From: Malachius bipustulatus | Lineage: Eukaryota; Arthropoda; Insecta; Coleoptera; Melyridae | Length of the DNA stretch: 64,000 nt | Reading direction: 5' to 3' | Assembly (NCBI GenBank): GCA_910589415.1 | Contig: OU342630.1 | Span: forward strand, 51,058,012 to 51,122,011 | Shown: one piece after another, positions 1 through 64,000 of the stretch | How positions within the stretch are numbered: position 1 is the stretch's first letter | Layout of the letters: every line of letters begins with the position of its first letter | Made by a program: the position numbers and the translations under genes | Notes under the pieces: model-generated | Database searches by the model: none | The model's input: only the letters and a program-made list of their open reading frames with translations | Told to the model about the DNA's origin: nothing

Positions 1-3000
1 GAAGAATGTTAATAAGAAGGATGACTGAGATTCTTGACTCAGTTTTAATTTTGACAGCTGCAAAATAATCTAGTTTCGTTAATTATTTCCTTGCTACTTG
101 TTTATTACCCTCTTCTGTTTTGGGAGGCTCTAAACTTATTTTTCTTCTTCTTGGTTCTTGTAGCCTTAATTTTTTTGTTCGGGATTGAGAAATTAGGCTC
201 ACTTAAATTAAGATCTTGTTACTTTTCTGAAGCAACTTTTCATCCAAACGATCACCACGCAAAAAAGAAAACCATATAATAGAGGGCAATATCATGGATA
301 CTTTTGAAGATGAAGGTCGCTTGGTAGGAAGTGTAGAAACCTGACATCTTCATGACGGAGTCTTCTCTTATAATGAAGGAAAATATTTATAACCAAAATT
401 TTGAACAACGTCCGCCATTCATTCTGTAAATTCTTAAGAAATTAAATACCTTCGGTACGGTTTATTGCAGGCACTAGCGGTTTGCGATGAATTGAAGAAA
501 AACAAGTTTCCCAACAAGAAAAATAGAATTTTCCATTTTTTTTTATTCACTTTGTATGGCTTTGATGTTTAGAAATAAATGAATGAGACTAAAGCGAGGT
601 AGTATAAAATAATGCATTTACCTCAGACAGAAGTGCCAGTCACTTGAATTCGCTGCTTTGCTGCTGCTGCTGCAGTCGGTGAGAGAGAATCACTTAATTG
701 CCGGTTAACGAGATAAGAGTTGAGAGATTTTTGTTTGAGTTTGAGTTGAGTAATATTCACGAAGGGCCGTAATGGACACTGACTTGAATGAGCAAGATTT
801 CACTACCGATCTTAATTTCTTCAAAGCTGGTAGAGAGGAGTGTGCGTATCGCGTCCAGACGGAGGAACGCTTTTCTTCCCCGTGAAAAACGGGGAGAGGG
901 TGGTAGGAGAAGGAACGACAAATGCATCTGCTGTCCTTGCGTATAGTTTTGAATTTTACGCAAATATTATGCTTGTTGTATGCAACCAACTTTTCGTTGG
1001 TAGGTATACGAGTTCGGAACACACTTTTTATGCAAAATTAAGTGAGTATAGTTAAACTCCCATTTAGATCTCTTTCTTTAGTCCGGTTGTGGAGGTGCTG
1101 AATGACCGCTTTGGATTATAGTGTTGGTATTTTTTCGATGGATCGTCTGGATCGTCGATTTCATCCATGGGCAAATCATGGATGGTGATCATTGTTATTG
1201 CCTATTGTTATAGGTTTCTCCGGCGCACTTATTTCCTGCACTCGAAATTTTTTTCAGAGCCTGTTTATAAGTTGCAGCGTGAAAGATTAGCGGTGCAGGG
1301 GGGGGGGGGGGGGGTTGTTAGTTGACGTTAAGGTAACTTGTAGGTGTAGAGATGTGCTGGTGATTTCCTAAGTTCCAGTCCCAGTCCGTCAGTGCTAGCA
1401 GCATACCCTACCATGCCTTGGTTGGTGTTACACGCAAAAGGGTGTGCTTACGTGTTCCACCTGAGGTCGGTGCAAGGGATGCTAGATCGATTAACGTAAT
1501 TTGGAGATTTCTTCCCAACTATTTTCGCGTAATCTTGTTGTGTCCAAATCATCCTCGCTTTTTGCTCCTTATAGCTTGACAAAAAACGGCTAGCCTGGAT
1601 ATTGTGTACCTACTTCCGTTGCTAGAGGTGGGTGTCACAAGATTCACGAACCTAGAACCTTATCTGCAGTGTTGTCTAAGAAATGAAGCTGTGCTGCTAC
1701 GATGTGTGCCGAGGTATGCACTACTACTTCAAGTGTGCCTGGTTGGCCGCTAGCTCTTCTCATATTCAACACGCTGGGCTGTTGATATTTGTCAAAAATA
1801 TGATAATCAAATCTTCACCGTAATTCTTCCTCAGGCATCTTTCATATCCATCACAGATTCTAGCATATGTACCAGACGTCCTGGCCACAGCACGCGATGA
1901 AAGAGGTCACCATTCCGATTTGAAGTGACCGCAAGTCAAAAAGGAATTGCGGTCATGGTGCAAGCTTCAAATCAAATCTTGATAATAGGGCTTACCAGAC
2001 TGGATCTCCTTCAATGACCACAGTTTTACCTGAGGTTTTACCCATTGAAACTAGTGTATAAACCTAATCTTTGTGTCTGATACATTCTGACATGTTTTAC
2101 AAGGTATACTCTTGATTGCAACTTCCCTTAACTCTATAGCAACATAACAATGTCAGTGTGTACATAACAAATGAGCCACGAGATGTCTAATCACACTCTT
2201 CGGGTAGAGCTTTCTCCAGAACCGTTTGTAGCAAACTTGTAGTGTAGCAGCCCCCGAATCTCACTTGACACCTGGCGTCACAGAAGGAGGGAGGGAGGTG
2301 AGCTCATTTTTCTACTTTTCTAACTTTTATAAGATTTTCTTTTTCTTATTTTCTTATTTCTTAATGTAATTTTTTTTTTTAATTTTATTGCTAGCACAAG
2401 TCAGTGCGATCAACCATACTTCTCTCAAGAATTTCCAAGATGACGGACATTTCGCGAAATTTTTGCATGTTCCCTACCGTGGGGGATTGGAGGGAATTTC
2501 CGAGTTAAGTTCTGCAATAGTAAATCTGAACTATGACAAACAATTTCCTGAGGCAATTTGGCGACAATCAGCAATACTAATGACAAGGCATTTAGTTTGG
2601 AGCTTGAATCTCTGGTAAAATTGCTATCAATTGCATTTTGCAGTTAGGAGTGCAGTTAGGAGTGCTGCAGTTTCTCATTTTACTGAAACTGGGAAAAATG
2701 CTTTTTATGAAAACTTTGCACTCTTTCTAATTCTATTTAATTTGCAGAGATACCATACAAATGCTACCAGATCTCCATGATTTGCTTTATTGTAAATCTC
2801 ATTTTTTTATTATTAAAGTTGTAATTTTCAAACGTTCAAATTTGGAAAAACTTGGTTCAATTTTGAATATTTTGATTTGAAAGAGTTAAACTATATACAA
2901 GAATCACTTCAAGGAAGCCGTCGATAAACAATAATTGGCCGTGTTCAAAAACTAATCTACATTATGCTTTTTATTTTTACAAGATGTTGAGAGGTGAGCC

Positions 3001-3993
3001 TTGTGTAGTTACTGCAATGCAATAATTCACAGTTCGCTTTCAGAATCTGGCGCCAGAGCACCTTCTCTCCGCAGGAGATAAATATCTGCGATACCAGCAA
3101 CTTGCGTAATCCTCAGAGGATTGAAAACGAACATATACACCAGATTGTTATAATAATAGCAGTTGTTACTTATACAGGGTGTGTCGCTAATATGATGGAT
3201 TGTTAGCTGTTTCAGCTGTTTGACAATGACTTGTCAAAAATCAATAATAATTGGTGATCACTGATTATGATATTGGTTCTGATTCAAAAGAACCCACTCG
3301 AATATTTTAAAGATATTACCTAATTGATATTTTTTATTTTATTCATATATCTAGTTGTATTTCCAATTTAATTGATCGATTCTATATTATAATATTGTTA
3401 GGTGTTGAGATTGAGATTGAGAAGTGTAAAAGTAATCCATCCTTTGCATTATTAAGAACATTCTAAATACTAATACAACCTAGACCTTAAAACTGCATAA
3501 ATAAACAAAGTAGGTGCTTATTTTTTATACTTATAGGTAACCGCGTATGCGTATTATTCATGTAAATGAGTCGCTTAAATATATTTCGACCACGTAATTT
3601 AAAAATGTGAATCAGGTTCACAAAGCATTCTTACAACGTGCAATAAAAATTAATACCAAATTTGTCGCGACACAAAAAATTTATGGTCCATAAAAATTTC
3701 GTGAACGAATTTTATTATTTTGACCAATGACGCAACTGCGCTTTATTGCAATTCTTTCAGGATGTCAGGAATCTATGCAATGGCAGTAAAGGCAAGCAAC
3801 CTCATTACTGAATACTGGGCCATTTTTCGGTACCTAATTCTAAATAAGGCGCGATAGCGATTTTTAAATGTCTTTCGAGCTCCTAATGGATACATGACCA
3901 TATTTTATCTCAAAAAATAATTACCAAATTAGAATAACAGCTATATATTTTTTGTTGTTGTTTTTTTTTTTAATGTATCATTTTATCTTCCAG
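1..3993. other. Presumed intron or upstream sequence, no supported gene
   Basis: AT-rich sequence with scattered short ORFs and no convincing splice-bounded coding exon. It should be intron or upstream flank of the Ig gene whose exon begins at 3994, since that exon opens in phase 0 in the middle of an Ig fold and needs an upstream partner. A run of 17 G lies at 1298-1314. A TACAGGGTG-type motif near 3176 is probably a relic of the foldback family common later in the window. The 76-codon frame near 2388 resembles nothing I recognise. Confidence 0.5.
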
Positions 3994-4162
3994 CCTGGAT
4001 ACTATAAAGACGCCCCCTATTTTCATCTAGTGGGTGATGGACCTGAGTACCGTTTAGAAATCCCAAATGCAAAGCTGGACTTCACCGGAACGTACACTGT
4101 GCTTGCTAAGAATTGTCACGGTGACGCGAAGGCGATCATCTCTTTACAGATCAAAGTCAGAG
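3994..4162 (+). CDS. Ig-repeat muscle protein, exon 1 in window (second half of an Ig domain)
   Basis: This internal exon encodes strands C' to G of an I-set Ig domain. The acceptor is tatcttccag before 3994 and the donor is G|GTAGGC after 4162. It enters in phase 0 and leaves in phase 1. Visible motifs are the E-strand YRLEI and the F-strand pattern D-F-T-G-T-Y-T-V-L-A-K-N. The canonical Tyr-x-Cys of the F strand reads Tyr-Thr-Val, so the disulfide cysteine is missing. The first half of the domain, up to the core Trp, must be on an exon upstream of the window. By family knowledge such domains build titin, stretchin or obscurin-type sarcomere proteins; which one is inference. Confidence 0.82.
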
Positions 4163-4525
4163 GTAGGCACACACACCCCTTAAACAAATAATGCCGTTCC
4201 AAAACAACGATAGAACAACGGAAAGACTAGAAATACCACTTAACTTTTAGTTGTTTGAGGAAAATATTGAAGCTGTTCATATGTCTCAAATATTGTCCCT
4301 TGAATCTTGAAATATTACACATTTAGTCGTATTCTTAAATATTTACATACCTACCTAAGTTACAATTAACAGAGATAATAAGTGCGCAAAGAAAACACAT
4401 TATCATATTTTTCTCGAGATTGTGAATTTTGTATAGGTAGGTCTATTTGCAAAAATCTTGAATTTGACTAGGTACCTAGTCATAATTTAATCAGCTTCTA
4501 ATACCTAAGCTGGTCAAAAGAATTG

Positions 4526-4768
4526 GTCCAGCGAGTGTTGCCGCTGAGATGCCACACTGATCCTGACAATAAACAATTTGATTTTGTGCGATTTATTATA
4601 ATTGTACGAATCAAATCAATAATTGTAATTATAATAATTATATTATATTAAAAATAAATTTTATAATTATTATATCAATTATTATAATTGTACGCGTTAA
4701 ATCTCATAAAATCAAATCGTTTATAGTCAGGATCAGTGTGGCATCTCACCGGGCAGCACTCGCCGGAC
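4526..4768. mobile_element. 243-bp MITE with about 65-bp terminal inverted repeats
   Basis: The left arm begins GTCCAGCGAGTG and the right arm ends CACTCGCCGGAC. The arms share the motif GATGCCACACTGATCCTGAC and its complement. The centre is an almost pure A/T palindrome. No ORF is present. Superfamily is not determinable from the flanks. Confidence 0.8.
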
Positions 4769-4832
4769 AAACTTTATATTTATCAACAAATACCTTTAAT
4801 CCTATAATGTTGCACTGTTTGTTGCTCTAGAT

Positions 4833-4985
4833 ATGTCTTTTGTCTTTAGTCGTGAGAATGTTTTCCCAATTCCTCTTTTCTCAGTTGTGTTTCTCAATTT
4901 GTCAAACTATTTTCTATTTACCAAAATGTTTTTTCCTCTTTTGTTTCAAATGAGATATGTCTTTTGCCTTTTGGCATATGGATAG
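4833..4985 (+). repeat. Left fragment of a 173-bp tandem array
   Basis: Partial copy of the unit found again at 8275-8775, with shared words such as TTCCTCTTTTCTCAGTTG and GAGATATGTCTTTTG. The LINE at about 4990-8270 separates the two parts. Confidence 0.75.
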
Positions 4986-4989
4986 CCAA

Positions 4990-7900
4990 AATAGCGTACC
5001 TACTCCTACCTACCTACTCCTAGCGTACCTTCCCTTCCATACAGCCATCGAATTGTGAGGAGTCAAAACAATTCAACATCTACCTCTCTCACATCAACTG
5101 TGCTCTCACCCCATCATTCCAGACATGACTTCCGGGTCCTACACATAAACATTCAGTCCCTTAACAACTCCGTGGATGGTCTGGGTATCATGATCTCTGA
5201 TCTGGGATTTCCCGAGTTTGTTTGTTTAAACGAACATTTCTTAACATCTGACAACATTCAAAAGATCAAAATCGATCATTACAACCTTTCTTCTTCCTTC
5301 TGCAGGCAGTCAGATTACGGGGGCTCGGCTATCTATAGCAGGTCCGACATTCAGTGTAGGGTTGTTCATAGCCTCTGCTCTCTTTCGCAGCCACTCGTGT
5401 GTGAAATATCGGCAACCGAAACCAAATTTCGGTCTCAGAAAGCACTAATTATATCTATATATCGATCACCTGCCTGCCCTGTAAGAGATTTCATTCGTCA
5501 CCTAGACGGATTGCTTGACGCGGCCATCCGGATCACAAATAACGTGGTTCTGGCTGCAGACTTCAATATTGACGTACTCTGTGAGAACGCCAACACCTCC
5601 AGCCTGACCGAGACTCTCTTCTCTTATGGTTTTCGACTTTGTTTTAGGGACCCAACAAGAGTTACCAACACCTCGTCAACATGCATCGATAACGTCGCGA
5701 TTTCTGGTATTTTTCAGTTGCTCGATAGTCAAATCTTGCCAACTTTTCTATCAGACCACTTTGGACTGCATGTGGCCCTTGGAGGTTCTGAGACGGCTTA
5801 CACCCGCGGTCTCGCCGACAAACCCCTGATGACATGGAAGAGAGATATAAAAGACCCCCTTCTCCTTGCACAGCTGCAAAACGAACTCCGGCGTTTGAGC
5901 TGGCACGAAGTTCTGGATGCCCCTGATACGAATTCGAAATACTCCTGCTTCTCTGACACTCTTTCATTCTACTTCGACAAATACTTCGCACTCAGGAGAT
6001 GTAGAGTTCATGGGCCTAGACTCTCCAGTCCCAAGTGGCTCACCTCTGAAATTCGTCAACTATACGACACGATTAATCTCCTAAATCCTTTAATAAACAC
6101 GTCCAACCAGCTGTTCAGAACTCGGCTGTGCAGCCTAAAGCGACGGTTTGAGTACCTGGTGAGGCAGGAGACCAAGCGCTGTAACGACGTCTTTATCAGT
6201 GAATCTGAAAATCCCATCAAAGCAGGATGGACCCTCATAAACAACCAATGCAAGTCAATAAACACTTCTCATAAAATCTTAGAACTTGAGTACCGAAGCA
6301 AGGTGACGACTGATCCTGAAGAAATGACAGAGATGCTCAATTCCGTCTTTCTTTCAAATGACTCTCCCACATATAGTCACACTCACGGATCCAACATGTC
6401 AACACACGCCTCTTCTTCCTTCGTATTTTTTCCGACGTCACCTCGGGAAATTATAGAAATAGTTTCCAGGTTTAAAAGTAAGAAGTCTTCGGGCCTGGAC
6501 GAGATTCCCTCTTTTGTTGCCAGGTATTGCATTGCTGAGCTTGCTCAGCCATTATCAGAAATTTACAACAGCTCCTTTCAGACTGGTGTATTCCCCGAAG
6601 ATCTCAAAGCAGCGTTAGTTAAGCCTATTTTTAAAAAGGGCGACGTCAAAAACCCTGAAAACTACCGACCGATTAGTCTACTATCGGTATTTGATAAAAT
6701 TCTTGAATCTCTTGTCTCATCTCGTCTTATTGACTTTCTAGACAAAACAAAGATCCTTTCCCGCTCCCAGCATGGTTTTCTTAAAAACAGATCTACCCAG
6801 ACGGCTCTTGTGGAGCTTACGGACTTCATATCTCAGGGTTTGGAGGAGGGGATGCGCACTGTGGGCTGGCTTTTGGATCTCTCCAAGGCCTTCGACAGTG
6901 TGTGCCACGAGTGCCTCCTTCGGAAACTGGAGAATGTCGGAGTTCGTGGATTGCCCCTTTCTTGGTTTACCAGCTACCTACAGGGAAGAACACAGGCGGT
7001 TCAGATTACTGGGTCTGATGGCCGACCTGTGCGATCACCTTTTGCTCCAGTCTCCTCTGGGGTGCCACAGGGTAGTGTTCTCGGTCCACTTCTTTTTCTT
7101 ATCTTCATTAACGATCTGGGCCCCAAAATTACCTCCCCAAATTCAATCTGTGTTAACTATGCTGATGATACAACAATTCTTATTAGGATAAAACCAGGCG
7201 ACCCTCCTAGTTTGATAGATACCATTCAACTCCCGTTGAAAAGAGCAAGTTTATGGCTCAGGGCCAATGAACTAAAACTTAACTTAGACAAAACTGAGCT
7301 GATTGATTTTCACTCTAGCCGATCACATCTTCCACCTTTACCCTCCATACCCACCGATGGTGCCTTGATCGAGCCGAAGGGCGTGGTGAAGTTTTTGGGC
7401 TTCCACATCGACCAGAACCTAAACTGGTCGGCACACACAGATCATTTATGCCGTCGTCTTGCTAGCGTCTGCTTCCTTCTTAGACGCCTTCAGCACACGG
7501 TGTTCCCTGAGGTTCTTCTCTTTGCTTATTATGGGCATTTCATCAGCCACGTGAACTATGGGCTGGCCGTCTGGGGTGGGTCTGAGAGATCTCTGCGAAG
7601 GGTTTTTCTTCTTCAAAAGAGAGCGATTAGGATCCTGACAGGCTTGTCAATGCAGCAGTCATGCAGAGGCCATTTCAGGCGGCTTGGACTTCTTACCGTG
7701 CCTGCTTTGTATGTCTTCTCTCTGCTCAAACTGATCCACAAAAATCAGGATAGACTTTTACCTTACCGATTCACCCATCACTACAGTACCAGGTTCAATT
7801 TGTTTAAACCTCCTACACACCATCTGTCGTCTTCAGAAAGGACATTCACGTACGCATCTATCAAATACCTGAACCACTTCAAAATAGATCCTGCAACTGT

Positions 7901-8272
7901 TGGGTTCTCAGCGTACAGTGCGTATCTCCGGAAACATCTCACGGAGTTGGAATCCTACACTACCTCTGATATACTGTCCCTCAACCCCCCATCCCTACCT
8001 GCAGTCTGATATTAAAACATCTAAAACTCAAAGCCTTGATCCATCCTTATCATAGAGATGGAACTATGCCTCGATCGAGAACTGATTTCTTTTGTGTCTC
8101 TGCGCGTCTCGACCCTCACTGTTCCCGGCGTTATGTTGACATGCTGTGTGTTTTAAATTTACTGTTTGTCTTTATGTTTGTTTTTATAATTTCTGTAATG
8201 ACGCTGTTGTACTGAGCAATGACTGTTGTATTTCAAGTACAATAAAGAAATTTGTAATTGTAATTGTAATTG
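4990..8272 (+). mobile_element. CR1/Jockey-like LINE, 5'-truncated
   Basis: A non-LTR retrotransposon with an endonuclease plus reverse transcriptase frame and a 3' tail of three ATTGTA-type repeats after an AATAAA at 8241. No ORF1 is present, and the frame has no ATG before endonuclease motif 1, so the copy looks 5'-truncated. It interrupts the 173-bp tandem array. Clear target-site duplications were not found, partly because the target is itself repetitive. Confidence 0.88.
5055..8009 (+). CDS. LINE ORF2 protein: AP endonuclease plus reverse transcriptase
   Basis: An uninterrupted frame of 984 codons. The N-terminal part is an APE-type endonuclease: HINIQSLNN at residues 30-38 with Asn32, DFNIDV at 169-174, and SDHFG at 233-237 with the catalytic His. 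The reverse transcriptase includes YRPISLLSVFDKILE near residue 537, SSGVPQGSVLGPLLFLIFIN and the catalytic YADD at 702-705. The C-terminal region has the usual YGLAVWG and QKRAIRILTG stretches. No RNase H domain follows. The frame opens on GTG after a stop at 4992, and its first ATG is residue 46, so a complete protein from this copy is doubtful. The lack of stops or frameshifts suggests recent insertion. The clade (CR1, L2 or Jockey) is not certain. Confidence 0.93.
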   Translation: MRSQNNSTSTSLTSTVLSPHHSRHDFRVLHINIQSLNNSVDGLGIMISDLGFPEFVCLNEHFLTSDNIQKIKIDHYNLSSSFCRQSDYGGSAIYSRSDIQCRVVHSLCSLSQPLVCEISATETKFRSQKALIISIYRSPACPVRDFIRHLDGLLDAAIRITNNVVLAADFNIDVLCENANTSSLTETLFSYGFRLCFRDPTRVTNTSSTCIDNVAISGIFQLLDSQILPTFLSDHFGLHVALGGSETAYTRGLADKPLMTWKRDIKDPLLLAQLQNELRRLSWHEVLDAPDTNSKYSCFSDTLSFYFDKYFALRRCRVHGPRLSSPKWLTSEIRQLYDTINLLNPLINTSNQLFRTRLCSLKRRFEYLVRQETKRCNDVFISESENPIKAGWTLINNQCKSINTSHKILELEYRSKVTTDPEEMTEMLNSVFLSNDSPTYSHTHGSNMSTHASSSFVFFPTSPREIIEIVSRFKSKKSSGLDEIPSFVARYCIAELAQPLSEIYNSSFQTGVFPEDLKAALVKPIFKKGDVKNPENYRPISLLSVFDKILESLVSSRLIDFLDKTKILSRSQHGFLKNRSTQTALVELTDFISQGLEEGMRTVGWLLDLSKAFDSVCHECLLRKLENVGVRGLPLSWFTSYLQGRTQAVQITGSDGRPVRSPFAPVSSGVPQGSVLGPLLFLIFINDLGPKITSPNSICVNYADDTTILIRIKPGDPPSLIDTIQLPLKRASLWLRANELKLNLDKTELIDFHSSRSHLPPLPSIPTDGALIEPKGVVKFLGFHIDQNLNWSAHTDHLCRRLASVCFLLRRLQHTVFPEVLLFAYYGHFISHVNYGLAVWGGSERSLRRVFLLQKRAIRILTGLSMQQSCRGHFRRLGLLTVPALYVFSLLKLIHKNQDRLLPYRFTHHYSTRFNLFKPPTHHLSSSERTFTYASIKYLNHFKIDPATVGFSAYSAYLRKHLTELESYTTSDILSLNPPSLPAV

Positions 8273-8274
8273 AT

Positions 8275-8775
8275 ATTTTTCCAATTCCTCTTTTGTCAGT
8301 TGTGTTTCTCAAATTGTCAAATTATTTTCCCGTTTCTCCAATTGTCGAATTATTTTCCCATTTATCAAAATGTCAGTGTCGCTTTTCAAATTAAATTCCT
8401 CTTTTGTTTCAAATGAGATATGTGTTTTGTCTTTTGTCGTAAGAATGTTTTTCCGATTCCTATTTTCTCAGTTGGGTTTCTCAATTTGTCAAATTATTTT
8501 CCCGTTTCTCCAATTGTCAAATTACTTTCCCATTTATCAAAATGTCAGTGTTGTTTTTCAAATTAAATTCCTCTTTTGTTCAAATGAGATAATGTCTTTT
8601 GTCTTTTGTCGTAAGAATGTTTTTATAATTCCTCTTTTCTCAGCTGTGTTTCTCAATTTGTCAAATTATTTCTCCATTTTTGGAAATGCCAGTGTTGTTT
8701 TTCAAATTAAATTTCTCGCATATTTTAAACGAGATATGTCTTTTGTCTTTTGGTCATATGAATGTTTTCCAAATT
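8275..8775 (+). repeat. Tandem array, 173-bp unit, about 2.9 copies
   Basis: Unit starts at about 8283, 8456 and 8629 share the word TTCCT(C/A)TTTT(G/C)TCAG, then TTTCTCAATTTGTCAAATTA, CAAAATGTCAGTGT and GAGATATGTCTTTTGTC. The frames reading through it (8146-8780) are translations of the repeat, not genes. Confidence 0.85.
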
Positions 8776-9197
8776 TGTGATAATAACTTTGATCACCCAA
8801 ACTATAGGATAATTATTATTCTAAAAATCTTATTTGACAAAACAGGATTTTAATTTGTCAAACAATAATTATAACCGATATTTGATAAATTAATGATAAA
8901 AATCAAGAAAACCATAAATTATCTTTTTTAGAAAAAAAGAAGTTTTTTATCGAATGACTGCATATTATGACGTCAAACGGCCTGCTTGATGGTTTTGTGT
9001 GACATTCAGTGAAAAAAACATTCTGTTTTTCGAAAAAAGAAGAATAAAATTGGGACTTTTGTTTTGAATTTAAAAGATTTTGAGGTCTATAATTAATAAT
9101 TTTGGAAAAAATGTTATTTTTTGCCATTTTGTATCTGTAGGAGAAGTTTTCATTTTTCAATAAACATATGAGTAAATGAATAAATATTATTTTCCAG
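8776..9197. other. Intron sequence before the 49-bp exon
   Basis: AT-rich sequence of low complexity with no motif beyond the polypyrimidine tract and acceptor at 9190-9197. The minus-strand 85-codon frame here has no recognisable domain. Confidence 0.5.
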
Positions 9198-9246
9198 ATT
9201 TATTCACCAATAATAACTCATCGAAAAAAGGGCACAACAGAGTGAG
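9198..9246 (+). CDS. Ig-repeat muscle protein, 49-bp linker exon
   Basis: A 49-bp exon between acceptor ttttccag and donor AG|GTATGT. It takes the single base left by the exon ending at 4162, giving a Asp codon, and leaves two bases that are completed by the exon at 9307. It encodes a short polar linker rich in Asn, Ser, Lys and His (LFTNNNSSKKGHNRV). The preceding intron is about 5 kb and is filled by a MITE, a tandem array and a LINE. The following intron is only 60 bp. The exon is supported by perfect phase agreement on both sides, not by homology. Confidence 0.75.
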
Positions 9247-9306
9247 GTATGTCGCACTATTTTCCAAATATTATTTTTGAAAAATTCTACTTTTTTTTCT
9301 TTCTAG

Positions 9307-9439
9307 TGAGATACAGACATGGCCCAAAATATTGAAGAAATTAAGCGATATAAAATGTTGTGACGGCGACTCTGTAACTTTTGAATGTTCCATGGAATGT
9401 ACGCCTACATCAGATATACGATGGGAGAAAGATGGAAAG
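9307..9439 (+). CDS. Ig-repeat muscle protein, first half of second Ig domain
   Basis: Acceptor ttctag before 9307 and donor AAG|GTAGGA after 9439. The exon encodes the A to C strands of an I-set domain, with a B-strand Cys in SVTFECSM and the core Trp in IRWEKDGK. It enters needing one base to complete a Ser codon from the 49-bp exon and leaves in phase 0. The next exon at 11173 also begins in phase 0 and supplies the rest of the fold. An extra Cys pair (KCCDG) and a second Cys in ECSMEC are unusual for this domain class. Splitting an Ig fold just after the W-x-K-D-G motif is common in insect titin-like genes. Confidence 0.88.
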
Positions 9440-9939
9440 GTAGGAAATAAGTTGTTTTTTCATTTATTATTGCGCCTGCGTTTTTACTCACTCTTTATCC
9501 ATATTTTTTCTCTCACGAAGCGATCTCAGCGACAAGCATCCACGACTTTTTTCTCACACAAAATCTCACAACGCTATACGAATAAATACCTCAGTCCTCA
9601 GGTGCTAACTCAGAAACAGGAGAATTTTTAATTTTAAAATGAAAAATCTTGCCTTTTCCCTGTTATATTCTGTATTGGAAGTTATATTTCAAGAACAGCT
9701 TCATAAAAACTTTCGTCCAGCTCTTTATTCAGAAAATTTTTCTTAATTTATTGTCATGTATATTTTTTTTCTTCCCTAAACTCGATCTCGCAGAACTGTC
9801 TGCAACAACTACGACATCTCCATCCGTCCCATTAAGTCATGGTAAGCTGTCGCATATTTTGAAGCGTTGTCTGGATTGCAGAGGCGATAACTTTTTATTT
9901 CAAGAAAAAGGAGAGTCAGGCAGATCAGATTAGATTGGA

Positions 9940-10590
9940 ATAGATTTATCGTGAGAGGGCCATTGTGACACCCCCACTGCGACAGAAGGTCTATTGTGGC
10001 TCACATCTAGTCGTGCTATATTAACCCCATCAGATCAGCCTCTTTGAGGGAGCTGACCATCTTGACTGTTGCCAATGTATTGACTGTTGTCCTCCGGTGT
10101 GACAAAGTCTCTCCCGAAAGTTTGTAATTATCTGGTCTTTCCCAGAACGGGACACTCGCATAGGATGTGCTGTGTTGTTTGCTCATCCTCCAAGCACAAG
10201 CGGTCTTCAGCGCTGAGCTGATCGCTAGCCCATTCTGTGCAGATGATGATTCAGCTTGCAGTGCCCAGTATATTTTAATCTCCAATAGTTCTTCGGTCCT
10301 TTTCTTTGCAGTACCCTTTATAATGGCCTTCGAATGATCCAATCTTGGTACGTTTTGCCAGTGCTATAGGACTTCCCTTTCACCCCAGTTTTGTCAATAT
10401 CTGGTGATATGCCAAATGTTGGTTCTGGTCCAATGAATTCGGGTTCGGCACCTTTCCTGACCAGAGAGTCGACAAGTTCGTTCTCTCTATATCCAGCATG
10501 GCCCGGAAACCAGACCAGAGTTACTTCGTTGCTCTTTGATAGAGCATTCAAGGTTAGTTGACAGTTCCAGACCAACTTGGGCTTGCAGTG
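9940..10590 (-). pseudogene. Non-LTR retrotransposon relic: RNase H and C-terminal Cys region
   Basis: The minus-strand frame 10575-10318 contains the RNase H signature EVTLVWFPGHAGYRENELVD followed by a short basic and acidic C-terminal segment. Further 3', a frameshifted segment reads like the C-terminal Cys motif of I/Jockey/R1-type elements (HILCECPVL in the third frame). About 100 bases at 9940-10020 look like the 3' UTR. The copy is 5'-truncated near 10590 and lies in an intron of the Ig gene, in antisense. It is not functional. Confidence 0.75.
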
Positions 10591-11172
10591 GCTGGAGCTA
10601 AGGGCTGAATGTCAGGCAGATACAACTTTTCATGATTCTCAAAATAGCAGAGAGGTGGCAAAACTCCTCTTAAGTCTCAAGAAAACTTCTGCACTCACAA
10701 CTTCTGCAATAATTATTTACTTCACTCTACCAAGTGGCTTCTAGTAGCTGACCAGTTATAACTACCTAACATTTTTTTTATTTTGAAGTCTATTGGTCGT
10801 CTAAAAGGATGAACGTCACACCGCCGCATGTCTTTAAGCTTTTGTTCCACTACCATCCACAATATTTCTCACAATACTCTGCAAAAGCATTCCTCGGAAG
10901 ACTCAATAGGTTAATTACTTTCTAGTTGAAGCAATTCTTCTTTTCACAAATTTGGAACAAGTAGTACGCTTTGTTTGGTTGTTTGGTGATTCAACCGGCC
11001 TTTCCCGGTTTGGAAAATGGAAAGATACGCAGAGAAATGACGAACCTTTCCATCACCAGGTGATGATCAGTTGACTGAGAGAAACTAAACAGCATAATAA
11101 AATTATGCGCACGAGAACATCTTTTTTTGCTATGATTTCTTTTAATTGTTAATAATGCAATTCCAATTTCAG
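10591..11172. other. Intron sequence before the exon at 11173
   Basis: Unremarkable AT-rich intron. Nothing beyond the acceptor at 11161-11172 is supported. Confidence 0.5.
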
Positions 11173-11329
11173 CTAATTCGACTAGGTGGCGATTTCGAGA
11201 GCGAGTTTAATGGCAAGACAGCTCGACTACACATAAAAAAGATCTACCCAGACGATGAAGGCGAGTACACATGCGTGATATTTAATGACTTAGGAAAAGA
11301 TGCTACATCTGCATGTCTATTAATCGATG
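11173..11329 (+). CDS. Ig-repeat muscle protein, second half of second Ig domain
   Basis: Acceptor ttccaatttcag before 11173 and donor G|GTAATA after 11329. The exon supplies the C' to G strands: the E-strand ARLHIKKI and the F-strand D-D-E-G-E-Y-T-C-V-I-F-N with the canonical disulfide Cys. With the 9307-9439 exon it completes an Ig domain that has both conserved cysteines. It enters in phase 0 and leaves in phase 1. The upstream intron of 1.7 kb holds a LINE relic on the opposite strand. The downstream intron is only 51 bp. Confidence 0.92.
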
Positions 11330-11380
11330 GTAATATTAACATTACTTAATGAGTCATGTTTTTTATCAATAATTTTCCAG

Positions 11381-12355
11381 TCCCCGACGAAGAAGAAGCT
11401 TTGCTAAGTCGTCAATTCAAGAGACCACTAGATGCAGCCAACAGGGCATCCGCAACAAAGCCTCCAAGAATAACACCGACCAGGAGTATATCACCAATTC
11501 CAAGATATAGGCAACAACCAAAAGAAATTTTGATTCATAAACATAGAACTGCCCCTAAATTTTATGCAGTTATTCACGATAAGGTAGCTCAACAAGGCGA
11601 AACGGTCCGATTTCAGTGTTCAGTTGCCGGACATCCTGAGCCTTGGATAACTTGGGAAAAAGACGGAAATATCATGTCACCATCTGTTAGAATAAGATTG
11701 AGAGAGAATGATGATTTAAGAGTATTAGAGATCAGACATGTTAATCCTGAAGATTCAGGAACCTATAAAGCCATCCTGGAGAACAGTGCCGGTAGAATCG
11801 AATCTTCAGCAGTATTGGATGTAATAGCACACAGAAATTATATCTCAAGAAGCCTAAGAGCTAGAAGTTTATCACCAAGAAACGTCAATGGCTATGATAG
11901 GAGACTTATTACGAATACACGATATGGCATCAATAGCAGACTTTTTACTGATATTAGTTCCGTACCCACTCAATATCTTAAATTTTATGGACATAGTAAA
12001 CCTGCTGATGATCTTAATAAAAATTATAATCTAAGGGGAGAAGAAATAAGTGAAAGGGCGCAATATTTAATAACACCTCCTGAAATTGTCACATATTTGC
12101 CCGAGAGATTAAGCACTTCTATGGGGAATTCTATAAATTTAAAAATGAAAATTAACAGCGAAATTCCCTATGATGTGGTTTGGATGAAAGATGGTTGCGT
12201 TCTACCAGATGATGAAGAGTTTATACAAAATAACGAAGAAGGAATAATTGAACTTTGTGTTCCTTATTCTAAGCCGGATGACGCTGGTGATTATAGATGC
12301 GAAGTTTATAACATTTATGGAGAAGTCATGTCTAGGTGCCATGTAGAAGTTTATG
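11381..12355 (+). CDS. Ig-repeat muscle protein, large exon with third and fourth Ig domains
   Basis: A 975-bp exon between acceptor aattttccag and donor G|GTAAGT, phase 1 at both ends. It encodes a basic Pro/Ser-rich linker (RITPTRSISPIPRYR), then a canonical I-set domain with VRFQCSVAGHPEPWITWEKD and D-S-G-T-Y-K-A. There follows a linker of about 90 residues rich in Arg and Ser, then a fourth Ig domain. In the third domain the F-strand Tyr-x-Cys is Tyr-Lys-Ala; in the fourth the B-strand Cys is lost (INLKMKI) while the F-strand DYRCEVYN is kept. Titin, stretchin and obscurin families have such domains; the paralogue cannot be named from sequence alone. Read through the donor, the frame stops at 12427. 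Confidence 0.93.
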
Positions 12356-12764
12356 GTAAGTACGAATATCAAAAGATAACTTCTTTCACTGTCTCCTGTT
12401 TCCAAAGTTTCCTTAATGGTGTACCTTAAGACCGTTGCTTCGCCGCTGAGCGCGTTGTTTTGGGATCTTCCCCAAAACTTCCCTTATTGACCATTGACGT
12501 GCTTTAAGATTTTCATTTCATCTCATATTGCGTAATCTCATAAATAATATTGTTCAAATTTTGTTTTCTTCGCTTCTAGCCCTACTTAAATTAAGAGGAA
12601 ATAAGACTTCCATGTCATGAAACTCTTTCCAAATAGTAATTTTTACTTAAATTTCATATTTAGATAAATATTACTCCTTATCCTGCCTTCTCGAACCTTA
12701 AATTAGTGTGTGGCTAATGGAGCTAGTTCTCCGAGGTCGAAGAAAACCTCTACACACAGATATA
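12356..12764. other. Intron or 3' region of the Ig gene, candidate terminal exon at 12580
   Basis: After the donor at 12356 there is a strong acceptor, ttcttcgcttctag, ending at 12579. Entered in phase 1 it gives about a dozen residues (ALLKLRGNKTSMS) and a TGA. Other phase-compatible acceptors are at 16040 (tail ending in CKPT, stop), 16219 (tail ending in KNTN, stop) and 16370 (best polypyrimidine tract, two residues, stop). AATAAA signals follow at 16306 and 16646. The true terminal exon cannot be chosen without transcripts. Confidence 0.35.
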
Positions 12765-13635
12765 AATTTTTTTTTATTGAAAATGCACATGCACTGCAGG
12801 GAAATCCCTATGACGCTCTAGGAGCGGTGCATGAGCGGAGATACCGATTCACGTTGGCCTTGAATCTCTGTAAGTTGTATACTTCGGGAAACACGCCCTT
12901 TGGAATGCTATTCCAAAGTGATGCGGTTCTATACATAAAAGAAGTCTGAAATAGGGTGGTACGAGCTGAACCTGATACAGATGAGCGTCTGCGGCTCGAC
13001 GTATATATCTGCCCGGTCTTGTTCTTGGTGGGATCAAGCGGGCCACGTCTTTTGAAGACCTTCCATTAAAATATCTGTAAAACAGACTCAGGTCAGCTAC
13101 TCTTCTTCGATGTTCGAGAGTGTCTAAATTTTTTGTCAAATCTGGGTCCCCAATCAAGCGGATGGCTCTTTTCTGAATAGAGTCGAGTAGTCTCAGCGTA
13201 TGTTTGGGAGCTGAGCTCCAAACATGTTGTGAGCAGTACTCCAAGGATGGTCGAATTTGAGCCTTGTATAAGAGGAGAAGCTGTTGTGGTGTATAAAATT
13301 TCTTCGTGCGGAAGAGTGTTCCAAGTTTTTGAGAAGCACTCTTCGCCAGACCTGCAACATGATCATGCCAAGACATGTTCGCTCCGAGGCTCACTCCAAG
13401 TAAACGAAGAGATTATCTGGCTCCAAAACGTTGGTCTTTTTGGAGAAGATGGCTGCTTGGGTTTTTCCAGCATTAAATTGGACTTGGTCTCTATCGCCCC
13501 AAGTTAGAATGTCTTGCAAGTCATTGTTAAGTATGGCAACTTCTTGCTCCCTGCGAGTCTGTGCGTCGATGGCAGATGTTCGCGCATCTAACGTATAAGA
13601 AGATATGAGGGTACTGTCGTCGGCAAAACTGTATA
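12750..13635 (-). pseudogene. 5'-truncated LINE relic from the FADD box to the 3' end
   Basis: The minus strand begins at about 13633 with the reverse transcriptase catalytic box FADDSTLISS. After a frameshift it continues through the open frame 13394-12849. That frame has the usual LINE C-terminal sequences: FYTPQQLLLLYKAQIRPSLE, CSQHVWSSAPKH and QKRAIRLIGDPDL. Another frameshift near 12960 moves the final YRTASLWNSIPKGVFP segment to a different frame. An AATAAA and A-rich tail follow near 12770. It is a typical dead-on-arrival copy, inserted antisense to the Ig gene. The type is close to LINEs widespread in insects, but the clade is not fixed. Confidence 0.85.
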
Positions 13636-14225
13636 TTGGATTTTTGGATTTGGATTTTGGATTTATTAGAAATTGGAAATATTAGAAGTTTTAAATATAA
13701 GAAGTTTTGCCACTTTGTCAATATTATTTTAGAAGTTGAGGCCCTGTAACGTTTTATCACGTGATTAATAAGAAAATAAAAATTATTAATTAAGACCCGC
13801 TAGATTTAAATAGAGCAGGGAGAACTACTAATCTCAAGTAGAGACGTTGCTGCTGGCTACACAAACACATACAAATTAAACACTGACATAAAAAAAAACA
13901 GTTTATAAAATTGAAAATTACAAAATGAATTAAAGGAGAAAGAGAACGTGGCTTTACATTTACAAATTACAGGAAAAAAAATTGACTGTCTATTGATGCT
14001 AGGCTTGGGTGAATAATTCTGAGTTGTGTCCTAGTTATCTTCGTGACAGTCCAGGTGAGGGGATCCAGAATTAAAATTTCAGATGAAATAAGGGATCTCG
14101 GTGGAAGAATCCAAGCTTAAAATTCCAGGTGAAATAAGAGCTCTAGGTGAAGTAAAGTGCTCCAGGTAAAGTAGGTGCTCTAAGTAAAGGCAACGGAATA
14201 AGAAGGTGATTGGAGGTATAGAACC
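13636..14225. other. Intergenic or intron sequence with a short GGATTTTT-type repeat
   Basis: A small run of GGATTT repeats borders the LINE relic. At 14060-14190 the words AGGTGAA and AAGTAA recur as an imperfect short-period repeat just outside the palindrome. No gene seen. Confidence 0.4.
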
Positions 14226-15285
14226 AGCTTCGTGAAGTGAGCCGGAAAAACTCGGAAGAATCAGATTGCTATAGCGCATTCGATTGACCATCGTTTGACC
14301 ACGTTTGACCACCAAATAATTTCGTTTGACCACGTTTACAGAAAAAAAATGTGATTTTTTTAATTTCCAATCCGGCCAATTTCACAATTCTTCAATTCTC
14401 TCTGGAAGCTAAACGGTTTGATTTCGGGAGTCGAAATAAGCTCACCCTGTTTGACCATCTTTTGAACAGGTTTGACCACCCAATCATTTCGTTTGACCAC
14501 GTCCAGGAAAGATATGTTCCATATATAATTATTATGACCACATCCAGATATGATTTTTTTTTAATTTCCGATCGGCTAACTTCACAATTCTTCAATTCTC
14601 TTTGGAAGTTGAACGATTCATTTTCGGGGTTCGAAGCACTGCCGTGAAGTTGGTACTTGAATTCCATGAAATCACTTAATTTTTCAGAGTTTGAGTAGAA
14701 CTAAAATATTTCTATGTTCTAGAGTTGTGGATATAAATTTTAAATAGTTCCGTGGAACAAAGCCCTTCAACGCAAAAATCCGTTTGGGGCTAACTTCACA
14801 CCGCATCCACTTTTCCCAGAAAATGAGTTTTGGTGTGATAAATAGCAACAAAACTTGTAGTTCTAGAGTTCCTATATATTTTCGCAAATAGTTCTACGAA
14901 TTGTTTTTGCAAAATTTTGAAAACATCACTTATAATGAGTTCTAATTGGAGTTCTTGGTAGAATAGTGAAGTTAGCCGAATCGAAAATTAAAAAAAATCA
15001 TATATTTTTTCCTGAACGTGGTCAAACGAAATTATTGGGCGGTCAAACCTGGTCAAACGAAGGTCAAACGGGGTGAGCTAGTTACGACTCCCGAAATCAA
15101 ACCGTTTAGTTTACAGAGAGAATTGAAATATTGTGAAGTTGGCCGGATCGGAAATTTAAAAAAATCATATCTTGTTTCCTGGACGTGGTCAAACAAAATT
15201 ATTGGGTGGTCAAACGATGGTCAATCGAATGCGCTATATCAATCTGGTTTTCCCGGAGTTTTTCCGGCTCACTTCACGAAGCTTA
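14226..15285. mobile_element. 1.06-kb foldback element rich in TTTGACCA motifs
   Basis: Two arms of about 350-400 bp face each other. The left outer end reads CTTCGTGAAGTGAGCCGG and the right outer end is its complement. Inside, the motif TTTGACCA and its complement TGGTCAAA recur about a dozen times, pointing inward from both sides. No transposase is visible; frames here are translations of the palindrome. Classification is open (foldback, MULE-like or non-autonomous DNA element). Confidence 0.75.
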
Positions 15286-16870
15286 TATAGAACCGAGTAA
15301 AAATAAATGGACACCAGGTGGAATGTTCGGTGGTCGGAATGAAAAATGGATGTATAATAAATTGATTACAATAATAAAAATCGTCGGACGACGTGCGACA
15401 GTCGATATAAAATGCCGTATTTGCTGCCTAACAGAAGGACTGAAAGACTTTGAGAGGATGTAATAATTTATGTACCTACCTAAATGAAGTTTAAGCGAAA
15501 GTACCACTTACTGGTATTTTAAATATTCAGTTGTTATGACTTGAGGGTATAAAAAATTGAAATTTAAGAAGTTCCATTTCAAATTCCTTGTTATTCAAAA
15601 ACAATCGGGCTTTTGTTTAATTGTCACTTTCGGCGCGTCGTGGCCGTGCAAAATGATATATTATGTGGATATGTTTTATCATCAAATCTTTTTTATTCAT
15701 TAGCCATTGTCTTCGTTATGTGTTGTTCACACACATTCTTGCTGCATTAAACTTTTTAATTTTTTTTTTTAAACATTCCTAACTGCGGTTCATATCATTA
15801 ATGACAGTCTACGAGTGTCCCAGAAATAGGTATCTTAAAAATATCGCAGTAGGTAAATTTCAAAAATAATATCGAATCATCAAAAAGTCTATTAAATAAA
15901 AAAAATGGTAATAAATTATTGATAGTAACCATCCTCATTTTTAGTAAATTGAGGGCAGGTGACAAGTCTAATGATACCTACTCATCTATTATATATCTTT
16001 CAAGCCAGCATGTTTTCGTTTAATAAGCGATTCTTTTACAGAAGTAACCGATTATCGTAATCTTAAGTTAATTATATGCAAACCCACATAGTCACAATAA
16101 TGACACATAAATTTCCTGTCAACGATAATTACTTATGTCATATTACATGGTTAAGTAGGCGATACAGAGACATTGTAACTGATTTTTATAGAGATCCTAT
16201 AACAGATAGCGATTATTGTTTCAGCAATCAGCAGCCTGTGGTTGGTGAAATTCTGCAAGAATACTAATTAGATATCAATAACATCTCAATATATGAGTCA
16301 TTGATAGTTCAATAAACTTGCCTTATTATCCTTATTCTGATTATGACACCAATTTTATTTTCTCTTTCAGATAATTAGAACGTTCAAGGAAATAATGGAT
16401 CTTCTGACAATGACACACCTGCGCAGTTCTATTTTCGGCAAGTAAATGGTTGTTGCGATTCAAGATTTCGCCTTGATTTTCTTTAATCTTTTATATTTAA
16501 GTACTTTGTTATAAAAAGTGTGTATTTTGTGCTTGTTTTAATTATAAAATTTGTTATTATTGTATTATGCATTTTTAGGAAAAATAATATATAAATGTGT
16601 AAGTTTTATGACGTATTTATTTATTTTATACATTCCCCCTTCCTTATAAATAAATAATACTCCCCCAAATAATAACCAGCTACTAGAATACGTCAATGTC
16701 AAACGAATTTAATCCTTTCATAAAGAATTATAAATCATTGAAAATTGGTCCAGACTCAACGTTGCAGGCCTACTATACAGCATTGAATTTCACAAAATCT
16801 TTGTATGAACATGTTCTTGACTCACCCAAGACTGTGAACTAATAAGTTAAAGAATAAAAAAAAAACTAAA
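15286..16870. other. Possible 3' end region of the Ig gene
   Basis: Three phase-1-compatible acceptors (ends at 16040, 16219 and 16370) are followed by short tails and stops, and AATAAA signals occur at 16306 and 16646. The 63-codon frame 16076-16267 has no recognisable domain. The stretch 15286-16030 shows nothing else. Confidence 0.35.
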
Positions 16871-16874
16871 TAAG

Positions 16875-17190
16875 TTAAAAAAAATTGTAATGATAAATAT
16901 TCATTATTGACATTCGTATTTGTAGATCACAATTGCGGCTCCAGCGTTCTTTATTAATCGTGACTGGAGTAGGTTTTAAAATGCGAAACGATCGCGGAGT
17001 GCTACGTTCTGAGTTAATAGAAACTAACGACAGTTTAATGGGATAAATCTCACAATTAGATGAAAATATTGGCTCGTCTGTCTGCATTAACATGGCTGTA
17101 TGGTCCATGGTTGTAATTAATTGACCGCGAATTAGTAAAGTCACGGTTCCAGCTCCAGCTGTAAATCCTGATTAACCACATGCAGCTTGA
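16875..17190 (-). pseudogene. Unidentified degenerate minus-strand coding-like segment
   Basis: An open minus-strand stretch of about 90 codons continues upstream to 17190, broken by one in-frame stop. The composition is more GC-balanced than the surroundings and it has regularly spaced cysteines. This loosely recalls the C-terminal part of the envelope protein of insect LTR retroelements, and a possible LTR lies just downstream at 17947. I do not recognise it with confidence. Confidence 0.25.
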
Positions 17191-17329
17191 GGCGTATAAC
17201 AACTAAGCAAAGCATCGGTGAGGTACGACTTATTGGTTTACTTTACAAGTTTGGATAACAGTTGATTATGTTTTGCTTGAAAGGATTATAAATTTTTATT
17301 GTTGATTAATTATCTCCTTTAAATTTTTG

Positions 17330-17964
17330 ATTGTGGAGAGGTACCTACTCCTCTGTTAGAATGAATCCGAGATTAATTGAATTAAAAAAGAAGTAAAAAA
17401 ACTAGGTACTTATATTTTAGTTTTTCATAATAATTGCTTTTCATTAGACTTCAACAAAAAAATATTTAGTTGACTCTTTAGATAATCAATTTGGTTCTAA
17501 ACCAAGTTTCTCTCAGCATTTATGCAAAGAAAGAAGGTTTTGTGAGATGACCATTTCTCAAAATAAACTAAAAATTAAAAAAAAATATATAAAAAAAAGA
17601 ATTAAGTTAAAAAAAAGAGTGGATGTTTAGATAGCAACAAGAAAGTAATTTGAAATATTACAGAAACAAAGTTAAAGCGTTAAATAATTATTTATAAAGG
17701 GAAGAGATTGAAGAGAACCAGCAAGAGACGGAGAGAAAGAGAGAATAAGAGAACCAGAGAAAGGTTTTTGGAGAATAAGATATTAAAAATATAATATTAA
17801 AAATAAATAATTGATCGTAACGGGTGAAGATGGGCAACTAGAGACGTTGTCGGAGGACTTTGAAAAAGCTGTGAGAGAAAGGTTTAAGGAAGTTAGAAAC
17901 ATATTTCATTAATTATTGTTGAGAAAAGGGGATATCATAACAAATTTGGCGCCCAGCGTGGGGC
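17330..17964 (+). mobile_element. Possible LTR end followed by primer-binding site
   Basis: The sequence TGGCGCCCAGCGTGGGGC at 17947-17964 matches the usual form of insect Ty3/Gypsy primer-binding sites, one base from the common TGGCGCCCAACGTGGGGC. Just upstream is an A/G-rich stretch ending in ATCATAACA, like the end of a 5' LTR. No second LTR or gag-pol frame in the expected orientation follows, so this is a truncated or solo relic. The 5' boundary is a guess. Confidence 0.45.
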
Positions 17965-18116
17965 ACTTTCTTTTTAATTATCCATTAAATTAGGAAATTT
18001 AAAAATATATTTTTAGTTCATTAGTTAAATTATTACAATTGAATGGTAATTTTCTGGTAATTTTTAACGTTTACTGAAGTAATTCATTGGTTTGTTTTAG
18101 TATTTCATAAAAAAAA

Positions 18117-18960
18117 TTAAAAATAACCATTAGATATCTGATTTAATATTCCTGTAATGGCAATCATCTGCACCGAATTTGCAAACTTTTCATTGGTCGA
18201 AGGAACATTAATTAGATTGATGTAAGTAATGGTACAGAGCAATAAAATACCGTACGTGAAACTGCTTTCGGTTCCTTTGATCTTTTTTCCACAACTATTA
18301 ATGACTTTAAAGACACCATCCATTAAACTGGTTGTTAAATTCCCGCAGCAATATTTATTTTCGGTAATACAATATATTTAATTTTTTCATGACGACGATA
18401 CGTCTTCCAATAGTGATACGAGTATTTCCTGATACGAGTATTTCCTGAGCTCTTGGGTATCTATAAGAAAAAACTGTTTCTTCTACGTAACTCTGGAACG
18501 ATATTATGATATATGGGAGACTTCCATGCTTTGCCATTTTTGAAAATAAACGTGTAGGCTGAAACAAATTGTCCATTCTCGCTAATAAAATATTAGTGAA
18601 AAAAAAGTTAGATGAAACCGATGGATAAAAGATATTTTCACTTATTTTAGAATCAGCTTTATTAAAGCCCTACCACGTCTTTACCCAAATATCTAGGCCT
18701 CCAGTAAATTTAATAGTGATTTGCACATAATGCAAATTTGAAACAGCCATGCTCAAGCCATTAAAAATAGAATCTTTTTCATTCTACATCAAGGTTTCTG
18801 TAGAAAGGTCTCTTCTCGTCATAACTTTGAATGCCTCCCTAAGGGGAACATTTCTTATTCTTTCTCATGTATATTTTTTTGTAAATCCAGAAAGATTTGA
18901 TATGCCCTTTTTTACATTTTTGAATATGTATGTGAAATTTTTAGGCAATGTCGTCCTGTC
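18117..18960 (-). pseudogene. Minus-strand coding-like fragments of unknown family
   Basis: Three minus-strand segments (18960-18640, 18576-18355 and 18323-18117) lie in order, broken by stops and frameshifts. The last has a hydrophobic stretch (YGILLLCTITYINLINV) that could be a membrane segment. The arrangement recalls a decayed multi-exon or multi-membrane gene, perhaps a chemoreceptor, but no diagnostic motif is visible. Confidence 0.2.
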
Positions 18961-19402
18961 GAAGTCCATGTCGTTAAATTATTTAAATATCAACAGTTTC
19001 AACACGAATGAAATAATTAATGAATAATTATTAATAATAAATGAAAAATTACACTGTTTTTTTTACAAAGTGAAAAAATAAGATTTATTTTTGAAAAAAA
19101 AATATACATTAGTGAGGATTTGTTACAAAAACTTAATCCAACAGCGTGAATTTTACTACTTTTTGACGTAAAGCTGATGTGCCAAATGCGAAAGATGGCA
19201 TTGTAGTCCCTTCAACTACATAATTTAGAGGAGAATGAGAATATTTTAGACCTTTATGGAAAACGACTTTCCCAATCAAAGCGAGTTGAATATAGCTGGC
19301 TACATGCACAAGTGTGAGAAGGCTATTAAAGAAACGAAGAAGAAGAAGAAAAAAAAATTTGAGACCTAATTTTAAAGGTTTTTAAATTATCTACTCAAAA
19401 AT

Positions 19403-19594
19403 TACCGTGTTGGCTAAATGATACTAGGTATAGGATTTATGAGAGAAGAGAGATGAAAGTACACTGAACACAGCAAATGCAAAAGAGAAGGGGATAGGTA
19501 GTCCTATAGATTTGCTCGCCAGCGATCTCTCTTAATTCATTATCACCCCTATGTGTATTTTCTACATATCTAGCATCGTTCAGCCAACACGGTA
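19403..19594. mobile_element. 192-bp MITE
   Basis: Terminal inverted repeats TACCGTGTTGGCT and AGCCAACACGGTA, extending inward for about 25 bp. If the outermost TA is the target duplication, a Tc1/mariner-type origin would fit. Confidence 0.7.
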
Positions 19595-19644
19595 TGACGG
19601 TATGTTAGTTTTTAATTTTGACAGTCTTCATGTGTGTCATGGAG

Positions 19645-19900
19645 GAGACTTATATTTTTTATGTGGAGTACCTCGCCCATACTATGAGGAACAAATGACG
19701 ATATTCATCCTCCAGGTAATAATGTAGGGGAAGGCGTACGGCAGAACAGGCCTCGGGCGAAGATGAAATTCCTGGTTTCAGAACCTGAGGAAATGGTTGA
19801 TTCAAATTGACTACGACTGGACTATTCCGGACAGCCACCAACATAGTAAAAATATCCATGCTAGTCGCCAGTATACGGAACGAATAGAAGAAGAAGAAGA
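19645..19900 (+). pseudogene. 3' end of an RTE-like LINE with GAA tail
   Basis: The plus strand encodes, across frameshifts and stops, an end like that of RTE-type LINEs common in beetles and aphids: LAHTMRNK, then FRNLRKWF in another frame, then TTTGLFRTATNIVKISMLVA and a stop. A GAAGAAGAAGAAG microsatellite tail follows. The 5' part is missing. A similar GAAGAAGAAGAAG tail at 19339-19352 may mark another, more decayed copy. Confidence 0.7.
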
Positions 19901-20260
19901 AATAAATGTGGTAACGTACGTTGTCTTTGACATTTAATACATCATATTACCAAAGTTTAGTTTGTTACTAACCTCATTCAGTTCAGAATATAAAGGGAGG
20001 GGGGATACTTCCTCTATGGACATTTGGCTTAGGATTTAAAGAGAAAGAGGAGGCTACAAACGTCCTCACTGACAACAGACATTCTGAATTGAAAACTAAT
20101 ATAATTTTTGTGTAGAAAATTAAAATACCCTTAAAATGAGATTTCACTATATGACTCATCACGCTCTTTGAAATTTTGAAGTTGATAGGAATTGCAACGT
20201 CATTTTTGAGAATTGACACGTCAGTTTAAGTTCATAATCTAAAGAGGAGGGGGCTTAAAT

Positions 20261-22188
20261 CAAATACACTAGATAATAATACGTGCAGCTTCCACTGAAA
20301 ATTGTCACCGGAAGTTACTGTCGCCCAAGCGGCCCGATATCTAACTAGCGTTGATTTGAAATGTCAATTTAATTGAACGAAACGCCAATCTGACGTTTAC
20401 TTTGCTTATGATTTATAAACTTTTTGACTAGTAGTTTATTCTAATTCTAATTACAAAACGTTAAGTGTTGCGAATAATTGCGTAAAGCCAAGACAAGATA
20501 GATGTATTGGCCTATTGTCATCGGAAGACCTAAATAATTCCTTAATGGTTTTGGTTAAATATGTACAAACGAGAGATGCTTTGCTGAAAGAACTGTTTCA
20601 ACAGAACATTGCAGCAATGTAATGTGGCTCCGTCAATTCGAAATTTGAACCCTTTCTTGGATGAAAAAGTTTTGATTCGCGTTGGAGGAAGGTTGGTGAA
20701 TTCTGAATTTGATATGGATAAACATCATCCAATTCTGTTACCGGCAAAAAATTGGTTAACGAAATAAATATTTACAAGGGAACATTTGCGTTTGTTGCAT
20801 GCTGGTCCGCAACACCTATTAACATCTGTGCGAGAGCGATTTTGGGCAATTTCGGGAAGATATACGACAAAAAGAGTGGTTCACGAATGTGTGAGGTGTT
20901 TTCGGGTTGCGCAAAAAAAAAATAACTCCAATAATGGGTAATTTGCCAGCTTGCAGAATTAATCCTTCTTACCCTTTCCAAAATACTTGAGTGGACTATG
21001 ATGCTGGTCCAATGAATTTAAATAATACAAAGGGGCGTGGTTGTAGGGTTTCAAAGTCTTATATTTGCTTGTTTATATGTATGGTGACCAAAGCTGTTCA
21101 TATTGAACTTGTTACAGATTTGTCAACTGATGATTCGTTTATTTTGGCTTTAAAAAGATTTATTGCCCGTAAGGGAAATCCTTCCAATATGTATTCGGAC
21201 AACGGGACAAATTTTAGGGGAGCAAAAACCGAGTTAGACAAGTTGAGGGTTTTTGTATTAAAAAATAAAGACAGCATTGTTGAGGCTGACTGGCGAAGGA
21301 GTCGATTGGCACTTCATACCCCCCGGATCACCTCACTTCGGAGGACTTTTTTTCGTCTCTGACATTTGAAGAGATATGTATACGTTACTCGTACAAATTG
21401 AGGCCATCATGAATTCCAGACCTTTGTCACCCCTCTCTCACGATCCCAACAATTTAAATCCTCTTACTCCCGCTCACTTTTTGGTGGGAAGAAGACTATT
21501 GTCACTGCCAGATCCGTGTATTTTGAAGATTCCAGAGTATAGATTATCGTGCTTCCAAAAAGTTCAACAACTCCAACAATAGGTTTACTTAAAAACTGAC
21601 GACTTATTTATTTGCTTTGAAACCAGTCGAGTTATGCAAACGAAACTTGGTGGGTTATATTAAACAGTGGCACGCATACGGGTACCAATTAAAAATATTT
21701 CAACAAAAATGCAATAAGCATCGAAATAAACCACTAATTCACCTTATTATTACTGCTGCTGTATTGTATGTAGGTGTCACAAGCCTGACGTCATAGGCTG
21801 CGCACTGACATGTTTGTATAATAATTATATATACGTGTTTTCACGAGTATTACGCGTACCCATACACCTGTCTGTGCCAAAGTACTTATGAGTAAATACT
21901 TACGAGTACATTTTCTGAGTTTCGTACTCGAAAATCAATTTATTTACGAGCAGTACTCTTTCAAGTACTCCTGCCTAGCTCTGCGTCAACCCCAACATTA
22001 CCTGATACACCAAAAACTCTAGATAATTTTATTATGTCTGTGAAAATAATTTATATTACATCCGTGCTTTTCATATCCGGTGTCTTGTGTAGTTAGCGAT
22101 CGAGGCGTGTATGGCGCTCCTTTTCATACTTCACGTTTATTACATGTAAATGGCGGAGAGCTGCACGTATTATCATCTAATGTATTTG
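20261..22188 (+). mobile_element. TIR transposon copy A (1928 bp) carrying a BEL/Pao integrase fragment
   Basis: The ends are CAAATACACTAGATAATAAT on the left and the near-complement ATTATCATCTAATGTATTTG on the right, giving a TIR of about 30 bp. The 7-bp target duplication CTTAAAT flanks it at 20254-20260 and 22189-22195. The interior contains a decayed BEL/Pao integrase segment (20620-21580) followed by a non-coding part with many GTACT/AGTAC words. It is about 97% identical to copy B by eye. Confidence 0.85.
20620..21582 (+). pseudogene. BEL/Pao-type integrase fragment in copy A
   Basis: The same gene piece as in copy B but more decayed. An in-frame stop follows the ILLPAKNW segment, an A-run frameshift disrupts the zinc-binding region, and a stop lies just before the first catalytic Asp. 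The core VTKAVHIELVTDLSTDDSF and SDNGTNFRGAKTELD is intact (20991-21362). The piece after PHFGG is deleted and frameshifted, so the catalytic Glu is absent. The downstream frame LVQIEAIMNSRPLSPLSHDP (21376-21582) is the normal BEL continuation. Confidence 0.88.
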
Positions 22189-22436
22189 CTTAAATTCCAA
22201 AATTGGTATTGAATTTGTAATGTTCCATTAAGGGTGAAGTTAAAAAGTTTAAAAAATTCTGAGCCATGTTATCATTGAAGCAATTTTGGCAATAGTTTCC
22301 TTTCCTTATTATAAATTATAAAATATACTCACCAGCGGCTTTGTAAAAAATTAATGGTTATGGACCAGAACTAGCGAGACCGAAAAATCTGATTTTATGC
22401 CTCGTTTCAGTTTTCAGGCCGTGAATTGTGTGATAC
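22189..22436. other. Spacer between copies A and B, with both target duplications
   Basis: CTTAAAT at 22189-22195 is the right duplication of copy A. GTGATAC at 22430-22436 is the left duplication of copy B. About 230 bp of AT-rich DNA with no gene lies between, so the two copies are separate insertions and not a direct tandem duplication. Confidence 0.75.
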
Positions 22437-24357
22437 CAAATACACTAGATAATAATACGTGCAGCTTCCACTGAAAATTGTCACCGGAAGTTACTGTCGC
22501 CCAAGCGGCCCGATATCTAACTAGCGTTGATTTGAAATGTCAATTTAATTGAACGAAACGTCGACGTTTACTTTGCTTATGATTTATAAACTTTTTGACT
22601 AGTAGTTTATTCTAATTCTAATTACAAAACGTTAAGTGTTGCGAATAATTGCGTAAAGCCAATACAAGATAGATGTATTGGCCTATTGTCATCGGAAGAC
22701 CTAAATAATTCCTTAATGGTTTTGGTTAAATATGTACAAACGAGATGCTTTGCTGAAAGAACTGTTTCAACAGAACATTGCAGCAATGTAATGTGGCTCC
22801 GTCAATTCGAAATTTGAACCCTTTCTTGGATGAAAAAGTTTTGATTCGTGTTGGAGGAAGGTTGGTGAATTCTGAATTTGATATGGATAAACATCATCCA
22901 ATTCTGTTACCGGCAAAAAATTGGTTAACGAAATTAATATTTACAAGGGAACATTTGCGTTTGTTGCATGCTGGTCCGCAACACCTATTAGCATCTGTGC
23001 GAGAGCGATTTTGGGCAATTTTGGGAAGATATACGACAAAAAGAGTGGTTCACGAATGTGTGAGGTGTTTTCGTGTTGCGCCAAAAAAAATAACTCCAAT
23101 AATGGGTAATTTGCCAGCTTGCAGAATTAATCCTTCTTACCCTTTTCAAAATACTTGGGTGGACTATGCTGGTCCAATGAATTTAAATGATACGAAGGGG
23201 CGTGGTTGTAGGGTTTCAAAGTCTTATATTTGCTTGTTTATATGTATGGTGACCAAAGCTGTTCATATTGAACTTGTTACAGATTTGTCAACTGATGATT
23301 CGTTTATTTTGGCTTTAAAGAGATTTATTGCCCGTAGGGGAAATCCTTCCAATATGTATTCGGACAACGGGACAAATTTTAGGGGAGCAAAAACCGAGTT
23401 AGACAAGTTGAGGGTTTTTGTATTAAAAAATAAAGACAGCATTGTTGAGGCTGACTGGCGAAGGAGTCGATTGGCACTTCATACCCCCGGATCACCTCAC
23501 TTCGGAGGACTTTTTTTCGTCTCTGACATTTGAAGAGATATGTATACGTTACTCGTAAAAATTGAGGCCATCATGAATTAAAGACCTTTGTCATCCCTCT
23601 CTCACGATCCCAACAATTTAAATCGTCTTACTCCCGCTCACTTTTTGGTGGGAAGAAGACTATTGTCACTGCCAGATCCGTGTATTTTGAAGATTCCAGA
23701 GTCTAGATTATCGTGCTTCCAAAGAGTTCAACAACTCCAACAATAGGTTTACTTAAAAACTGACGACTTATTTATTTGCTTTGAAACCAGTCGAGTTATG
23801 CAAACGAAACTTGGTGGGTTAAACAGTGGCACGCATACGGGTACCAATTAAAAATATTTTAACAAAAATGCAATAAACATCGAAATAAACCACTAATTCA
23901 CCTTATTATTACTGCTGCTGTATTGTATGTAGGTGTCACAAGCCTGACGTCATAGGCTGCGCACTGACATGTTTGTATAATAATTATATATACGTGTTTT
24001 CACGAGTATTACGCGTACTCATACACCTGTCTGTGCCAAAGTACTTATGAGTAAATACTTACGAGTACATTTTCTGAGTTTCGTACTCGAATTTCAATTT
24101 ATTTACGAGTACTCTTTCAAGTAGGTACTCCTGCCTAGCTCTGCGCTCTGCGTCAACCCCAACATTACCTGATACACCAAAAACTCTAGATAATTTTATT
24201 ATGTCTGTGAAAATAATTTATATTACATCCGTGCTTTTCATATCCGGTGTCTTGTGTAGTTAGCGATCGAGGCGTGTAGATGGCGCTCCTTTTCATACTT
24301 CACGTTTATTACATGTAAATAGCGGAGAGCTGCACGTATTATCATCTAATGTATTTG
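22437..24357 (+). mobile_element. TIR transposon copy B (1921 bp) carrying a BEL/Pao integrase fragment
   Basis: Same termini as copy A. The flanks are GTGATAC at 22430-22436 and GTGATAC at 24358-24364, a perfect 7-bp duplication different from that of copy A. This shows independent transposition of a unit already containing the truncated integrase. The right duplication abuts the start of a third related element at 24365. Confidence 0.87.
22778..23533 (+). pseudogene. BEL/Pao-type integrase fragment in copy B
   Basis: An open frame of about 251 codons with no ATG at its start. It has the end of the connection region (NPFLDEKVLIRVGGRL), the HHCC zinc-binding module (EHLRLLHAG to HECVRC), the first catalytic Asp in WVDYAGPM and the second in YSDNGTNF. 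The frame ends shortly after PHFGG; in intact BEL/Pao integrases a W-E-A motif with the catalytic Glu follows. The continuation resumes at about 23550 in another frame with a stop. Gag, protease, RT and LTRs are absent, so it cannot act as a retrotransposon. Whether it is cargo or passenger is unknown. Confidence 0.9.
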
Positions 24358-25084
24358 GTGATACCAAATACGCTAGACTATAATACGTCCAACTTCGACT
24401 GAAAACCGGCAGCGAGGCGACGCTAGCGAACCTGGCGGCTCGAGGACCGCTACAGTTGTTCTACTGGGCCCGGAATAGAGATGGGAAATACTGTTACCGA
24501 AGAGTACGACCGTTCCAATCCAACTGGTACCGCGACAAAATATGTACCGGTATTTTGGAACTGTTTAGCCATAGCCACATCGCCGACTGGAGCGGAGCCG
24601 TAATCGCGACACGCATACCCTGACCCTCGGAACGGTATCTCTACTATAAACTCCTGCTCCTGGAGTGCTGGAACTGAATTATGTACTTATAATCATAATT
24701 CATAAGTTCCTTGTTCCACGTGATGTTTTAGCCCATATGGCCTTGTATCTTGTATTGTATTGCATCTCTGTCCGTACTTCGGTTCGGTACGTATACCTAA
24801 TATGTAGGTATCTTCATTTTTTTTTTCTTACAAGACTGAAGTAAATGAAAAAAATTTTTTTTGCTTATTTCACATTCCATCTCAAGTATTTTTTCATTAT
24901 ATGTAATACAGTTACATATTTACATTTTTATTTGATAATTATTATGTTATTACTTATAATTTTTAAAGAGTCAAGTATACCTATAATTATTCCTTTTTTG
25001 TTTTCTGGCTTGAAATTTTTACTTTTTTTAATTTTCTTAGAGGACCGAAGTAGCCTTGCATAACTAGTCAGTAGGTACCTACTC

Positions 25085-26750
25085 AACGATCCCATAGAGA
25101 AAAACCTTCTTGCGCATCAATCGCAGAAATAGTGTATTTTTATGCGATTCAATTATGAATATTTTCACCGCTTTTTAAATTATTGGCTTTCTGAAATTTT
25201 CCATAGTCATGTCATGTTAGCGTAGTGCTTTAATGTGAAAAATTTTCTGTGATAATTTAATTTCATTTCGTTTCAACACGTGCCTTAGAATGGATTTTTA
25301 AATTTAAAAATCAAAAAAATTGGCAAAATTTCACAACTTTCAACTTTCAAAACAAAAATTTCAACTTGAAAAATACTATTTTTTACACTACCTTTAATAA
25401 ATTCGCAAAAAACTGAAAGGAGAGTTTTGAAAACCGAAAGTTTGAAATTTTAGAGGAATAAACATCATTTAAAAATATTCGAATATATCTCCGCCATTTT
25501 TATATTTGCTTCTTGAAATTTTTGAAGGTTAACTGCTATTAGTATAGTTGTCTACTATCAAAATTTCCGTTCTATTCCTTCAAAAATAAGCTCATGAATG
25601 TTTATAGAAATGTAGACATTTTTACCCTTTTCCTACCCACGCCTCTGGCTTATTAATAGAAATGATGCAAATTGTATTGCATTAGCTCAAATTTCAAATA
25701 AGTTTATTCCAATCTTGTTAATTTTGTTTAAAAGTTTTTGATCTTGCCTATTTAGGGGTTCAAAATCTAGCCATTTTCCAAAAATTGAAAAGGCCGCCAT
25801 TTTGGAATGTCTTTACCTATTTTACTCAAATACAGTACCAGACGACTACTTGAGGGTATCTTACTACCAAAAAAATTTCAGCGCTCTAGATTGAAAACTT
25901 CGACCAGAAACCGTGCCTCACGGACGGTTTTTTTTCTGAAATTCGGAGGGACATCCTGTAGAAGTAACACAACTCTAGGAAAATGTTTTTTACGAAAATC
26001 AAACGTCAGCCCTAAGGTTTATAAGAGTAAAAAATTTCGTTCATTAATCTTGAAAGATGAAGCTACAGGAGCGTTTTTAAAAATTTAGAGAAATTAATTT
26101 AAAAAAAAACATCATGTAAAAAAAATCGAATATCTCCGCCATTTTTCTTATTTACTTTTTGAAATTCTCAAGGATTGAAGTCTATTAGTATAGTTGTCTA
26201 CTGTAAAAATTTCAGTTTAATTACTTCAAAAATGTGCTCATAAATTGTTGGAGAAATTTAGCCATTTTTACCCTTTTCCTACCCACGCCACTGGCTTATT
26301 AATAGAAAAAATGCAAATTTTGTTGCATGAAATTAAATTTCAAGTCATTTACTTCCAATATTGTGAATTTGATATAAAACTCTTTTTCTATCTAGCTTAT
26401 ACAGGGGTTCAAAAAATAGTCCTTTTTCCAAAAATTAAAATGGCCGCCATTTTGAAACGGCTCGATCGATTTTGCTCAAGTGCAATACCAGACCACTCCT
26501 TATGGATATCTTACTTCCACAAAAATTTCAGTCTCCTAGATTGAAAACTGCGACCTGAAATGAGGTGACAAAAACGGGATATGGGGAATTTTGAAAGGAC
26601 ACCCTGTAGAAGTAACGCGACTTTAGGAATTTTTTTCAACGAAAATCTAACGTCGTTCCAAGGTTTTACAAGGATCCAAAATTTCATTCACTAATCTTGA
26701 AAGATAAAGCTACAGGAGCGTTTTGAAAATCGAAATTTCGCGATTTTGGA
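25085..26750 (+). repeat. Dispersed repeat with internal 0.6-kb duplication
   Basis: The segment 25085-26090 matches 43300-44100, with shared words such as CTTCTTGCGCAT, TATCTCCGCCATTTTT and GTAGAAGTAAC. The part 25485-26090 is repeated again in direct orientation at 26115-26740. The continuation after this repeat is found at 39670-39810, beyond the insertion. The frames here are not genes. Confidence 0.75.
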
Positions 26751-27676
26751 GAAATATATAAATATATAAATATAGAGATGTTTTTGTATCAAGGTGAGAT
26801 CTTTTGGTTACATTTTGTAGACAAGCTGAGATCCATTTTTACAAGACGAGATCCTTTTCGGATCTCGACTTGTATCTATGTGTATATCAACTTTTTTCAC
26901 ATAGGAGGGGTCAGGGGGGGGTGGTGGCAAATTTTCGTCTGGATCTCATTTTGACCATTTTTTATCAATTTTTATACAGAAATAGTTCAACTGTTCACGC
27001 TTAAGAGGGCGCTAGAGTTGTGGTCGTGTATATTATTATTTCTGTACAACTCGAGATCCGGTAAATGTGGCACTACTGCAAAGCAGATCAGGTTACATTT
27101 GGCACTTAAATTGATGGTTATCTCGACTGTAGAATAAAATTCGTATTCCTAACTCTTGCCTTGCCGCTTTGAGATAGCTCCCTCACGGAAATGCATTAAA
27201 AAACAATTGAACATGGGTCCCTAATAAATTTTCTAAAGAAACATCAAAGTTAATTAGCAAATCCATATTATTATTGCCGTACCTATTTGTGTTAAATTAA
27301 CTGCATTTTTATCAATAAGATAATTGAAGATTGAATAATTGAAGATTCAAATGAAATCCAATGATGTAGGTACATACAGTGAGCGCCAAAAGTAAGAAAT
27401 AAATTCGATAAAACGGAAAACATTGTTTTTTTTATGAAATAAAAAACAGGCCGATTTTTCTTTTAAGCTGTTCAACTTTTGAAATAATATTCGGGTATAC
27501 AAGCTGATACGTGAAAAAATTGTGACGTCATCGGCATTTTTTTTTTTAAATAGAAAACCCTTACTTTTTATTCCATTTTTTGATACTTTATTCTATTGCC
27601 AATACGGTGATGTAATCAATTTGTAACCTTAAATGAGCAAATTTTTGAGAAAATGAACTTAACTTAGACAGATTTA

Positions 27677-27913
27677 GGGCCGGTTGTTCGTACGTCAGTT
27701 AAAAATTTTGAGATAACTACTGATTTTAAATTGCAAATTTTGAAAATACGGCGAATATAATTAATGATCTTGTATTTTTAATCAGTAATTAACTCTTCTT
27801 AAAGCGAGCAGAATTCATTTTCAGAAATATCAGACCAATGGTTTGATAATACAGGGCATTTTAAAATCAGTAGTTATCTCAAAATTTTTAACTGACGTAC
27901 GAACAACCGACCC
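27677..27913. mobile_element. 237-bp PIF/Harbinger-type MITE
   Basis: Terminal inverted repeats GGGCCGGTTGTTCGTACGTC and its near-complement, extending for about 50 bp. A TTA target duplication lies on both sides (27674-27676 and 27914-27916). TWA duplications are typical of PIF/Harbinger. Confidence 0.82.
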
Positions 27914-28697
27914 TTAATAGATTAATTTAATTTAATTTAACAGATTTAATCCAATAGACTTACAGTAGATATTATAAAGGCTCATTAGGTTAACGTACAG
28001 ATTTCGGGGGCCGTTTCTAGAAAATATGTATCGACTCTGGGTGGAAAATATAGCAATTCAGTGATTCTTGGCCGGACAGGGATTACAAAAATGTTAATAA
28101 AAGTAATTTGACGTCGATATTCACTTTGAAAACGGTCACAAAAATCTGCCCGTTAACTTAATTGGCCTTTATAATACCCACTGTTAATTTAATAGACAGA
28201 TCTTATAAAATTGCCATGGAAACTGTTATTTTTGTTTGATATGGTTTTAATTTTTTTCGTTAATGTTCCGATTTTCACATCACTAACAAAAAGTGCACAC
28301 TCTCGACTTCACAAGCTGTTTTCTCAGAAATTTCCTTATATTTAAGGTTATAAATTGATTACATTACCATAATAACATTGTACTTATGTTCTAAACTCAT
28401 TAAATTTAATAGTTTTATCCGAATCACCCGGAAAATGCGTCTTCTTATCTGCATCGCGCTTCTCTTTATCAATTTTTTGCTCGAAATTGAGCGTTCAATA
28501 AAACATTTATTATATATGTACAGGGTGCGGCGCGAGAACCTTAGGGCATTTTTATATGGAGAAGTCCAAGGAGTAGAAGTCTAAAAATTTGTACGTGTAT
28601 AATTTTGGTTTTGACGAGCTGTAAAATATTCACAACCCCTCACCATTTCCGGTTATACCGAAGTAGCCATCAACTATCTTATTTTAAACGGGACAAG

Positions 28698-29193
28698 TTG
28701 TATATTATTACATTTTCAGATTGCGTGAAAAAATATAATAAAAATGGTGTTTGTAGTTCAAAATTGGAACGAGTGGTTTATGAGTTATAAACAAATGAAA
28801 ATCGCAATTTTTCATTTTCAAAGCAGCTTAGATCGAAAACGGGTCAAGATAGATGAAAACGGCTTACATGTCCCTATCTTAACTTTTCACGTAGTATCCT
28901 ATGGTGCTGATGAAATTTGTATACAAAGTGATGAAAAATCAGCGTTTTCAAAAAGAAAATTAATAAAAAATATTTTTTTTTTTAGGTACTCCAGCATAAT
29001 AGTATACAAAAAGTTAGGATAGGGACATGTAAGCCGTTTTCCGATATCTTGACCCGTTTTCAAGCTAAGCTGCTTTGAAATGGAAAATTGCAATTTTAAT
29101 TTGTTTATAACTCATTAATTGGTCGTTACAAATTTGAACTGTAAACATCATTTTTATTACTGTTTTTCAGGCAATCTGAAAATGTAATAATAT
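28698..29193. mobile_element. Foldback element near TACAGGGTG motifs
   Basis: Arms of about 180-200 bp (28698-28898 and 29011-29193) share words such as ATTACATTTTCAG and CTTACATGTCCCTATC with their complements. A TACAGGGTG motif lies at the right end (29193) and another at 28519. The interior word TTTATAACTCATTAATTGGT is also seen in the element at 62.2 kb. Confidence 0.75.
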
Positions 29194-29267
29194 ACAGGGT
29201 GTACCATTAAAAAAAAAAGAAAAATATGGCAACTTCCGGTGTAACCGGAAGGGCTGACCAAGGGCTG

Positions 29268-29830
29268 ACAAAAGTTACAGGCCTTTGAATCTCAGATTTG
29301 TGATATTTTTTCACGAGTAAGAGCTTCGCAAAATATTTTTTTCTCCGTCACCGGTTGACATTGGGGACTCTAGTTTTGTTTTTCCATTATAGTTATGATT
29401 AGTGAACGAAATGACGTATTTAAAATGCAAGAAGTTTGTTCAATTTTTTAAAATATTCAGTGTTTTTGTCCGATTAATCACACAGTTTCTGCAAAGTTCC
29501 GACTTTGAACACCTTTAATTTTTTTTCACGATATCGATTTCAGTTTTTTTGTTACCATCTGATAAAATGAAGTTTTGTGAACATTTTATTCCGCATAACA
29601 TATAGTCGCGTTTCAAAAATAAACTTTCTAGAGCCGTTGATATGAAATCCTGAAGTTGACCAGATATGTTTAGCATAGAACGGACAGAGTGCGTGTTATA
29701 GCGCGGCGACGGCTGTTGAACAAGGAACGGCTGAGAATTAGATTGTTACTGTTATGTAACCTATTCAATAATAATTTAGGGACGTTTATTTAATGTAATA
29801 TTGTTTAAATAAGGATTTGATATTTTGGAA
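29268..29830 (+). repeat. Repeat alpha, copy 1 (direct)
   Basis: A block of about 560 bp starting with GCTGACAAAAGTTACAG and ending near AATTTAGGGACGTTTATTTA. It recurs in direct orientation at 30404-30970 and inverted at 32280-32880. Confidence 0.85.
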
Positions 29831-30263
29831 ATATTCATATTTTCAATTACATAAGTACATAGGTTAAAAAACTATATTTTATACATAATAGGTATACTTA
29901 CATAATCTCAATAATATCATCATTATATGCATGTGAGATACTTACTCAGGCTTACGCTCATTAATACAGCAACTCTTTTACTTCTTCTTCCTCGGAAAAA
30001 TTGCTGTTTAGTTTGTCTTCAAAAATATTTTCAGTGATTGCAAAAATCTGATACAGCTGATGATTTAGACAACATTTCCACATCTAGGCATAATCTTTAA
30101 ATTGACTGCATTTGAAACTATTTTTCTAGTATTCTCACCAGTGCCTGTGCTAATAGAAATGAGTTTCTTCTTTTTTTTCTGCCATCTTTGTTGCAAATGA
30201 AGCACATCTTTCTAATATCAAAATTTATTTTGATTCGTCCCTTATTTGCAGTGCGCTCATTAT

Positions 30264-33004
30264 AGTGGAGCGGAAAGAGCCCGCTATCTCGCTTATTTCA
30301 GGTAGAAAAATTTTTCGGAGTAGAAAGATATGGGACCGGTACCATCATATTAAGGGATCTTTGGGGCACTAGAATCTCCTTTTACGACAAGCTCCCTTGG
30401 TGCTGACAAAAGTTACAGCCCTTTGAATCTCAGATTTGTGATTTTTTTTTCACGAGTAAAAGCTTCGCAAAGTATTTTTTTTCTCCGTCACCGGTTGACA
30501 TTGGGGACTCTAGTTTTGTTTTTCCTTTATAGTTATGATCAGTGAACGAAATGACGTATTTGAAATGCAAGAAGTTTGTTCAATTTTCAAAATATTCAGT
30601 GTTTTTGACCGATTAAACACACAATTTCTGCAAAGTTCCGACTTTGAACACCTTTAAATTTTTTTTTCACGATATCGATTTCAGTTTTTTTGTTACCATC
30701 TGATAAAATGAAGCTTAGTGAACATTTTATTTCGTATAACATGTAGTCGCGTTTCAAAAATAAACTTTCTAGAGCCGTTTATATGAAACCCTGAAGTTGA
30801 ACAGATATGTTTAGCATAGAACGGAGTGCGAGTTATAGCGCGGCGACGGCTGTTGAACAAGGAACGGCTGAGGATAAGATTGTTACTGCGAGTGTTACTG
30901 TTATGTTACCTATTCAATAATAATTTAGGGACGTTTATTTATTGTAATATTGTTTAAATAAGGCTTTGTTATTTATTAAATATTTTAACACGCTTGAAAT
31001 TTATTCACCTAAAGGGCAATTATTGCCCTTTATAGAAAGCAAGGTATGGTCTCAGTCTTAACATGATGGTACCGGTCCCATATCTTTCTACTCCGAAAAA
31101 TTTTTTGTGCATATTTTCAGCCTCTTTCCGCTCCACTATTATTTTGGGATTTGCTTTGTATCTGCCGTTGGTATTCGGTCTTTTGGTAACTAGTATAACG
31201 CTTGTAACATTCGTGATGATACTTATAATCATACTTCATTGATTCCAAAACTTTTTTGTGAGGTTCGAGTCTTGTCCAAAGATTGTCATGTCTTTTTTCT
31301 GACGCGTTAAGAATGGCTGAGATTCCTCTACTCGTGGGTCGTGGGCGTCTGAATAACTGTTCTTGACAAATCATCGAGACTTCCGTCACAAATTATGCAA
31401 TGATTCAAATTCATGTTACTTTTTCTCCTGTTGAGGAGGAATAAATATTGAATTATTGGTCATAATATACATACAATATCGGGGTGTATATTTTTCATTA
31501 TTATAAAATCTGAACTTGAAATGAAAGAAAGAAAAAAAAATAATTAATGAAAAATAAATTTTTTAATAAAACTTTGACCTCTTTTCTAAAATTATCTTTC
31601 TTGAAAATTATGCAAATAACGACACATGCTTATTTGAGTATTTTCTACTAAAAAATAAAAGGAATCGCCATTCTAATTTAAAGTCACCACTTTGTTACAC
31701 CCTCTATACCTAATACAATAACTGTGTGTAAGTTGTAAAATTTCTCTAGCAAATTCGACTGTATTAGACTAATTATTAGAAAATATATTCAAAATCCTTC
31801 CTTACCTGAATTTCACGTTGGCATCAAAATTAAACATTGTTGAGTGTTGATACTAACACTATCAATGTTGATTAAAATTAATACTAATGACACAATTATT
31901 AAACATATGATATTAAACACCGCCTATATAGATAAGAAATAAACCTCGCACGCGTGTGTTCGGCTTACACCCTTAAACTGAAATTATTTTGTATATTATC
32001 GCATTTCACCAGGGCTTTAAACTACAGCCACACGATGATATTTATTTATTGATGATGAATAAAACATTAATGTTTTAAAAATATTTATTTATTTTTTACC
32101 AGTTCATCACAACCCCAAGAAATTGCAGTTGAAGGAAATACCTACTAAGGTACAATAATTGTACTTCATTTCTAGGTAAATATGTGTAACCGCGTGTAGA
32201 TAAGATATTATACCTTAAATACCTTGCTTCCTATTGCCCTTAGGTAGGTATATTAACCAATTGAAAATATGAATATTTTCAATGAATTTCAAGCATGTTA
32301 AAATATTTAATAAATAACAAAGCCTTATTTAAACAATATTACATTAAATAAACGTCCCTAAATTATTATTGAATAGGTACCTACATAACAGTAACAATCT
32401 TATTCGCAGCCGTTCCTTGTTCAACAGCCGTCGCCGCTCTATAACTCGCACTCCGTCCGTTCTATGCTAAACATATCTAGTCAACTTCAGGGTTTCATAT
32501 CAACGGCTCTAGAAAGTTTATTTTTCAAACGCGACTATATGTTATGTGAAATGAAATATTCGCAAAACTTCATTTTTATCAGATAGTAACAAAAAAACTG
32601 AAATCGATATCGTGAAAAAAAAATTAAAGGTGTTCAAAGTCGGAACTTTACAGAAATTGTGTGATTAATCGGACAAAAACACTGAATATTTTGAAAATTG
32701 AACCAACTTCTTGCATTTTAAGTACGTCATCTCGTTCACTAATCATAACTATAATGGAAAAACAAAACTAGAGTCCCCAATGTCAACTGGTGACGGAGAA
32801 AAAAAAAATTTGCGAAGCATTTACTCGTGAAAAAAATCACAAATCTGATATTCAAAGGGCTGTAACTTTTGTCAGCACCAAGGGAGCTTGTCGTAAAACG
32901 AGATTCTAGTGCCCCAAAGATCCCTTAATATGATGGTACCGGTCCCATATCTTTCTACTCCGAAAAATTTTTTGTGCATATTTTCAGCCTCTTTCCGCTC
33001 CACT
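30264..33004. repeat. 2.7-kb palindrome with about 700-bp arms around a broken gene
   Basis: The left arm 30264-30970 is block beta (starting AGTGGAGCGGAAAGAG) plus alpha copy 2. The right arm 32280-33004 is the inverted alpha copy 3 plus beta. A third, shorter beta (31062-31138, minus) is the 3' end of the broken gene at 31020-31414. The spacer also holds AT-rich sequence with no other gene. Arms this long with a gene inside resemble a DNA transposon with long inverted repeats, but no catalytic domain is visible. Confidence 0.7.
31020..31414 (-). pseudogene. Broken gene with CxxC ... HxxxC motif, repeat-associated
   Basis: From ATG at 31414 the minus strand reads MNLNHCIICDGSLDD. A frameshift then moves to the frame with SAILNASEKRHDNLWTRLEP and YKYHHECYKRYTSYQ. 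A second shift leads to a segment VERKEAENMHKKFFGVERYG that is the same as block beta. The pattern C-x2-C, then H-x3-C followed by YT, is that of uncharacterised arthropod proteins that occur in large repeat-linked families. A zinc-binding role is inference. At least three genomic copies of the 3' part exist within 3 kb, and two of them read on through RDLWGTRISFYDK to a stop. Confidence 0.5.
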
Positions 33005-34500
33005 AATAGGTACATACCTACCGCTCTAGTGGAGCGAAATTCGTTATAAAAGTCGCTCCGTTATCGATTTTTTTTGACGTATAACCAGGTCAGATCTAAT
33101 AAGTTTTGTTCATTGCATAATTTTGCATTCAAAACGGCTCTTTACAACCTTTTTGGGTAGGTCGGGACTTTTATATTTGAAAAAACCATAAAAATTTATG
33201 ATTTTTAAAAATTGTACTTTTGAACATTTACATGAATATATCTTAAAAAGTAATCAAGATATAAAAATGATTTTCTCATTAAATTAAAGCAGACAAATGG
33301 GCGCTTCTAATCGTGTATCTTACTGCCCTCAAGTATATAGTATAGCTGATTTGCAAAAATAATACAAACGGTGCATGTTGCAAAACGTGTATTGATATTT
33401 TCACTAAGCGACAAACTTTTTTAGTTATGAAAATTTTTGTACACATGAAGTGAACAAAATGAAGCCAAGATATAGTAGAAGTTTTTGTATAAAAATTATT
33501 CTTTGTAGCGATTGCCGTTTGGTAGCTATGACCTTTTTTTCAAGTGATGTCGCGCCAATATCGTGCGCTAGCCCTTACATAGAGAGCGTCGAGTCAAATG
33601 CAAGGCCTACATTAATCCAAATATAGGAACAAGGTATAATATAAGCTATAAAACATATTTTGTTTCAGTCTTATACACAAGCTATATAGTCCCACTTTAC
33701 CTGTCAGGTAAACATTTAAGGTATTACCTTCAATTATTGTAGGAAATAATTATTGACCTGGACACGTGTCCTTGGACCAGGTTTCTGGTCAGTATGACCA
33801 GCAAATACAGCAAATACACGTGAAGTTCTCAAACGTTCCCAAAAAAGCATACTAAATTTTTTTAATATTTGGGCTTCAAGAACTAATTAAATTTAAAGTA
33901 GAACGTAGGTATTATTATTGTAGGTATAATAATAATAATTGTACGTTAATGTTAATAATTATTGTTATTGGACATCAAAATGAATATGTAATCCAAATTA
34001 TGTTTATATAAATTATATAAACAAACTATATAACTAAATGTTTAAATGTTTTTTCTTCATCTAAAGTCAATATATCGATCTGTAATCAAAAGTATAAAAT
34101 ATCAACAGGTCGTTTTGAAAATTGTAGAAGAACAAAAATAAAATAAAAATTCTGATTTCATTTTGAAGCTAAATTTTATTTCAATAACATTTAGTTTATA
34201 ATAATTATTGTTTGCGTAGCGCACCCTGAAAAGTAACTTATAAAAATAAGAGGTAGGTACATGAATTATCTAGAAAGAGCTTGTGCATATTATGGAATTT
34301 TATTATGTATTTTTATAAATTTTGAAAACTTTGTAGGTTTCTTTAATCACCTACCAACCCACCAAACTTATAAATTACAGTAGCTAACTACAAAGAATTA
34401 CGTGAGCAACTATTATAGTTATCACCAAATTATATTTAATTAAGTATGATCTTGTGGTCAGTATGAGGAAGTCTGCAGTAAGCAAGGTAGGTAGTACATG
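33005..34500. other. Non-coding AT-rich stretch inside the 12.9-kb insertion
   Basis: No exon, MITE boundary or RNA gene recognised. Short AT palindromes such as AATAATAATAATTGTACG near 33930 are present. Confidence 0.4.
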
Positions 34501-34503
34501 CAC

Positions 34504-34914
34504 CTATTTAATGGTAACTGTATACCGAATAATAATAAACTTCGAAAAAATATGTGAAATAAAACAAAAAATACGAACTAAGTACATCAATACCTGAATT
34601 GATATAAATAGCCAATAAAAAATATGGGATGGGACGTCTTTATAAGGAGATACTTTTTTCGACTGTGTATTATAATTCATCAAGGCAAACAACTTTTTCA
34701 AATAACTTTTCTTAATTAAAAAACTCAAAAAGAAACGAGATACAGCCTTTAGAAGGTAAAAAAAATTAAAGTCCAGACCTACCATAGTAAATTCAACTAC
34801 TGACTTTGCCAAACTGATTTTGCTCAACAAAAAAAAAATTGAATACGTAACAAAACCAAAATAACAGGAAATAAAAATGAAATAAAATGAAAATTTCCAG
34901 CCTTTGTTTTTCAT
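34504..34914 (-). pseudogene. Hydrophobic 136-codon frame, chemoreceptor-like fragment
   Basis: The minus strand encodes a Phe/Leu/Ile-rich protein with about three likely membrane segments (GFVTYSIFFLLSK, FYWLFISIQVLMYL and others). A charged loop LIKKSYLKKLFALMNYNT lies between them. Layout and loop resemble the region around membrane segments 1-3 of insect odorant receptors. The assignment is weak because low-complexity AT-rich DNA can give similar frames. An inverted, more decayed copy lies immediately beside it at 34945-35200, which argues that this was once a real sequence unit. Confidence 0.3.
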
Positions 34915-34944
34915 TTAAATTACCTAAACATTACCTACTTCAGT

Positions 34945-35200
34945 TATTTTCGTTTGCTTCCTGTTAGTTTTCGTTTTGTTTCCCAGGTAACCTTATGTGT
35001 TGGAAGTGCTTTTCTGATTGTTGATTGAAATCAGTTTTCAGTTTAGTTACATTAATTTATCACAGGGCTGAACTTTAATTTTTTTTTTAACTTACAAAGG
35101 CTGTAATCTCATTTATTTTTTACTTTTTTAGGAAAACTTATTTGAAAAAGTTATTTGCCTTGATCAATTTTATAAACAGTCAAAAAAAGCATATCCTTAA
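34945..35200 (+). pseudogene. Inverted copy of the chemoreceptor-like fragment
   Basis: On the plus strand, AACTTTAATTTTTTTTTTAA, AAAGGCTGTAATCTC and TTGAAAAAGTTATTTGCCTT match the coding strand of the 34504-34914 frame. The frame KTYLKKLFALINF survives near 35135, after which stops follow. The two copies stand head to head, about 30 bp apart. Confidence 0.5.
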
Positions 35201-36340
35201 TAAAAAAACTCCCAGTGGAATTAGGTTCTGAAAATGTTTAACTGGTTAGTTTTGGACCATGCAATTACACATATTTTTATCCTTTTAGAGTTTTATTCAA
35301 CAACGTGTGTTCAATGATTTTTTTGTAAAAAAGCTATGAGTGTTGAAGACAAAACAGTTGTACAAAAACCAAGAATATCTACAAGGTATGTTGTCATTAA
35401 TAATTATATTACCTACTTACTTGCTTGTGGGGAAAAACGGCAAGCTGAATGCGGAAAGCGAATTATGTTAAAAAAAGAAAGCATTTTAAGTGGAAAGTTT
35501 TTACCTAACTATATATCATAGGGAATGCTATGATATATAAAATAAAAAGCTATAAAAGTAATAAAAATATTTCTTCTCAGCCCGATGATACTACAAAAAT
35601 ACTAGAGAGGCAAGCGACTGGCTATGCGTCCGTGCGTAATAAGCTTAGCGTTCAGCCATTGCGCGAATTAGATCACAATTAAAAATTCATAATTCAATAA
35701 TTACCAAACATGCGACAAAAATTTATCTTTTAAAAACTTTCTTAATACTTTGGCTCCAATTTCTTCGCTGCATGTGTAAAGAATTTTTTTTAAATAAAAA
35801 AGTTTCTCGCTGACTAAAAATATCAATACATTTTTGCGTAAAGTTTCAATTACCTTTTGATTTCACAATCAAATATAAAAGTCCTAAAAACAAGATTACC
35901 TACCGCCAAAAGAAGCGCTGATGTATGCACTTCAATTAAAAAAAAATAGATTCGTCGATAGCTCAATTAGTTTTAAAGATATGACAATTTACATTTTTAA
36001 AAAGCAATTTTTCCGAATTACTAATTTTTCAATTTTTTCGAATTTAAAAAGTGGTGACCTACGGAAAAAGGTCGTAAAAGTCCATTTCTTGTTGGAAGTA
36101 GTCAAATACACCATACGTATAAGTGGCAGCTGGTTATACGCCGAAAAAAAAACAACACATTTTTCGTCTCATTTCGCTCCACTACACGTATATTAACTAA
36201 CGTGTCTGCGCACTAACCAGTTCTGGCCAAGCTCTCGCCTTACTATAAAATTTATACCGGACCATTATTATTGTACTTCCTTATTTCAAGAGTTACCGAT
36301 TAGGTTAAATTAGCAAAGTTGTGCAAAATTTTGCTAATAC
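35201..36340. other. Non-coding stretch inside the 12.9-kb insertion
   Basis: Short frames only (61 and 91 codons) with no recognisable domain. Nothing supported. Confidence 0.4.
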
Positions 36341-36349
36341 TTTTTAAGA

Positions 36350-36850
36350 ATTTGAAACAAAATTTAGGATAACTTCAGTCGTTGCTGAAATATCCTGAAA
36401 AAAACTGAAAACTCGAGATTTATTTATTTTAAAAATATCTCTATAATATCTAGAATATCATTTTTATCATCGAAAGTAAGTTAACAATTTTTTGTAGGTT
36501 CATAAAAGTCGTTAAGAGCTGGGTGAGGCGAAAGAAAGATTCGGTGGAAATATTTTCTTCTTTTCTTAAAACAAAAAGAAATAAAATTTTCATAAATAAA
36601 GTATTTAAATTTATTTTATTTTTTAAATATTTAGTAAATTGATTTTTTTATATCGAATGACATTCAAAAACAGTACGGCGATCATAAGAAAACCAAAAGT
36701 TGACTATGAAAACTCTAGGATCTAGTAGGATTTGAAAGTTCTTAAATCAGTCAGAGCTCATGACGATTTATGAACCTAAAAAAATTAATTAATTCAATAT
36801 CGAAAAAGATATTATTTCTAAAATAAATAAATCGATTTTTTGTTTTTTTC
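36350..36850. mobile_element. Foldback element, GATCTAGTAGG family
   Basis: A palindrome with words shared with 41202-42204 and 61101-62098: AAATATCCTGAAAAAAACTG on the left, CTATGAAAACTCTAGGATCT on the right. It is diverged and has no coding capacity. A half copy of the same family is at 37790-38010. Confidence 0.65.
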
Positions 36851-36989
36851 TGCATATTCCAACAATATACACAGCTGCCCTAATTTTTTTTGCAAGATTC
36901 TGGAATAAGTATTCTGTACAACTTCGACAATTTAGCCAATCTGTAACTCTTAAAATAACAAAGTTTTCAATGCAACAATAGTAGACTAA

Positions 36990-37165
36990 TATCACCTATA
37001 CATTAGTATGGAAAATGTGTACAGTAACTGACAGTACTAAAAAAGCAATTTCGGAGAAGCGGCAAGCGGAAAAATTTTCTCGCAACGAAAGTTTCTGCTT
37101 ACTGCTTCTCTGAAATTACTTTGTTGGAAATGTCAGTTACTGCACACAATTTCCGTACCGATGTA
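36990..37165. mobile_element. Small palindrome with CAGTTACTG arms
   Basis: The left part ACAGTAACTGACAGTAC and TTCGGAGAAGCGG face the right part TTCTCTGAAATTAC and TGTCAGTTACTG. An outer pair CTATACATTAGTATGG / CCGTACCGATGTATAG extends it. It is MITE-like with no ORF. Confidence 0.6.
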
Positions 37166-37284
37166 TAGTCCTAATCATTATAAATGATTAGAACAAAATA
37201 CAAAGTTTTTTTAAGCAGAGATTTTTTGCTCTCAAAAGTTTTTTTTTTACAAATCAAAAATAAAGACTTTTCATTAGAAAATTG

Positions 37285-37610
37285 TATATATTGAAACAAT
37301 TGCCGACGAAGTATATTATTATTTAGATTATTATAGGTTTTAGATTCCGACTTGATAGTTTTAAAGTTATTAATCGAAAGTTTCAACGTTTCGGGACTGA
37401 TTAGTCCCTTGATCATATTTCATATAATTATGTATTTTATATTTGAATCTTTATCTTACTGTATAATTTTTTTATTCGTACCAACTTAATAAATGTGATC
37501 TACGCTACGGACTAATCAGTCCCAAAACGTTGAAACTTTTGATTAATAACTTAAAACTATCAAGCCAGAATCTAAAACCTATAATAATCTAAATAATAAT
37601 AAAGATTTTT
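37285..37610. mobile_element. Palindrome with arms of about 120 bp
   Basis: Left ATTATTATTTAGATTATTAT and GACTGATTAGTCCC face right GGGACTGATTAG-type complement and AATAATCTAAATAATAAT. No ORF; probably a foldback MITE. Confidence 0.7.
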
Positions 37611-38010
37611 CTTTCTCATAATATTCTGATAATATTCTCATAATATTCTCATAATATTATGATGTACTGGTATACACACAGTGTCCAGTTTAAATGACAG
37701 TACCTACATGGGGGTCTTAACAACGGTAAGATATACCTATACGAAATCGGTTAGAGATAAAACTGCACAATTTTCTGCTCAGTAAGAAACTGAAAAAATT
37801 TAGAATATTTTCATTGGATTCTGAAAAATCCTGGAAAAACTGAAAATTAGAGATTTCTTATTTTAGCCATATCTTTTTTATTATTGAGAATGTATTACCT
37901 AATTATTTTTTGTTGGTTTACATAAGCCGTCATAAGCTACCGATTTGACATTTCAAAAATTTTCAAAGTCGACTAGATCCCAGAGTTTTCAAAGTCAACT
38001 TTTTTCTTAA

Positions 38011-39365
38011 GGCCGCCATATTATTTTTTTATGTCGTTTGGTCAACAAAAAACGTGAAAACCTAAACTTTAACAAAACAAAACAACTTCTTTCACCGAAT
38101 TACGTGAAAATATAAAGTCATATTACTGGTCTTAGTTGACTCAACGATGAAAATTGTATACGCAGCAGAATGTCATTTGATAATCTAAAATCAAATTATT
38201 GTTTCCGAATTTTTTTCAAGCATGCACAGTTACTGAAATAATGAACTTAGTAGTTCATTAGAACAAGTAGAATCTCGCTGTTCTACGCCGTACGATATGG
38301 GGGCAAGTTGTGTATTTTTGTGCTGATTAGTAATCTGAAAAAAAATCTTGGCTCTGATCATTAGTTGTCAAAATATTGGAAAAATATACGAAATTACTTT
38401 TTTTTATCTAACGACGAATCAAGCTAGCCGTTTCTAATCGAAACATTAGGACACTTTTTTACAATTTTTTTTTGTAATCACTTTTAGATGACGAAAAAAC
38501 AAGTCGAGGTGCGAGAAGGATCTCGTCTTTTAAAAATGGATCTCAACTTATTTACAAAATATCATCAAAAGATTTCGCCGCGTGATACGCAAACATATCA
38601 GCTCTAGTTGCTTATATCTATATTTTCAGTGGACTGAGAAGTAAGTAATATGCGAGGTACCTAATATGAAAAAAAAATTATATAAAAAACAATATGGCTA
38701 TAAAAAAAATTAAAGAAGAAAATGAAAATCGTAGAATCGACTTTGAAAAATCTTGAAATGTCATATGGATTTTTACTAATGGTCATTACTAATTTTCTGT
38801 AATAAAAAAAGTTTTGTCTAAATAAAATAAGAAATCTCGAATTTCATATTTTAGCATCTGGCTTAAATTCCATTTCAGATTACAAATTGGGACAAAAATA
38901 CGCTAATTTCACCCTTAACCTACTTTCTTTAATTTCCTAATAAAAAAACCGAGATCCCAAACATTTTTTAAATTTTTTATAATAATTTTTTTATTTTTTT
39001 CTTATAATGAACTTTTTATCTTTTATAATACAATAAAGTTTCTGATGCTCGACAAAGATTTCATAAGAACTAGTAAGTATCGACACCCACAATTATTATT
39101 AATCGATTTTTATACTTCGGTACTTATAAATTTCTCGTTCGCACACAATACGCAATAAGAGTAAAGAAAGATTCTGGTCAATCTGAAATCCTGAAGGGCT
39201 GGCAGGTGTTTATTTAATAATTTTATGTGACTTTACATCCGGTCTGCGTGTAACGATCCTGTAAATCACTACTATTCACCCCAACATACCCAAACCGACC
39301 TGACAACAATGTCGGATCTGATCTTATAGATAAATTATAAACATATACATATCAAACATCGACAT
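38011..39365. other. Right interior of the 12.9-kb insertion
   Basis: AT-rich and non-coding. At 38500-38590 there is an inverted match to the left end at 26795-26875 (AAGGATCTCGTCTTTTAAAAA against TTTTTACAAGACGAGATCC). Confidence 0.5.
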
Positions 39366-39594
39366 ATACAACTTCAGATCTCGGCTTGATTAGTTTATAT
39401 CACCGGATCTCGTTTAGTCTAAGTTTTTTGAAGAAAAATTTAAATTTAAAAATTGTTTCCCCTCTCTTGAATTTTATATTGCTAATATAATTTATTAACT
39501 ATTTGTAAAAAATATACTTCAAAAAGTCTGCTCCTTCTGGTGGATCTCGGGTTGTCCTCGATTTAAAACGGATCTCAACTTGGTACAAAAACGT

Positions 39595-39656
39595 GTATAT
39601 ATATATATAAATATATAAATATATATATAAATATATATATAAATATATATATATAT
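39595..39656 (+). repeat. TA / TATAAA microsatellite
   Basis: Long alternating TA tracts with periodic AAA at the right edge of the 12.9-kb insertion. Overlapping minus-strand frames rich in Ile and Tyr are translations of it. Confidence 0.95.
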
Positions 39657-39669
39657 CGTGGGCAGGTGA

Positions 39670-39810
39670 ATTTTGGAAAACCACTTTTTCGTGATCTGGG
39701 GGTCATGATCGGTGGACATTTGATGAGTTTAGGTGATTTTCGAAAAGTGATGTCGTCCTCAATAGTGTATTTTTTTATTAAAAAATACACTAATATCGGG
39801 TCCGGGGTCT
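39670..39810 (+). repeat. Right-hand continuation of the split repeat
   Basis: Shares CTTTTTCGTGATCTGGGGGT, GATCGGTGGACATTTGATG and TTATTAAAAAATACAC with 44105-44215, the undisrupted copy. It is the part of the 25.1-kb repeat displaced by the insertion. Confidence 0.8.
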
Positions 39811-40050
39811 GGGTATAATGATTAAGTATCAAGCAAGCAAAAGTAATCAAGTAATCAACTCAACGTATCAGATACTTGTGACTAATGTATCAATATCTAC
39901 TCGATACTGTTATCTGTTGCACATCACTATGGTGCAGTGTGTTAGTTACAACTCGCGACACTAAATGGCGCTGCCACAGCGGCTGCCTTCGAAATGCATG
40001 TAAAATTGCCGGAGTTGGACGTATTAATAGTCTAGTGTATTTGGTGATAC

Positions 40051-41201
40051 ATACCTACATAAGTAAAAAGTATTTTTTTTATTTAATTCAAGAAGCGTTC
40101 ACTTTTTGGCAGATACACCTTTTGGCATAGTAGGTACACGTACAAATGAATAAAATCGCAAGGTGTTTTAAATCGCGATTTTACAGTTCTTATATTTGCT
40201 AGAGATTGAATGGTACAATTCTCGACTAGGTTTATTAAATTAGTCACGGATTGGATACTTAATCGATTTTATAACCTTCAGTCAATCTTGTTTGGATGTT
40301 TAGATTACTACTGTAAATAACGACACATGGAAAGTAGCTCGTTAGATTTTTGCCATTATACTTTTATGTGAAAGATCATAATATTATGCAAAATTGTGTT
40401 CTTGTTCTCATTTCCCAAAACTGAACAGCGTCAATAAAATTTTCGTTAGTTTGTTTTATAACTCAATTTTTTCATTACGCATAATAGTATATTGATAATT
40501 TTGAATGTATTAACTGCCCCTTCTTTCTTACTATAGACTTTTTCGAACATACTTTATAGGACTCTTTTTTCTTATTTAAGGACTTTTTTCTAAGATTTAT
40601 CGAACTCTTAAGATTAGGTACCTATTATTAAGAAATGGTATTGTGGAAATGATAATAACTTGAAAACTGCCATTAAATTCATAAACAAGGAAAAATAAGA
40701 CATAAGTCAGACTGGAATAGTAAGAGAACAGAAATGAATGGCAGTTGAGAAGGTGTGTAAAATAACTTCAAGCTACAATAATCTAAATAAACGAATTATC
40801 AACAAAAACATTTAAATTAAACAGTAGGTATCCATGGCAATAGACCAAAAAAAAAAAGAAACATAACAGAACATAATGGAAAAACACTTACCTCCCCCTG
40901 TCATCATTCAATAGCTCCTGCTGGCCGTTCAAAAGTTCAACAACTCCCAGCCTCCAAACTCTTTTTCTGATCTGATAGAATTTCACCGTTAAATGTTTAA
41001 AAGTTCACTAGAAGAGTTCACATTAAAGTTCACTACCACATATTCTCGCGATGAGATGGTGCCCGTCCTTAAACACTAACACTAATACTGACACTAACAT
41101 AACTAGTAATAACAACTAACAATAAATAAAACAAAAACGGCTAGAACAAACTCTTCACAATAATTCTCGTATACGGGGTGTTTTTGATGTAGCCTAGGCC
41201 T
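40051..41201. other. Non-coding stretch
   Basis: No exon or clear repeat boundary recognised. At 40790-41190 the text resembles 42650-42850 (ACGAATTATCAACAAAAAC and later CTCCAAACTCT), so a diverged dispersed repeat is likely. Confidence 0.45.
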
Positions 41202-42204
41202 ATACAGGGTGCACCATGTATCCTTCTCTATATTGCTATCTCCTAACGCTAACAGATACAGGGTCGGTTAAACAAATCCAAAGGAGCGCAATTTTGTGGT
41301 CATCTTGATTCCGTCGAGACATACAAGATATCTGTGACCGTTCCTGAAATATCCTGAAAAAACTGAAAAATCGAGATTTCTTATTTTGCCATATCTTTTT
41401 TATTATTGTAGATTAATGAATAATTTTTTGTGGGCTTACATAAGTCAGCAAGAGCTACCCATCTGATATTTCAAAAATTTTCAAAGCCGACTAGATCCCA
41501 GAATTTTCATAGCCAACTTTCGTTTTTCTTATGGCCACCATAGTGTTTTTTATGTTGTTAGGTATTAAAAAAAAATCATAAAAACAAAAAATTGTTAAAC
41601 TTCAAAAAATAAATAAAAAAAATTTTATTCTCCTTTTTTCTTTACAAAAAATACACATTTTTAGACCGAATTTCATAGATAAATTAAAAAACCATAAGGC
41701 AAGCACTATTTCGGCGTATTTTACAAATGTTGACGTTTTTCGACGATTTTTTATTAGGTTTTTCTTTGAAATATTAAGAATAAAAATTAAATTTTTTTTT
41801 TGAAGTTTATTAATTTTTGGTTTCCATTATTTTTTTCATATCGAACGACATAAAAAAATTATATGGCGGCCATAAGAAAAACGAAAGTTGACTGTGAAAA
41901 CTCTTGGATCTAGTAGGCCTTGAAAATTTTTGAACTGACAGATGGATAGCTCTTAACGGCTTATGTAAGCCTACAAAAAATTATTTATTAATTTCCAATA
42001 ATAAAAAAGATATGAGGAAAATAAGAAATCTCGATTTTTCAGTTTTTTCAGGATATTTCAGGAACGGTCACAGATATCTTGCATGTTTTGACGAATTCGA
42101 GATGGCCACAAAACTGCGCATCTTTTCTCTAATTTAACCGACCCTGTATCTCTTAGCGTTCAGGAGATAGCAATATAGAGAAGGATACATGGTGCACCCG
42201 TATA
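41202..42204. mobile_element. 1.0-kb foldback element ending in TACAGGGTGCACC
   Basis: The left end TACAGGGTGCACCATGTATC and the right end GATACATGGTGCACCCGTA are complementary. Arms of about 350 bp follow, with the second-layer words CAGGGTCGGTTAA and TTAACCGACCCTG. The interior words AAATATCCTGAAAAAACTGA and GACTAGATCCCAGA are shared with 61101-62098 and others. No transposase. Confidence 0.85.
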
Positions 42205-43299
42205 GTTTAATATTATTATTATTAAGATCGATTTCGATGTTGACTAGAAACAAAACCCGTTGGAGAACACTTGGAGAGGTTAAGTATACATAGGTAACTA
42301 ACTAGTAGTACCAGTAAATACTGGCTCTTATCGTGTTTTCTAGTTCGCAGTTTATTGCTTAATGTTACCTCTACGACTTATTTTTAATTATTTTTGATCG
42401 AAAAAGAAATTATTTTGGCCTGGTAGAGTAAAATTCGCAGTATATCATAGGTACCTATATCGGCTGCGACAGGTGGAATAAAAAAACACTTTCTTTTCGT
42501 TTGTTTTCCACATCCTAAAGACTCCTACTTTCATCTGGTTTATTGTTATGCAGAAATCTTCATGAGAAATATTTTTATTGATTTTTAAGGTTCAGAAGTC
42601 GTATTATGAAAATGTAATTTTTATGATTTAGACAGTGCAGTTTGTTTATTAATTAAATAAACGAACTATCAACAAAAACACTTAAATCAAACAATATCGA
42701 CAATAGAAGAGAACAATAAACGAGAAAATAATCGAGAGAAACACTTACCGACTCACAATTTAACAAGCCGACCGTTAAACTTACCCCTAAAAAGCACTTA
42801 CAACCTCCAAACTCTCCCGGTTTCTATCTGCAATAGTTGTAGAGTATGATTTTGTCCGTCCGAAATTGAATGGTGCGACTTTTTTTAGTAGTGACGAATT
42901 TCTAAAAATCGAATTTTCTGCTCCTAAGAAATTATTAGAAATACATAATATGTGTTTTTTAAAACATCAATCGCGCTAATAGCGCAACGGTCTTAGCTAT
43001 GGTAATGAATTTTTCAACATAAACTCAAAAACAAGAGCGCTTCTAGTGGAATTCAGTAAAGTTCGAAAAGTTAAGGTCTTTTTGAGATAATTGGCCCTAA
43101 AGTCGCCACAAGTGAGTAAATCTGAATATTTAAAATTTCATCATGCGGGGAGCTATATTAATTATTGGGAATAGGAATAGATGTCCGTATGTACGGACTT
43201 AAATGTAGAAAGCATTATAGAAAAGTAAAAAAAAAATTCAGCAAGCTAGGGCTCATAGTTTCAGAGAAATCGATTTTTTATTTTATAGAACGGTTTAAG
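42205..43299. other. Non-coding stretch
   Basis: No gene recognised. Apart from the match of 42650-42850 to 40790-40990, nothing specific is seen. Confidence 0.45.
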
Positions 43300-44215
43300 A
43301 TAACCTTCTTGCGCATTAATCGCATAAATATTTACTTCTGAAATTTTCCATAGTCAGGTCATATTAGCGTAGTGGTTTACTGTGAAAATTCCCTTTTAAT
43401 TTCGTTTGAAAACGTGCCATCAAATGAATTTTTAACAAAACAAAAAATTTTGCATAATTTGACAATTTTGTCCCTTTTTTATGCAGTGGTTAACTTTACT
43501 TAAAAACTGCTATTTTTACACTACCTTTAATAAAGTCTTAAAAAGTTACAGGGGAGTTTTTAAAATCGAAAATTGGAAATTTACTAATTTTTGATCGAAT
43601 AAACATCATGTAAAAAAAACTCGAATATCTCCGCCATTTTTGTTATTTGCTTTTTGAAATTTTTCAGATTTAAAGGTAATAGTGTAGCTGTCTACTCTAA
43701 AAATTTCAGGTCAATTTCTTCAAAATTGTGCTAGAAAATTTAGAAATTTAGCCATTTTACCCGTTTCCCTCCCACGCCACTGTCTTCTTAATAGGAATAA
43801 TGCGAATTTTATTGCGTTAACTCAAATTTCAAATAACTTTCTTACAATCTTGTTAATTTGGTTTAAAAAATTTTTTTTGTGAATATCTACTCCCAGAAAT
43901 TTCAGCCCTCTAGATTGAAAACTGCGACCTGAAAAAATACCATAAGAACCGGATTTCTGGAATTTTTAAAGGACACCCTCTAGAAGGAACGCGACTTTTG
44001 GAAATTTTTTCTAAATATCTAACGTCATTCCAATGTTTTACATGGATCGTTCACTAATCTTGAAAAATAAAGCTACAAGAGCATTTTTAATTTGGAAAAA
44101 TATAACTTTTTCATGATCTGGGGGTTAGGATCGGTGGACATTTGATGGAGTTTGGGTGATGTTTTATTATTTAGTGTATTTTTTATTAAAAAATACACAA
44201 ATATAAGTTCCATAA
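43300..44215 (+). repeat. Undisrupted copy of the 25.1-kb repeat
   Basis: Collinear with 25085-26090 and then, without a break, with 39670-39810. The point that matches the 12.9-kb insertion is AATTTGGA at 44089-44096, followed by CTTTTTCATGATCTGGGGGT. Confidence 0.8.
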
Positions 44216-44530
44216 TATAAGATCGTCGATTGAATGTATAATATACAGTGGATTTTTAACGATATAAGACTGCGTGATTCTTGTTTAGAAAATAATAAAT
44301 TTTAAGAGCAATTCTCTGACAGTTTTGAAGCTTTATGTTGTAAATATTGAAATATAAACGCTGTTCCAATTAACAGTAATAATGATTCGATTGTACAAAG
44401 TAAGGGTGGACAATATAAATTACACGAAGGCCTTCTGTCTTAATAAAACATTTTTCTTCCACTCCACCTGCTATTTGCTCTTGTTATCACGTTAGTGTTT
44501 CAGCTAAACAACAATACTCCGTCTACTTGC

Positions 44531-44538
44531 TCTATAAA
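44531..44538 (+). promoter_or_regulatory. TATA box of a candidate internal or second promoter
   Basis: The sequence CTATAAAG lies about 30 bp upstream of the start of an abruptly GC-rich block. Spacing to about 44560-44565 suits a TATA-driven start site, and an ATG in good context (GGCTATGG) follows at 44729. This is seen in the sequence; promoter function is inference. Confidence 0.45.
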
Positions 44539-44564
44539 GAACACCTGAGAACCTCAAAACACAG

Positions 44565-44911
44565 GTACCGCTCGAGCTCAACTCTTCCCAATCGCGGGCT
44601 CCCCGCTTGACCAGGTGGTGCTGGTGGCTGGTGAAGCTGGTGAAGCTGGTGCTGGTGCTGGTGCTAGTGCTAGTGGCTGCGGCCGCTCGTTAGTCTGTCT
44701 CCGTCCGGCGAAGAGACCGCGTGTGGCTATGGAGGTGCTCAGCGGCGATCGAGGGATGTCGGGGGTAAACGGGGGCGAAATGCGGGGGCTGGACCGTCCA
44801 GCAATGGTAGTGCGCGGACCCTGCGACGCCCAAGCCCTGGTCGGGGGGAGAGTGCTCCTCAAGGCCACCTATATGGGACACCCGGAGCCGAAGGTCATCT
44901 GGAACAGAGCG
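44565..44911 (+). CDS. Candidate first exon, or internal exon, starting an Ig domain
   Basis: The GC-rich block ends at donor GCG|GTAAGT after 44911 in phase 0. From ATG 44729 it reads MEVLSGDRGMSGVNGG, then the A to C strands of an I-set domain with ALVGGRVLLKATYMGHPEP and the core Trp in VIWNRA. The B-strand Cys position is Ala. The frame is open back to 44549. A cacag acceptor at 44564 would also allow entry in phase 1, compatible with the donor at 12355, but its pyrimidine tract is poor. I favour a first exon of an alternative transcript or of a tandem paralogue. The matching second half is not seen before 64 kb. Upstream Gly/Ala/Ser-rich translation (44615-44728) is probably 5' UTR. Confidence 0.65.
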
Positions 44912-47900
44912 GTAAGTCGAAAACTTTTTTTTTTAACAATTTTTGAAAAAATTTGATAGGGGTGAAGGACCCAATTGGGGGATGGAAAGTGATTATTGAG
45001 TCAGAAAGTGGATAAAAATTGTGGCGATGAATTGGGTTTTGAAATTGGGGAGTTGTGGGTGGTGAAATTGCATCTTGGGGTTGGTGTTTTAAAAATAAAG
45101 GGTGAAGAAATGAACAGATGGTCATGATTGTATTAATTTGTGTTGTATGAACATTCCATCAAGAATAACAACTAATAACAGTACCTACTGCAATGTGTAT
45201 TATTTTATTGTTTTGAGTGCTGATGGATGTTATGAGCCTTAAGGGTGGTTAATTAATTATTTATTTATCAGAATTATAATTCTTATTATGTATATAGTAC
45301 ATTCTGCAGGAGATTCTTCGCGATTATATTGTTTAAAAAAATATCTTAAATTTCAATTTAAATTTTGAAATTACCGTGCCTCTGTGGTCTAGGAATAGAA
45401 GTGGCCTAAGTCGTATCAGAAGGGAAGATTACCTCTTCAAATAAACAGCAGACTTCGCAAAAAAAATTTGTCATTATTGGAAACTGTTTTTGTATCGCTG
45501 AGTGGTACAATCACTCAAGAAAAATATAATATAAGGCCAAATAGCCAGATTAATTGTTAGTATTATAGTATTATTTCACTTGTCTTTAACCATTATACCT
45601 TATGTAAAAATATCAGAAAAAAAATTCATGAATATTTTCAAAATGCAGCGTTTTTGAAGATCGATGGAGTCGTTTTTATGAGTTTTAGGTAATAAGTAAA
45701 TCAGGAATATTTGTTTTAAATTAATAGGCAAATTTACTTGATTGTTTTCAAGATCAAAATGGATTATTACATTTATTAGGTAACAGAAAAAAGCAATGTC
45801 TTATTTCGCAGGAAACCTTTACTGAAATATTCGTAATTTTTTGTTTGCTGGTTTATTTCTACATCGGCAGCGCAGAAAGGTTATAAAAAACCGGGCCCGT
45901 AAATCCTTATAAAGGTAAAAAAGTGCGGCTTACCTGCTGTTTGTGATAATGATAGAGAATTTCAAGTTTGAACATATTCCGCAGAAGAAGAACATAAAAT
46001 CCCAGTTTTTTCTAAAGAAGTCATCAGTACAATTCAATACAATTCGCCAAATTCTCAAAAACATCAGTTTAGATCGTTTAAATACACGCCATGATATAAA
46101 ATTTCAATTCTATAAAATTTAAAATTTGATATAAACCGTGGAGGAACTCTTGTCAATTTTCGGTTGGGGATATTAAGGGATTATTATAGACCGAAAAAAA
46201 TATAGTCCCAATTTTTAGATGGAACTTTGAATGCAAAAAACATAATTTATTATAATATGAAGGAATTCCAATTTACAGAAACTTAATTTGAATTATGGAG
46301 CGTGGTCTCAACAGGACGGCTGTCCAGCTCATTAGAGCTGAGTCGTGAGCAGTTTTGGACTCGGTTTTGCATGCGTACGTTTCAAAATCCAACTAGCTCC
46401 TTCGCTTTACAGACATGTAACACAATTTTTTTGGGAGGGGGGAGGGTACTTGGATAATAATAAGTTTTATAATAATGATAATACCTACACCTACTTTGAT
46501 ACGGATGAGTCAGAGAGAAATTATATATTTTTTTGCGATTTAAAAAATATTTCTCTGCATTAGTATTTAGGTACCCACTTATTAGGTACTTAGAGTAATG
46601 AGGACCCCATAAGATAAATGTTTTCCATCTTTTTAGATTTTTTTTTTGTCATAAGTTAGGACTTTCTAACTTTGAGTACACAAGATCCATGGTGCGGGTT
46701 TTAGTTCCACAGAAAAACGAATAACTTCAAAATTACAAAAAACATGATAGTTAGAGAACTAAATGTGTTTTTAGGGAAAATTTCGGCAAAATTCGCTAGA
46801 TATTCAGCAAATGTAATTTTACTAATGTAAAAAATACATTTCTCATACAAGGGCAAAAAAGTGGTAATTTGTTTGAAATTTCAATTTTTTTATCGTTTTT
46901 TCAGCATAATTTTGAATGTTGAATATTTTAATTGCAATATTAGTAAATATTGTTCACAATAACTGGAAAAATTAACAGGATTAATAGAAACTAATGACAG
47001 GAGGATAATTTTCTAAATTTTCAGTCAGTTTTCCATGTTTTTTGTAATTTCAAAGTTAAGAAAAACGCACTTTTTCTCTAGAATCAAAAGTGCGCTCAAA
47101 TTTACTCTTGAAAAAAGCACAAACTTATAAAAATTTTTTTTTTGGACAAAGATGGAAAACAAAAATTACTCCATATGGTCGAACACTGTAGATGATCCAT
47201 TCTGTATATATCTTTTCCTTTAGTAGTCTTTCGCCATTCTATAACGCGTGTCCCATATTTGATAAAAAATAATATTTTTCCAAGATGTGTTCGTCTCTTA
47301 TATTATTATCTTGATGTGTTTATTTTAACGTAAGAGAAATGTAAACTAAATAACCTTTCTACACAATACAGAGCCAAACATGGACATAATAAATAAAGGC
47401 AATGGATTCTTAAAGGACAAACAAGGTAGGCTATTTTCAAGAATCATTTTAGAGATGCATTTTTATGAAACGTTTTACTTGAATTTCTGTAAATTTACCG
47501 TGACGGAGGTCAGAAAACAAGCTAATGAGGAAGTGCGCATAAATACTATAATATTATACAAATAAACAAAAATTAACAAAGTTAAATGAACTTTCGTCGT
47601 AATTACCTGGCTATTATTACACGAATCAAATTGCGTGCCACTCGTACCAAATGCATTAGGTAGGTATATTAAATCCAAAATTAATTAATGTTGAGTTCTG
47701 CTTTACAACAACATTGAATGTGTGTTATTAACTAAACTATAATTGTAATTTTTATTGGATTGGAAGGCAAGATATACCTAGGTACCTACTTAAATTTTAT
47801 TATATTTATGATATGGAGCTAGAGCTATTATATTATACTGGTATGATAAAGAATTACATCACGTCTTAAATAATTAGTCATGGGTAAATATTTGTTTCCT

Positions 47901-48214
47901 TTTTAGACCTAAAACTATGAAGTATTATTAAGTTAGTGTCTGAAGTACCTGTTAACCAATTACATTGTGCTTAGTCTTATTAGTTGTTTTAAAACTTGCA
48001 GTGCGTGTAAGTAAAGTAGATTTATTTCTAATACACGAAACTTAATTAAACAAGATAGGTACTTGAGCTTTTTATTTGAATGTAATCGATGACGGACAAT
48101 GATGCTTTAATTATTCATACCTAGTACAGTATAATATTTCTTGCAGTTTTGATTTTCTAATTTTTAATGTTTAATAAGGCATCAGGACCTAAACCGTTCA
48201 AAAATGGGTATATA
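44912..48214. other. Presumed intron after the 44.6-kb exon
   Basis: No second Ig half-exon in phase 0 was found. A tRNA-like A-box word (CTGTGGTCTAGGAATAG) near 45380 may be a SINE relic. The remainder is AT-rich with chance frames, for example 46345-46563 and 47380-47565. Confidence 0.45.
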
Positions 48215-49353
48215 AGGTGTTTCTAAATGGAGTACCATAAATTGGAGGACTTGTAGATAAAGTTAAAAAAATACGAAAATGTAGGAACATTTTTTTTCGA
48301 AAAGGCTTTATTGATGAGATACAGGGTGTTAAAGAGTCGACCGACAGACCACTCTTTTGTTAATATTTGTTGAAACAATAACCCAACTGAGACAATTTTT
48401 TGTGTGTAACAAGTTATAAAGAGCAATAATCAGACAAATTTTCGGTTTATTTCAATAAGCCAGTGGCGTAGAAACAGGGGTCGTTTGACACTTTTCTCTC
48501 TTTAAAAAAGTAAGGACTAGGTTTTTTGATGTCTTATTACTTTTTTCTGAATCAACGGTCTTTTTACAATAAAAAAGCCATACTTGTTTAATTTGCCCAG
48601 GACGTCAGTCGCTTTATGTAAAATACACTTAAAAATTTCATTTATTAAAATTGTAAAGGTAGCTTTGAAATTTAAATAAACTAATTTTTGGACTTACTTG
48701 TCAGTTTGACATTTCATATCCGAAGTGAAAATTAAATAATATCAATTGTCAAGAAAACTATTCAGCACATAACAAAACATAAGTAATTGAACAAAACATA
48801 CCTAACATAAAATTACCTAATGATTATCTAATATTGCTCGAAGTGTCCTCCGTTTGCACGTACACATGCATTTAAACGCTGCTCCAACGAAAACATTATT
48901 TTTGGTTGATTTGATGCATTTTTTTTTTTACACAAAATTGCAAATATCTCAAAAACGGACGCCTCTGGGCAAATTAAACAAGTATGGCTTTTTTATTGTA
49001 AAAAGACCGTTGATTCAGAAAAAAGTAATAAGACATCGAAAAACCTAGCCCTTACTTTTTTAAAGAGTGAAAAGTGTCAAACGACCCCTGTTTCTACGCC
49101 ACTGGCTTATTGAAATAAACCGAAAATTTGTCTGATTATTGCTCTTTATAACTTGTTGTTACACACAAAAAATTGTGTCAGTTGGGTTATTGTTTCAACA
49201 AATATTAACAAAAGAGTGGTCTGTCGGTCGACTCTTTAACACCCTGTATCTCATCAATAAAGCCTTTTCGAAAAAAAATTTTCCTACATTTTCGTATTTT
49301 TTTAACTTTATCTACAAGTCTCCAATTTATGGTACTCCATTTAGAAACACCTT
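48215..49353. mobile_element. 1.14-kb mariner-derived element with 390-bp inverted arms
   Basis: Left AAGGTGTTTCTAAATGGAGT and right complement ACTCCATTTAGAAACACCTT. Arms 48215-48607 and 48960-49353 are nearly identical. Unlike the other foldbacks, the loop retains the end of a transposase gene on the minus strand at 48828-48905. Confidence 0.88.
48828..48905 (-). pseudogene. C-terminal remnant of a mariner-like transposase
   Basis: The minus strand reads SLEQRLNACVRANGGHFEQY and a stop. This resembles the usual end of insect mariner-like transposases with a DUF4817-type N-terminus (R-L-x-x-C-x-x-x-N-G-G-H-F-E). Only this tail remains, inside the loop between the inverted arms, so the element is an internal-deletion derivative. 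Gene family from recognition; exact subfamily unknown. Confidence 0.65.
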
Positions 49354-49699
49354 GAATAATTAAAATAATAATAATAATAAACTCGAAAGAATGAATCGGA
49401 ATGTTTTGATATTTTTACACAACGTCAAGAAATGCTTTAAGAATAACGTTAATAATAAATTTTGCTTAAAAATATTGAAAAATGGCAGCGCAATGAAGCT
49501 TATTCGTGAATAGTGTCACTACAATGTAGCGTAGGATTTTTGCGGTAATTTGTTTTTATTAAGGTTTTTGCTCGTAAAATTTGGATGAAAAATAAAAAAA
49601 AGGTTTTTTTTGTACAGAAAAAACAGAATAGTCTCAAACAACAGCGGAATAGACTTTATTTTAAAGATCAAAATTGAAACTTTGAAGATTCGTGCAATT

Positions 49700-50780
49700 A
49701 ATACCTTTTAAAACCATTTATTAGTATAATCATTTTGATTAATTTTTTTTTCATTCGGGCACCAGGTATAAAAAAAACTGTAATTTGGTGATGAAAAGGC
49801 GAAAAAATTGAGTTTTCTTCCATACAACACACGGGACATACCATTGAACTTGAATAACAATAGCGATTCTTCTATGACTGTTTACTCAGTTTAGTTAAAG
49901 GTTTATTTTTTTTGGAGAAGAAGAATTTTAATGTTTTTTTGCTAGAAATTTTTTAAAAGAAGAAATAAACGTCCTAATCGCCAAGAGTTTAATTGAGAAA
50001 CTCATATCTTGTGTTTCACAAAATTTTTCATCAACTAGTGCCTTGGAAGAGAGAGATAGCTATTGCAGTCATGTCTGAGCTCATTACACCTGAGCACACC
50101 CAATAGTTTGCATTTTATGTGACAGACTGGCAGACTTGCTTAATTTTTTCCAAGGTACTAGTTGTTGATGAAAAATTTTGTGGATCACCCGATATTGTTT
50201 AAAAGAAACTCACAAAAGTTGAATTAGTATTTATACTTAGAAAAATATTAATAACTGAGCCGTATGTATGAAAAAATCATAATAAAAAAACGGTCTTGGC
50301 TCTATCGAGCTCTCTGGCAGTCCACAAAACAGAGCCTTCCAAATAATCACTGTAAACCGTGTCACTGTGAACCGGATGAATATTTTTAATAACATCCCGA
50401 GACCGATGGCAGTCTACAATTTCATCCTCCAGATGCATCTTTTCGATATATCACACTGATGAGCTCATAATAAGAGCGAAACGGTCGCTCTGTGATTTCA
50501 AGGGATTATTTGGAAGGCTCTGTTTTGTGGACTGCCAGAGAGCTCGATAGAGCCAAGCCCGTTATTTTACTACCTGTCATTTCAATATTTTATGTATGTA
50601 TTTTATTTAATTAAAGCCTTGTAATTAGTTTTTAAAAATTTCTTTTCACCGATTTTATATTTTATATTTTTAAAATAGATTTTATTTACCACTTTACCAC
50701 CGAATTACAGTTTTTTTAAATCGCTGGTGGCTCAATGAAAAATAAAACTAAATTGATTATGCCATTCTATTGTCCTATAT
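49700..50780. mobile_element. Nested palindromes, family of 51.8 kb
   Basis: The outer arms (about 49730-49800 and 50690-50760) share GGGCACCAG / CTGGTGG words and resemble the element at 51764. Two further palindromes lie inside: 50021-50195 (CAAAATTTTTCATCAACTAG against its complement) and 50290-50575 (CTCTATCGAGCTCTCTGGCA against its complement, ending AAACAGAGCCTTCCAAATAA). Confidence 0.7.
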
Positions 50781-51763
50781 TATGTATTTATATTATTTAT
50801 TTTATGTTAGGTAATTAATTAACAGGAATCCTCATATCCTCTACCGTATCTACATGGTACAACAATAGGTGGGGACTTTTGAAGAGCAATAAAATACTTA
50901 ATTTATTCAATAAATATCAAGTTACATACCTACCAAAGAACAATAACTCTTATTTTTTGTTAATTATTAACAATTGGTTTCATTCTAAAGGAGCAATAAC
51001 AAGTTAAATTTTTTTTTGCAATGTCTGGTATGACAAGGCCAGGTTACCTCGAAATTTTCCTTTTTTTTTGCCAGACGATGATTCAAGTTCCACTCATTAC
51101 GTTGAGTTCTAAACCCCTGCTCAGTGAGGATGAAGTATCATGTAGACTGCAGAGGATTATACTATTTAATGGGCCACTATTGGGATATCTTAAGCCGCAC
51201 TAGGGATAGGAGTCCAGCTAAACAGAAAAGTTGCGCTATTTTGTGGCCATCTCGAATCCGTAAAGACATAGGTACATATCTATGACCGTTCCTGAAATAT
51301 CCTAAAAAATTGAAAAAAATTCAAATTTTTCATCTTCTCAATAACTCCTTTATTATAAGATGTTTCAATTTGAAAGTTGATGTATTGGCATTTGTGACAT
51401 TCTGCATTCACTGATGTGACTTGATTGTTTTTACGCGTACTAGTTTCGAAGATATGATGGTCAACTTGGTTTTCCTTATGGTTTTCCTTATGAACGCCAT
51501 CTTGGAGTTTTCTTTGAAAAAGTACAAAAAATTATTTTGCCTAGGTAAGTACAATTACTTAACGGTAGGTATATGTTTTGGGTGTTTTATCAGCCAAAAC
51601 GTCAGATACAAGTGAAGTTTTTATTTCAATAACATGCAATATGAGAAAGGCACGGAATTTTGGATTTTTCCAATTATGGTGACGTCACATCCATCACTTA
51701 TTTCTTTTTACCCACTTACAATCTAACATATTTTTGGAAGAAATTATATTTACGCGTAATGTT

Positions 51764-52409
51764 GTACCGGGTGTCCCAACACTAGTGTCCACCCCCTAAA
51801 TCGAGCTTAATATTAAAGATAAAAAATTGAAACTTTGAGGATTTGTGTACTTGATATAGGACCACGGAATGGCATAATCAGTTTCATTAAAAAAAAATTA
51901 GTTCGGGCGCCAGCGATAAAAAACTGTAAGCTGGTGGTAAATTGTCGAAAAAAAAGTTGATTTTTTTTTCAATACATACGTAGAAATCGATTAATAAAAT
52001 CAATATCGCTTGAAAGAAATGTGAAAAAACTAATTATAAGGCTTTAATTAAATAAAATATAATTATATAGCAATGACAGGTAGACAATATAATCTGAACA
52101 ATATAATCAATATTATCTGAAAATGGTAGGTGCATAAAGTTTTATGACAAAGTAAATAAGGCCCAAATAAATAGAAGGACGGCTCTTGCTGGGCTAGCCG
52201 GCAGACTGAACCTGCACTGGACAGTGTCGTAGTATGGACTCATGAAAAAGGTGATTATTAAAAAGATATTAAAAATGTTTTTTTAATGAAACTAATTATG
52301 CCATTCCGTGGTCCTATATCAAGTACACATATCCTCAAAGTTTCAATTTTTTATCTTTAAAATTAAGCTCGATTTAGGGGGTGGACACTAGTGTTGGGAC
52401 ACCCGGTAC
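51764..52409. mobile_element. 646-bp foldback element ending in TACCGGGTGTCCC
   Basis: Left GTACCGGGTGTCCCAACACT and right complement AGTGTTGGGACACCCGGTAC. Arms of about 200 bp are almost identical. No ORF. Confidence 0.88.
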
Positions 52410-52714
52410 ACAGAATAATTTTCTGTATCTTTTCAAAGAAAAATCCAACATTGTAAACATAAAAATCAGTCCATAAGAAAAATAAAATTTCACTATCGCG
52501 TCTCGAAACCGATAAGAGATGGATAAAATCTGACTCAGACATTCTGATCGTCTACAAGAATTTATGTGAAAAACTGAATTTCGTAAAAAAAACTATGATA
52601 AAAAAATGAGTAACGACAAAAAAAGGATTTCTTATTTATTTTGAGTTTTTTCAGGGTATTTCTGGAAAAAAAACTTTTATGTAATTTAACTGAACTCGTA
52701 TCTTCACTGGTTTA

Positions 52715-52922
52715 ATATAGACAGGATGTTTACTGTAAGGTTGGCCAACCTTCACAGGCTGACTCTTCAGACTAAAGTAATGAAAAAGAATTATATACAA
52801 ATGTGTCCGGAAACACTTCCTAAGAAAGATATACGCCTTCAAAGTTTCAAGAATTTCATTTTAAAAATTCCTGAAACGATAAAAATAATAACGGAACAAC
52901 CTTACAGTAAACACCCTGTATA
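52715..52922. mobile_element. Small palindrome with AGGATGTTTACTGTAAGG arm
   Basis: The left GGATGTTTACTGTAAGGTTG faces the right CCTTACAGTAAACACCCTG. The interior has no convincing frame. Confidence 0.6.
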
Positions 52923-52970
52923 TATCCCTGTAGTGGCCCCATTAAAAATAAATAGTTCTAACCCTGAATG

Positions 52971-55900
52971 TATGTACAAAGAAACATTTGAGTTCTATTT
53001 TTCTGCATTCACCATCACTGCTACATTATTTTCTTTCACAGCTGCATGAGATAAGAATAAGCGGAATTTCAAAAGCAGCATACTTACTTTCTGCTTTGTG
53101 AGGATCCGGTCAAATATGGTATGCAATTTTGCATGGATTTCCCATTTCGGGGGATTCCAAAATAGGCCCCCCAATAAATATCCAGCATTCCAATTTGGAG
53201 GCCTGAATAAAATAATCATTTTTGGAAAACTGTCTTCAAAAAACTTCTGAGTAGATAATATTATAATTCCTGGAGTTTTGATAAACTTCTTCTGAAACGA
53301 AGCAAAACCAGCCGGCTAAGGAATATTATTGTAAAATTGATCATTTTCTTCATGATGGAGACGCCTGTAGCAGAACGCCGAGGTTGGAAGCTCCCACTTT
53401 TAATGAGAGTTGTCAAAAAATCAAAATAGGAAATCTTTTCGATTTTAGCAAAAACTCCTTTTTTCAACTACCTACAACACTACCTATGTGGTATTAGGGA
53501 GAAAAACAGCTTGAGTGGTAGGTTTTAAAACACAAATTTACCTAATTTTCCGAAAATAATAAATTGTCATGTGAAAAATTTATTCAAAACTTCATTACTA
53601 GTGCTCAAGAGTTCTATAATTCTTTCACATGGGTAAGTGAATTTCGGTATCCTCCCGATCTCTAATAATTTAATCAGAAAATCTCTTCACCAGTTCAAGG
53701 TGAGATTCAGTACGCTCTGCAGTTGAAGGTGAAATTGAACACTGCACAAGTTCAAATTGTTTTTTTTTTATATAGGAACATAAATTCAACATTGTTGTTG
53801 ATTATCTCAACAGAATAAAAGTATTCTTCTATTGAATATTTCCGATTATCTATCTTTCCTGGAATTGTCTTAATTGCGATTCGTCATGATAAATTTTTTA
53901 GCGCCACCTTGTATACATATATCTAACTTTCTTTCTGTATAATCATTAATTACTGTAACTAATTACCGTAAAACAAAGTGTGAAAGACAGAATTTCGCTA
54001 ACCTGATAGGTACATAACACATGATATACAAAAATGGAGCACCCACTACCATTAATATATACATCAAACCACAAGGTGTTCTATTTATACCGGATTGTCT
54101 TGTTTGGTTTTATGTTTACATACCGAAAGGTATCTACCGTTATCGACAATGCTTTTGGTTCCAACCTTCGCGTCAAGAAATAACTCATTATTTATTTATA
54201 TTGAGAGAAAAACGCACCGAGCAATGATTCATGGAAAGGTAACAGACGGACTGCTTACGAAAACACGGAATCCTCGATGAAACACCTCTGAAATATTCGT
54301 TAATTTAAATCCGTTACTTTCGATCTTCGGCAGGACCTCGACCTACCTGACTTACCAGAAGGCACTCTAATATTAGCATTCAATAGCTTGAGAATGAGAA
54401 GTAAATTTCAATAAGAAATAAAAGTGATGATTTCTAATTTTTGCGTGGCGTCTATAATAAATAAGATGCGCAAATCGCTGTTTGTTTGCGATTAATGAGT
54501 GTATCTGAAGAAAAATCGAACATTTAATTGCTTCGTAGAAGTAATAATTTTAATGTCGTAAGTCGAGATGATAAAATTAATAGCGCATTCAATATTTATT
54601 GATTAATTAATATTCGTCAGTTTTCTCTAATAATATATTCTTTTTAGAGTAATTGTAATAGTTTATGGTATCATGGTAATATTTATAAAGGCAATTTTTA
54701 GAAATTTCAGGATCATAACATTACAACGCTGACAAGACTGAGCCATATGCTTTTTTTACGTCAGATCATATGCTGGTGTTCATGCGTTTATGAACACTAT
54801 GAATAAATAAACATCAATTATTATTATTATTGCTGATATTTTCACATCAAATTGGAGATGTTTATCGGATGGGCATATTAATAAAGCCACGGAAACGACA
54901 GCCGCCAAGTGTATTGCTACCTGTTACTTTCTAATAGAAAAAAGTATTCCATATTTTATACTAAGTTACTGTAATTGATTTATTAGTCGTTAGAAATTGA
55001 TATCTTAATCCCGATGAACGATATGATAATTTCATTCAGCAACAGTAGTTCTTCATCGCAAATTCGTGGGTTCGAAGAACATTAAACCCTTACCCCCTTT
55101 TCCTTCTCCGAATCCGCACATGGAAGAGGGAAGTGAGAAGGGAAGAGAAGAAACACTTGGTCAATCGAAGTCGTCGAGTGAAGTCGCATTTTCAATATTG
55201 GACGGATCGTCAGATATTCTCCTAAATCGTAATAATACAATTCGTAATAATTAATCGTATCGTGAACTTAAATTAACAGCGCCTTACAACCGCGGTCTAT
55301 AATCGTAATTAATTAAGAGATCTGCAACCAAACATCAAGAGACAGAGAAAAGACGGAAGGTCAGTAACTACTTATTCGATTTTATTTACTGTGCATCTAC
55401 CTACTCCTGTTTCCCTTTGGGCTAAGCCCTGGTCCTTCATCCCATAATCAAAACCATTAGTAAACATTGCCCCAAACAAAAGTGTACAGACATTTTTTTA
55501 TACAACAATATACAGGGTCTTGTGAAAAAGTAGGTCAAGCATGATATTTTTTTTGTCAAGTATTAAAAAAAGTTTTCTTAGGTCTTTTATTTCTTGAGAT
55601 ATTGAGTGTAAATTTTGCGCATACTTTTCCCTTTTGCTTATTTCACTGTTTTTTTTTTTGAAACGAGAATCGAAGCGCGAAGGGAGGAAACGGTTCTTAC
55701 AGAAGACATTGCCTCCCGCCCTCAAAATTTTTCCTACTGCGCACGCCTCTGGTTCAAAGGTTTTGTTTTTTTAAACCAATCCAATTTCTTTTATTGTTAG
55801 ATGCTGCAACTTCTTTGAGTATGTGTCATTGATCAACTCGCTGCTTCAGGATGGCAGTTCAGTCAAACCAAAAAAGTTGGTTTTGTTGCATTAAATCATG

Positions 55901-57034
55901 TATCTCCAAGAGTTTCAGGAATATGTAGAGGAAGGTTCAAATGTCCCTTTCTCCAGTTCAAGTTTTGTCTACAGTTTTTTGAGCATATATCGAAAACGGT
56001 GTATAGAGAAGTTTTTACTTCTCCGCTTTTTTGATCTTTTACTTATTATACACGCAGCTTATTAAAATGCCTAAAAAATGGTGTATTCACATTTTGTCTA
56101 CTTATCTGTTACCGTCTTTGGATAAATTTGGGTTAATTTAACGAAAAACAAGAGACGCTACAAATTTTTCAGCATAATATTCCATTTTCGCTGGCTTGTA
56201 TCTTGAAAACGGGACGCCTATGTGAAACATACACAAGACAATTCATTTTTGGACAACTTAGTTCAATAAAAAAAAGATTCTGATCAGCTTCTCTTACTTA
56301 TAATGGACTTATAATTCAGCAAGATACGAATATCAATGTTTCCATTTCAGTGACAATGTTTTTTGTTAGTTCAGTACAGTTGGTACCCATGATCTGGTAC
56401 TTTAGTGGAAGATCATTCCTTTCCAACACCTTTTGTAGTCTGAGGAGGAGCAGAAGTGATTGCCATCTGGAATTTACATTTGAGTACTGCAGATTTTTGT
56501 AAATTAGGTATATTACTAAATCAAGATACCAGCTGCCTGGAATTCACCAAAGAAATTAACCATTTTTTCCCATCTAGCTTACGAAATATGAGCTTGCTGG
56601 CAGAGAAAAATTCCAGTTAGATGATATTTGAAATAATTGCAATAAGAAGAGTTTTCCAATAAAAATCAACGAAAATTTGAGCCGAGGAAGACATTTGGAA
56701 TTTGTGAATGCTGCTCAAAGGGCTAGGGAAACTTATAGCTTTCAAGCTTTCAAAGCTTCAAGCTTTGAATCAGGTAGATTTTCAACGTAAAGGCGATTTT
56801 GGCACTTTAGGTATTTAGATCTATTTTGGTGATGGATGAAAGTCATGTTTGCTCGCAATCGCATTAATAATTCTCCCAATACACATGTTTTGGCTGTATG
56901 TACAGAGTCCTAGAACATTATTCCGTTAATGTATGCGCAGGCATTCTATCTAGATCATTTATTTTATCAAGCCCTTTTAACGGCAACAGCTACTAACTCT
57001 TAAAAGAAAGTCTGGTTTGTTGGAAGATGTAAAC
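52971..57034. other. Non-coding stretch, possible UTR-like segment near 55.0-55.4 kb
   Basis: The frame 55066-55254 begins with a TGG/GTG codon rather than ATG (GSKNIKPLPPFPSPNPHMEE) and is followed by a donor-like AAG|GTCAGT near 55360. It could be an untranslated first exon, but nothing confirms this. Several AT-rich stretches share short matches with foldback families, for example TACAGGGTC at 55511. Confidence 0.35.
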
Positions 57035-57385
57035 GTATAAGGTGGTTATTGCAAGATGAGGCGCCACCTCATTTTGGAATGAAGTTCGAGAATTTTTGGA
57101 TGAACCGTTTCTTAGCCAGTGAGTTTGGACTGCAGAAACCTGGCTAATTCCCGAAGAACTGATAGCATGAATCGAAAATGCATCACTAATAATTCCCGGA
57201 AGACCTTTATCGCCACTGGTATCTTTGTGACGAACAAAACAGGAACAGTTTCGAACAATTTCTGTAGGGGCACCGTCACAATGAAAAAATTAACTGGCTT
57301 CAAAAAGGTAGTTAAAATTTGGATGGCTGATTCCCCCTTATTTTTTGTGTCTTGCCTATTTTGAGTATTAACCCCTATCACCTTT
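57030..57385 (+). pseudogene. Decayed mariner-like transposase segment
   Basis: The plus strand reads LQDEAPPHFGMK, a version of the QQDGAPPHF motif that holds the second catalytic Asp of mariner-type transposases. Frameshifts and stops follow within 60 bases. Sequence on either side is too degraded to trace. The 81-codon frame at 57119 is a shadow of this relic. Confidence 0.5.
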
Positions 57386-60300
57386 TTCTTGCTACAGTTC
57401 TTGCTGCAGTTGCTTCAATTACTTATCATGTCTGAAGCATGCGGTTTGAAGCCCTAACCTAGTTCCTGCTCTTCCCAGACAGCAGAGTCACGTGATAATG
57501 ACGTGATTTTTCAGTCATTTTTGATCCTAGTCATATTACGAAAAAATGACGAGATTATTGTCATCATTTCTGAGACGTGATTTATGCGTGATGTTTATGA
57601 CGTCGGTATAACGTAATTTTTTTCGTAATTTTTCAGACAAACTGAGTATTTTAATCTGATGCTATAGGTTCTTCCTCACTATAAATGATTTGGTCATTAT
57701 TTACATCCGCGGCTCCCACACTTTCACTATGGCACCTATATAGGGGTGGAGTACTTACCTAGAGTAACACCAGGAAGGTATTAATTTGCTTTGCAAATGA
57801 AAGATAAGCGAACAAAAGGGCATCAAAAGAAGGTCTTCCTGAGTGCGGGCCTGTTTAGAACAGCGAAAACCACAATAAACATGCAAGGTCAGAGTGTCGA
57901 GTGGACGGCGGAAACTCGTAATATCAACACCAGAGCCGGTCTGGTAACATACGTAACATACGAACCGCATTCAAACGTAGTCGGACCATATTAGCGAGCG
58001 ATGTCGCGTATTTTGAAATATAAATGCAAAATAAATGCAAAATTCAAAATAAAAACTGTGTTAATCTCGAAGATATTCCTTGCCCTGAAAGTGAAAAAAA
58101 AATAGAAATTCGACCGTAGTGCCAAAGAGGCCTTAGTGGTGACCTTGATATTAGTTTGCAATGGCTGATTTTAGCTTCTTACCCACCCAGCACCCCTATT
58201 TCGTTCCTCGGACAAGATTTTAGTCACTATACATAAGAGCAAAGATACAGTTATGTATAAATACTTAAGGAACAAAATAACAAAATTAACTCCACTGATA
58301 TCATCTTACGCTGCAGAAAATGCAATAAAAGCTTCATTTTAAATTTTAGTAAACTATAACAATCATAGACGTACTTAGATCTTCTTGCACAAGGTTATTG
58401 TGCTAATTTTATTTTCATATTCTCAAGTCTCAAGTTATTTAGGTAGATGTAAGAGATCGAATTTGATACACAGATGAAGGATAAATCAACTATTATTAAC
58501 TGGAAATATCCGTTACCGAACAAGATTATTATTTTCAGATTTTTTATTAGATCAAACATTATCGTTACAGAAAAAAGCGGTTCCATGTGTTCCAGCATCG
58601 ATAAAATCTGGCCGTAGAAGTATTCCCCACCTTTGGTACAAAAATCCATATAAAGGATCTTTTTTCAAGACTCTTTTTTCAATCAGTTTTAATGGATCGG
58701 TATAATTTCTTCAAGATTAATTTAACTCTTATGGATATTTATGGACATATTAGGCGTTTATCGGATAATTTCGTTAATTAATAAACATACCATTTATACG
58801 AACCTCCAACGAATAGGTATGTAAGGATTGAGACGGTTTATGGCGTATACGTATAGCAGCAACTTTATTTTTGGCCGACAGCATAATTTCCAAATCTGTC
58901 AGAGACGTGCCTTCCTTATATTGACTACGGAATGTCCTTGACGGTTCGGATGTGCATGCCTCTCTTCATTGTAAAACTCTCCAGAATTTGTTGCAATGTG
59001 AATATCTCGGATTCATTAACTAGCTGAACATTTTCAGTTTTTCAGCAGTTATGCAGGTACACCTATTATGTATGTACACCTATTAATGAATTAAGGGGAT
59101 GGAGAAAGGAAGTCATGAGGCAAAAAAGGGCAAATTTTTCTTCCAAAAATCTTTCTCTTATGTTATGTTTAACCAACTATTGGCAAAGGAGTTATGGCCA
59201 TTCCTTTTAATCATGACAAATATTTTTTTATTTAAAAGTTGTTTAAATAGACGCCTTTATGACTTGCGGCTACTGACCGCTGCCATTTTTCAGATAGTTT
59301 CTTCTTGATCATTATTAAAAATTGTCACATTTATAAAATCGATAAGGATAAACCAATTAATTGTAATTTCTTAATTGGAACTGACTCTAGAGAATAGAAC
59401 TACAAACGCAAGCCGACTAGGGACAAAAGTAATTATTAACAATTTATGCGAAATAACTGCTTCATATGTATTATACAGTTCCTCTACATTCGAGTTCAGC
59501 AAGTCAATAAATATGCAAGGATAATTATAAGGAAAATCGATCTAATTATTTAATAAATTAAGCAATCAATACATAGATTGTCTTCCTGATGCATAACAAA
59601 TTAATAATAATAACAATATAATATACTGACGTTATATCAAGTCAAGTTAATCTGTTACAGAATCTCACGATCGTTTCAATGGCTTCTGAATCATTCCTAG
59701 GAAAAATCCACGCCATAGATGGGCTAGCTACGTGAAGATATGTCCCCATTATAATGTTGTCGTTCTTTCCGCGAGAAAACCCAAGGACATTGTATAGGTA
59801 TTAATTAGCGTTATTTGATATGCGACTTATGCGAGCAGCAAGAGAACTTACGCGAAAATTATAGTACTGTAGTCTCCGCTATGACAATGAGCTAAACAAT
59901 GTCATATGCATACATCCGTTAATTTCTAGCTGACTTTTCACCTTAGTATGCAGCTCATCGAGTTGAAAAACCTCTCCCAGTTCAGAAGCGATTTTTAACA
60001 TAATTCTAGTCATCTTTGGTCATTTTTTATGCATAAATTATATTTCATATTGTGTAAAATTGGTCAGTAAAGTGCGTTAAAATTTTTATTTTCATATCCC
60101 CAAGTGTGACGGAATAAACTATTAATACATATTCCACTTTTCCACTTGCAGAGATACAGGCAGGGTCGGTTTAATTAGAGATAACACGCAATAAATAATA
60201 ATTATTAAATAAATAATTTAATATACTTGACAACCTGATATTTTGGTTAATCTGGCAACAGAGCCACTAATAGGGAAATACAGTTTTACAGTATAGGACT

Positions 60301-61100
60301 AGGAAATGGGGAACTGTCTTTTAATCACTTCCGGCCATGGTGGTCACAACCCCTTGTTTTTGTAACCATTTGGTCTAGTTTATACCATTGAACCATTTTT
60401 AAATACAGATCATTTTGGTCCTTCGAGCCGGATATGTTCAGTTTACTGTTCAGTTGACTAATTTACTTTACTTGACTTGGTTGAAATTCTGGTCAACTAG
60501 ACCAGAACAATATGTTTACAAAAAAGTATGAGAGCCAACTAGTAACAAAAGTGGTATCGTGCCACACAGTCGTCGTCGCTTGGTGGATATGCATGTTGTG
60601 TAGGCCTGTGTAGCTACGATTACTCACAGCATAGCTGAGTGGCAGGTCACGTGACCGCTACCTCTTCTAGAGGGAATCCGGAAACAAAGAACGTTGAAAT
60701 GTTACTCAAAAAGTCTGAAAAAAAATCAGTGCTCTTTGAAAACAAAAACTTGAATTTTTATCTCTTCGTATTTTTTACAAAATGCTCCCTTCTCTCGAAA
60801 AAGGTTAACAAAAAACAAAAATTTTACGTTTATTAAATAGTTTTGGCGGAAGGAAACGTTTTAGAGAAAGACACAAATTTTACTGCAAACAAACCAAAGT
60901 ATTTGCCAACGTGGAAAAAAAAAAGATTTTCACTCCTTAATTCTTTTAATTAATTCTGGAAGAAAGAAACCTTTTCAAGAAAAATCTATGAGGTAAAAGA
61001 TGTTCATTTTTGTCTAAAGAATATATGGATGAATATTTTAGGACTTTTATTAAGATAACACAAAAGGTATCGAGAAATTATTGACCAGAATTATTTTTTT
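57386..61100. other. Non-coding stretch
   Basis: No exon with matching phase or domain found. The segment 57485-57620 is enriched in the words TGACGTGAT and CGTGAT. Short frames (58395-58649 minus, 59099-59308 plus, 60639-60836 plus) have no recognisable domain. Confidence 0.4.
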
Positions 61101-62098
61101 ATACAGAGTTAGAACTATTTAAAGGGCCACTACAGGGATATCCTAAACCATTGAAGATACGAGGTCGGTTAAATTAGAGAAAGGTTTAGCTATTTTGTGG
61201 CCATCTCGAATCCGTCAAAACATGCAAGATATCTGTGACCGTTCCTGGAATATCCTGAAAAAACTGAAAAATAGAGAAATCTTATTTTTGCCGTATCTTT
61301 CTTACCATTGGAAATTAATGAATAATTTTTCGCAGGCTTACATAAGCCGTTATGAGCTATTCATCTGACGTTTCAAAAATTTTCAAAGCCGACTAGATCC
61401 CAGAGTTTTCATAGTCAACCTTCGTTTTTCTTATGGCGGCCATATTGTTTTTTTATTTCGTTCGTTATGAAAAAAATAATGGAAACCAAAAACTAATAAA
61501 CTTCAAAAAATAAATTAAAAAAAATTTGTTCTTTTTTTTTCTAAAAAAAGAGAACTTTTTAGACCGAATATCATAGAGAAATTAAAAAAACTATAATGCA
61601 AGCAGTATGACTTCATATGGACCTATTTCAGCGAAAAATACTCTGTTTTTCTTTGAAAAAAGAAGAATAAAAATTTTCAAATTTTTTTTTCTAAAATTTA
61701 TCAATTTTTGGTTTACATTATTATTTTCTTATCGAACGACATAAAAAAATAATGTAGCGGCCATAAGAAAAACGAAAGTTGACTATGAAAACTCTGGGAT
61801 CTATAGTCGGCTTTGAAAATTTTTGGAACGTCAGATGAATAGCACATAACGGCTTATGTAAGCCTACGAAAAATTATTCATTAATTTCCAATGGTAAGAA
61901 AGATATGGCAAAAATAAGATTTCTCGATTTTTCAGTTTTTTCAGGATATTTCAGAAACGGTCATAGATATCTTGCATGTTTTGACGGATTCGAGATGGCC
62001 ACAAAATGGCGCAACTTTTCTCTAATTTAACCGACCTCGTATCTTCAATGGTTTAGGATATCCCGGTAGTGGCCCTTTAAATAGTTCTAACCCTGTAT
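61101..62098. mobile_element. 1.0-kb foldback element, complete family reference copy
   Basis: Left end TACAGAGTTAGAACTATTTA and right end TAAATAGTTCTAACCCTGTA. Arms of about 420 bp contain GTGGCCATCTCGAATCCGTC, AAATATCCTGAAAAAACTGA-like and GACTAGATCCCAGAGTTTTC. No transposase. Related copies are at 36350, 37790 (half), 41202 and 51140. Confidence 0.88.
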
Positions 62099-62237
62099 AA
62101 ACTTCTGAAAATTCTCAGGCGGGTTATTTAGTCAAGGAGCATTCCTGGAGTTTTACTCTAAAAGACTGCCTTCACCCGCAACTAATCAATAAAATTTTAT
62201 GAATGGGGATTAGTTTATCTGAAAACATCGAAATAAA

Positions 62238-62918
62238 CGGGGTCTTCAAAGTTAAGTGGGTACTATTGCTAACTTCCATATTTTTGGATCTACAGAATCG
62301 GTTAAATTAGCGAGCTAGTAGTATTTTTTCCGCTGACTAAAATGATGAAAACAGAAAAATAATTGAACATCGCATTTTCGAGTTATATGAAAAAATTCTA
62401 TTTTTTAAATGAGACACCCGCTATATTTTTATGTTTTCATATTTTCTGAGAAAATTCAATTATAATGGTTTTTACAGTTGCGGTTTAAATTAATTAGATT
62501 TTGAGTTATAAATTAATGAAAATCGCAATTTTTTATGAACTATTTTATGATGTAGATGAAATTTCTATACAGAGTGATGAAAACTCTGATTATTTTTATC
62601 ACCCTGTATAAAAATTTCAAGTATACTGTATGAAAACTTGCGATTTTCATTTGCTTATAACTCAAAAACTAACTAATTCAAACCGCAACAACAAAAAACA
62701 TTATTCTTGGATTTTCTCAGGAAATATGGATGTACAAAAATATACCGGGTGTCTCATTTAAAAAATAAAACTTTTTGACATAACTCGATAAGGCTATGTT
62801 CAATTGTTTTTCTTTTTTAATCGTTGTGTTCAGCGGAAAAAACTACTAGTTTGCTAATTCAGTCGATTTTGTAGGTTCAAAAGAAAAAGTGGCGACTTAA
62901 ATTTGAAGACCCTATATA
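62238..62918. mobile_element. Double-layered foldback element
   Basis: The outer arms have GGTCTTCAAAGTTAAGTGGG and TCCGCTGACTAAAATGATG-like words facing their complements. The inner pair is AAATGAGACACCCGCTATAT against ATATACCGGGTGTCTCATTT (62408-62765). The inner ends are of the ACACCC type; this looks like one element inserted near the centre of another, or a compound palindrome. Confidence 0.75.
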
Positions 62919-63113
62919 AAAAACAAAGCATCGAATCAATAAATTGGGCAATGAAAGTTGTTGTTCTGTAAGGGAGAAATCCAATGTTACCAAACTTGAG
63001 CAAACTACCCCCACCCACTACAAAACCCACTTTTGGTGCATATTCGAATGATACGGCTGAAAATACGTACCTACGAGTATAAATAGGAACTTATTACGCG
63101 CCCCTTCTTCTTC

Positions 63114-63659
63114 TATAGGGTGTTTCAATAAGAGCGCAAGATTTGAATTGCGCGCCATGTTTGACAGTCATAATATCACATGATTATGACGTGACAGATC
63201 GAAAGTTGAGAGATGGGAGTTAGTAAAGATGGAACATTACACGGTAGAACAACGCGTCCTGATCGTCAAAAATCCACTACGAGTAGTGGCTTTTAAAGTT
63301 TTTTTTTTGTCGATATTTTGCCGATAAAAATCCCGATATTTGCTTACATGTCAGCTAACGCCCTCTAGAGAATGCGGTGGTACTAACTTAAAAAAATCGT
63401 AAGATGTAATCGACAGAAGAAGGAAAACTCTTTGCCAATGAGATTAATATCTTGTTAAATTCCGAGTAGCAATTAAACTTTTACCATTTTAATAATAATT
63501 TTTGACAATCAGGGCGCGTTGTTCTACCGTGTAATGTTCCATGTTTTCTAACTCCCATCTGTCAACTTTCGATCTGTCACGTCATAGTCATGTGACATTA
63601 TGACTGTCAAACATGGCGCGCAATTCAAATTTTGCGCTCTTATTGAAACACCCTTTATA
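63114..63659. mobile_element. 546-bp MITE derived from a mariner-like element
   Basis: Left TATAGGGTGTTTCAATAAGA and right complement TCTTATTGAAACACCCTTTATA-type end, with TA at both outer edges. Arms of about 190 bp are nearly identical. Each arm contains the start of a transposase gene: MEHYTVEQRVLIVKN from ATG 63229 on the plus strand and MEHYTVEQRALIVKNYY on the minus strand from about 63543. This start is like insect transposases with the DUF4817 helix-turn-helix region. Confidence 0.85.
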
Positions 63660-64000
63660 TAGGGAGAGGGGGGGATAAATTTGAAGTTAGTGGGGGGTAA
63701 AGTTAGCGTTAAAGCCCCACGATTTCTAATTGTAAATAGTTATTATTTTTTCTTTTTTTTTGCGGGTTTTCCACTGTCACAGAGGTCACATTTATTTTTT
63801 GTTATTAATTTAATTTATTTAAGTTCAATCGGGAATATAATTACCTGATAACACCACTCGCCATATCGTAGCGAGCGCGGATCGAGCACCCGTGCACTTG
63901 GCAATTATCGTCAGAAGATTCAGATTCGCTGACCTTGGGATTTGGTGCGCCGTGAAGCAAAATTATTGTTTTTTTTCATTGGTGCCTTATCGGTTTCACA
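63660..64000. other. Flank, no gene seen
   Basis: AT-rich with a somewhat GC-richer end (63860-63960). No frame or motif is recognised before the window ends. Confidence 0.4.

What the first reader, a model, noticed from the sequence alone, without database searches (positions are those of the whole stretch)
26751..39669. A 12.9-kb insertion with inverted GAGATCC-rich ends and an unfilled paralogous site
The repeat at 25085-26750 continues only at 39670, and the same repeat at 43300-44215 is unbroken at that point. The interrupting block is flanked by ATTTTGGA on both sides. Its subterminal sequences are inverted copies, with many GAGATCC motifs pointing inward. No known transposase is visible. 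It may be a large non-autonomous DNA element, or an undescribed family with chemoreceptor-like and zinc-motif passengers.
Basis: partly seen in the sequence, partly recalled or inferred. Interest (0 to 1): 0.8.

Follow-up and report, generated by a model that had tools for sequence, protein, structure and literature searches.

The report
Giant coding-less transposon in TA microsatellites
The block is a young, roughly 12.6-kb jumping DNA element with no recognisable enzyme of its own that sits, in dozens of similar copies, almost always inside runs of TATATA; which enzyme moves it is still unknown.

Summary
The insertion is real and the family mobile. Each end was scored at 40 places in the same 544-Mb genome, the window's own included (lists capped). 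38 of 40 left and right ends pair in the same orientation, 12.5-25.5 kb apart, on 12 contigs. The copies read share a ~12.6-kb core; extra length is nested insertions. Eleven copies differ by 0-0.8% over 1.9 kb, one 15.4-kb copy by 1.5-1.9%.

ATTTTGGA is part of a host repeat on both sides of a (TA)n tract; 15 uninterrupted copies exist. In 37 of 38 copies the ends, TA|GAGATGTTTTTGTA... and ...TACAAAAACGTG|TA, abut AT-only runs of at least 11 bp left and 15 bp right. Flanks give no support for a duplication above 4 bp.

The "chemoreceptor" and "zinc" passengers are not supported. No listed MULE, PolB or hAT match lies in these intervals (PolB_2 and hAT capped). Longer relatives with left-type ends on both sides exist; their insides were not read.

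Verdict: a large non-autonomous TIR DNA transposon specialised on TA microsatellites. Engine unidentified.

The parts
25085..26754 (+). host repeat, 5' part (the target; a dispersed repeat with an internal (TA)n tract)
   Evidence: recurs beside other element copies; uninterrupted copies elsewhere
26755..26774 (+). left TA-rich tract of the target site
26775..39595 (+). the element: large non-autonomous TIR DNA transposon (this copy includes a nested 237-bp MITE)
   Evidence: ends recur together at 38 places including this one; boundaries from the junction table
26780..26835 (+). left terminal inverted repeat (GTTTTTGTATCAAGGTGAGATC...)
   Evidence: aligns with the right end, score 40 vs maximum 29 in 300 shuffles
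26790..27058 (.). left subterminal cluster of CAAGNNGAGATC motifs
   Evidence: 6 motif sites with at most 1 mismatch
26841..26873 (+). inverted motif pair (hairpin-capable) ACAAGACGAGATCC / GGATCTCGACTTGT
   Evidence: DNA fold of 26781-26900, z = -5.9
27677..27913 (.). nested 237-bp palindromic MITE carried by a subset of copies
   Evidence: of the 11 other copies read, present in 3 (C7:45.7M, C1:29.7M, C1:78.2M) and not seen in 8
31117..31392 (-). 91-aa 'zinc-motif' ORF; shared by the copies, no sign of coding constraint
34504..34914 (-). 136-aa 'chemoreceptor-like' ORF; most likely a chance ORF in a dispersed non-coding repeat
38499..38599 (-). older inverted copy of the left end, about 1 kb inside the right end
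   Evidence: local alignment score 111 vs shuffled maximum 29; 82-83% identity to left-type ends
39369..39595 (-). right subterminal motif cluster and right terminal inverted repeat (aligned part 39541-39592)
39596..39656 (+). right TA-rich tract of the target site (61-bp AT-only run)
39657..39800 (+). host repeat, 3' part (starting CGTGGGCAGGTGAATTTTGG...); end approximate

Best explanation
It is one copy of a young family (about 40 copies) of large non-autonomous terminal-inverted-repeat DNA transposons, core about 12.6 kb, that inserts into (TA)n microsatellites. A transposase supplied from elsewhere would recognise the conserved end GTTTTTGTAYCAAGNTGAGATC and the subterminal CAAGNNGAGATCC clusters, cut the element out, and join it into a TA tract with a short TA/TATA duplication or none. 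Shown: shared paired ends, near-identity, TA-tract insertion sites, uninterrupted host sites, no large ORF. Inferred: trans-mobilisation, motif recognition and the cut-and-paste chemistry. Not identified: the transposase.
For: Left and right ends each matched at 40 scored places, 97-100% and 93-100% identical (40 scored of 102 and 106 candidates). 38 of 40 pair in the same orientation on 12 contigs; 18 of 38 are 12.4-13.0 kb and 9 are 15-16 kb. Flanks differ between copies while the termini are nearly fixed. 37 of 38 copies have AT-only runs of at least 11 bp left and 15 bp right; 28 of 38 have the host repeat within 200 bp on at least one side, in both orientations. 15 host-repeat copies are uninterrupted at that point, 0 in the control pattern. 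Substitutions of 0-0.79% among 11 copies over 1.9 kb. 11 GAGATCC against 0.10 expected. Extra length in the four longer copies read is nested inserts, among them a 6.3-kb insert with an 1808-aa ORF, a 2.2-kb insert with a 492-aa ORF (they look like BEL/Pao and Tc1; labels recalled, no family search) and CAGGG-type MITE-like inserts.
Against: No transposase was found, so mobilisation in trans is inferred. The duplication length cannot be measured inside TA repeats: agreement of flanks at 6, 8 or 10 bp is no better than shuffled pairs (28, 26, 24 of 38). One copy (C7:3340868) has non-TA bases at its ends: GAGA before the left end and TATACAGGG after the right. In 6 of 38 copies the host repeat was found on one side only with nothing recognised on the other, so some sites are rearranged or joined different repeats through TA tracts. 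Longer related elements were not readable inside, so the family's full-length form is unknown.
Confidence: 0.82

Rival explanations
1. The engine is a Mutator-like (MULE) transposase, as for the plant MULEs that target TA microsatellites (MuTAnT, Micron, SaTar).
For: The closest described behaviour: elements between TA tracts and, for SaTar, no 10-bp duplication when in microsatellites and arrays of elements (PMC4486113 part 1 of 4; PMC5907723 passages). The genome has MULE domains, 31 matches, six of them in ORFs over 600 aa. Two of these elements sit head to tail in one TA tract (C2:38.78M).
Against: None of the 31 MULE matches (51 of 51 candidates scored) lies inside an element or a known interval of the longer relatives (compared by eye). 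A 9-bp duplication fits 0 of 38 copies, and 8 or 10 bp is contradicted in 12 and 14 of 38. In the passages read, complete arthropod MULEs are under 10 kb.
Confidence: 0.35
2. The engine is a transposase that duplicates the dinucleotide TA (Tc1/mariner, ISL2EU or Mirage type; families and their duplications recalled).
For: TA|element|TA fits 37 of 38 and TATA 36 of 38 copies. A 2.2-kb nested insert with a 492-aa ORF looks Tc1-like (label recalled).
Against: Agreement at 2 and 4 bp is equally expected by chance in TA tracts (shuffled means 37.0 and 36.0 of 38). Strict preference for long TA tracts and 12-kb size are unusual for these families (recalled). No such transposase was searched with these ends.
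Confidence: 0.25
3. Copies spread as excised circles that recombine by homology into TA tracts, as the authors speculate for SaTar elements, so no transposase defines the insertion site.
For: No duplication signal above chance; short filler between the TA tract and the conserved GTTTTTG differs between end types; elements stack in a shared tract; 6 of 38 copies have the host repeat on one side only.
Against: Copies of one type have nearly the same terminal bases. Homologous recombination in a TA tract needs no inverted ends, yet the inverted ends and motif clusters are conserved.
Confidence: 0.15
4. A rolling-circle (Helitron or Helentron) element inserted between A and T.
For: Insertion inside TATA with no measurable duplication; a hairpin near the left end.
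Against: Terminal inverted repeats at both ends and elements with left-type ends on both sides; no TC...CTRR termini (recalled criterion; ends); hairpin about 65-100 bp from the end. Rep/helicase was not searched.
Confidence: 0.06
5. A Polinton or other DNA-virus-derived element, or its satellite.
For: The genome is rich in PolB_2 matches (150 listed); the longer relatives, about 19-22 kb, have long inverted ends.
Against: No listed PolB_2 match (76 of 187 candidates scored) and no PolB match (11 of 11 scored) lies in any element or known interval of a longer relative (compared by eye). A 6-bp duplication, typical of Polintons (recalled), is contradicted in 10 of 38 copies.
Confidence: 0.05
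6. Assembly artefact or segmental duplication.
For: Microsatellite junctions are hard to assemble.
Against: 38 paired copies in both orientations on 12 contigs, with different flanks.
Confidence: 0.01

Closest known systems
MuTAnT / AutoMuTAnT (Medicago MULEs targeting TA microsatellites; PMC4486113, part 1 of 4 read)
   Same: Insertion inside (TA)n tracts, inverted termini, many transposase-less copies.
   Different: 90% of MuTAnTs are 200-300 bp, with a 4.9-kb putative autonomous partner carrying a mudrA-like gene. Here the core is 12.6 kb, the termini differ, and no MULE gene was found with these ends.
SaTar elements of guayule and rice, including Micron (PMC5907723, passages read)
   Same: Microsatellite-targeted, without a duplication in microsatellites, and forming arrays.
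   Different: Plant MULE derivatives; 11 of 15 guayule families also have members outside microsatellites with 10-bp duplications, and no such member was seen among the 38 copies here.
Arthropod MULEs (PMC13359780, passages read)
   Same: Inverted-repeat DNA transposons in arthropods; TIRs from tens to over 1000 bp.
   Different: The survey's complete MULEs are at most 9,972 bp and encode a transposase of over 300 aa; this element has no frame over 136 aa.
Giant eukaryotic transposons such as Polintons and Teratorn (PMC6431247, passages read)
   Same: Large DNA transposons.
   Different: Those carry large gene sets; this core has no frame over 136 aa.

Membership tests
Non-autonomous TIR DNA transposon | Same outer boundaries at many unrelated sites | tested here: met
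   38 of 40 ends pair; flanks differ
Non-autonomous TIR DNA transposon | Terminal inverted repeats | tested here: met
   imperfect, about 56 columns, score 40 vs shuffled maximum 29
Non-autonomous TIR DNA transposon | Fixed-length target-site duplication | tested here: inconclusive
   TA tracts hide it; nothing above 4 bp supported
Non-autonomous TIR DNA transposon | Autonomous partner with the same ends and a transposase | tested here: inconclusive
   none found; longer relatives with similar ends exist but could not be read inside
TA-microsatellite-targeting transposons | Insertion inside (TA)n tracts | tested here: met
   37 of 38 copies
MULE (Mutator-like) | MULE-type DDE transposase associated with the ends | tested here: not met
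   31 matches, 51 of 51 candidates scored, none inside these elements; the known intervals of longer relatives hold none either
MULE (Mutator-like) | 8-11 bp duplication | tested here: inconclusive
   9 bp in 0 of 38, 8 bp in 26 and 10 bp in 24 of 38, no better than shuffled; microsatellite slippage could mask it
hAT | 8-bp duplication and hAT dimerisation domain with these ends | tested here: inconclusive
   8 bp contradicted in 12 of 38 copies; no listed hAT match in the intervals, but 150 of 417 candidates scored
Polinton/Maverick | PolB and integrase genes, 6-bp duplication | tested here: inconclusive
   no listed PolB match in the intervals (76 of 187 scored, 11 of 11 scored); 6 bp contradicted in 10 of 38; integrase not searched
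Tc1/mariner | TA duplication and a DDE transposase with these ends | not tested
   TA compatible in 37 of 38 copies, as chance also gives; transposase not searched
Helitron/Helentron | TC...CTRR ends and terminal 3' hairpin (recalled criteria) | tested here: not met
   termini and hairpin position differ; Rep/helicase not searched

The most novel reading that the evidence does not exclude
The 12.6-kb elements are satellites of an undescribed class of giant animal transposons. Its full members would be the related elements with 99%-identical left-type ends on both sides: about 19-22 kb apart in three cases, or roughly 44-45 kb if a C7 cluster is read as Russian dolls. This class would use a recombinase that targets TA microsatellites and would be unrelated to MULEs.
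Probability: 0.2. Interest if true: 0.78.

Novelty: new variant of a known kind. Interest (0 to 1): 0.52.

Why it matters
In what I read, transposons that target TA microsatellites are mainly short plant MULE derivatives; one of those papers also cites microsatellite-associated elements in moths. A recently amplified 12.6-kb element without a recognisable gene and with the same habit, in what appears to be an animal genome (I-set Ig exon; organism not identified), would show that large size does not bar trans-mobilisation. TA tracts would serve it as a safe landing site. The conserved ends and motif clusters make its transposase a directly testable question, and some copies carry younger transposons inside, so each insertion can move a large block of mixed DNA.

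Tried and rejected
Rejected: 8-bp duplication ATTTTGGA. Rejected: chemoreceptor passenger. Doubtful: the zinc ORF as a working gene. It is present in 39 element copies (38 with a full-length open frame, one split; 51 of 51 candidates scored; 6 further, weaker rows at 5 other loci). Six distinct single-residue changes and no silent change were seen in the same-length copies read; one copy with a 9-bp insertion was not scored. The protein database gave no homologue, though it compares only proteins of similar length. Rejected within the limits of the scored lists: PolB-carrying virus or Polinton as the content of these intervals. No RNA family in the window. No PDB relative of the 136-aa ORF. 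The empty-site search with DNA found nothing, with no candidate at all, probably because host-repeat words are too common for that tool; the pattern search gave the answer. Paper searches listed, by title and start of abstract, no animal transposon of this size that targets TA microsatellites; this covers only the held library and these terms. Correction: an earlier count said the 136-aa ORF is frameshifted in 7 of 12 copies; the recount is 4 of 10 broken.

Considered, unresolved: presence/absence of a longer relative at one site. Contig C12 reads flank-(TA)n-longer element-(TA)n-this element; C7:38.43M has the same roughly 40-bp flank next to this element directly. That suggests an insertion polymorphism, but only about 40 bp of flank were compared and the C7 element has no right end in the lists.
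Full report
Observation. The window lies in a 544-Mb assembly of 52 contigs. The host repeat at 25085-26754 stops at a TA-rich tract and resumes at 39657 after another. Between the tracts is a 12,821-bp element, 26775-39595, starting GAGATGTTTTTGTATCAAGGTGAGATC and ending GGATCTCAACTTGGTACAAAAACGTG.

Copies. The first 400 bp gave 41 matches and the last 430 bp 69 matches, the weaker ones of the latter short TA-tract pieces; both lists are capped at 40 scored of 102 and 106 candidates. I took 40 left and 40 right ends; one partial left match and the 29 short right-side matches were dropped. 38 pair in the same orientation at 12.5-25.5 kb on 12 contigs: 18 are 12.4-13.0 kb, 6 are 13-15, 9 are 15-16, 3 are 16-18 and 2 are over 20 kb. 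Two lefts and two rights stay single; the pattern search adds a left end 41.8 kb from one of the single rights (C6:5.51M) and a further pair of ends 49.8 kb apart at C7:3.09-3.14M. A 91-aa ORF inside marks 39 copies, with all 51 candidates scored. The family thus counts about 40 to 43 members in this assembly.

Reading the copies. Ten further copies plus one of the 15.4-kb class were fetched at length; of the 25.5-kb copy at C2:25.8M only the outer 10 kb on each side were fetched. All align to the core where read. Extra length in the four longer ones is nested inserts: three of 883, 1001 and 984 bp starting CAGGG or AGGG in the 15.4-kb copy; a 3.5-kb insert and a 6.3-kb insert with an 1808-aa ORF at C2:25.8M; a 2.2-kb insert with a 492-aa ORF and one of about 3 kb at C14:33.4M; one of about 4.2 kb at C13:18.9M (BEL/Pao and Tc1 labels are my recollection).

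Age. Over 1.9 kb of the right end, 11 copies including the window's differ by 0-0.79%, and the one 15.4-kb copy read differs from them by 1.53-1.90%. The window copy is about 99.9% identical over 9-kb stretches to those at C7:45.7M, C1:29.7M and C1:78.2M. These four share the 237-bp nested MITE.

Target. In 37 of 38 copies the element is bounded by AT-only runs of at least 11 bp (left) and 15 bp (right); medians over all 38 are 23 and 35. The exception, C7:3340868, has (TA)n then GAGA on the left and TATACAGGG on the right. Within 200 bp, 28 of 38 have the host repeat on at least one side: 19 on both sides in one orientation, 3 with another element end on the other side, and 6 with nothing recognised on the other side. 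10 of 38 have it on neither. Uninterrupted host repeats occur 15 times, with none for the reversed pattern. So the ATTTTGGA on both sides is native to the repeat. Flank agreement is 37, 36, 28, 26, 0 and 24 of 38 at 2, 4, 6, 8, 9 and 10 bp, against shuffled means 37.0, 36.0, 27.4, 25.6, 0 and 23.9. No duplication length stands out, and 6 bp or more is contradicted in at least 10 copies unless the microsatellite slipped later. At C2:38.78M two copies sit head to tail in one TA tract.

Ends. Left and right align over about 56 columns, score 40 against a maximum of 29 in 300 shuffles. The terminal 400 + 1150 bp hold 11 exact GAGATCC/GGATCTC against 0.10 expected. An older inverted copy of the left end lies at 38499-38599. 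I infer that an ancestor may have had left-type ends on both sides and that the present right end was recruited later, 1 kb further out. A 33-nt inverted motif pair sits at 26841-26873.

Relatives. The end pattern GTTTTTGTANCAAGNTGAGATC has 100 listed matches (probably a display cap), reversed control 0. A query spanning a left-type end and its junction to host-repeat sequence found 14 ends at 99-100% identity that keep this junction: 11 on C7 (1.17-1.76 Mb), two on C12, one on C6 (40 of 1276 candidates scored). Three pairs of these bound stretches of about 19.0 kb (C7:1.32M), 21.7 kb (C7:1.74M) and 21.1 kb (C12). A C7 cluster runs + + + - - - and can be read as three nested elements, of which the outer two would be about 44-45 kb, or as an array of units of about 19-24 kb. 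I saw only their ends.

Coding content. Eight ORFs of the element have no Pfam match over its cut-off. Searches of the whole genome for MULE (51 of 51 candidates scored), PolB_2 (76 of 187), hAT dimer (150 of 417) and PolB (11 of 11) listed no match inside any of these elements or the known intervals of the longer relatives; I compared the coordinate lists by eye. Tc1/mariner, piggyBac, integrase and Rep/helicase were not searched.

Interpretation. A young non-autonomous TIR transposon family that targets TA microsatellites is the best reading. It works like the plant TA-targeting MULEs, but membership in MULE is not shown: no MULE gene was found with these ends, and the duplication is unmeasurable. 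The engine may be a MULE, a TA-duplicating transposase, or something in the unread longer relatives.

Setting. An exon-like frame with Ig I-set domains at 11353-12429 and a second frame at 44549-44956 (no Pfam match; Ig-like by eye, recalled) lie on either side in the same orientation. The window copy may therefore sit in a large intron of an Ig-repeat gene; this is inference.

Noticed in passing
genome G000, e.g. C10:88631 (+) and 93902 (-); C1:10079543 (+) and 10084458 (-); C13:21386475 (+) and 21391197 (-): Polinton-type PolB matches often occur as two long open frames, mostly about 1120 aa, in convergent orientation roughly 3.5-7.5 kb apart, about 14 pairs by eye in the listed rows: palindromic PolB elements.
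   Followed up: no
G000 C7:1171241-1761862: A 0.6-Mb stretch with 11 nearly identical ends of the longer relatives, partly in a symmetric + + + - - - order: nested or palindromic array.
   Followed up: partly
L097, C12:34980-35000: Reads N just inside a longer relative; assembly gap or withheld, not pursued.
   Followed up: no
L098, C1:25168020-25168180: About 45-50 bp of a right-type end joined directly to the 3' part of the host repeat, next to TATA: a further, different relative.
   Followed up: partly
window 20261-24278: Tandem pair of a 2.17-kb unit, 92-100% identical, with weak integrase-core and H2C2 matches below Pfam cut-offs: probably a retroelement fragment duplicated in place.
   Followed up: no
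window 41245-42168 and 61138-62061: Two copies of a foldback MITE-like repeat (inverted arms up to 95% complementary); pieces of the same repeat lie inside the element near 36601 and 37894.
   Followed up: no
window 4995-8009: 1004-aa open frame that reads like a non-LTR retrotransposon polyprotein (recalled; not searched).
   Followed up: no
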